Notes under the pieces: generated by a model
What the model saw: only the letters and a program-made list of their open reading frames with translations
Databases searched by the model: none
Told to the model about the DNA's origin: nothing
In this document: piece by piece, positions 1 to 26,489 of the stretch
How positions within the stretch are numbered: position 1 is the first letter of the stretch
Layout of the letters: every line of letters begins with the position of its first letter
Program-made: the position numbers and the translations under genes
IMG/VR virus record: IMGVR_UViG_3300034112_000349
Coordinates: 1 to 26,489 of that record
Length of the DNA: 26,489 nucleotides
Origin: a virus
Strand: one strand, 5' to 3'

Positions 1-1203
1 AATCAAAGAACCTGTATCTGTAATATTACTATTACCTATTGCACTTGTACCTGTGAACTTTGGTAAAGTGTTTGTTGTACCTGTACCTGTTACAGGGTTA
101 GTTAAAGCGTTTTGCTTTGCGTTAAAAATTGACCAATCCGCACTTGATAATAAACCCCTATTTGTAGCCGAAGCCGTTGGTAAGTTAAAAGTATGCGTAG
201 CAGTTGAACTTGATATGTTAAAGTCAGTTCCACTTGTGCCTGTTGCGAAATATTGTACTTGTGCAGTCAAACCATTTAAAGCAGTAAGACCTGTACTAAA
301 AGTAGTTATAACTTCACACAAATGATTGTCTTCAGTATGTAAAGTGATTGTCCTTCCGCTATTATTTACATAAACTCTAATTGCTAATCTATCAGTTAAA
401 GTTAATGAAGTAGCAGGTACTGCCAAAGCAGTAATATATAAATCAATCGCAGTTCCGTTAGTAATTCCTTCTGGTGAAGATGAACTACTTGCTATTAATG
501 TAAAAGTTGTTCCATCATATTTATAAAGTTCAACATAGAAAGATGGAGTACCACCACCAGAATTTGCACTAAAATACATCTCAAAGTTCCAATTACCTGC
601 TGGTATTGAAAGTAAAGATGGGTCTCCTGCATCGGTTATATAATTAGCTATGTAACCATTTGTCGCAATAGTAATATCTGTACCTGTACCAATAATAGGC
701 ACTTTGCTTAATTCTCTATATGCAACACCGCCTAAAGTACCTTGAGAAACACTTGAGTTAAAATAATAAGCAACTGAACTACCGCCACCGCCAGATGTTG
801 GAAAATTAGCCAAAGTACCATCTCCCCTAATATATTGTGAAGCAATACCTGCTCCAGTTACTGATAGCGTTCCATTAGCCGTTAAAGGGCTATTAGCGAC
901 ACTAAAAGCACTTGGCATAGATAATCCTACCGAAGTCAATCCTGTGTCTGTATCAGTCCCATTTACCCATTGAGTGCCATTGTACTTTAGAACTTGATTG
1001 TTTGTAGGTGAGGTTATAGTTACATCCCCTAATTGAGTTAAGGTGTAATCGCCTTCTTGAGCCACTACGTTACCTGTCCTACCGAATACAGAACTAACCA
1101 TACTTGGCAAAGGATAAGCACCTGATGGAGCTTCAATTACAACTACTTCTTCAGTTACATTTATTTCTACTATGTCTTGATTTATGGTTATCTCTGTACT
1201 CAT
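1..1203 (-). CDS. Tail fibre/appendage protein, C-terminus cut by window edge
   Basis: An open frame of 401 codons starts at the ATG at 1203-1201 and runs off the left end with no stop, so the protein is longer than seen. The start overlaps the stop of the upstream gene by one base (TAATG). Residues 39-60 carry the VFGRTGNVVAQEGDYTL type motif common in phage fibres. Residues 88-136 (SVGLSMPSAFSV, YIRGDGTLANF) closely match residues 118-165 of the S74 fibre at 1621-3351. Residues 144-301 form a domain (key blocks LSIPAGNWNF and YKYDGTTFT) that recurs inside the tube-like protein at 3362-4534. Residues 345-362 repeat the GLLSSADWSIFN fibre element. Low-complexity Gly/Ser/Thr composition fits a trimeric beta-rich fibre. 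Role by context: host-contact appendage at the tail tip. The fibre class is well supported; receptor and exact function are unknown. Confidence 0.8.
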   Translation of the reverse strand, partial: MSTEITINQDIVEINVTEEVVVIEAPSGAYPLPSMVSSVFGRTGNVVAQEGDYTLTQLGDVTITSPTNNQVLKYNGTQWVNGTDTDTGLTSVGLSMPSAFSVANSPLTANGTLSVTGAGIASQYIRGDGTLANFPTSGGGGSSVAYYFNSSVSQGTLGGVAYRELSKVPIIGTGTDITIATNGYIANYITDAGDPSLLSIPAGNWNFEMYFSANSGGGTPSFYVELYKYDGTTFTLIASSSSSPEGITNGTAIDLYITALAVPATSLTLTDRLAIRVYVNNSGRTITLHTEDNHLCEVITTFSTGLTALNGLTAQVQYFATGTSGTDFNISSSTATHTFNLPTASATNRGLLSSADWSIFNAKQNALTNPVTGTGTTNTLPKFTGTSAIGNSNITDTGSLI

Positions 1204-1574
1204 TATAATTTGGTTATGTCTTCGTAAACAATAAAGTTACCCCAGATATAGGTTTTTTCGTTGCCATTAGGGAACAATACAACCATGTCATATACATAAG
1301 TCCCAGCAGCTATACTGACCTGCTTGTTAACTGTGATCTGATTGTTATTTACACCACCCACAGTAATACCACCACCTGCAAGTTCAGTTAGAGTTAACTC
1401 AGCATTATCGCTATTAGGCTTCTTACGCACTTGTATTTCTACCTCAGCACCCACTAAACTAATAGGTACTTCATTGGCAGTCAATAAGAATACTTGACTC
1501 CAAGTATCATTTCTCCATATCTGTATATTGTAATTCGCTGGTCTAAAGTCAGCATTTGTTTGAGCACAAGCCAT
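1203..1574 (-). CDS. Small tail adaptor-like protein (baseplate/fibre attachment), unknown family
   Basis: This is a 123-residue protein lying between two fibre genes, with its stop overlapping the next gene's start by one base. It has no signal peptide or membrane segment. The pattern is beta-rich: an N-terminal NIQIWRNDTWSQVF strand pair, then VGAEVEIQVRKKP, AAGTYVYDMVVLFPNG and IWGNFIVYEDITKL. This resembles the N-terminal immunoglobulin-like adaptor modules of phage receptor-binding or baseplate proteins (BppU-like), a comparison made by eye only. Context suggests a structural role, for example docking a fibre to the tail tip. It could also be an independent minor structural protein. Confidence 0.55.
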   Translation of the reverse strand: MACAQTNADFRPANYNIQIWRNDTWSQVFLLTANEVPISLVGAEVEIQVRKKPNSDNAELTLTELAGGGITVGGVNNNQITVNKQVSIAAGTYVYDMVVLFPNGNEKTYIWGNFIVYEDITKL

Positions 1575-1620
1575 TATCTATAATTTTTACAAATTTACTT
1601 AATTATTCTTTCCTATTAAA

Positions 1621-3351
1621 TTAACCATTATTCGCTTTCAACTTGTCTATTTCAGCTTTAAGCTCTTGTATAGCTTTTACCAACATTGGAATTAAAACAG
1701 TTGTTTTTACTACTTTTTTACCATTATTATCACCATAACCATTATCTATACTTATAGCATTAGGGAAAACCTCTTCAAACTCTTGAGCTATAAATCCTAA
1801 TTGCTTTTTATCATTGCCTATAAAATTAAAGTTTCTCACTTTTAATTTAAGTAAATCATCAAGTTTAGGAGTAGCGTCAACAATATTTTCTTTTAATGTT
1901 ATATCCGAAATCGTTCCATATACACCTGTTCTATTAAATAAATCACCATTTGTATCAACATAAGCATTATCCGCATTACCTGCAATCAACCATAACTTAC
2001 CAGAACCATAGTTACCTACATAAGCATCATAACCAGTTGATGGTAAAAACTTAATTCCACAAACATTAGTTGAACCATTAGCTGCAACTTCCATATATGG
2101 CTCAGTACCTGTTATTCTTAAAGGAGTATTAGTTGAACCATTAACTATTAAATTACCTGATAATGTACCACCACTTAAAGGAAGGTAACTACCTGTTGCA
2201 GCATTATTAAATGTATTCCAATCTGTACTTGATAGATAACCTGATGTACTTGCTGATGCTTGTGCTAAAGTAATTGTAAGCGAACCATTAACTACTCCAC
2301 CTGAGCCTGTAACCGACAATATACCACCTGGACTTCCACTTACAGTACCTAAAGTAAATGACGCAGCCTTACCATCTAATTGTGTTTGAACATTTGAAGT
2401 AACCCCACTTAAATAAGCAAGTTCAGTAGCAGTAGTGATACTAGCAACAAATTGGCTAGTACTGCCTGTGCTTACTGCTTGATTAGGTGAACCTACAATT
2501 CTATTTCCTTTATTATTAAAAGTTGTCCAATCAGTGCTTGAAAGATAGCCATTTGCTGTGCTAGATGATTGATTTATAGTAAAAGTCAATGATCCGTTTA
2601 CAGGAGCACCTGAGCCTGTAATAACCAATACGCTTGTAGGTGATGAGCTAACGCTACCTAAAGTATAAGAAGGACCTTTGCCATCTAATTGCGTTTGTAC
2701 GTTAGAAGTTACACCGCTTAAATAGGCTAACTCAGTAGCTGTTGTTATATTAGCTACAACCTTACCAGTAGAATTTGAATTTAAAGCCTTTGAGGTGTCT
2801 AAATTGCTTGTAGCTATAGTAGATGCTCCACCAGTTATTGTAGCGATTGCTGCGGTGCTAAACAGCCCTAAAGTGCCATCACCTTTTATATAATCATTAG
2901 CAGTACCTGCACCAGCTATTGCTAAAGTACCTGCACCTGTAATTGGAGAACCTGTAATAGAAAAAGCAGCAGGAGCAGAAAGACCAACCGAAGTTACTGT
3001 CCCAGTTCCACCACCAGCTCTTTGCCAAATACTTCCTGAATAAATTACAGTGTTACCTTCAACGAATACTATACCATTCCAAGTACCACCTGTACTAACT
3101 AAATAATAATCACCTGATGTTCCAACACCATCTACAATGTAAGGTGTATTAGTAGCAGCATTCCAAGTTCCCTTATAAGAAGAACCTAAAGTAGGTAACT
3201 GAGCAGATGGTACTTTACCATCAGTTCCTAAAGTAGCTACTCCGTTTGCAGTACCTAAAGGAACAGAACTAACTACCCCAGCAGTTGCTGTTAATGCACC
3301 AGTTAATGACTTTACCTTTAAATCTCCAGTTATTTGTAATTGATTACTCAT
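1621..3351 (-). CDS. Tail fibre with C-terminal S74 intramolecular chaperone/peptidase domain
   Basis: A 576-residue fibre. Residues 32-52 (GTANGVATLGTDGKVPSAQLP) are a common fibre N-region. Residues 199-283 and 302-383 are two copies of a repeat with a period of 103 residues (TATELAYLSGVTSNVQTQLDG, then GYLSSTDWxTFNN). The last 98 residues are an S74 domain of the endosialidase type: ISDITLKENI with Ser482-Asp483, then LGFIAQEFEEVFP, and a C-terminal helix (MLVKAIQELKAEIDKL) likely to form a trimeric coiled coil. In this family the domain guides trimer folding and then cleaves itself off at the Ser-Asp bond. The Ser, Asp and Lys of the motif are all present, so self-cleavage is expected at 482/483. 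It is a probable receptor-binding fibre, with Gly/Ser/Thr-rich modules shared with the neighbouring fibre. Confidence 0.9.
   Translation of the reverse strand: MSNQLQITGDLKVKSLTGALTATAGVVSSVPLGTANGVATLGTDGKVPSAQLPTLGSSYKGTWNAATNTPYIVDGVGTSGDYYLVSTGGTWNGIVFVEGNTVIYSGSIWQRAGGGTGTVTSVGLSAPAAFSITGSPITGAGTLAIAGAGTANDYIKGDGTLGLFSTAAIATITGGASTIATSNLDTSKALNSNSTGKVVANITTATELAYLSGVTSNVQTQLDGKGPSYTLGSVSSSPTSVLVITGSGAPVNGSLTFTINQSSSTANGYLSSTDWTTFNNKGNRIVGSPNQAVSTGSTSQFVASITTATELAYLSGVTSNVQTQLDGKAASFTLGTVSGSPGGILSVTGSGGVVNGSLTITLAQASASTSGYLSSTDWNTFNNAATGSYLPLSGGTLSGNLIVNGSTNTPLRITGTEPYMEVAANGSTNVCGIKFLPSTGYDAYVGNYGSGKLWLIAGNADNAYVDTNGDLFNRTGVYGTISDITLKENIVDATPKLDDLLKLKVRNFNFIGNDKKQLGFIAQEFEEVFPNAISIDNGYGDNNGKKVVKTTVLIPMLVKAIQELKAEIDKLKANNG
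2203..2757 (-). repeat. Two tandem fibre repeat units within the S74 fibre gene
   Basis: Unit 1 lies at 2509-2757 and unit 2 at 2203-2448. Both encode TTATELAYLSGVTSNVQTQ followed about 55 residues later by GYLSSTDW.TFNN. The period is 103 codons. The protein match is near-exact over the first 20 residues while the DNA has drifted at synonymous positions, so the duplication is old or under protein-level selection. Confidence 0.8.
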
Positions 3352-3361
3352 GTTCTAATTT

Positions 3362-4534
3362 CTATTTAAAAATTGCTCTAATAAACTCATCAGCAGCCAA
3401 TGCTCTAGCCGTTGCAAAGGTAATGACTCCTGTAGATGCGTTAAAGGTTACATTCTCACCTGTAGGTACACCTGAAGTAGCAATACCTCTAACCTCAACA
3501 CCACCCCTTGAAACACTCACGCAAACCTTACCAATAGCACCTGAGAAAGTTACAGTTGTTTCTCCACCTGCCGCAGTATAATCAAACATTACTACGTTTG
3601 AACCTGTAACAACTACACCTGTAGGAGTAACTTGTGTACCTGTTATATTATAAGCACCAGAGCCTTGTAGTGACACGCTATATGTCGAGGCTGCCTCTAC
3701 CCCTGCACTTAAACTAAGTGAGCTTAAATTGGCTAATCCTGTAAATATAGAGTATCCTAAAGTACCACTACCATCTCCATTATCATTATCCACTTGGAAC
3801 TTGATTAAGATAGGTTGTCTTGTCAACTGAAGGTTAGCTAAGAATAAGTAAGAATAGTCGCTTAAAGCAACAAAGCCATCAGCATTGATAGACCATGAAG
3901 CTACGTCATTCTTAAACTCTTTAAACCATGCAGAACTTTGAGATGTTACTTCCTTCTGATCTACTGAAACCTCAAAAGAACAGTTTGTAGCTGCCCCAAA
4001 TGGGATTGTTGTAGGTATAGTTGTAATTGCCGAAGCATCATTTGAACCTTGTGTATAGAAAGTCATTGTTTTGGTAGTAATCTCACTTGCTACCACTTGT
4101 ATAACTATTCTTTCATTCGATAATAAAGTTGTTGCTGGAAACGCAAATGTTTGTGTGTATTGTTTAACAGCTAGTTGAGTAAAAAATATAGAGTTTGTAG
4201 TTCCTATAGATGTCAATGTTGTACCATTGTATTTGTATATATGGTAGTAGAATCTAGGTGCTGATACCAAATCATCACTTATTGATGCAAAAGCATTAAA
4301 AGTCCAAGTACCAGCAGGAATTGACAATGTAGCAACATCTGTAATAAATCCTGCAACTATACCATCTGAGGTTTTAGTAAAATTTGTAGCTACCCCATTA
4401 CTGTCAAGTAAACCAAATTGCTTATAACTTAAACCGCTAATGGTAGTTACCGAAGTAGAACCATTAAAATAAAAGGTTGGGTTTGGGTTTGTATAGTATA
4501 ATACTATGTTTGTTCCGTTTATTACTGATGCCAT
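3362..4534 (-). CDS. Tail-tube-like protein with inserted fibre domain and C-terminal beta extension
   Basis: This 390-residue protein sits between the baseplate-like protein and the S74 fibre. Its ends align with the major tail tube at 9436-9870: residues 5-14 (INGTNIVLYY) match tube FNGTNLVVLV, and residues 178-298 match the rest. Matched blocks are TNCSFEVSVDQ/TSCSLTVSADL, ASWSINADGFVAL/RSWSLTTDGLATV and STYSVSLQGSG/VTYSVSFTGQG. Residues 15-177 are an insertion (LSIPAGTWTFNAF, YHIYKYNGTTLTSIG, TMTFYTQGSN) homologous to residues 144-301 of the partial fibre at 1-1203. Residues 300-390 form a further beta-rich domain. Family knowledge: tube folds recur in baseplate proteins. Inference: a terminal tube or baseplate ring protein that carries a surface-exposed binding domain. 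The alignments were made by eye but contain several shared blocks in order. Confidence 0.7.
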   Translation of the reverse strand: MASVINGTNIVLYYTNPNPTFYFNGSTSVTTISGLSYKQFGLLDSNGVATNFTKTSDGIVAGFITDVATLSIPAGTWTFNAFASISDDLVSAPRFYYHIYKYNGTTLTSIGTTNSIFFTQLAVKQYTQTFAFPATTLLSNERIVIQVVASEITTKTMTFYTQGSNDASAITTIPTTIPFGAATNCSFEVSVDQKEVTSQSSAWFKEFKNDVASWSINADGFVALSDYSYLFLANLQLTRQPILIKFQVDNDNGDGSGTLGYSIFTGLANLSSLSLSAGVEAASTYSVSLQGSGAYNITGTQVTPTGVVVTGSNVVMFDYTAAGGETTVTFSGAIGKVCVSVSRGGVEVRGIATSGVPTGENVTFNASTGVITFATARALAADEFIRAIFK

Positions 4535-4545
4535 TATTTATATTT

Positions 4546-6504
4546 TTATAATCCTATGTATTTTATTGTTTCTACCGAATCATTATCCTCATCTATAACC
4601 TCAATTAGTTGTATAGAATTTACTTCACTATCGTATGTATTCATAGTTAGCCTGTTGATTAAAAACTTTTTATCATTATATGATAAAGCATTACTACTTG
4701 CATCTTGTACTGTATATGTTTTATCTAAATATACTAAGCCATTTAGTGATTTATAATTACCTAAATCTCCTTCTAATGTTGCAATATTTCTATTAAACAA
4801 ATTAGAATATTGTCTAATTAATAAACTATGTAAGTCATAAAATTGTTCTGCTGGTTTATCATATCTGTACCAATTTATTAATGAACCTCCGAAAAATCCA
4901 GTCAGAAACAAATTAAATAAAGCACCAAAATTATTATTACCACCATCCCAACTTGTAAATGGAGGATGATATAATCCATATGGTAAGTCTATTGACTTAA
5001 CAATGACATTATCTTCTCCAATTTGTCTTTTTACGTCTAAGGCAGTAATTTGATTTGGAGATTGAGTTACTTTTATATTTTTTATATCCCCTCCTACATA
5101 AGTAGCAGTATTAGCAACAAATGTTACAATTATATGACCAAAATATACATTTAAAAAAGGACTTGTATCTGCAACTAATCCTAATGGTATATTAATTGTT
5201 TTAGACTCGTATATCAATTCTTTTGCAGCAGTTACATCAATAATTGTAGATGTTGTACTCCATTTAGAATCATTTCTTAAATAATAAGAAACATAACCTG
5301 TTGAAGTTGGTTTATATAACTCTATTCTTACTCCAATTTTATCACCAACTGCTAATGCTTGATATTCAAAAGACAAAGTACCACCAGGACCAAATATTAA
5401 TGGAGCATAATGTTCTTTAAAAAATGGAGGTACAACGTTTGTTAATTCAGAAAGATTAAAACTTGAAGAACCCTTTTTTACAGTATAATAGTTAAATTCT
5501 GAATCATCATTTGTAACCAATGTGACAATACCTGTTCCTAATGTTGTTTTCTTCCAACCAACAGCTTCTCCTGAAACCACTTTTTTAAAGTTACCATTGT
5601 TTATCATATTTTTAACATATGTAAATGGTGTATTTGATTCTACAACTTGATAACCCTTTCTTACTATTTTAATTTGAGAATTATTTATAAAATGAACATT
5701 ACCATCTGTATATGGCTGTATATCGATTATGTTGTCAAGTGTTCCAAAAGATATAACACTAGGAGTAGTAGAAATTGTATATTTTGTATAATATACAGTT
5801 GAAGCCATATCATTTATTGGTAATATATACCAATCTCCATTTGATTGAAAAAGTCTACAACCAAATGATTTAACAATGTTATCTAATATAGTATAAAAAT
5901 CTACATCAATAATATCTCTTATATATATAGCAGATTGAGCAAATGGCTCATATTGACCACCATCTCCCCTATCTTGCATACCTGCAGCATAATAAGAACA
6001 ACAAGCATATAAATTTGAGGAATTCTCGTAATTTATATTACTTAAACAAGTTCCTATTACATCTATTAAAGGTGTAACTGTATTAATGCTATTATTGGTT
6101 GTATAATTATTATATTTAATTAATGACAATCCGTCAACGCACACAATATTTACTTGTTGATTACCAGTTGTAAAACCTATGTTTATATAATCATTAAATA
6201 AGAACCCTTTCCATATAATGTTTAATCCTTCTAATAATTCTACATAGTACAATGTATCATCAGAATTTAACAAATCTGGAAACTTCTCATAGTCGTCTTC
6301 TGTAGATATTAAAAACGAAACATTAAGCTGTGATGAAATAATGCCACCAATAGGATCTTCTTCATTAGAGTTTGGTTGCAAGACAACGCTAGTCGCTTCA
6401 TAAGTCTTAACTAATCCAACATAATCCTTTTTATAAATCTTTACAATTTGGACTGTTGAATCTCTTAATATTTGTGTTAATGTATAATTTAATGCGTATG
6501 CCAT
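4546..6504 (-). CDS. Baseplate/tail-tip protein (hub- or Dit/Tal-like), unknown family
   Basis: A 652-residue protein whose start overlaps the tape measure stop by one base, so translation is probably coupled. The position right after the tape measure is where distal tail and tail-associated lysin/hub proteins are encoded in siphoviruses. Visible features: an N-terminal beta-rich region (QIVKIYKKDYVG; SQLNVSFLISTEDDYEKFPDL; LYYVELLEGLNIIWKGFLF), then VNIVCVDGLSLIKY near residue 125, FGCRLFQSNGDWYILPIND near residues 215-233, and a long beta-rich middle (about 330-470) resembling a carbohydrate-binding jelly roll. No lysozyme or peptidase motif is evident. A baseplate hub or Dit-like scaffold is the best guess from position. 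Confidence 0.6.
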   Translation of the reverse strand: MAYALNYTLTQILRDSTVQIVKIYKKDYVGLVKTYEATSVVLQPNSNEEDPIGGIISSQLNVSFLISTEDDYEKFPDLLNSDDTLYYVELLEGLNIIWKGFLFNDYINIGFTTGNQQVNIVCVDGLSLIKYNNYTTNNSINTVTPLIDVIGTCLSNINYENSSNLYACCSYYAAGMQDRGDGGQYEPFAQSAIYIRDIIDVDFYTILDNIVKSFGCRLFQSNGDWYILPINDMASTVYYTKYTISTTPSVISFGTLDNIIDIQPYTDGNVHFINNSQIKIVRKGYQVVESNTPFTYVKNMINNGNFKKVVSGEAVGWKKTTLGTGIVTLVTNDDSEFNYYTVKKGSSSFNLSELTNVVPPFFKEHYAPLIFGPGGTLSFEYQALAVGDKIGVRIELYKPTSTGYVSYYLRNDSKWSTTSTIIDVTAAKELIYESKTINIPLGLVADTSPFLNVYFGHIIVTFVANTATYVGGDIKNIKVTQSPNQITALDVKRQIGEDNVIVKSIDLPYGLYHPPFTSWDGGNNNFGALFNLFLTGFFGGSLINWYRYDKPAEQFYDLHSLLIRQYSNLFNRNIATLEGDLGNYKSLNGLVYLDKTYTVQDASSNALSYNDKKFLINRLTMNTYDSEVNSIQLIEVIDEDNDSVETIKYIGL

Positions 6505-8729
6505 TATATTAAGCTAATATTTTGTCCTTTAAGATTTGATGCCTTTTGTGCTCTATTTACTGATAAAAGTAAATCTTGACCTCTAAGTACAAATGTACCG
6601 CTTCCTCCTCCACCTATCATAGATTTTAATTTATCTAAAGGAGCAATAACTTCAGGGTTATTTTGTGCACCTGGATATTCTCCTACAAGACCCATAGTTG
6701 GTCCTGATACAATACCACCATTAGCAAAAGCAGTAGCTTGATTATTCTTCATTGTACTTTTTAAAGCTGAACCAGCCGCAACAGCAGCAATACCTGCAGC
6801 AAGAGCTAAAGGCCAGGTTTTAGGATTTTTAAATAGTTCTTGTACAGCTCCATTAGTTATAGCAAAAGCTATAAGAGCTTTACCAATTGAAGATAAACCA
6901 TCCGCTAAAATTGTACCTATTTTACTAATATCAAATTTACCTCCAGCAATCATTTCTCCTAATTGTTCAGCAAAATTTGTAACTATACTTGTATTTAAGT
7001 TAGTTAGTATGCCATTTATAGTATTAACTGTATCTTGCCATGTAATGGTATAATCTTTTACTCTATCTTTTGATCCTTCAATAGCAGCATCAACCCTAAG
7101 CAAAGCATCATCTATTTTATCAAACTGTTCAGCAGTCCAACCTCCTACTGATGCTAAATCATATAAGCTATTTTTATAATTCTCTAATATCTTTATTCTA
7201 TCTGCTGCTGTAGCATTCCCAGACAAGTTTGCAATTTTCATTGCAACATCTGATTCTATTTTTAAAGCATCTAATGAATTTTGTAATTGTCTATTATCAA
7301 TAGCCAAAGCATCTTTTGCCATTTGCTCGGCAGTCTTTCTAGCTTCTTCAATTTGCTTGTTGTTATAGTATGCATCAATTTTATCCATTTCTGCTCTATA
7401 AGCAGCATAGTATGTTGTAGAGTCTGTATAACCTGCATTTCTCATTATTTGCAAGTTCTCTGCTAACTTTAATCCAACTTCGTATTCTTTTTTACCTCTT
7501 TCGTCTAGTGTATCAATATAGGCTTTGGTTTCTGCTTCATTCGCCTTTTTTTCTTTCTCTAATTGCTCCTTCCTTATCTCTTCAGGAGTTTTACCTTTTG
7601 TTACTTTTGGTGGAGTAGTATCTAAATTTGTAGCATCTCCATTTACTATTTGAGCCTCAGTATTTTCATTTAATTTATCTGTATAAGCTGTTATAATATT
7701 TCTTGATGTAGCAATTTGTTTAGCTTGTTTATTAAAAGCAGCAGTAGCAATATTTGAAGATGCCTTTGCACCGTCAAGGCCAGATGTAACAAATTGATAG
7801 GCAGTGCCCATAAAACCTAAGTTTTTTACAACTTCTTCACCTTGTTCTTTTTCTAATTTTAATATCTTTGCTTCTTCTTCAGCTATCAATGAAGCATAAG
7901 CTGTTGCTCTAGCTTTTCTAATTAATGCGTTAGATATTTTTTTATAAACTTCTGCTAATTTATCACCATCAGTTATATCAATTTTTTGTAATTCTAAATT
8001 ACCTTTATATTTTTCTTTTAGTTGTTCAAGTGCAGTTGTTCTATTTTGTGTGCTTTGTGTAGTATCGTTAATTATTTTAATTAATGATTGGTCGGTAGCT
8101 ATTTGTGATCTAGCTTGACCTTCATTATCAGCTACAGCTTCGTTTAACTTTTTATTAGCTCTTGCTAAGTCGTCAATGCCATATATTAATTGAACTATTT
8201 CCTTTTCATAGGCAGTAGTAATTGCAATCAATGCTGAAAATCCTAGATAAATAGCTCCAGTAGCAGCAGCAAAACTTCCAACTAATGCTGGTAAGTTATT
8301 TTGAATACCTCTAAATCCGTATGGTAAATCTTGTAAAATTAATGACAAACTCATCATAGTCTTGTTAGAAGCACCCATCTTTTTACTCGATTTTTCAACC
8401 GCAGGTCCTACCGCATCTAATGATTTGCCTAATTGATCGTATTGAGCTTTAAGCTTTTGTACATGAGGATTCATGGCCTGGAAACCTAAAGACATTAGAT
8501 TTTCCATAGCATTTTTAAGAACCTTCATCTTATCTGCAACTACTGTAGTTGAGTTGCCAAATAATTCAGCACTTCCTTCTATTTTATTAAACTCTCTGCT
8601 AACATTAGCAGAAATCTTCCTAATGTCAGATTCAAAAGTAGTAGCAGTTTTACTTAATTTTAAAAATGATTCTTCAGCTTGTTTAAAGTCTGCTGTAACC
8701 CTAATTTGTAGTAAATCTTCTCCTGCCAT
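6504..8729 (-). CDS. Tape measure protein
   Basis: At 741 residues this is the largest gene in the window, placed directly after the tail-assembly chaperone pair. The N-terminus (QIRVTADFKQAEESFLKLSK) and helical Ala/Lys/Glu-rich body are typical. Residues about 145-172 (LPALVGSFAAATGAIYLGFS) form a hydrophobic segment. A second hydrophobic stretch near the C-terminus (PLALAAGIAAVAAGSALK) precedes the common tape-measure ending FANGGIVSGPTMGLVGEYPG with NPEVIAPLDKLKSMIG. The protein sets tail length and is threaded into the host envelope during DNA ejection. With the usual ratio of about 0.15 nm per residue, the tail would be near 110 nm. No peptidase or transglycosylase domain was recognised. 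Confidence 0.9.
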   Translation of the reverse strand: MAGEDLLQIRVTADFKQAEESFLKLSKTATTFESDIRKISANVSREFNKIEGSAELFGNSTTVVADKMKVLKNAMENLMSLGFQAMNPHVQKLKAQYDQLGKSLDAVGPAVEKSSKKMGASNKTMMSLSLILQDLPYGFRGIQNNLPALVGSFAAATGAIYLGFSALIAITTAYEKEIVQLIYGIDDLARANKKLNEAVADNEGQARSQIATDQSLIKIINDTTQSTQNRTTALEQLKEKYKGNLELQKIDITDGDKLAEVYKKISNALIRKARATAYASLIAEEEAKILKLEKEQGEEVVKNLGFMGTAYQFVTSGLDGAKASSNIATAAFNKQAKQIATSRNIITAYTDKLNENTEAQIVNGDATNLDTTPPKVTKGKTPEEIRKEQLEKEKKANEAETKAYIDTLDERGKKEYEVGLKLAENLQIMRNAGYTDSTTYYAAYRAEMDKIDAYYNNKQIEEARKTAEQMAKDALAIDNRQLQNSLDALKIESDVAMKIANLSGNATAADRIKILENYKNSLYDLASVGGWTAEQFDKIDDALLRVDAAIEGSKDRVKDYTITWQDTVNTINGILTNLNTSIVTNFAEQLGEMIAGGKFDISKIGTILADGLSSIGKALIAFAITNGAVQELFKNPKTWPLALAAGIAAVAAGSALKSTMKNNQATAFANGGIVSGPTMGLVGEYPGAQNNPEVIAPLDKLKSMIGGGGSGTFVLRGQDLLLSVNRAQKASNLKGQNISLI

Positions 8730-8734
8730 TTTAT

Positions 8735-9016
8735 CTAAACTTTAATATTATTATACTTTTTTAATACCTCTTGCAGTTCATCATTAGTCATAACCCTCTG
8801 CTTCACAAAGTTACGATTATCGCAGTCAAGTGGCAAAAGCTCACTTGCTTGTATCTTTTTGCCTTTTGGTAGTTGCATATTTACTAAAATAGTAGTCTGC
8901 CATCTTGCTCTTAACCATTCTTGTTCTTCTTTATGACGATATCCATACCAAACAAAATCTAATTCCGCCATCGTCATCTCCCAAAACAAATGGGGAAGCA
9001 CTTGGCACTCCCCCAT
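8735..9016 (-). CDS. Tail assembly chaperone, T-type extension reached by -1 frameshift
   Basis: Seen alone this is a 93-residue frame with an ATG at 9016. The same frame stays open upstream through 9017-9055 into the A9 run at the end of the preceding gene (added residues K-LEWIDIERYT), without an in-frame stop. Family knowledge: in many siphoviruses two ORFs between the major tail protein and the tape measure are joined by programmed frameshifting to give a long chaperone (lambda G and GT). Here a -1 slip would give a fusion of about 226 residues. The WEMTMAELDFVWYGYR segment resembles the short Trp-rich C-terminal modules of such extensions. Separate initiation at 9016 is possible but less likely to be the main product. 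Confidence 0.75.
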   Translation of the reverse strand: MGECQVLPHLFWEMTMAELDFVWYGYRHKEEQEWLRARWQTTILVNMQLPKGKKIQASELLPLDCDNRNFVKQRVMTNDELQEVLKKYNNIKV

Positions 9017-9042
9017 TGTATATCTTTCAATATCAATCCACT

Positions 9043-9414
9043 CTAATTTTTTTTTACATCAGAACTCTTCCCCTTCTTTACAGGTTCAGCTTCTATGCCA
9101 CTATTCATGCTTTCAGATAAAGCTGTAATAATGTTTTGAAATTTATCACTTGCTATACCACCAATATCATCAATCCAATCACAAACTTCTAATTCTGTAA
9201 TATTAGGTGTCTTACCTTCCTTATATAAAGGATATTCAGCAGCAGCTAATATTAAGTTAGTCATCGCATCTAATTGACTTGATCCGCTTAATGCTTGTCC
9301 TATTTCAGATGGTGCGATTCCTTGAAGTTGACAGAATCTTTTTAAAGACCATGTACAAAACCTCATAGGTATCTTAGTCCCATCGCTTAGGGATAGTTCG
9401 TATTGTCCTCTCAT
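9043..9414 (-). CDS. Tail assembly chaperone, G-type (unshifted product)
   Basis: A 123-residue protein following the major tail tube. It has the size and mixed helical composition of gpG-like chaperones, which coat the tape measure during tail assembly. Key blocks: YELSLSDGTKIPMRFCTWSLKRFCQL near the N-terminus and an acidic middle ELEVCDWIDDIGG. The gene ends GTA AAA AAA AAT TAG, so the stop lies immediately behind a run of nine A residues on the coding strand. That run is a natural -1 slip site leading into the frame at 8735-9016. Ribosomes that do not slip make this short form, which is normally the more abundant one. Confidence 0.75.
   Translation of the reverse strand: MRGQYELSLSDGTKIPMRFCTWSLKRFCQLQGIAPSEIGQALSGSSQLDAMTNLILAAAEYPLYKEGKTPNITELEVCDWIDDIGGIASDKFQNIITALSESMNSGIEAEPVKKGKSSDVKKN
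9047..9055 (-). other. Programmed -1 frameshift slippery site (A9)
   Basis: Nine consecutive A on the coding strand include the heptamer A AAA AAA in the zero frame, two codons before the TAG stop at 9045-9043. Slipping back one base enters a frame that is open to 8735. About 30 bases further on, AATGGGGGAG (9017-9008) can pair with CTTCCCCATT (8998-8989) with one G-U pair. The spacer is longer than that of typical stimulatory structures, so its role is unsure. Confidence 0.7.
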
Positions 9415-9435
9415 ATTTTGGTGTTTTTGGTGTTA

Positions 9436-9870
9436 TTATGCGTTAGTAGCCTGAGTTAATTGACCTTGTCCTGTGAAAGAAACAGAGTAAGTAACTGGAG
9501 ATTCCATATCAGCACTTATATCTAAACTTTCTACAAAAGCAGAACCAGACCAAATTAAATCACCTACTATCGGAGTGTTACCATTAACTGTAGTAAACTT
9601 TACAGTTACTGTAGTTCTTCCGTTTAAGGCAGAAAAAATATCTCCTACTACATAGCTTGTTCCTGTTGGCTCTACTGTAGCAAGACCATCTGTAGTTAAA
9701 GACCAAGAACGCAAACCTGCGATTTGATCAGCCCATCCACCACTTGATTTAGTTGTTGCATCTGGTAAGTCAGCACTTACTGTTAAAGAACATGATGTAG
9801 AGTGAGCTACAACTTCAGTTCCTACTAGAACTACTAGATTTGTACCATTAAAAATTCCTGTTGTTGGCAT
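9436..9870 (-). CDS. Major tail tube protein
   Basis: A 144-residue protein located between the tail terminator and the chaperone pair, the standard position for the tube subunit. It is beta-rich, with FNGTNLVVLVGTEVVAHS at residues 7-24, SWSLTTDGLATV in the middle, and TYSVSFTGQGQLT near the C-terminus. These are features of the TP901-1/lambda-V type tail tube fold. It forms stacked hexamers around the tape measure. The same fold appears a second time in the window, split by an insertion, at 3362-4534. Confidence 0.85.
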   Translation of the reverse strand: MPTTGIFNGTNLVVLVGTEVVAHSTSCSLTVSADLPDATTKSSGGWADQIAGLRSWSLTTDGLATVEPTGTSYVVGDIFSALNGRTTVTVKFTTVNGNTPIVGDLIWSGSAFVESLDISADMESPVTYSVSFTGQGQLTQATNA

Positions 9871-9889
9871 TTTATTTTATTTTAATTTT

Positions 9890-10318
9890 TTATAATATTT
9901 GAGTTACAAAGTGTTCCATTGTAATTACTCTTCTAAAGATATAAGCTTCATTTACATAATCAAATGTAGCATTATTGCTTGTAATCTTACGAGTAACTAT
10001 TTTAAAGTCAGGAGAAGCATTTGGGTAATCTGGTACATTAACGCCTATGATCTCTAACAATTCATTAGCCCACTGGTCTACCGATTTCTGTCCTACTTCA
10101 CCTGACTTAAAGGTTCTGTACACAACATCAAATTGAATAGTAACATCAAAGTTGTAACTCTGTTTGTCACTATTTTCTCCAGATGTTTGACTGCTTATAA
10201 TCAAGAATGGCGGTTCTACTGTGTCAGGTGCAATAGTATCGTAAACACCCAAAGAATAAGTCTCTGAGGCTAACTTATCTACATAAGCCTTTCGTATAGC
10301 ATATCCGCAATCTTTCAT
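9890..10318 (-). CDS. Tail terminator/completion protein
   Basis: A 142-residue protein just upstream of the major tail tube. Size, position and layout match the DUF3168/gpU-like tail terminators: an N-terminal helix (IRKAYVDKLASETY), a strand-rich middle with PPFLIISSQTSGENSDKQSYNFDVTIQFDVVYRT, and a C-terminal helix-strand with FRRVITMEHFV. This protein caps the tail tube and makes the surface that joins the head. The start overlaps the stop of the 50-residue upstream ORF by one base. The name rests on position and general pattern more than on a diagnostic motif. Confidence 0.7.
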   Translation of the reverse strand: MKDCGYAIRKAYVDKLASETYSLGVYDTIAPDTVEPPFLIISSQTSGENSDKQSYNFDVTIQFDVVYRTFKSGEVGQKSVDQWANELLEIIGVNVPDYPNASPDFKIVTRKITSNNATFDYVNEAYIFRRVITMEHFVTQIL

Positions 10319-10470
10319 TAAGCTTCTGTTTCAGCTTTTACTTCTTCAGGATTTTGCTCCTGAGCAAGTTTTGATAAGAACTGAGTTAAAGGCAATCCAA
10401 ACTTAGTTGGCATTTCTTGAATAAATGCGTCTAATTGTTTTACCTGCTCTTCGTTTAGTGTAATATTCAT
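10318..10470 (-). CDS. Small hypothetical protein, 50 residues
   Basis: A complete short frame, MNITLNEEQVKQLDAFIQ to EEVKAETEA, starts at the ATG at 10470-10468 and ends in a TAA that overlaps the next start (TAATG). It is predicted helical and acidic, with no membrane segment. Without it there would be a 196-base gap inside a tightly packed operon. One-base coupling to the tail terminator gene supports it being translated. Function is unknown; it could be a minor assembly factor or simply a translational leader. Confidence 0.6.
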   Translation of the reverse strand: MNITLNEEQVKQLDAFIQEMPTKFGLPLTQFLSKLAQEQNPEEVKAETEA

Positions 10471-10514
10471 GGTATTGATTTTGTACAAATTTAACGAAAT
10501 ATATTTAATTGAAC

Positions 10515-10982
10515 TTATTGCAATTTAAAGTTTTTAATACCCTTTAAAGCTTTAGTATATTCTATTTCAAAATTTTTAAATAAGTATGTTCTATAACCCA
10601 TATTGCTATTCTTGCCACCTGATCCTTTAAATATTGATGCGTAAGGTAAAATATGTTTAGGAGTTAGATTGTATTTGTATTTTTGAATACCAAAGCCTGT
10701 ACCAGTACCAAATTCAACATAAGGACCATATTTGGCGTTAACTACAACAGAAGCGTAAGAGCCATTATAAGGAATAGATGTTATGCTGTTTGATAAGTAA
10801 TTGGTTCTTTCGTAACTAGAATTTGCTGTTAAATATGGCAAATTAGAGGCATCAGATTTAGCTTCGCCTTCTATATTTTTTACCATTACGTTTAACTCAT
10901 TGATAACGTGTGACTTAAACTGAACAAAGCCATTTGCAAATTTGCTTTTTAGCTTTCCAATTCCTCTAACTTCTATAAACAT
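10515..10982 (-). CDS. HK97 gp10-like head-tail/neck protein
   Basis: A 155-residue protein following the head-tail joining protein, with its start overlapping that gene's stop by one base. It shows the gp10-like pattern: an N-terminal helix region (VQFKSHVINELNVMVKNIEGEAKSDAS), then SITSIPYNGSYASVVVNAKYGPYVEFGTGTGFG, where the YG.YVEFGTG motif is diagnostic of the family. Members act at the connector or tail end to complete head-tail joining. The motif is intact and the length is normal. Confidence 0.8.
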   Translation of the reverse strand: MFIEVRGIGKLKSKFANGFVQFKSHVINELNVMVKNIEGEAKSDASNLPYLTANSSYERTNYLSNSITSIPYNGSYASVVVNAKYGPYVEFGTGTGFGIQKYKYNLTPKHILPYASIFKGSGGKNSNMGYRTYLFKNFEIEYTKALKGIKNFKLQ

Positions 10983-11302
10983 TATTTAAGAGTTGTGCAT
11001 CCTATTAATAAATACTTGTTGCGATCTTCTTGATTTATGATAGAGTTTATCATGTATAATCTACTTTGAAAACTGATTACCAACTTTTTATCAAATACCT
11101 TAGATGTTGTGTATCTAATCTTGAATGTAATATCATCCTTAAATCCATCTGTACTAGCTATATTAGTCCTTGTGTTAGAATCGGATACCATCTCAGCCCA
11201 ACAAGTATAATAGTCAACAAGAGTGTTAACAAAACCACCTGCACTATCAGATACGCTTGTCTTACTTTTAAAAGTAATCCTATTTTGCATTCTACCTATC
11301 AT
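10982..11302 (-). CDS. Head-tail joining (stopper) protein, SPP1 gp16/HK97 type
   Basis: A 106-residue protein whose start, length and motifs fit the Phage_H_T_join family: MIGRMQNRITFKSKT at the N-terminus, GGFVNTLVDYYTCWAEMV (the usual .G....W...W.AM. pattern), ITFKIRYTTSKVFDKKLVIS, then SRLYMINSIINQED, which matches the typical YxIxsi..... near the C-terminus. It closes the portal channel and docks the tail. It overlaps both neighbours by one base. Confidence 0.85.
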   Translation of the reverse strand: MIGRMQNRITFKSKTSVSDSAGGFVNTLVDYYTCWAEMVSDSNTRTNIASTDGFKDDITFKIRYTTSKVFDKKLVISFQSRLYMINSIINQEDRNKYLLIGCTTLK

Positions 11303-11847
11303 TATAAGAATATGTTTATGCGTTTAAACGGCTTCATAAGCTCGTATGCGGTCGTTAAATTAGGCGATGGTCTACCAGCCTCAACTGATGACTCTCTGTA
11401 CTCGTATAGGTCTGAAACGAGCTTTAAAGTGGCAGTCTTTAAAGTGCTAGGTACACAGTCATAACCACAGTTATAGGTAAACCTATATTCCATGCCAGGA
11501 TAATCTCTTGTAAATACCTTTCTAACAGTTGTTCCTATTACCTCGTATGCGCCATCTTCTATTTCTACCCATGTATTAGCATTAAAATACTCTACACTAA
11601 GGATGTTAGTTATAGGAGCATAAGGTAGCTCTATTAACTCATCTACATAAGCTACAACTTGCAAAGTTCTTTCAGTCATTGCAATACCTGCATATTGCTC
11701 AAGTCTAACTCTTGCAGATGTAATTAAAGCTTCAATCAAAGCATCATCTTCACTAAAGTCTACTCTTAAATAGTTCTTAGCCTCAGCTAATGTAATAGGG
11801 TTAGTTACCTCTTCTGAAATTATCGTTATATCTCTTACTATTTGCAT
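11302..11847 (-). CDS. Head-tail connector protein, gp6/gp15-like adaptor
   Basis: 181 residues. The N-terminal ITLAEAKNYLRVDFSEDDALIEALITSARVRLEQYAG is the hallmark of the HK97 gp6-like connector family (T..EAK..LR.d...dD..I..li..A....E...g). It forms a ring under the portal. The C-terminal part includes LPYAPITNILSVEYFN and a RFTYNCGYDCVPSTLKTATLKLVSDLYEYR helix. It lies just after the terminator that follows the capsid gene, so its expression depends on read-through or a nearby promoter. Confidence 0.85.
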   Translation of the reverse strand: MQIVRDITIISEEVTNPITLAEAKNYLRVDFSEDDALIEALITSARVRLEQYAGIAMTERTLQVVAYVDELIELPYAPITNILSVEYFNANTWVEIEDGAYEVIGTTVRKVFTRDYPGMEYRFTYNCGYDCVPSTLKTATLKLVSDLYEYRESSVEAGRPSPNLTTAYELMKPFKRINIFL

Positions 11848-11890
11848 TATGCCATTATTTTTACAAAAATAACTAAAATATAGCGGACAT

Positions 11891-11919
11891 AAAAAAGGAG
11901 GCAGTTTGCGGCTGCCCCC
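11891..11919 (-). terminator. Rho-independent terminator after the capsid gene
   Basis: On the minus strand, CTGCC-type arms at 11919-11912 and 11904-11897 form an 8-bp stem with one mismatch and a 7-base loop, followed by six T (complement of 11896-11891). It lies 24 bases past the major capsid stop and inside an otherwise continuous late operon. It probably ends a share of transcripts, so capsid mRNA exceeds that of the downstream neck and tail genes. Confidence 0.75.
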
Positions 11920-11942
11920 TTGTATTTTAGATTAATCTAGGA

Positions 11943-13109
11943 TTAAGCTACGTTACCGAAATCACCATATACAAACGCATTGTTGTAATAGATAGGGAAT
12001 GCAATACGAGCTTCAACTCTTACAGTAATCAAGTTCTTTTGGAAGTTATCGCTATCCATTTCAGAGAACTGAACAGAAATACCTTGATTTTGCATGATTT
12101 GAGCACCCATTGACCAGTCACCTACTAAGAACTTGTCAGCAGCAATAGCTGTAGACTTGAACACAGGGATACCAGCGATAGAAACTGTACCATCAGTTGT
12201 AACAACTGTAGAAGCAGGTAAGCTATAAGCAGCATTTGTATTCTTAGTATTCATGATAGCAGCCCAATCAGTTGGGTTAATCAAGATACCATTAGCAGAA
12301 TAGTTAGCGTTACTAACTTGTGCAATAGCTTGTACTAATTGCTCTACATCTACTGTAGCAGCACCACCGAAAGCAGAAGCTACACCAGTGATACCTTGTA
12401 AGTTAGGAGCAGTACCATTACCATTCAATAACTGAGCATCTTCAGCTAATAAATACTTTTCTAACAAACGAGCTTGTAAGAAAGAAGTCATAGCAGGAAC
12501 ATCATCCAACATTTGACGAGAGATTCTTACGAAACCAGCAATGTATTGAGCAGGAGCATCAGTCATTGTGATATCGAAATCGATTTGAGATTTAGCAGAA
12601 CCTTGTACTTGTGGAGCTGCATCACCTTCACCACCTGTTTCCTTAGGGAAAGTAAATAAACCTGTAGAAATAGTTCCTACTGGTAATAAACTTCTCATGT
12701 GAACTTGACGATTAGGAAGAGCATATACTTGTGGAGCATATTGTCTTTGGATGTCACCAGTTAAGTTAACTGCTTCTGTCATGTTACCTACTGCCTTAGT
12801 GTCTAAGATAAAGCCAGAACGCTTCTGCTCACCACGACCTAATTTTGCGATACTGTCAGCATTCTTCTCGATTGCTTCAGCAAGGGATACGTTGAACCCT
12901 TTTACTTGATTTTCGTTCATTGTCTTACGATTGTTTTTTGCCTCTAATTTGTCAGCAGCATCTTTAACTACAGCAACTTGAGATTTTAATTCTTCTAATT
13001 CTGATTTTAAACTGTCTACCGCTACTGCGTTATCAGCTTTTAATGTTTCGATAGCACCGTTTACTTCGGTTTTAACGCCTTCGAAAGCACTTTTGATTTC
13101 TTCTACCAT
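11943..13109 (-). CDS. Major capsid protein, HK97 fold
   Basis: 388 residues. The N-terminal roughly 60 residues are a strongly heptad-patterned helical region (FEGVKTEVNGAIETLKADN to DAADKLEAKNN), the expected scaffolding-like delta domain removed by the prohead protease. The rest follows the Phage_capsid family: MRSLLPVGTISTGLFTFPKE, AQYIAGFVRISRQMLDDVPAMTSFL, LLNGNGTAPNLQGITG, ILINPTDWAAIMNTKN and a C-terminal VRVEARIAFPIYYNNAFVYG. The start overlaps the protease stop by one base. Cleavage probably falls near residues 65-105, after the charged stretch, but no precise site can be read from sequence. Confidence 0.95.
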   Translation of the reverse strand: MVEEIKSAFEGVKTEVNGAIETLKADNAVAVDSLKSELEELKSQVAVVKDAADKLEAKNNRKTMNENQVKGFNVSLAEAIEKNADSIAKLGRGEQKRSGFILDTKAVGNMTEAVNLTGDIQRQYAPQVYALPNRQVHMRSLLPVGTISTGLFTFPKETGGEGDAAPQVQGSAKSQIDFDITMTDAPAQYIAGFVRISRQMLDDVPAMTSFLQARLLEKYLLAEDAQLLNGNGTAPNLQGITGVASAFGGAATVDVEQLVQAIAQVSNANYSANGILINPTDWAAIMNTKNTNAAYSLPASTVVTTDGTVSIAGIPVFKSTAIAADKFLVGDWSMGAQIMQNQGISVQFSEMDSDNFQKNLITVRVEARIAFPIYYNNAFVYGDFGNVA

Positions 13110-13873
13110 TAGTTGAAAATTTTAAATGATTGTAAATAATTGTTCATCTCGATTTGCATGGAAATCATCGGGTCTTCCTCTTCTACCAATGCTTCTACTT
13201 CAGGAGATACGAAATCTTCATCCATAGGTTTTTGCGGTTGTTCTTCAAGGTCGACTGACTCTTCATCTTCCATCTCAGCAAGATATTGTTGTAATTGTTT
13301 AAGTTTAAGTTCTAACAGCTCAAATGTTTCGTCTGTAAAATGACCGTTTCTTAAAGACTTGATAGTTTTACCCATCTCATCTACAAGAACAGACTTTACT
13401 TGACTCTTCACTCCTACTGTTGGTGTATTTGCGTTTGCGCCCCACAATACTGAACTACCCTCAAACAATTTAATTTCATTGATTTCGTTATAGCCTGACT
13501 TCGCTTGTGACTTGATAGTCTGAAATCCGATGCTATGTTCTGTGATATGACCTTCTTTATACAACTCATAAGTATCGTTACCTAATGTTGTATTAGGCAT
13601 CTTTACTCTAGCCTTTAAGCCAAATCCATCTTCCATCATCTCGAATGGTTTAGCAATTGGCTTCTCGGTTGAGTGGTTAAATAAATGCCAGATTCTATTC
13701 TTGGCATTAGGTCCGTTTTCTTTTAGGGTTTTAGTGAATGCACCTGGTACAATAACATCGCCATCGCTATCGACATTACCAAACGCAGAATAGTAGACTG
13801 TGATAATTCTACCATTATCTTCCATGTCTACTGGAGCACCACTTACCGCTTTCTTGTTATAAAAGTTACTCAT
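13109..13873 (-). CDS. HK97-type prohead maturation protease
   Basis: 254 residues. The N-terminal two thirds match the S78 (HK97 gp4) family: AFGNVDSDGDVIVPGAF (residues 30-46), HLFNHSTEKPIAKP with catalytic His67, HITEHSIGF with Ser114, and KLFEGSSVLWGANANT with Glu138 at the usual third position. It cleaves the capsid delta domain and itself after prohead assembly. The C-terminal part (about 190-254) is acidic and Glu/Asp-rich (EMEDEESVDLEEQP), perhaps a self-processed tail. It sits between the Mu-F-like gene and the capsid gene as expected. Confidence 0.92.
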   Translation of the reverse strand: MSNFYNKKAVSGAPVDMEDNGRIITVYYSAFGNVDSDGDVIVPGAFTKTLKENGPNAKNRIWHLFNHSTEKPIAKPFEMMEDGFGLKARVKMPNTTLGNDTYELYKEGHITEHSIGFQTIKSQAKSGYNEINEIKLFEGSSVLWGANANTPTVGVKSQVKSVLVDEMGKTIKSLRNGHFTDETFELLELKLKQLQQYLAEMEDEESVDLEEQPQKPMDEDFVSPEVEALVEEEDPMISMQIEMNNYLQSFKIFN

Positions 13874-13882
13874 ATTTTTTAT

Positions 13883-14722
13883 TTAAGCTATATAAACTGT
13901 GCAGCATCTACAGTTGCAGTTATTTACTGCTAACCCTGCTGCATCATGTGCATATTGCATTTCTATTAGTCCATAGTCAGGAGTGTTTACTAGGAATGGT
14001 TGATTAACAGGGATTCTTACACCTTTGTTGTCAGGATTCGTTTGTCTATCTAAATCCCTGTGCCATAATCTTGGCTTACCACTCTTAGCTGGATATTCAG
14101 CAGCTATCCATTGTTTTAATACTGGAACACCTGCTAACCTAACCGCACCTATAGCACCTGTACTTAATGCCTGATGGCTTTCAGTCCTTGCTATAAGTAA
14201 ACTCCTTGCGTTATTTATCTTCCCTTCTTTCAGAGTTTGAATCGCCAATCTGTTTACTTCGTTCTGTGACAATCCATTCTCACGACCAAACTTTATAACA
14301 TTAGCGAATATACGAGCTATTTCGTTTTCAGTAGTATTCTCTATGCCTTGCATCTTTAGTCCGCTAATCGCAGTCCAATACGATAACATAAATACTAACC
14401 ACTCATCCAAAATGTTTAAAGGGTCAAGGTCAATCTCTTCCGCTTTCTTATTCGTTTCAAACATCTGTTGGTATCGCATAGCAGTATAACCGCCAGTTGA
14501 TTCATACAAAGTTCGTAAAATATTATTAATCTTATCGCCAGTAAAAAATCCTGCACGATTATTAGCCGCTTGTTCTACCCCTAATGCCTCAACCATTTGA
14601 GCAGCTTTATCAAAATCAGATTGTAAAGCCTCTTTTATTTTAGGCTGAAACTCTCTGACTGATTTCCTTGCAATCTTTTGTTGCAAAGCAAACTGCTGTG
14701 ATGGATAAAGTATTTTCGGCAT
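13883..14722 (-). CDS. Phage Mu gpF-like minor head protein
   Basis: 279 residues, encoded directly after the portal gene without a gap. The C-terminal half has the Mu-F pattern: ARSLLIARTESHQAL (the RTE motif), KQWIAAEYPAKSGKPRLWHRDLD, then PVNQPFLVNTPDY and the terminal NCNCRCCTVYIA. Proteins of this type are minor head components injected with the DNA or needed for head assembly. The last 10 residues hold four cysteines, a more cysteine-rich ending than the usual NCRC, so metal binding is possible. Confidence 0.85.
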   Translation of the reverse strand: MPKILYPSQQFALQQKIARKSVREFQPKIKEALQSDFDKAAQMVEALGVEQAANNRAGFFTGDKINNILRTLYESTGGYTAMRYQQMFETNKKAEEIDLDPLNILDEWLVFMLSYWTAISGLKMQGIENTTENEIARIFANVIKFGRENGLSQNEVNRLAIQTLKEGKINNARSLLIARTESHQALSTGAIGAVRLAGVPVLKQWIAAEYPAKSGKPRLWHRDLDRQTNPDNKGVRIPVNQPFLVNTPDYGLIEMQYAHDAAGLAVNNCNCRCCTVYIA

Positions 14723-16129
14723 CTATTTTACTGGAGGCAAATTATAATCACCTTGTTGTTGAGCATCTCTAGGGTCTTGTAACATAGTCAACTCATCTAT
14801 AGGCAAGTAACCTGCTGGGATAAAGATTTCGTTCATTACTTCATCTTCTACAGTATCATAACGCATAGCTGCTCTCTTCTCGTTTGGAGTAATCCACCAA
14901 GATTGAGAAAGGATAGCACTAAGCTCTTTCATGTCCTCTTGCAACTCTGGGAATACTGTCAAATCAAAATCGATATAGTAACCTTGTCCAATTTCTGAAG
15001 CAAAGAATCTATTGAAAGCATCACGAAGAGCTACTAACTCAGGAAGGACTACTTGAGTTAACATTTCCTTCTTAGCTTCCTTCATGTTGTTATAAGTCTT
15101 GTTATCAGGATCGTTGAACAACGCAGAGTTCACTCCGTAAACATTACAAAGTTCTCTAAGTGTAATCTTCTCTGATTCTAATAATTGCAAGTCAACAGGA
15201 CTTAATCCCATGTTAACCCATCCAAGTTTAGCACCTGCAACTAAAATCTGTCCAGCGTTCTGAACAATCTTGTTCTTAGTTCCGTACTGATTGTAGAAAT
15301 CTTCTTTTAACTTACCTGCTTGTTCAGGACCAAAGTCATTTGATTCATCAGCATACAAGATACCTTTAGGTCCTTGATTCTGTAACATACCAACTGATGT
15401 GTCTTTAGCATCGTTGCTACGTTGTACTGTTCTATATGCAGCTTGTAATGGACTTAAGCCGTAAAGCTGTTGTCCGTTAGTATCAAAGTAAGGGTTGAAG
15501 TATTTTAGATGGATTACGTCTTTCGCATCTAATTGATCCCATCCAACTAGCGTAAAAGAATAACCTTCAACCCCATTTATTGTACCATCAGAAATAATGG
15601 CAACGTATTGAGATGGGAGTGTAACAAGTTCCGCAACCTTACCTGAGTCTAATCTATTTGCCCAAATGTAAGTGTTACCTGTAATAAGTTTATAACCTAT
15701 AGCACTCTCGATAAATTCAGAGAATGATTGATATTCGTTTGGCTTTTCTAGCAAATCGTTTAAAGGTGAATCAGCAATCTCTGCAACTGCTTTTACACGA
15801 ACTAACTCTGCTTTTGCTATATCTGCTGTGCTTGTAGCGTTATCAAGCATAGACTTATATCTGTTAAGCTCTTTCTTGTTTTTTATTTGGTAAACATAGA
15901 AAGGAACTGTAGATACAGTTTTAGAAATACGTTTGATGATAGCATATACCTCACTATTGTTTTTATAGTCAAGTACAAATTTTTGCTGGTCTAATTCTGG
16001 GTAAAGTGTTCTACCAACTAATAAACCTCCTAAATCGCCAAAAGGATTATTAATGTTGTTAAAAGTCACCTTTGGTGCTGCCTTTTGTTTAAAAGGGTTA
16101 GCTGCCTTTAGTATGTCCGTTAAATTCAC
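14723..16129 (-). CDS. Portal protein, HK97 family
   Basis: 468 residues, in the normal range for HK97-type portals. Recognisable blocks: YAIIKRISKTVSTVPFYVYQ near residue 60, DSPLNDLLEKPNEYQSFSEF, GNTYIWANRL, DVIHLKYFNP, YGLSPLQAAYRT, GILYADES, LRELCNVYGVNSALFNDPDNKTYNN and the C-terminal WITPNEKRAAMRYD. It forms the dodecameric DNA channel at one capsid vertex, binds the terminase during packaging, and joins the connector afterwards. Confidence 0.93.
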   Translation of the reverse strand: MNLTDILKAANPFKQKAAPKVTFNNINNPFGDLGGLLVGRTLYPELDQQKFVLDYKNNSEVYAIIKRISKTVSTVPFYVYQIKNKKELNRYKSMLDNATSTADIAKAELVRVKAVAEIADSPLNDLLEKPNEYQSFSEFIESAIGYKLITGNTYIWANRLDSGKVAELVTLPSQYVAIISDGTINGVEGYSFTLVGWDQLDAKDVIHLKYFNPYFDTNGQQLYGLSPLQAAYRTVQRSNDAKDTSVGMLQNQGPKGILYADESNDFGPEQAGKLKEDFYNQYGTKNKIVQNAGQILVAGAKLGWVNMGLSPVDLQLLESEKITLRELCNVYGVNSALFNDPDNKTYNNMKEAKKEMLTQVVLPELVALRDAFNRFFASEIGQGYYIDFDLTVFPELQEDMKELSAILSQSWWITPNEKRAAMRYDTVEDEVMNEIFIPAGYLPIDELTMLQDPRDAQQQGDYNLPPVK

Positions 16130-16167
16130 GCTATATATTATTTTTACAAAAGTAACAAATTTTTATG

Positions 16168-17304
16168 CTATACAACCCATCCTCTTTTAGGTTTCGCATA
16201 TTTTGTGTATATGGCATACCTCATAGAGTCCATTAAGTGATCTCGAAACTTTACAGGTTCATCAAGTGTGTTGCCATCTGCATCGGTCTTCCACTTATAG
16301 TTTTTAATCTCATCAAGCAAATCCAAAGATTCTGATTTAATGTGTATAGGGAATGACTTAACCTTGTTAATTCCTGCATATACATCCTTAATAGCAGACT
16401 TCAGGTTAAATCCTGCCTTATTCACCTCCGCAATAGTTTTTGGTTCAGCAGGGTCAGCAAATATCTCAGAGTTTCTATCAAGCCCTAAAGAACGCATCCT
16501 GTCGATTAGTAAAGCGGTTGACATTTTAGTATCGTAGATTAATTGGTCAACAAACAACTCGCCATCAAAGTTCTTGACCCTAACAAGGGCTGTTTGGTTG
16601 TTAAATCCAAAGTCAAGTCCGTAAAACGTATCTCCGCCATCAGGGAAGTTCCTTCTACGCTTCCAATGCGTATAAATGGTCGCTTGGGATATTGCTCTCT
16701 CTCCTAAACCATAAACACGCCAATATTCATGGTCGGCTGCTTTAAGCCTCTCAATCTCATCCACAATCCCCTTCTCTAAAAAAGGGTTGTCTAGGTAAGT
16801 CGTAATCGTAAAGTCGGCATCTTCTCTTGGAACAACCTTATCGTAAATCCAGGAGTAGTAATCGGAAGGGTTATAGTCAATTACTATCTTTTCGGTTGTA
16901 CGAAGGGACAACTGCATCCAAGATTCGTAGTTTACCTCATTCGCCTCGTTTATAAACAGATAATTACGCTTTCGACCTCTAATCTTCTGCGGTTGGTCTG
17001 TAGAAACGAACTCTACGACATTCCCACCCAAAAAGTAGATGTTTTCGGTCTTATTGTGTTTCTCCTCGCTATAAAGCCCATACTTAGACAAAATCTCAAT
17101 AAAGTCACGCATTACCGAACCTTTGATGGATGGTAAGGAGCTACGACATATTGTCAGCGTCTTTCCTTTCTCTTGAAGCAGTTTTACGATAAACCATGTA
17201 AGTACATTGTATGTCTTACCTGATCTCGTTCCTCCTTGCATGATGGAAATTCTCTTAGTAGAGTTTTGCAGTATTTCGAAGACTACGTTTGTGGTGACGT
17301 TCAT
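16168..17304 (-). CDS. terL: Terminase large subunit
   Basis: About 378 residues. The ATPase half has Walker A GGTRSGKT (residues 24-31) and Walker B YLFINEA (114-120) with the catalytic Glu. The nuclease half has the three acidic sites: YGLDFGFN (Asp230), FADPAEPKTI (Asp283) and DHLMDSMRYAIY (Asp354/358). It resembles the PBSX/Terminase_3 group. It cuts and pumps phage DNA into proheads together with the small subunit and portal. At about 378 residues it is compact, with no sign of truncation. Confidence 0.93.
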   Translation of the reverse strand: MNVTTNVVFEILQNSTKRISIMQGGTRSGKTYNVLTWFIVKLLQEKGKTLTICRSSLPSIKGSVMRDFIEILSKYGLYSEEKHNKTENIYFLGGNVVEFVSTDQPQKIRGRKRNYLFINEANEVNYESWMQLSLRTTEKIVIDYNPSDYYSWIYDKVVPREDADFTITTYLDNPFLEKGIVDEIERLKAADHEYWRVYGLGERAISQATIYTHWKRRRNFPDGGDTFYGLDFGFNNQTALVRVKNFDGELFVDQLIYDTKMSTALLIDRMRSLGLDRNSEIFADPAEPKTIAEVNKAGFNLKSAIKDVYAGINKVKSFPIHIKSESLDLLDEIKNYKWKTDADGNTLDEPVKFRDHLMDSMRYAIYTKYAKPKRGWVV

Positions 17305-17498
17305 AGGAAAAATTTTAAAAAATAGGATGGAAGTTTACTAATAGAAAACTTTTGGTTTTATAGGAAGGTAGGGGGGTCTATGCACTTTGCTATTTTAAGC
17401 CCCATTTAAGCCTTTCAATTCCAAAATGGATACATAGTACTACACATAGGGTTAAAAGCCTTAGAATCGCCTTAAAATGCGAAATAGAGGCATTGTAG
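17305..17498. other. Gap between terminase genes, no gene seen
   Basis: About 194 bases separate the terminase genes in an otherwise tightly packed operon. The gap holds a G6 run (about 17366-17371) and one copy of the word GCCTTAAAAT (17469-17478) that recurs only in other non-coding places of this window. A 79-codon minus-strand frame crosses it but starts inside the small terminase gene and looks like a shadow. A packaging recognition site here is possible but unproven. Confidence 0.4.
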
Positions 17499-18056
17499 CT
17501 ACTCCTCATAGTCACCATCTTCATTAATATCCAATAATTCGCCTTTATCATGGTTATAAAGTGGGATTTCATCACTTTCTCCTGCCTTGTAAGCAGGTAC
17601 GACCATTCCTGGCTCTGTTTGCGTATCAAAGTTGATTATCTCACCCTCTGGTAACGCTTTGTGCTCATCTCCGTCTATTTGTTTCATAATATCTCCAATT
17701 TGATTCGGTTTTATAACATTGACTGTGATTTGCTTAACCACATCCCCTTCATGAGCAACCTCAGTCTTTTCGATATATCCTCTTCTCTTGCCTCTAGTCT
17801 TCAGTAAGAACATTGTAGCTAAGGTATCACCTCTAGCAATCCTCTCCATTAGCTTTTGTTCGCCAAAGTCAAGCATTATCTCCTCAGGCTCGATTTCAGC
17901 TAATCTCTTAGCAAACTCAGGGTCATCCTTCAACCAAGTCTTATACTGCGTTCTACCGACTCCAGATGCCTCACAAGATATGGTGATATTGCCAAAGTTC
18001 TCCTTATAGGCTATGATGAAAGCCTCTTTAGCTATTTCTTTGAATTGTGCGTTCAT
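17499..18056 (-). CDS. terS: Terminase small subunit
   Basis: 185 residues, immediately upstream of the large terminase gene. The N-terminus holds a helix-turn-helix (FKEIAKEAFIIAYKENFGNI then CEASGVGRTQYKTWLKDDPEF), followed by an oligomerisation-like helix (FAKRLAEIEPEEIMLDFGEQ) and MERIARGDTLATMFLLKTRGKRRGY, a segment characteristic of phage small terminases. The C-terminal third is acidic and likely flexible. It recognises the packaging site and regulates the large subunit. Confidence 0.85.
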   Translation of the reverse strand: MNAQFKEIAKEAFIIAYKENFGNITISCEASGVGRTQYKTWLKDDPEFAKRLAEIEPEEIMLDFGEQKLMERIARGDTLATMFLLKTRGKRRGYIEKTEVAHEGDVVKQITVNVIKPNQIGDIMKQIDGDEHKALPEGEIINFDTQTEPGMVVPAYKAGESDEIPLYNHDKGELLDINEDGDYEE

Positions 18057-18057
18057 A

Positions 18058-18249
18058 TTATCTATTCTTTGTTGGTGTGCGTATTGAAATAATGCTAGTA
18101 ACCTTCTTCTCTAGGTTATCATGACCTAACCACTTGCCACAATTGGTGCATTCAAACTGAGTTTCCTTTACTTGACTAAACCACACGTATCCTTCGGTAA
18201 CTGTACCGCATTTACACGTGTAATCCTTTTTACCATAAGTATCTTTCAT
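18058..18249 (-). CDS. Small zinc-ribbon-like protein
   Basis: 63 residues with two cysteine pairs, YTCKCGTV (Cys12, Cys14) and FECTNCGKWLGH (Cys34, Cys37), the layout of a treble-clef or zinc-ribbon fold, though the first pair is CxC instead of CxxC. It is the first gene of the leftward late operon, one base from the small terminase gene. Function is unknown. A role in transcription or packaging is conceivable from its place. Confidence 0.65.
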   Translation of the reverse strand: MKDTYGKKDYTCKCGTVTEGYVWFSQVKETQFECTNCGKWLGHDNLEKKVTSIISIRTPTKNR

Positions 18250-18812
18250 CTCAAATGTTTAAAAATGTTAAAATCATTGTTTTATATCAGAATTTTGGGG
18301 GGCCCGAGACGTCTTAAATTTAGATCACACTAAAAATATGCCTAGGGGGTCCAGGATCTAGAATATACTTTGCAAGGCCTTAGATACCCCAAAAATTTGG
18401 TTATTTCCTATCGTTTAGGTCCTTTGCTCATAATTGGGTCCAAGTCCTAGAAACGCCTTAAAATAGCCTTAGTTTAAATTGGTTGTTTTTATGGTGGTTT
18501 ATTGTGTTGGTATTACGCTAAGTTAGGGATAATATTTAATGATTGTCTAGGCACTCAGAGGGGAAAGGTAAAAATTGCGGTTAGTATTATATTAATACAT
18601 AAACCACTAATTTAATAGTAAGTACTTATATGCTTAATACTATATTAAATTACTAATCTATTTAATAATATAATATATAATTATTAATTGAATACTTATA
18701 CTTATATATCAACCAGGATAAAAATAATTTTAAAATATTTATATTTTTTTCAACTTTGTATTAATTAGATCCTTATCTTTAGGTCCTATTAATAACAATA
18801 AACAAAAACAAC
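18250..18812. promoter_or_regulatory. Divergent intergenic control region
   Basis: 563 bases without a gene separate the leftward late operon from the rightward genes, so promoters for both should lie here. The left part (18290-18480) is relatively G/C-rich, with G-runs (18295-18300, 18342-18346), AGACGTCT and a GCCTTAAAAT repeat. The right part (18570-18760) is extremely AT-rich with nested palindromes: GTATTA-TAT-TAATAC (18584-18598), TAAGTACTTA (18620-18629), and TTAATACTATATTAA (18635-18649). TTTAGGTCCT occurs twice (18414-18423 and 18778-18787). No perfect TAnnTTTG box was found; TATCTTTA at 18775-18782 is a weak candidate. Confidence 0.5.
18455..18471 (+). repeat. 17-bp direct repeat, left copy
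   Basis: GCCTTAAAATAGCCTTA is found exactly here and again at 20668-20684. The two copies lie near the ends of the compositionally different segment and both follow CCTAG by one to four bases. Shorter copies of its core GCCTTAAAAT occur at 17469-17478 and 20679-20688. Confidence 0.6.
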
Positions 18813-18980
18813 ATGCAACAACTAGACACAAAAAAGCTACAATTAGTAACGGCCTGGCTTATTTGTCAAGGCGTAAAAGTTACCCCAAAGAATTTAAAAA
18901 ACAATTCTTTTTTATCAGTTGAGCAGCTCGAAAGAATGCTAGCTGCTAGAGGTATCTATTTTACAACTATTAAAAATTAA
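18813..18980 (+). CDS. Small hypothetical protein, 55 residues
   Basis: A complete frame, MQQLDTKKLQLVTAWLICQG to RGIYFTTIKN, begins after AACAAC and ends in TAA. It is basic and probably helical, with SVEQLERMLAARGI resembling a short helix-turn-helix-like or LEM-like pair. It is the first gene of the rightward cluster. Its codon choice (GGC, GCC, CTAG words) matches that of the following genes and differs from the rest of the window. Function is unknown. Confidence 0.55.
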   Translation: MQQLDTKKLQLVTAWLICQGVKVTPKNLKNNSFLSVEQLERMLAARGIYFTTIKN

Positions 18981-18985
18981 TCAAC

Positions 18986-19096
18986 ATGCAATACTTAAGC
19001 AACTTTCTTTTAATCTGGCAATTATCTTTATTTATCTTGATCCTGGGCAATGCGGCCAGGCTTTTAACAGATTATCTTTTAACTAAACTAAAATAA
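18986..19096 (+). CDS. Tiny single-pass membrane protein, 36 residues
   Basis: A short frame (MQYLSNFLLIWQLSLFILIL, then GNAARLLTDYLLTKLK) starts five bases after the previous stop. Residues 4-20 are a clear membrane segment with a positively charged C-terminal end, suggesting the N-terminus faces outside. It could be a toxin-like, holin-like or superinfection-related peptide; the sequence does not decide. Too short for certainty, but tight spacing with ACATG starts on both sides supports it. Confidence 0.4.
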   Translation: MQYLSNFLLIWQLSLFILILGNAARLLTDYLLTKLK

Positions 19097-19103
19097 AAAA
19101 AAC

Positions 19104-19199
19104 ATGATTAACTTATTATCTTTTATCGTTTATCTAATTATTGGGACTCTATTAATAACATTATTAAAAACTATCTGGCAGGAAATTACCAACAACTAA
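19104..19199 (+). CDS. Tiny single-pass membrane protein, 31 residues
   Basis: A short frame (MINLLSFIVYLIIGTLLITL, then LKTIWQEITNN) starts eight bases after the previous one with the same AAACATG context. Residues 3-20 are hydrophobic and membrane-spanning. With its neighbour it makes a pair of adjacent membrane peptides. Function is unknown. Confidence 0.4.
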   Translation: MINLLSFIVYLIIGTLLITLLKTIWQEITNN

Positions 19200-19210
19200 A
19201 AAATATAAAC

Positions 19211-19549
19211 ATGCAAGCAACAACAACAACAAAAAGAAAAGTAAAAGATTTTGAACATGATCTAAAAGCTAGGGCAGCAGCTCAAATAATTATAAGCGCT
19301 GGGCCTTATGGCTTCGGCAGGACCTGGCAGCTTGAGGCCTTCGGTAAACGTTTTTACCTGGGCCAGGACGCAAAAGTATGCAGCAGGCTTTTAGGCTTAG
19401 ATCCTCAAACAGTTATCAAAAAGATAGGAGGAAACAATATTTCGGACGATCAAATAAACAACAATTTAGCGGTATTAATTATTAATACATTAGATCTAAC
19501 TTTTGAAGCTGCACAGGACCTAGAAGCCTGGGCCCTAGCATGCGACTAA
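19211..19549 (+). CDS. Hypothetical protein, 112 residues, in compositional island
   Basis: The start follows ATATAAAC. Visible pieces: a basic, Thr-rich N-terminus (ATTTTKRKVKDF), an Ala-rich helix, SAGPYGFGRTWQLEAFGKRFYLGQDAKVCSRLLGLDPQTV, and an acidic C-terminus FEAAQDLEAWALACD. No catalytic motif was recognised. The RTWQLEAFGKRFYLGQD strand pair looks like a small beta sheet. It lies directly before the Gp88-like gene, shares its codon bias and is probably co-transcribed. Function is unknown. Confidence 0.65.
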   Translation: MQATTTTKRKVKDFEHDLKARAAAQIIISAGPYGFGRTWQLEAFGKRFYLGQDAKVCSRLLGLDPQTVIKKIGGNNISDDQINNNLAVLIINTLDLTFEAAQDLEAWALACD

Positions 19550-19580
19550 TTAACTAAATAAACTACAAAAAAACAATATC

Positions 19581-20288
19581 ATGAACTTATTAAAATTTCA
19601 AAGCGGAAACGCTAAACTAGGCAAAAACATTTTTACATTTTCATTACCTGCAGGCCACAGCTGCCCTTTCGCTTCGGACTGTTTAAGTAAAGCGGACCCA
19701 ACAACTGGCAAGCTAACAGACGGACCAGAAACAAAATTTCGCTGTTTCGCTGCTTCGGCTGAAGCTGTTTATCCTGCGGTAAGAAAAGCGCGCTGGCATA
19801 ATTACGAGCTTTTAAGAGAAGCCAAAAGCCTAGAAAACATGGCTGGCTTAATTTATCACAGTATACCAAAAAAAGCCTCTATTGTTCGAATTCATGTTTC
19901 TGGGGACTTTTTTAATGAACAATATTTTAGGGCCTGGGTATATGTGGCCCAGCAAAGGCCAGAGGTACTTTTTTATGCATATACTAAAAGCCTTAACTAC
20001 TGGGTGAACAATATTTTAACAGTCCCAGATAATTTTAAACTTAATGCAAGCGAGGGCGGCAAATTAGATGCCCAGATATTAGAACATGGCCTAAAATTCG
20101 CTAAAGTAGTTTACAGCCCAGAGGAAGCGGAAGCGCTAGGGCTTTTAATTGATCACACAGATGAAGCAGCATATAAAACAGAGCAAAGCTTTGCGCTTTT
20201 AATACATGGCCAGCAGCCGAAAGGATCAAAGGCCAGCGCTGCAATTAAGGACCTTAAAGCTAGAGGCGTAAAATATTCCTACAGCTAA
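19581..20288 (+). CDS. Gp88-like phage/plasmid protein
   Basis: 235 residues. The pattern matches the GP88 family as I recall it: N-terminal KFQSGNAKLGKNIFTFSLPAG, a cysteine set CPFASDC...C at residues 28, 34 and 55, AEAVYPAVRKARWHNYELL, then RIHVSGDFFNEQYFRAWVYV (103-122) and FYAYTKSLNYW. The biochemical function of this family is unknown to me. The Cys trio plus conserved His and Asp residues suggests metal binding or an enzyme. The gene ends the short island operon, right before a strong terminator. Base and codon use are distinct from the flanking phage genes, which suggests transfer from a different genome. Confidence 0.7.
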   Translation: MNLLKFQSGNAKLGKNIFTFSLPAGHSCPFASDCLSKADPTTGKLTDGPETKFRCFAASAEAVYPAVRKARWHNYELLREAKSLENMAGLIYHSIPKKASIVRIHVSGDFFNEQYFRAWVYVAQQRPEVLFYAYTKSLNYWVNNILTVPDNFKLNASEGGKLDAQILEHGLKFAKVVYSPEEAEALGLLIDHTDEAAYKTEQSFALLIHGQQPKGSKASAAIKDLKARGVKYSYS

Positions 20289-20302
20289 AAAATATATTTT
20301 TT

Positions 20303-20332
20303 GCCCTGGGCTTAATTGCCTAGGGCTTTTTT
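20303..20332 (+). terminator. Strong rho-independent terminator after the Gp88-like gene
   Basis: GCCCTGGGC (20303-20311) pairs with GCCTAGGGC (20318-20326) over 9 bp with one G-U pair and a 6-base loop, followed by six T. It ends the rightward island transcript 14 bases past the stop. Confidence 0.9.
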
Positions 20333-20335
20333 ATA

Positions 20336-20381
20336 TCCTGGGCAATTTAAGGGCTTACCAGTTCGAACCTGGGCCAGGAGC
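20336..20381 (+). other. tRNA 3'-end-like fold (acceptor plus T-arm only)
   Basis: CCAG-TTCGAAC-CTGG (20358-20372) has the G53-TTCGAAC-C61 form of a tRNA T-arm. The following CCAGGA (20374-20379) pairs with TCCTGG (20336-20341). Only about 15 bases lie between, so there is no D-arm or anticodon arm. It may be a tRNA remnant, an attachment-site core or chance, since CCTGG words are common here. Confidence 0.3.
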
Positions 20382-20397
20382 TACACAATTACAATTT

Positions 20398-20589
20398 ATG
20401 AATATTTACGCACTAAAAAACAAGATCAAGCGCCTAGAGCTTTTAAACGATCCTGGGCAAAGGTATTGGCTTGAGTTTCTCAAAGATCTTTACAGCCAGG
20501 AACTGGGCAAGATAGTAAAGAAAGCAAGCCAGGGCCTAGATCAAAAAGATAGAAGCGCTAAAGCCTGGCAGGATCACCTGGCTAGGTAA
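20398..20589 (+). CDS. Small hypothetical protein, 63 residues
   Basis: A highly charged, probably all-helical protein (NKIKRLELLNDPGQRYWLEFL, then DLYSQELGKIVKKASQGLDQ). There is no membrane segment or cysteine. It follows the terminator and tRNA-like fold and is the last gene with the island's GGC/CCTGG-rich base use. Promoter and function are unknown. Confidence 0.5.
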   Translation: MNIYALKNKIKRLELLNDPGQRYWLEFLKDLYSQELGKIVKKASQGLDQKDRSAKAWQDHLAR

Positions 20590-20667
20590 TTAATTAAAAG
20601 CCTATTAAGGGCCTAAATTTATTTTTATGTATAACTTATCCAAAGTAAAAAAAGAAGCCAGCCTAGG

Positions 20668-20684
20668 GCCTTAAAATAGCCTTA
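20668..20684 (+). repeat. 17-bp direct repeat, right copy
   Basis: Exact copy of GCCTTAAAATAGCCTTA from 18455-18471, followed without a gap by a further GCCTTAAAAT (20679-20688 overlaps its end). It marks the right edge of the compositionally different segment. Confidence 0.6.
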
Positions 20685-20743
20685 AAATACTATTCTAGGC
20701 CTTGGCCAACATATGCAAAAGCATTAAGCAAAAACTAACGCTC

Positions 20744-20765
20744 ATTAGTTGACTAATCAACTAAT
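20744..20765. repeat. Perfect inverted repeat, operator-like
   Basis: ATTAGTTGA and TCAACTAAT are 9-bp arms around a CTAA centre. The symmetry and size fit the site of a dimeric repressor, and the place, between the island and the replication operon, fits control of either. Confidence 0.55.
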
Positions 20766-20977
20766 TTATAGAATTTTGCAACTAAATTTCAGTTGCAGGC
20801 AAAAACCTGCCAAAAACCCTATGCAAAAACTCCCCAAAAAACCCACAAAAATCTGGGGCAAAAATCTTTTGTATGGATAAAAACTTTTGCAAACCTTTAA
20901 CAATATTTTAACAAAAAACTTTCAAATATTTACAAAAACTTCCTAATTTTACATTCTACAACCAAAACAAAAAACCC

Positions 20978-21175
20978 ATGCACGAATTAATCACACTTAG
21001 TTACCAGATGAAGTGCGGTATTACTGGCACTATCATCGACAAAGGCGAACAAGCCTATTACAATCATCAGACAAAAACCTGTATTCATCCATTGGAATAT
21101 GAAAGGAATATGAGCCAGGTCAAGATAGGTGATCCAAAAACCTACTTTACTAGACACCAAAAACTTAACAAATAA
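20978..21175 (+). CDS. Small hypothetical protein, 65 residues
   Basis: The first gene of the replication operon, with an A-rich leader (AAAACCC before ATG). The N-terminal half (YQMKCGITGTIIDKGEQAYY, then NHQTKTCIHPLEYE) has two cysteines and two histidines in a spacing that might bind a metal, and resembles small proteins often found in Bacteroidota phages. Function is unknown. The next gene starts 12 bases downstream, so co-transcription is likely. Confidence 0.6.
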   Translation: MHELITLSYQMKCGITGTIIDKGEQAYYNHQTKTCIHPLEYERNMSQVKIGDPKTYFTRHQKLNK

Positions 21176-21187
21176 AACATACAACAC

Positions 21188-21397
21188 ATGAAATTCGAAT
21201 TCGTAGCCGAAACAGACCAATTACTTAATGACACAATCTACTTTACTAAGCAAGATGGTGTATTTATCAGTGGAACTATCAGCACTAAAAGAGAGGTAGC
21301 TTATGCCATCTTTGAGAAGCTTAGTCAAGGTCTACCACTTAGAACATCAGAAGTCCTAGAAACAAAAATCTATCCAAAACCCTCACTAGAGGAATAA
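21188..21397 (+). CDS. Small hypothetical protein, 69 residues
   Basis: Mixed alpha/beta: MKFEFVAETDQLLNDTIYFT, DGVFISGTISTKREVAYAIF, EKLSQGLPLRTSEVLETKIY. There are no cysteines, no membrane segment and no known motif. Spaced 12 bases from each neighbour in the early operon. Function is unknown. Confidence 0.6.
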   Translation: MKFEFVAETDQLLNDTIYFTKQDGVFISGTISTKREVAYAIFEKLSQGLPLRTSEVLETKIYPKPSLEE

Positions 21398-21408
21398 AAC
21401 CAAAACCA

Positions 21409-21639
21409 ATGTTGAAACTAACCCTAGAACAAAAGAAAAAAGGTATCAAAGAAGAGTTTACCTATGTAAACAGTAACGGAAGAATGTCAAAACAATACAC
21501 CTACAAAGGGATGTATATAACATGGGATAACCAAATCCTACATGGCAAATGGTATTACTGGAGAGCAAGTTATTACGCTTCTTTAGATGCAGCAGTTCAA
21601 GGAGTAGACAGACATATCAATCACTTTAAAACTAAATAA
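21409..21639 (+). CDS. Small hypothetical protein, 76 residues
   Basis: A basic protein rich in Tyr and Trp (TYKGMYITWDNQILHGKWYY, then WRASYYASLDAAVQGVDRHI). Alternating strand pattern followed by a C-terminal helix. It is perhaps a small nucleic-acid-binding fold, but no family is recognised. The next gene begins four bases after its stop. Confidence 0.6.
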   Translation: MLKLTLEQKKKGIKEEFTYVNSNGRMSKQYTYKGMYITWDNQILHGKWYYWRASYYASLDAAVQGVDRHINHFKTK

Positions 21640-21643
21640 ACAA

Positions 21644-21844
21644 ATGCAAGAAATCACAGACTACAAAAGCCTATTTAAGTATGGCGACATGAAAAAGATT
21701 ATGGAGATTACAGGCTATAGTCGTTATGTTATTGAAACAAGACTTAAGAACAATGATTATGAGATGACCGAGTTAATCAAAACATTTTACAACAAAAAAC
21801 TCGAACTATTAAAAACACAAATCAATGATTACAGCGAAATTTAG
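21644..21844 (+). CDS. Small helix-turn-helix protein
   Basis: 66 residues. DMKKIMEITGYSRYVIETRLKNNDYEMTEL at about residues 15-44 reads as a helix-turn-helix (IMEITGYSRYVIETRL), followed by a helical, Lys-rich tail. It could be a small DNA-binding regulator of the early operon. Its 3' end overlaps the start of the DnaA-like gene by 20 bases, so translation of the two is probably coupled. Confidence 0.55.
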   Translation: MQEITDYKSLFKYGDMKKIMEITGYSRYVIETRLKNNDYEMTELIKTFYNKKLELLKTQINDYSEI

Positions 21845-22199
21845 AACACCAAGACAAAACTTACTAAAGAAAAAACCTTTGTTTGTAGATCAGGACATCG
21901 TAAACAACCTAGTCAACAAGGTAGCTAAAGCTTGTAATTTAGATGCTAAGATAATCACTAAGAAAGGTAGATATAGACCTCAAGTACTTGCTCGTAATAT
22001 GTGCTTCTATATCCTTCATGTACACTACAAGCAAAAAGCCGCCCAAATAGCTCCTTATTTCCATAGAGATAGGACTACAGTGCTACATGGCATAAACACC
22101 TTTGTAAATGACGTAGAAGTTGTGCCATACTATATGGAGCAATACACGCAGGTTAGAAGTAAGATTAAGATACCAAAACTATATTCAGAAAACTATTAA
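21825..22199 (+). CDS. Stand-alone DnaA domain-IV-like DNA-binding protein
   Basis: 124 residues. Residues 51-96 match the C-terminal DNA-binding domain of DnaA: RPQVLARNMCFYILHVHYKQ, KAAQIAPYFHRDRTTVLHGI. The RDRTTVLHG block corresponds to the DnaA signature RDHTTVLHA, with Arg in place of His. There is no AAA+ ATPase domain, so it can bind DNA but not load helicase by itself. Family knowledge: domain IV recognises TTATNCACA-type boxes. Inference: it binds DnaA-like boxes, perhaps those at 20636-20644 and 20872-20880, either to bring in the host initiator or to repress. The window also encodes an O-like protein and DnaB. Confidence 0.8.
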   Translation: MITAKFRTPRQNLLKKKPLFVDQDIVNNLVNKVAKACNLDAKIITKKGRYRPQVLARNMCFYILHVHYKQKAAQIAPYFHRDRTTVLHGINTFVNDVEVVPYYMEQYTQVRSKIKIPKLYSENY

Positions 22200-22209
22200 A
22201 ACAAACACT

Positions 22210-22407
22210 ATGCTATCAACATTCGCACACATGAACGAAGTAGACAAAAAAATCTTTGTCGCTAAGATTATCCACAACATGAACTACAGCCAATCAAGTT
22301 ATGAAACTATGGAAGCTATAGTTAAAATGTGGGAACAATATCCAATTAAACAAGCAACCTTTTTTACACAATCAAATCAATTAACACATGGAACTGCAAA
22401 CAACTAA
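22210..22407 (+). CDS. Small hypothetical protein, 65 residues
   Basis: The ATG at 22210 is preferred because it follows an A-rich leader right after the DnaA-like stop; an earlier in-frame ATG at 22120 lies inside that gene. It is helical (MNEVDKKIFVAKIIHNMNYS, then SYETMEAIVKMWEQYPIKQA). Its end overlaps the next gene by 20 bases. No family is recognised. Confidence 0.55.
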   Translation: MLSTFAHMNEVDKKIFVAKIIHNMNYSQSSYETMEAIVKMWEQYPIKQATFFTQSNQLTHGTANN

Positions 22408-23065
22408 CAATGAAATTCAAGCACCTAGTTACCACATGGTAAACAAGGACTCTATGCTTTCTTTATCTAACGAGCTTAAAAGATTCGTTAAAGAAGCACA
22501 CCTAGTATCTAACATTAAAGGTAAGGACTATTGTAACGTAGAAGCATGGCAGATGGCTGGAGCTTCATTAGGCTTATTTCCTATCATTACAAGCGTACAA
22601 GACTTATCTAGTGAAACAGAAGTAAAGTATATGGCTACTTGCGAAGTTAGATCGTACCAAGACAATAAGTTAGTATCTGTAGGTATTGCAATATGCTCTA
22701 ACAAAGAAGGTAGCAAAAAATTCTTTGATGAGTATGCTATCTTATCTATGGCACAAACAAGAGCAGTAGGTAAAGCATTCCGTAATCAGTTAGCATGGTT
22801 GATGAAGGCTGCTGGATTCGAAGCTACACCTGCTGAGGAGATGGACTTCGTTCATGAAGAGCCAAAAAAAACCTCTAAGCCAGTACAAGAGGTAGTTGCT
22901 GAAATCTTACAAGATGAGCCTACAAGAGAAGAAATAATGATGGAAGTAGCTAAGTGTACTAAAGTTAAGCAATTGACTGACACATACTTTACTTACAAGC
23001 AATCATTTGATTCTGATGAAACTTTGATGAAGGTATTAAAAATGAAAAAAGAAAACCTAAAATAA
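22388..23065 (+). CDS. Putative phage recombination/annealing-type protein
   Basis: 225 residues. The N-terminal domain (LSNELKRFVKEAHLVSNIKG, EAWQMAGASLGLFPI) leads to strands with YMATCEVRSYQDNKLVSVGI, then MAQTRAVGKAFRNQLAWLMK (121-140) and AGFEATPAEEM (142-152). The motif pair MAQTRA.GKA.R and AG.EATPAEEM occurs in a conserved group of phage proteins found next to replication genes, broadly reminiscent of ERF/Rad52-like single-strand annealing proteins. That assignment is by eye. The Lys/Glu-rich C-terminal tail (165-225) is likely a protein contact region. Followed one base later by the next gene. Confidence 0.5.
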   Translation: MELQTTNNEIQAPSYHMVNKDSMLSLSNELKRFVKEAHLVSNIKGKDYCNVEAWQMAGASLGLFPIITSVQDLSSETEVKYMATCEVRSYQDNKLVSVGIAICSNKEGSKKFFDEYAILSMAQTRAVGKAFRNQLAWLMKAAGFEATPAEEMDFVHEEPKKTSKPVQEVVAEILQDEPTREEIMMEVAKCTKVKQLTDTYFTYKQSFDSDETLMKVLKMKKENLK

Positions 23066-23066
23066 A

Positions 23067-23531
23067 ATGAATTTAACATTATTACCCAAAGTAGAACTTG
23101 CTTCTATTGAGCCTAACAAATTTGCTATTGAGTTAATCAAGTCGCAGATAGTAGATCACTTTACACAAACTGGTGAGTCACCATTAGAGTTACTTGTCAA
23201 GTCTGAGGCTGTTGTACAGCTTTTAGAGGGCATTAGAGCCGATTTAAAAGAGTTAGTATTAGATGAGCTTAGTAAGTATCCTGGAGGCAAGGCTGAGGTC
23301 TTAGGAAGCGAAATGGCTAAGTTTGAATCAGGTGTTAAGTATATCTATGACCAAGACTATACTTGGAGCAAGATGAATGACCAATTAGAGTCCATGAAGT
23401 TTGCTATCAAGGAAAGAGAGAAGATGCTTAGAACACTACCAACCTCTATGGTTGACCCTGAATCAGGGGAAATGGTACACCCAGCTCCTAGAATTAGCAC
23501 TACAACCTTTAAGATTAACTTAAAGAAATAA
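23067..23531 (+). CDS. Hypothetical early protein, 154 residues
   Basis: A mainly helical protein: SPLELLVKSEAVVQLLEGIR, DLKELVLDELSKYPGGKAEV, FESGVKYIYDQDYTWSKMND, then a helix with REKMLRTLP and a C-terminal STTTFKINLKK strand. The same architecture (GVKY.Y....W followed by a charged helix, a PESGE loop and a TTT+K+.L end) is familiar from small proteins beside recombination genes in Bacteroidota phages, but I know no function. One base separates it from the preceding gene, so the two are likely to act together. Confidence 0.6.
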   Translation: MNLTLLPKVELASIEPNKFAIELIKSQIVDHFTQTGESPLELLVKSEAVVQLLEGIRADLKELVLDELSKYPGGKAEVLGSEMAKFESGVKYIYDQDYTWSKMNDQLESMKFAIKEREKMLRTLPTSMVDPESGEMVHPAPRISTTTFKINLKK

Positions 23532-23537
23532 AAACTT

Positions 23538-23600
23538 TGACCACCTCAAGATATTAAATATTTTTAACCAATATAGTAATTAGGGAACTTGGGGTGGTTA
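23538..23600 (+). terminator. Long-armed hairpin after the recombination gene pair, possible terminator
   Basis: TGACCACCTCAAG (23538-23550) pairs with CTTGGGGTGGTTA (23588-23600) over 13 bp with two G-U pairs, followed by TTTTAAAAT. The 37-base AT-rich loop is unusually long for an intrinsic terminator, so it may instead be an RNA-stability or attenuation element. Confidence 0.5.
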
Positions 23601-23615
23601 TTTTAAAATATAAAC

Positions 23616-23732
23616 ATGAAACAAACGATAATATTTTTATACGAGTTGATAAAGTTTATAGTAATATCAATACCACTAGCAATATTTTTATTTGTAACAT
23701 TAACCATAATTAGTAAATTCAAGAAGATATGA
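23616..23732 (+). CDS. Tiny single-pass membrane protein, 38 residues
   Basis: A short frame (MKQTIIFLYELIKFIVISIP, then LAIFLFVTLTIISKFKKI) follows TAAAC. Residues 12-33 form a membrane segment, and the C-terminus is basic. The stop overlaps the next start (ATGA). Function is unknown. It is similar in kind, though not in sequence, to the two membrane peptides at 18986-19199. Confidence 0.45.
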   Translation: MKQTIIFLYELIKFIVISIPLAIFLFVTLTIISKFKKI

Positions 23733-23941
23733 TGGAAATTGCAGGATTAGAGAACTCAGTACCAGTGAGGATGATTTATGTTGACGACAAAAGTGAAGTA
23801 TTGTTTAAATCTTTAGCTCATGCAGCAAGGAATACAAGGATCACACAAGACGCAATAAAGAAGTCACTTAATCCGTTACTGAAGCGTAGATTTAAGCACA
23901 ATGAAAGAGATGTGATATTTAGGATAGTTAAGACAAATTAG
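23729..23941 (+). CDS. NUMOD1-like small DNA-binding protein
   Basis: 70 residues; either of two adjacent ATG codons (23729, 23732) could be used. MIYVDDKSEVLFKSLAHAAR, then NTRITQDAIKKSLN followed by KRRFKHNERDVIFRIVK, resembles the NUMOD1-type module (a strand, a helix-turn-helix, then a closing strand) found in homing endonucleases and as single-domain phage proteins. There is no nuclease motif. The stop codon abuts the promoter at 23918-23949, which therefore lies partly within this gene. Confidence 0.5.
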   Translation: MMEIAGLENSVPVRMIYVDDKSEVLFKSLAHAARNTRITQDAIKKSLNPLLKRRFKHNERDVIFRIVKTN

Positions 23942-23949
23942 TATATTTG
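23918..23949 (+). promoter_or_regulatory. Bacteroidota-type promoter
   Basis: TATATTTG (23942-23949) is a perfect match to the Bacteroidota -7 element TAnnTTTG. TTTA (23918-23921) lies 20 bases upstream, at the -33 position where TTTG is expected. Transcription should start at about 23952-23956, that is, at the first hairpin of the structured RNA described next. Confidence 0.65.
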
Positions 23950-23951
23950 TC

Positions 23952-24040
23952 ATGAGTATTGCAGACTCATTAAGAACTTATTGCCCTTGATACGAACCCC
24001 TATCTGCAATGTAGGGGGAACTTGATAGGGCACTTTTATT
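23952..24040 (+). ncRNA. Structured RNA with kissing hairpins (small RNA or leader)
   Basis: Hairpin 1: ATGAG (23952-23956) and CTCAT (23966-23970) around the loop TATTGCAGA. Hairpin 2: CCCCTA (23997-24002) and TAGGGG (24012-24017) around the loop TCTGCAATG. The loops are complementary over 8 bases (ATTGCAGA at 23958-23965, TCTGCAAT at 24003-24010), so they can kiss or form a pseudoknot. TGCCCT (23982-23987) and AGGGCA (24027-24032) enclose hairpin 2, and the last arm is followed by CTTTTATTTT. A promoter ends just upstream. It may be a free small RNA of about 85-90 bases with a terminator-like end, or a leader controlling the replication gene that starts at 24043. No known RNA family was recognised. 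Confidence 0.55.
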
Positions 24041-24042
24041 TT

Positions 24043-24693
24043 ATGGAAAGAGATTTTAAGGGAGTTTGGATTCCCAAAGAAGTATGGTTAGACGAAAACC
24101 TTACATGGATGGAAAAGCTATTGTTGGTAGAAATAGATAGCTTAGATAAAGAGAAAGGTTGCTTTGCGAGTAACAAGTATTTTGCCGAGTTTTTTCAGTT
24201 AAGTCCATCAAGGATTAGTGAGTTAGTAAGCCAGTTGGTTAGTAAAGGCTATATAACTACTTTTCTTTTGTATGATGGTAAACAAGTAAAACAAAGGATT
24301 TTAACACCAACAGTACCTATTCGGAAAAGAGAACTAGGTATTCGGAATATCGAAGAGGGGTATTCGGAAAAGGCTGAGGATAATAATACAATACTTAATA
24401 ATACAATTAATAATAAATCTATAAATATATCGTTTGATACATGGTGGGATTTATATGATAAGAAGGTTGGTAGTAAAACTAAACTACAAAATAAGTGGAA
24501 TAAGCTAACTGACAATCAAAGAACACAAGCTATAAAACATACTAAGGAATATAAGATTGCACAACCTGATAAACAATACCGTAAAAACCCTGATACCTAC
24601 TTAAATAACGAATCATTCTATGATGAGATAATTAAGCCTAAAGAATTTAATCAAGTACCTACTAACAGAGTAACTACTAAAATAAAACTATAA
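24043..24693 (+). CDS. Phage replication protein, O/DnaD-like replisome organiser
   Basis: 216 residues from the ATG at 24043. A TTG at 24022 would add seven residues but lies within the RNA stem, so ATG is preferred. Residues 1-90 form a winged-helix domain: GVWIPKEVWLDENLTWMEKL, CFASNKYFAEFFQLSPSRIS, ELVSQLVSKGYITTF. The Asn-rich linker (about 92-125) covers the iterons in the DNA. The C-terminal domain has FDTWWDLYDKKVGSKTKLQN, KWNKLTDNQR and RKNPDTYLNNESFYDEI, a common ending of phage primosome proteins. Role: binds the origin and brings in the DnaB helicase encoded two genes downstream. Confidence 0.75.
   Translation: MERDFKGVWIPKEVWLDENLTWMEKLLLVEIDSLDKEKGCFASNKYFAEFFQLSPSRISELVSQLVSKGYITTFLLYDGKQVKQRILTPTVPIRKRELGIRNIEEGYSEKAEDNNTILNNTINNKSINISFDTWWDLYDKKVGSKTKLQNKWNKLTDNQRTQAIKHTKEYKIAQPDKQYRKNPDTYLNNESFYDEIIKPKEFNQVPTNRVTTKIKL
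24318..24430 (+). other. Candidate replication origin: three iterons plus AT-rich tract
   Basis: TATTCGGAA occurs at 24318-24326, 24339-24347 and 24361-24369, with spacings of 21 and 22 bases (two helical turns). It is followed by 24381-24430, which contains no G and only four C in 50 bases. Copies 1 and 2 are read as I-R and copy 3 as Y-S-E, that is, in a different frame, so the repeat is kept at DNA level and not because of the protein. The layout, inside the replication protein gene, is that of lambda ori in gene O. Confidence 0.6.
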
Positions 24694-24694
24694 C

Positions 24695-24913
24695 ATGACA
24701 CCAAAACAAAAAGCAGATAAGTTAGTAAATGAATTTTATCGAATTATTCCTTTAGATAAAATGTCTATTGATTGTAATTTAGCTAAAAAATGTGCTTTAA
24801 TAGCTGTAGATGAACTATTAGAAGCAACTAAAAGATATGACTATACTTTAGGTCCTAATCCTAGCTATAATGATTATTGGTTAAAAGTTAAATACCAAAT
24901 AGAAAATCTATGA
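24695..24913 (+). CDS. Small conserved phage protein, 72 residues
   Basis: A helical protein, MTPKQKADKLVNEFYRIIPL, NLAKKCALIAVDELLEATKR, NDYWLKVKYQIENL. The pattern A..LV..FY followed by AK.CALIAVDE and YW..VK..IE is a recurrent small protein of Bacteroidota phages, often near replication genes; function is unknown. The start follows the replication protein stop by one base and its end overlaps the helicase start by four bases (ATGA), so the three are translated as a unit. Confidence 0.65.
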   Translation: MTPKQKADKLVNEFYRIIPLDKMSIDCNLAKKCALIAVDELLEATKRYDYTLGPNPSYNDYWLKVKYQIENL

Positions 24914-26247
24914 TAGCTATAAACCTACCAAAAGCTCTAGATATTGAATCTAACATACTTGGGGCATTACTTTTAGACAAAAGGACTATTCCATTGGTTA
25001 TAGGTCATCTAAAAACTGACATATTCTACGATCTAAAGCACCAAAAAATCTTTAACGCTATCAAGGAGATGTATGATACCAATGTATCTATAGACCTTAC
25101 TACTGTAGCTCAAAAACTTTCCCAAGATAAGGACATACAAGATGTTGGTGGTGCTTTTTACCTATCTAAGTTAACTGATAATGTAACATCAACAGCCCAC
25201 ATAAACACCCATATCGAGATTGTTATTGAGATGTACAAGAAGCGTGAAGCCTATAAAGTGCTTAGAATAGCTGAGAATCAATTACTTGACAATGATAGTC
25301 AAGCTATAGATTTACTTTCTGACCTAAATAGTCAACTCATAGGTTTACTTGAATATGGTAATTTATACGAAAAAAGCATAACAGACGTAGTTATGGCTAT
25401 CAACTTTGCTAGAGATTTAGCAAGTAATGGCGAACTTTTAGGATTTAATACAGGATTCCAAGAGCTTAACCAAACCATAGCAGGATGGTGTAAACCTGAC
25501 CTATGTATTATAGCCGCTAGACCAGGAGCTGGTAAGACAGCAATGATGCTTTCTAGTGTTTACCACTTAGCTATCTTAAATAGCGTTCCTACGGCTATTT
25601 TTAGCCTTGAAATGAGCTCCGAACAGCTTGTTGAAAGGTTAGAGTCAATAACAAGTCAAGTGCCCTTAAAACGCCTTAGAACGAATAATTTAAATGACTA
25701 TGAACGTAAGCTACTTTTAAAGACAGATGACAAGATAATCACAGCACCCATCTACATAGAGGATACTGGAGGAATCAGTATCTCACAACTCAGAGCTAAG
25801 GCTACTATTCTTAAGCAGAAGTATGGCATTAAGGTTATATTCCTAGACTATCTTCAACTTATGAGTGGACAAGGCAAACAAAACCAAAACCGAGAGCAGG
25901 AAGTAAGTTTTATAAGCAGAAGCCTTAAAGCCTTAGCCAAAGAGTTGGAAGTACCTATTATTGCTTTATCGCAGTTATCTAGAAAGGTTGAAGAAAGGGC
26001 TGATAAGCTACCAATGTTGTCTGATCTAAGAGAATCAGGTTCTATTGAACAAGACGCTGACATTGTTATTATGCTTATGCGACCATCTTACTACGAGATG
26101 AAAGAGCCTGTAGAAATAGGTGGTAAAGAATACCATCCTGACGATTTAGTTATTGTTAAGGTAGAGAAGAACAGACATGGTAAGACTGGAAATATACCTA
26201 TTAGATTTATTGGAGAAACAACCACATTTGAAGACTATAAACTATAA
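24910..26247 (+). CDS. dnaB: Replicative DNA helicase, DnaB type
   Basis: 445 residues, full length for DnaB. The N-terminal domain has DIESNILGALLLDKRTIPLV, FYDLKHQKIFNAIKEMY, and VGGAFYLSKLTDNV. The RecA-like domain has Walker A RPGAGKTA (204-211), FSLEMSSEQLVERL, Walker B LDYLQLMSG (312-320), then IALSQLSRKVEERADKLPML and SDLRESGSIEQDADIV, with the C-terminal KNRHGKTG arginine-finger region. All catalytic motifs are intact. It unwinds the fork as a hexamer; loading is probably by the O-like protein encoded upstream. Confidence 0.95.
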   Translation: MIAINLPKALDIESNILGALLLDKRTIPLVIGHLKTDIFYDLKHQKIFNAIKEMYDTNVSIDLTTVAQKLSQDKDIQDVGGAFYLSKLTDNVTSTAHINTHIEIVIEMYKKREAYKVLRIAENQLLDNDSQAIDLLSDLNSQLIGLLEYGNLYEKSITDVVMAINFARDLASNGELLGFNTGFQELNQTIAGWCKPDLCIIAARPGAGKTAMMLSSVYHLAILNSVPTAIFSLEMSSEQLVERLESITSQVPLKRLRTNNLNDYERKLLLKTDDKIITAPIYIEDTGGISISQLRAKATILKQKYGIKVIFLDYLQLMSGQGKQNQNREQEVSFISRSLKALAKELEVPIIALSQLSRKVEERADKLPMLSDLRESGSIEQDADIVIMLMRPSYYEMKEPVEIGGKEYHPDDLVIVKVEKNRHGKTGNIPIRFIGETTTFEDYKL

Positions 26248-26250
26248 ACT

Positions 26251-26489
26251 ATGAAAACAGCAATGCAAGAATTTGAAATATTATTTTATAAGAAAGCACA
26301 ACCAACCATTAATACGAATAGTTGGGTAGTACATAAAGACGAGTTTGAAAAATTAATCTTAGCTGCCAAAGAAAAAGAAAAAGAGCAGATAATTACCGCT
26401 TTTGAAGTTGGATATAAATCTTGCGATTTAGATGAAACGTTTGAAATTAATAGGAAATTAGGAAGTGGAGAACTGCACTATAACAAAAC
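26251..26489 (+). CDS. Hypothetical protein, C-terminus cut by window edge
   Basis: An open frame of 79 codons starts at the ATG at 26251, three bases after the helicase stop, and runs off the window. It is helical and Lys/Glu-rich (FEKLILAAKEKEKEQIITAF, then EVGYKSCDLDETFEINRKLG). The pattern A...EKEQI..A...G resembles small phage proteins of unknown function found in early operons. Frame and position support a real gene; the product is unknown. Confidence 0.6.
   Translation, partial: MKTAMQEFEILFYKKAQPTINTNSWVVHKDEFEKLILAAKEKEKEQIITAFEVGYKSCDLDETFEINRKLGSGELHYNK

Follow-up and report, generated by a model that had tools for sequence, protein, structure and literature searches.

A putative lambda G/GT-type tail assembly chaperone pair with a candidate -1 shift site on a run of nine A and a distant, nearly invariant hairpin

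The window, by which we mean the whole 26489-base virus record analysed here, probably encodes a tail-assembly-chaperone pair of the phage lambda G/GT type whose two parts are joined by a programmed -1 shift on a run of nine A (A9); judging from sequence and comparison, we give this reading a probability of about 0.85. The features that we find there, and in relatives of the window, are the order of the genes, the -1 relation between a G-like gene (G) and a T-like frame (T), the A run with its in-phase A_AAA_AAA, coding in T ahead of its first ATG, and a hairpin of the sense RNA. Most ribosomes would yield the 123-residue G protein, and a minority would shift by -1 on A9, bypass the adjacent UAG and produce a G-T fusion of 226 residues. 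Within the fusion, the G part would be expected to act as chaperone of the tape measure protein and the T part to bring in the tube protein, and the hairpin would tune the frameshift event. It is probably the ribosome, rather than RNA polymerase, that slips. A lambda-type GT frameshift is in itself of a known kind, and the distant, hyperconserved hairpin is the unusual part.

The minus strand of the window carries a tailed-phage structural module with portal, capsid, connectors, tail tube, G, T and tape measure (Table 1). The two short open reading frames are flanked by a tube gene matching PF06199 and a tape measure gene matching phrog_1538, which is the gene order of the lambda type; the tape measure product also matches phrog_30292 (unknown function, E 1.1e-19). 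An open reading frame on the plus strand (8905-9120) was considered as a gene and rejected, being open in 25 of 221 related sequences.

Table 1 Features of the G-T region and its neighbours in the window.
Feature	Position	Strand	Basis or remark
Major tail (tube) protein	9436-9870	minus	PF06199 E 1.3e-10; phrog_1407 E 2.3e-25; upstream neighbour of G
G-like gene, putative tail assembly chaperone (123 aa, zero-frame product)	9043-9414	minus	Between tube and tape measure
A9 slippery run (candidate)	9047-9055	minus	In-phase heptamer A_AAA_AAA at 9055-9049
G stop codon TAG	9043-9045	minus	One codon 3' of the heptamer; TAG in 221/222 distinct sequences, L421 excepted
G-T junction peptide (predicted)	around VKKKLEWIDIER	minus	
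T-like domain, -1 frame (106 residues, starting at the run and ending at a stop)	8735-9055	minus	phrog_16333 (unknown function) E 7.9e-9
T-frame codons from the run up to the first ATG, LEWIDIERYT	9017-9046	minus	Start-codon scan and substitution pattern
12-bp hairpin AUGGGGGAGUGC-CAA-GUGCUUCCCCAU	8990-9016	minus	First T-frame AUG inside the stem; starts 32 nt 3' of the heptamer
Invariant TTGTTTTGGGA just 3' of the hairpin	8979-8989	minus	Invariant in all 39 aligned rows
Tape measure protein	6504-8729	minus	phrog_1538 (tail length tape measure protein) E 8.2e-7; downstream neighbour

The part of PMC5009743 that was available describes G-T frameshifting as widely conserved in long-tailed phages and as setting the ratio of the two tail chaperones, and an excerpt of PMC3711429 deals with an experimental test of the two tail-chaperone genes of another cluster, for which about 7% frameshifting is reported. 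As in phage lambda G/GT, to go by the same portion of PMC5009743, the window has T in the -1 frame after G and a slippery site near the end of G, in the same gene order, and the fusion would be expected from a minority of ribosomes. It differs from lambda G/GT in its A9 run, in a stop only one codon past the site, in a hyperconserved hairpin that begins 32 nt downstream, and in G and T products that lack a sequence match to named families above cut-off.

The G frame ends in GTA AAA AAA AAT TAG, and A9 is the sole run of nine or more A or T in the window; its heptamer has the X_XXY_YYZ form of classical -1 programmed ribosomal frameshifting (PRF) and is in phase. From the run the -1 frame is uninterrupted down to the stop at 8735, and the first ATG within it lies at 9016. 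A preliminary description of this DNA had proposed a -1 frameshift between two tail chaperone genes placed between tube and tape measure, on a run of nine A just before the G stop, with the -1 frame open through T and a fusion of about 226 residues. The profile matches of both neighbours bear out the location, the run (9055-9047) and the open frame are as proposed, and a recount of G through Val120 plus 106 residues gives exactly 226. In E. coli dnaX, a -1 frameshift occurs at A_AAA_AAG with a 3' stem-loop, together with a short spacer and an upstream Shine-Dalgarno stimulator. The window resembles dnaX in its in-phase A-rich heptamer and its strong 3' stem-loop; unlike dnaX, it has a spacer of 32 nt, and column counts indicate that the region upstream of the run is variable and holds no conserved Shine-Dalgarno sequence.

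To compare the locus with its relatives, we searched IMG/VR with G, T, tube and alignment queries, taking the best 80 loci per query, so that it was the nearest relatives that were sampled, and added further loci from a scan of IMG/VR for the hairpin pattern. Loci first recovered by a later T query enter none of the counts. The main comparison comprised 433 sequences, namely 432 loci (some from the same contig) and the window; ten were without a G match, and of the remaining 423, 409 were complete and 14 cut ones were dropped, which left 222 distinct G-T sequences. Within this set, T stays open at -1 to G behind a slippery A run near the end of G in 221 of the 222. The run is A9 in 202 of them, A10 in 19 and A8 in one (L421), which we excluded from every count over 221. 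Because the T queries relied on patterns in the peptide ahead of the ATG, and the pattern scan on the hairpin itself, the main counts were repeated on loci recovered with the G and tube queries only (232 loci, six of them cut, 165 distinct sequences); T is at -1 in 164 of these 165, and L421 is again the exception. That A9 recurs in many contigs argues that it is not a one-off sequencing slip. The comparison supports the programmed -1 change that had been proposed to join G and T, in that frame and run are both kept in 221 of 222 distinct sequences; a run of another length that fuses the two frames, which if met on resequencing had been named in advance as one of the findings that would count against the proposal, appeared across the family in L421 alone.

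The 10-bp stem suspected about 30 bases downstream of the run proved real: it forms a core at 9014-8992 that AUG/CAU pairs extend to 12 bp (9016-8990), and its distance from the heptamer is 32 nt, or 34 nt to the G-C core. The hairpin has a stability of -16.8 kcal/mol, and folding z-scores are -3.0 for a segment of 76 nt and -3.7 for one of 191 nt. Five forms of it occur in the 221 sequences. Two, found in 119 and 81 sequences, differ by a loop of CAA or AAA; a third, in 19 sequences, replaces the closing C-G pair with U-A and a nearby U-G with U-A; and two are single-sequence forms, one with G-C in place of a G-U pair and one in which C-A, a mismatch, takes the place of the closing pair (L369). 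Over 38 distinct rows, 99.8% of stem cells are paired, nine pairs are invariant, two vary on one side and one varies on both sides.

This invariance extends to synonymous positions. Mean synonymous entropy is 0.05 bits over T codons 10-21 (nine informative codons), as compared with 0.97 bits for the 60 codons of G and, elsewhere in T, 0.94 for the 39 codons from codon 22 onward and 0.38 for eight codons at 0-9, and the lowest value among 91 other nine-codon windows is 0.65 bits. The hairpin codons are equally invariant in the 164 sequences that were not picked by way of T or the hairpin. The proline codon CCC, which accounts for 0.5% elsewhere, is present in the hairpin in 221 of 221 sequences, and only 11 of 5000 protein-preserving synonymous shuffles fold as well as the hairpin does. 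Covariation is thin: there is one compensatory pair, with four cells changed on both sides, which may reflect a single event. Of 500 shuffles, none reached four such cells and 216 reached one such pair, and when the 3' partner was displaced by +2 the count was again one pair and four cells. In view of these controls, the case for a conserved RNA structure 3' of the site is built on the pairing percentage and on the near absence of synonymous variation, and not on covariation. We also considered an element of the DNA or of the antisense strand, and prefer a role in the sense RNA, since the antisense of the hairpin folds less well (-9.2 versus -16.8 kcal/mol); the wobble pairs fit the sense RNA only.

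Around the hairpin, a weak lower stem may form between UGUUUU (8988-8983) and AAGAUA (9026-9021); 93% of its cells are paired, and in some sequences three of the six pairs are lost, the only way in which these pairs vary. An AU-rich helix predicted within the spacer of the window is not conserved, two of its nine pairs being broken in 27 and 26 of the 38 distinct sequences, and so does not shorten the 32-nt gap. A long helix of UUAGARUGGA with UUUGUUUUGG that would enclose the spacer was likewise rejected, at -11.3 kcal/mol as against -15.6 kcal/mol for the stem alone, with the same outcome in four relatives. The invariant element 3' of the hairpin includes a leucine codon TTG that is a minor codon elsewhere (9%), and a search for a pairing partner of this element gave no convincing candidate.

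The spacer between a slippery site and its stimulator is usually 5-9 nt, and in a minority 11-15 nt, according to the portion of PMC5009743 at hand, and is given as 5-6 nt for prokaryotes in a section of PMC8915115. At 32 nt, the stem lies beyond the 5-9 nt, and up to about 15 nt, of classical -1 PRF, and it can for this reason be called no more than a candidate stimulator; a search of the open-licence literature brought to light no GT frameshifting in which we recognised such a distal hairpin. A reading that we regard as quite possible, if on balance not the probable one, is that the hairpin is no frameshift signal, and instead silences internal initiation at the T AUG, or paces translation or mRNA processing ahead of the tape measure gene. 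This reading is compatible with a frameshift on A9. It gains from the base of the stem, in which AUG is paired with CAU, and from a spacer too long for the classical stimulators treated in the passages of PMC5009743 and PMC8915115 cited above. It is weakened by the spacing to the A run, which is identical in 115 of the 115 hairpin hits that have enough upstream sequence (among the at least 117 pattern matches listed), although coding may fix that spacing through the protein sequence alone, and by an invariance so nearly complete that it seems to exceed what the hiding of a start codon needs.

A more speculative reading, which we think improbable, keeps the hairpin as a stimulator and lets it act at the length of a queue of ribosomes. 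An excerpt of PMC7544508 puts queued ribosomes in E. coli about 27 nt apart, and 32 nt is approximately one such spacing plus the bacterial spacer of 5-6 nt, a match of arithmetic only. On this account, the stem would make a leading ribosome pause after its own shift, with 6 nt still to go and the T-frame codon in its A site ending at 9023, and the next ribosome would be held with its A site within about one base of 9049, where the last AAA of the heptamer ends. The stem would then act on the trailing ribosome, and each shifted ribosome would raise the chance that the one behind it shifts, making the shift cooperative and the production of GT a matter of bursts set by ribosome traffic. The hiding of the AUG is the plainer alternative. 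Ribosome collisions reportedly alter frameshifting at bacterial recoding motifs, in work attributed to Smith et al. in PNAS in 2019. By comparison with those collisions, queueing would account for a roadblock having an effect from about one ribosome length downstream, and here it is the spacing arithmetic alone that points there. The window's family offers more than 200 distinct natural sequences in which an A9-A10 site is accompanied by a nearly unchanging hairpin, farther away than the spacers described. Should the hairpin act at 32 nt, the family provides a natural and compact test of the control of frameshifting by ribosome traffic in bacteria; if it does not act at that distance, its strict conservation needs another cause, such as the silencing of internal starts.

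A second family of junctions was recovered as the best 80 loci found with T of Cellulophaga phage phi10:1, which gave 44 distinct junctions, 41 of them with G resolved. T is at -1 in 40 of the 41, on A9 in 36, A10 in three and A11 in one; the one exception is phi10:1 itself (L504:10881-10905), where the run is A8, T lies at +1/-2 and the T frame contains an upstream ATG. Flavobacterium phage 11b also has T at -1 on A9. This second family and 11b share with the window a run of A9-A11 at the end of G, a T that is mostly at -1 and a homologous T domain. Unlike the window, they have a G that continues several codons beyond the site, equivalent codons that mostly show ordinary synonymous variation, and, in the sequences tested, no significant hairpin. 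At this place, structures as stable were obtained in 284 of 2000 shuffles for phi10:1, 144 of 2000 for phi18:1 and 1454 of 2000 for 11b, none of them significant, and six sequences of the second family likewise gave no significant structure (33 to 384 of 500 shuffles as stable). As far as this sample goes, the hairpin is particular to the window's family.

Were RNA polymerase to add or drop A residues on A9, a mixed pool of mRNAs would result and the fusion would be made with no ribosomal shift. Such transcriptional slippage is what the run length might lead one to expect, since the 9 or 10 A in 221 of 222 sequences reach the roughly nine or more that slippage calls for and are about as long as the RNA-DNA hybrid of 9-10 bp given in the consulted part of PMC5009743, and what the second family might suggest, as its run occupies different codon phases. 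The in-phase heptamer does not discriminate, because any run of nine must contain one. We consider slippage by the polymerase unlikely all the same: it is not evident what the conserved hairpin 32 nt downstream would do during transcription of the run, and the best-studied GT cases, as far as that part of PMC5009743 covers them, are ribosomal.

Whichever machine slips, T is very probably produced in the form of a G-T fusion, as judged from its codons ahead of the ATG. None of the 221 sequences has an ATG, GTG or TTG in the part of the T frame that extends from the previous stop to the TTA codon, and the peptide that follows is conserved: differences among the 221 sequences are nearly all synonymous or conservative (GAG/GAA, GAT/GAC with one GAA, ATT/ATA, GAA/GAG, AGA/AAA/CGT, TAT/TTT and ACA/TCA/TCG), to which two changes at one Ile codon are to be added. 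The absence of these three starts before a conserved peptide is what points to the fusion, and a change of frame from G is most simply the route to T. An AlphaFold2 model of T (mean pLDDT 81.1, pTM 0.54) places the first predicted helix at residues 6-15, across Met14, so that a start at the ATG would cut it. That T is instead a separate gene, translated with no fusion from the AUG at 9016 or from a rare start just upstream, we hold to be very improbable. The AUG is conserved in 221 of 221 sequences, and ATT and ATA codons precede it in the T frame, our scan for starts having covered ATG, GTG and TTG. Set against these points are the ten conserved codons ahead of the AUG, the helix that spans Met14, the burial of the AUG within the 12-bp stem, and nine T frames of the second family (22-28% identical), of which none has Met at that place, and which keep two residues of the peptide ahead of the ATG, Asp8 in nine of nine and Trp6 in seven of nine.

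In L421 (2990-3545), a run of A8 where similar sequences have A10 lets G and T read as a single frame, which reflects either an indel or homopolymer artefact or a genuine outright fusion. That the true run of the window likewise fuses the frames, with no programmed event, is a reading to which L421 and the variable run length of close Cellulophaga phages lend something, and which the -1 relation in 221 of 222 distinct sequences refutes at the level of the family, leaving it next to no probability. Among those phages, the run is A9 and T lies at +1/-2 in phi18:1 and phi12:1, and in the closely related phi17:1 the run is A10 and T lies at -1 (L503:13599-13660, L585:595-660, L586:589-640); such differences in run length and frame are due either to sequencing error or to a real switch.

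The G sequence matched no Pfam or PHROGs family at E <= 1, T matches PF09550 (Phage_TAC_6) at E 0.046, which is below the family cut-off, and a tblastn comparison with 50,697 phage records (E <= 0.01) yielded nothing for either; for T and the major capsid protein, no relative was found in genome contigs. An AlphaFold2 model of G (mean pLDDT 76.8) matches A0A8S5M2L5 in BFVD, whose annotation as a tail assembly chaperone we take at face value (E 7.6e-5, TMq 0.64), and a similarly ranked BFVD match carries the label tail tube protein. Against the PDB, neither the G model nor the T model has a match with E <= 0.001; the HK97 chaperone 2ob9 aligns with the G model over 88 residues (Z 3.3, rmsd 4.8) as the third of a set of weak rows, below two odorant-binding proteins. 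The assignment of G and T follows from position, architecture and frame relation.

Among isolates, the capsid and portal proteins best match those of Flavobacterium phage 11b and of Cellulophaga phages, with 27-36% of residues identical. A host among the Bacteroidota is a guess, because Microcystis and Moraxella phages have capsids that are almost as similar (about 32%) and the matches of the tube protein lie elsewhere, 97 of 100 records being from Enterococcus and Streptococcus phages. In four of the related loci (L244, L263, L309 and L329) the tube protein finds a best match of only 28-31% identity, and in the first three of these the tube-like match lies more than 4 kb away from the G-T hairpin and is perhaps a second tube-like gene.

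Follow-up and report, generated by a model that had tools for sequence, protein, structure and literature searches.

A conserved array of short direct repeats in a putative early control region of uncultured, probable Bacteroidota phages

We found that the intergenic DNA in front of the early operon of an uncultured phage carries an array of six CAAAAAYCY-like direct repeats that, judged from sequence comparison, is kept by nearly every member of a family of probable Bacteroidota phages. The window, meaning the whole stretch analyzed, is a 26.5-kb IMG/VR virus fragment, and the region under study (20590 to 20977) is best read as a control region for the early operon that contains a putative multi-site protein-binding DNA array, a reading to which we assign a probability of roughly 0.55. 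The array is present and conserved, occurs once per genome, keeps an orientation that is tied to that of the terminase genes, whatever the direction of the genes nearby, and does not depend on the type of replication initiator. An earlier note on this DNA had proposed that the region is either a replication origin with DnaA boxes or a control region for the early operon; what was read there as a DnaA-box origin is a real, conserved, family-specific cis element.

The minus strand of the window carries the late genes (1 to 18249) and the plus strand carries the early genes from 18813 onward, with the region under study lying between a cassette that contains GP88 (Pfam E value, 1.6e-40) and the early operon. 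In a search of a phage collection, the terminase of the window resembled those of Bacteroidales and Flavobacterium phages with a best identity of only about 36%, so this collection holds no close isolate; the resemblance makes a host in the Bacteroidota probable. For comparison, 116 related loci were fetched, and counts of loci given below include redundant contigs. Four family genomes (G001, G003, G005, and G007) are 33 to 36 kb long and have identical ends of 121 or 127 bp, which are probably assembly overlaps of circular maps. We also observed that the DNA between the divergent late and early genes (18590 to 18800) is extremely AT rich (about 84%) and contains palindromes. The features discussed below are collected in Table 1.

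Table 1. Features in and around the region under study (positions in the window)
Feature	Position	Strand	Basis or comment
Terminator-like hairpin plus T6 at the end of the upstream GP88 cassette	20303-20326	+	9-bp stem, 7 GC pairs, T-run
DnaA-box-like site 1, TTATCCAAA	20636-20644	+	Judged a chance match; the cassette around it is exchangeable and shared by few relatives
Perfect 9-bp inverted repeat with 4-bp spacer, ATTAGTTGA-CTAA-TCAACTAAT, operator-like	20744-20752/20757-20765		Sequence
Tentative Bacteroidota-type promoter, TTG-N19-GAATTTTG, overlapping the palindrome	20749-20778	+	One mismatch to TTG-N(17-23)-TAnnTTTG
Small hairpin directly before the array	20777-20797	+	Fold; sequence varies, stem often kept in relatives
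Array of six CAAAAAYCY-like sites	20800-20867	+	20800-20808, 20811-20819, 20824-20832, 20836-20844 (A for C), 20846-20854, 20859-20867
DnaA-box-like site 2, TTATCCATA	20872-20880	-	Judged a chance match; at a position where relatives carry inserts
12-codon open frame, MDKNFCKPLTIF	20873-20911	+	Relatives have whole genes inserted at this place, separating the array from the next block
AT-rich, conserved block preceding the first early gene; contains promoter-like TAATTTTA (20944-20951)	20897-20957	+	Aligned, largely conserved in >90 relatives
First early-operon genes	20978-22199	+	ORFs 20978-21175, 21188-21397, 21409-21639, 21644-21844, 21825-22199
Stand-alone DnaA domain IV (Bac_DnaA_C) protein, 124 aa	21825-22199	+	Pfam E 1.5e-12
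Lambda-O-like replication initiator gene	24022-24693	+	phrog_270 replication initiation protein E 3.9e-26; HTH_36; ATG start more likely ~24040
Three direct repeats, TATTCGGAA, 21-22 bp apart, inside the initiator gene	24318-24369	+	Then AT-rich stretch to ~24450

Sequence, distribution, and orientation of the array

The earlier note had pointed to six A-tracts with 11- to 13-bp spacing, and these are present (starts at 20801, 20812, 20825, 20836, 20847, and 20860) and strongly conserved. They are the cores of a degenerate 9-bp direct repeat, CAAAAAYCY. In aligned relatives, in a comparison not seeded on the repeat, the tracts of sites 1 to 6 are intact in 84/84, 90/90, 86/90, 51/91, 87/91, and 74/86 cases, while the linkers vary; the site with the lowest count, at 20836, is a run of six A's. 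The pattern NAAAAAYY occurs six times in 70 bp, a density reached in none of 2,000 shuffles that preserved local composition, and the maximum in 200 shuffles of the window was three. Non-redundant arrays give the consensus C (84%), A5, Y (99%), C (84%), Y (92%), in a collection seeded on CAAAAAYY. Relatives carry about 4 to 10 copies per array, and the usual spacings are 11 and 13 bp in the group to which the window belongs and 9, 17, and 13 bp in a distant clade, the L198 type (L197 to L199 and L377 to L392; terL at about 61%).

The earlier suggestion that these tracts mark bent DNA is weak, since their spacing does not hold the helical phase. At 10.5 bp, coherence was 0.33 in the window (where the best period was 11.8 bp) and averaged 0.38 over non-redundant family members, compared to 0.33 for random spacing, so that by this calculation the tracts do not keep a register of about 10.5 bp in the window or in the family mean. 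A strong bend is therefore not predicted from phasing alone, and we rejected helically phased bent DNA as the selected property: the array repeats a sequence and is not a phased bend.

Nine near-complete genomes each contain exactly one array, on the strand of early transcription. When viral contigs were scanned for a three-repeat pattern, the matches listed came mainly from this phage family and from regular short tandem repeats; the pattern matches inspected in bacterial genomes were regular short tandem repeats of other kinds, and we discarded them as arrays. Relative to the terminase genes, the array is always on the opposite strand (132 of 132 loci scored by terS and 110 of 110 scored by terL), at a distance of 1.5 to 4.2 kb from terS where that gene is recognizable. 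This orientation is unchanged in the L198-type clade, in which the DnaA domain IV gene (DnaA-C) lies on the other strand, as does the primase-helicase gene where it was read (L198 and L199), and in which the array sits either upstream of DnaA-C, by 120 to 250 bp, or downstream of it, by about 200 bp. Local transcription therefore does not set the orientation of the array, which would thus act as DNA rather than as a leader RNA. The core is the same across ten initiator types and seven DnaA-C types. It is not universally essential, since a few L198-type relatives keep DnaA-C with 0 to 3 array sites; L395, L397, and L398, together with the 33-kb contig that holds L395 (G017), have DnaA-C with at most one site beside it.

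Exchangeable elements around the array

The earlier note had also listed a perfect inverted repeat, a further hairpin, and an AT-rich tract, and each of these is found in the region (Table 1). The inverted repeat occurs in only one of several types of upstream region; it could be aligned in only 12 relatives, 7 of them identical. Other relatives have several unrelated operator-like regions upstream of their arrays, often ending in a small hairpin, and a hairpin just upstream of the array exceeds the 95% null in 41% of non-redundant arrays. On the other side of the array, the AT-rich block before the first early gene is 84% AT, in phages whose intergenic DNA is generally AT rich. Many relatives have inserted genes of 0.3 to 1.7 kb that separate the array from this promoter-like block. 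We observed gene cassettes at the equivalent of 20873 to 20911 in L012, L036, L086, and L097, some of which appear by eye to be DNA methyltransferase-like, and a second copy of the promoter-like block (20897 to 20935) near the equivalent of 18.8 kb in several relatives (L011, 2836 to 2875; L047, 992 to 1030; and L109, 1644 to 1682).

These features support the suggestion in the earlier note of a control region for the early operon, in that the region is intergenic, lies directly before the operon, and combines exchangeable palindromic operator-like elements and a hairpin with the conserved array and promoter-like block. One result counts against an early control region: sites resembling TTG-N(17-23)-TAnnTTTG, the Bacteroidota-type promoter with the -7 consensus taken from PMC9723704, occur in the region at the number expected by chance.

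DnaA-box-like sites and candidate origins

The origin proposal in the earlier note drew on two 8-of-9 matches to the DnaA box TTATCCACA in opposite orientation, which are present at both positions (Table 1), and on a gene for a stand-alone DnaA domain IV protein in the same operon, which is also there. Matches with at most one mismatch number 10 in the window, compared to 8.1 ± 2.8 expected, and are not enriched in ten family genomes, which have 5 to 10 such matches, almost none of them exact, compared to about 10 to 13 expected. No cluster of TTATNCACA boxes above chance was found in the window or in these ten genomes, and the same scan does detect dense boxes in a control-like record (L412). 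Site 1 could be aligned in 8 of 97 relatives and has at most one mismatch in 6 of those, while site 2 comes within one mismatch of TTATCCACA in only 3 of 64. Conservation of the boxes, which the earlier note had named as a point on which its proposal could fail, is thus absent for site 2 and nearly so for site 1. We also considered a perfect TTATCCACA at 22268 to 22276 and rejected it as a selected box; it is part of a coding frame, and relatives differ there chiefly at every third base, so there is no sign of selection for a box. The two DnaA-box-like sites are coincidental, and the idea that the DnaA domain IV protein binds them is unsupported. Given boxes that are at chance level and unconserved, family genomes without a box cluster, and iterons inside the initiator gene instead, an origin at which either host DnaA or this phage protein binds the two sites deserves hardly any credence.

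The array itself could be the origin, with its repeats serving as iterons and the AT-rich block beyond them as the unwinding element. It is a unique, conserved direct-repeat array beside 84% AT DNA, and in the L198 type its neighbors include a second repeat cluster, an AT-rich tract, and the gene for the primase-helicase. However, whole genes stand between the array and the AT-rich block in many relatives, one genome (G017) has no array, and the array does not covary with its own initiator but stays unchanged across ten initiator types, while the initiator genes carry repeats of their own. GC skew adds no independent origin signal: in four circular maps it follows gene direction and turns at the borders of transcription, and we set it aside as an origin locator because it is confounded with gene direction. 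We regard the array as an improbable origin. Compared to the iteron arrays of phage and plasmid replicons, such as lambda ori in gene O, it is likewise a unique, lineage-conserved direct-repeat array beside AT-rich DNA, but it has a 9-bp repeat with irregular spacing of 9 to 17 bp, is not tied to one initiator, and can stand apart from the AT-rich block.

The lambda-like arrangement is found instead inside the initiator gene at 24.3 kb, which, with DnaB, is encoded downstream of the DnaA-C gene. Between 24318 and 24450, iterons about two helical turns apart are followed by an AT-rich stretch, and the repeats differ between initiator types; lambda ori has the same arrangement, within gene O. 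Three-copy repeat chains did not arise in any of 40 codon shuffles. Initiator types O1/O7/O9 and O6 have three-copy sets, that of O6 (L041) being a different set at the same place; O3, O4, and O10 have two-copy candidates that are not significant alone, and no repeat set was found in the genes of types O2, O5, and O8. From this sequence pattern, the initiator gene is the more probable site of the replication origin and the best candidate in the window. As a separate observation, the repeat cluster of the distant clade (L199, approximately 4050 to 4180; also L198, L197, and L382) lies between the array and the primase-helicase gene and consists of ATCGCGTACC-like repeats with a TTGATTATCAA palindrome and the AT-rich tract, with letters that vary between genomes. 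This cluster is a possible origin of that clade.

Candidate ligands and functions of the array

We propose that the tandem 9-bp repeats are the functional core of the region and would act as duplex DNA. A DNA-binding protein may occupy the array in several copies, producing a nucleoprotein patch beside the early promoter or promoters; such binding could control early transcription and possibly also the timing of replication. The operator-like palindromes and gene cassettes around the array are exchanged freely, and the array stays.

The favored single ligand is the stand-alone DnaA domain IV protein of the phage, which has the sequence signature of this domain and is predicted to share its fold. 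Its profile matches 1j1v and 3pvp, and its structural model (pLDDT 78) has DnaA DNA-binding domains complexed with box DNA as best Foldseek matches. In an alignment in which the Escherichia coli DnaA row served for residue numbering only, the domain identity coming from Pfam, the profile match, and Foldseek, the arginine equivalent to R399 is invariant and the equivalent of H434 is arginine in the type found in the window. When the two main clades are compared, no early gene other than DnaA-C (about 30%) is consistently recognizable, three others giving weak, scattered matches. The gene is present with 70 of 70 arrays that have at least 6 kb of early flank, a co-occurrence biased by the many loci that were collected via DnaA-C itself. 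We observed that the gene (21822 to 22199) exists as at least two highly divergent, interchanged alleles, which share 28% identity and have RDRTT or RDHTT as recognition helix; the exchange is sharply bounded at the ends of the gene, and both neighbors remain about 80 to 95% identical.

This assignment is tentative and stands well short of even odds because of three results. The relatives that keep DnaA-C with 0 to 3 sites show that the protein does not need the array there. Phages outside the family have DnaA-C without the array; no CAAAAAYC array was found in the 10.8 to 16.3 kb around the gene in Polaribacter, Pelagibacter, and other phages, and we dropped the idea that phage DnaA-C proteins in general are paired with the array. 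Finally, CAAAAAYCY is unlike a DnaA box, though several DnaA-C types retain the usual contact residues that read ordinary boxes. Pelagiphages HTVC024P and Greip and Polaribacter phage P12002L likewise carry a stand-alone DnaA-C of the same domain IV family in early or replication modules, but unlike the family described here they lack the array in the stretches examined. The array resembles the DnaA-box clusters of bacterial oriC in having 9-mer sites about 11 bp apart and a DnaA DNA-binding-domain protein encoded nearby; it differs in that CAAAAAYCY is not TTATNCACA, true boxes are absent, and the protein lacks the AAA+ and helicase-loading domains. We found no paper on the binding sites of phage stand-alone DnaA domain IV proteins. 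The broader idea that the family evolved its own DnaA-like recognition, in which domain IV left the TTATCCACA box, reads the CAAAAAYCY array, and organizes the early control region without AAA+ activity, is doubtful. Taken together, the other ligands, namely a terminase or packaging function, a host factor, or another phage protein, are clearly the more probable.

Among these, the array might serve transcription through host RNA polymerase or a nucleoid protein of the host, as an upstream A-tract enhancer of the early promoter with no dedicated phage ligand. Its A-tracts lie just upstream of promoter-like blocks, and it is indifferent to which phage regulators are present, but the L198-type clade has no early gene pointing away from the array with the same orientation, spacings of 9, 11, 13, and 17 bp are out of helical register, and the conserved flanking C and YCY are not needed by simple A-tract elements; we consider this unlikely. 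Another candidate role is that of a packaging start (pac), at which a ring of small terminase subunits would engage the evenly spaced A-tracts. All loci tested share one orientation of the array relative to the terminase genes, the circular assembly maps fit headful packaging without proving it, and the SPP1/SF6 small terminase is believed to pick out DNA by its intrinsic bend, showing little sequence specificity (PMC4737164). The SPP1/SF6 pac likewise has repeats and A-rich DNA in a fixed relation to the terminase genes, but the SPP1 pac overlaps the small terminase gene, while the array is kilobases from it, has a conserved sequence core beyond the A-tracts with little helical phasing, and is missing from some genomes. 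Moreover, the array can be recognized in both main clades, whereas the small terminase of one cannot be recognized in the other. Together these points make a pac site quite unlikely.

An RNA role, with the array placed after a 5' hairpin in the early-transcript leader, was attractive at first, since the hairpin directly upstream has partly compensating changes and the array often abuts a start codon. We dropped this reading on the reversal in the L198-type clade of array orientation relative to DnaA-C and primase transcription; no Rfam family matched at the array either, and we consider an RNA function very improbable.

An early control region built around a putative protein-binding DNA array is thus the reading that we prefer. 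The array is kept across deep divergence while initiators, operators, cassettes, and the direction of neighboring genes change, which would make it a central control point of an abundant uncultured phage family. The search for the replication origin shifts to the initiator gene, and the array offers a concrete DNA target for asking what role stand-alone DnaA domain IV proteins may have in phages.
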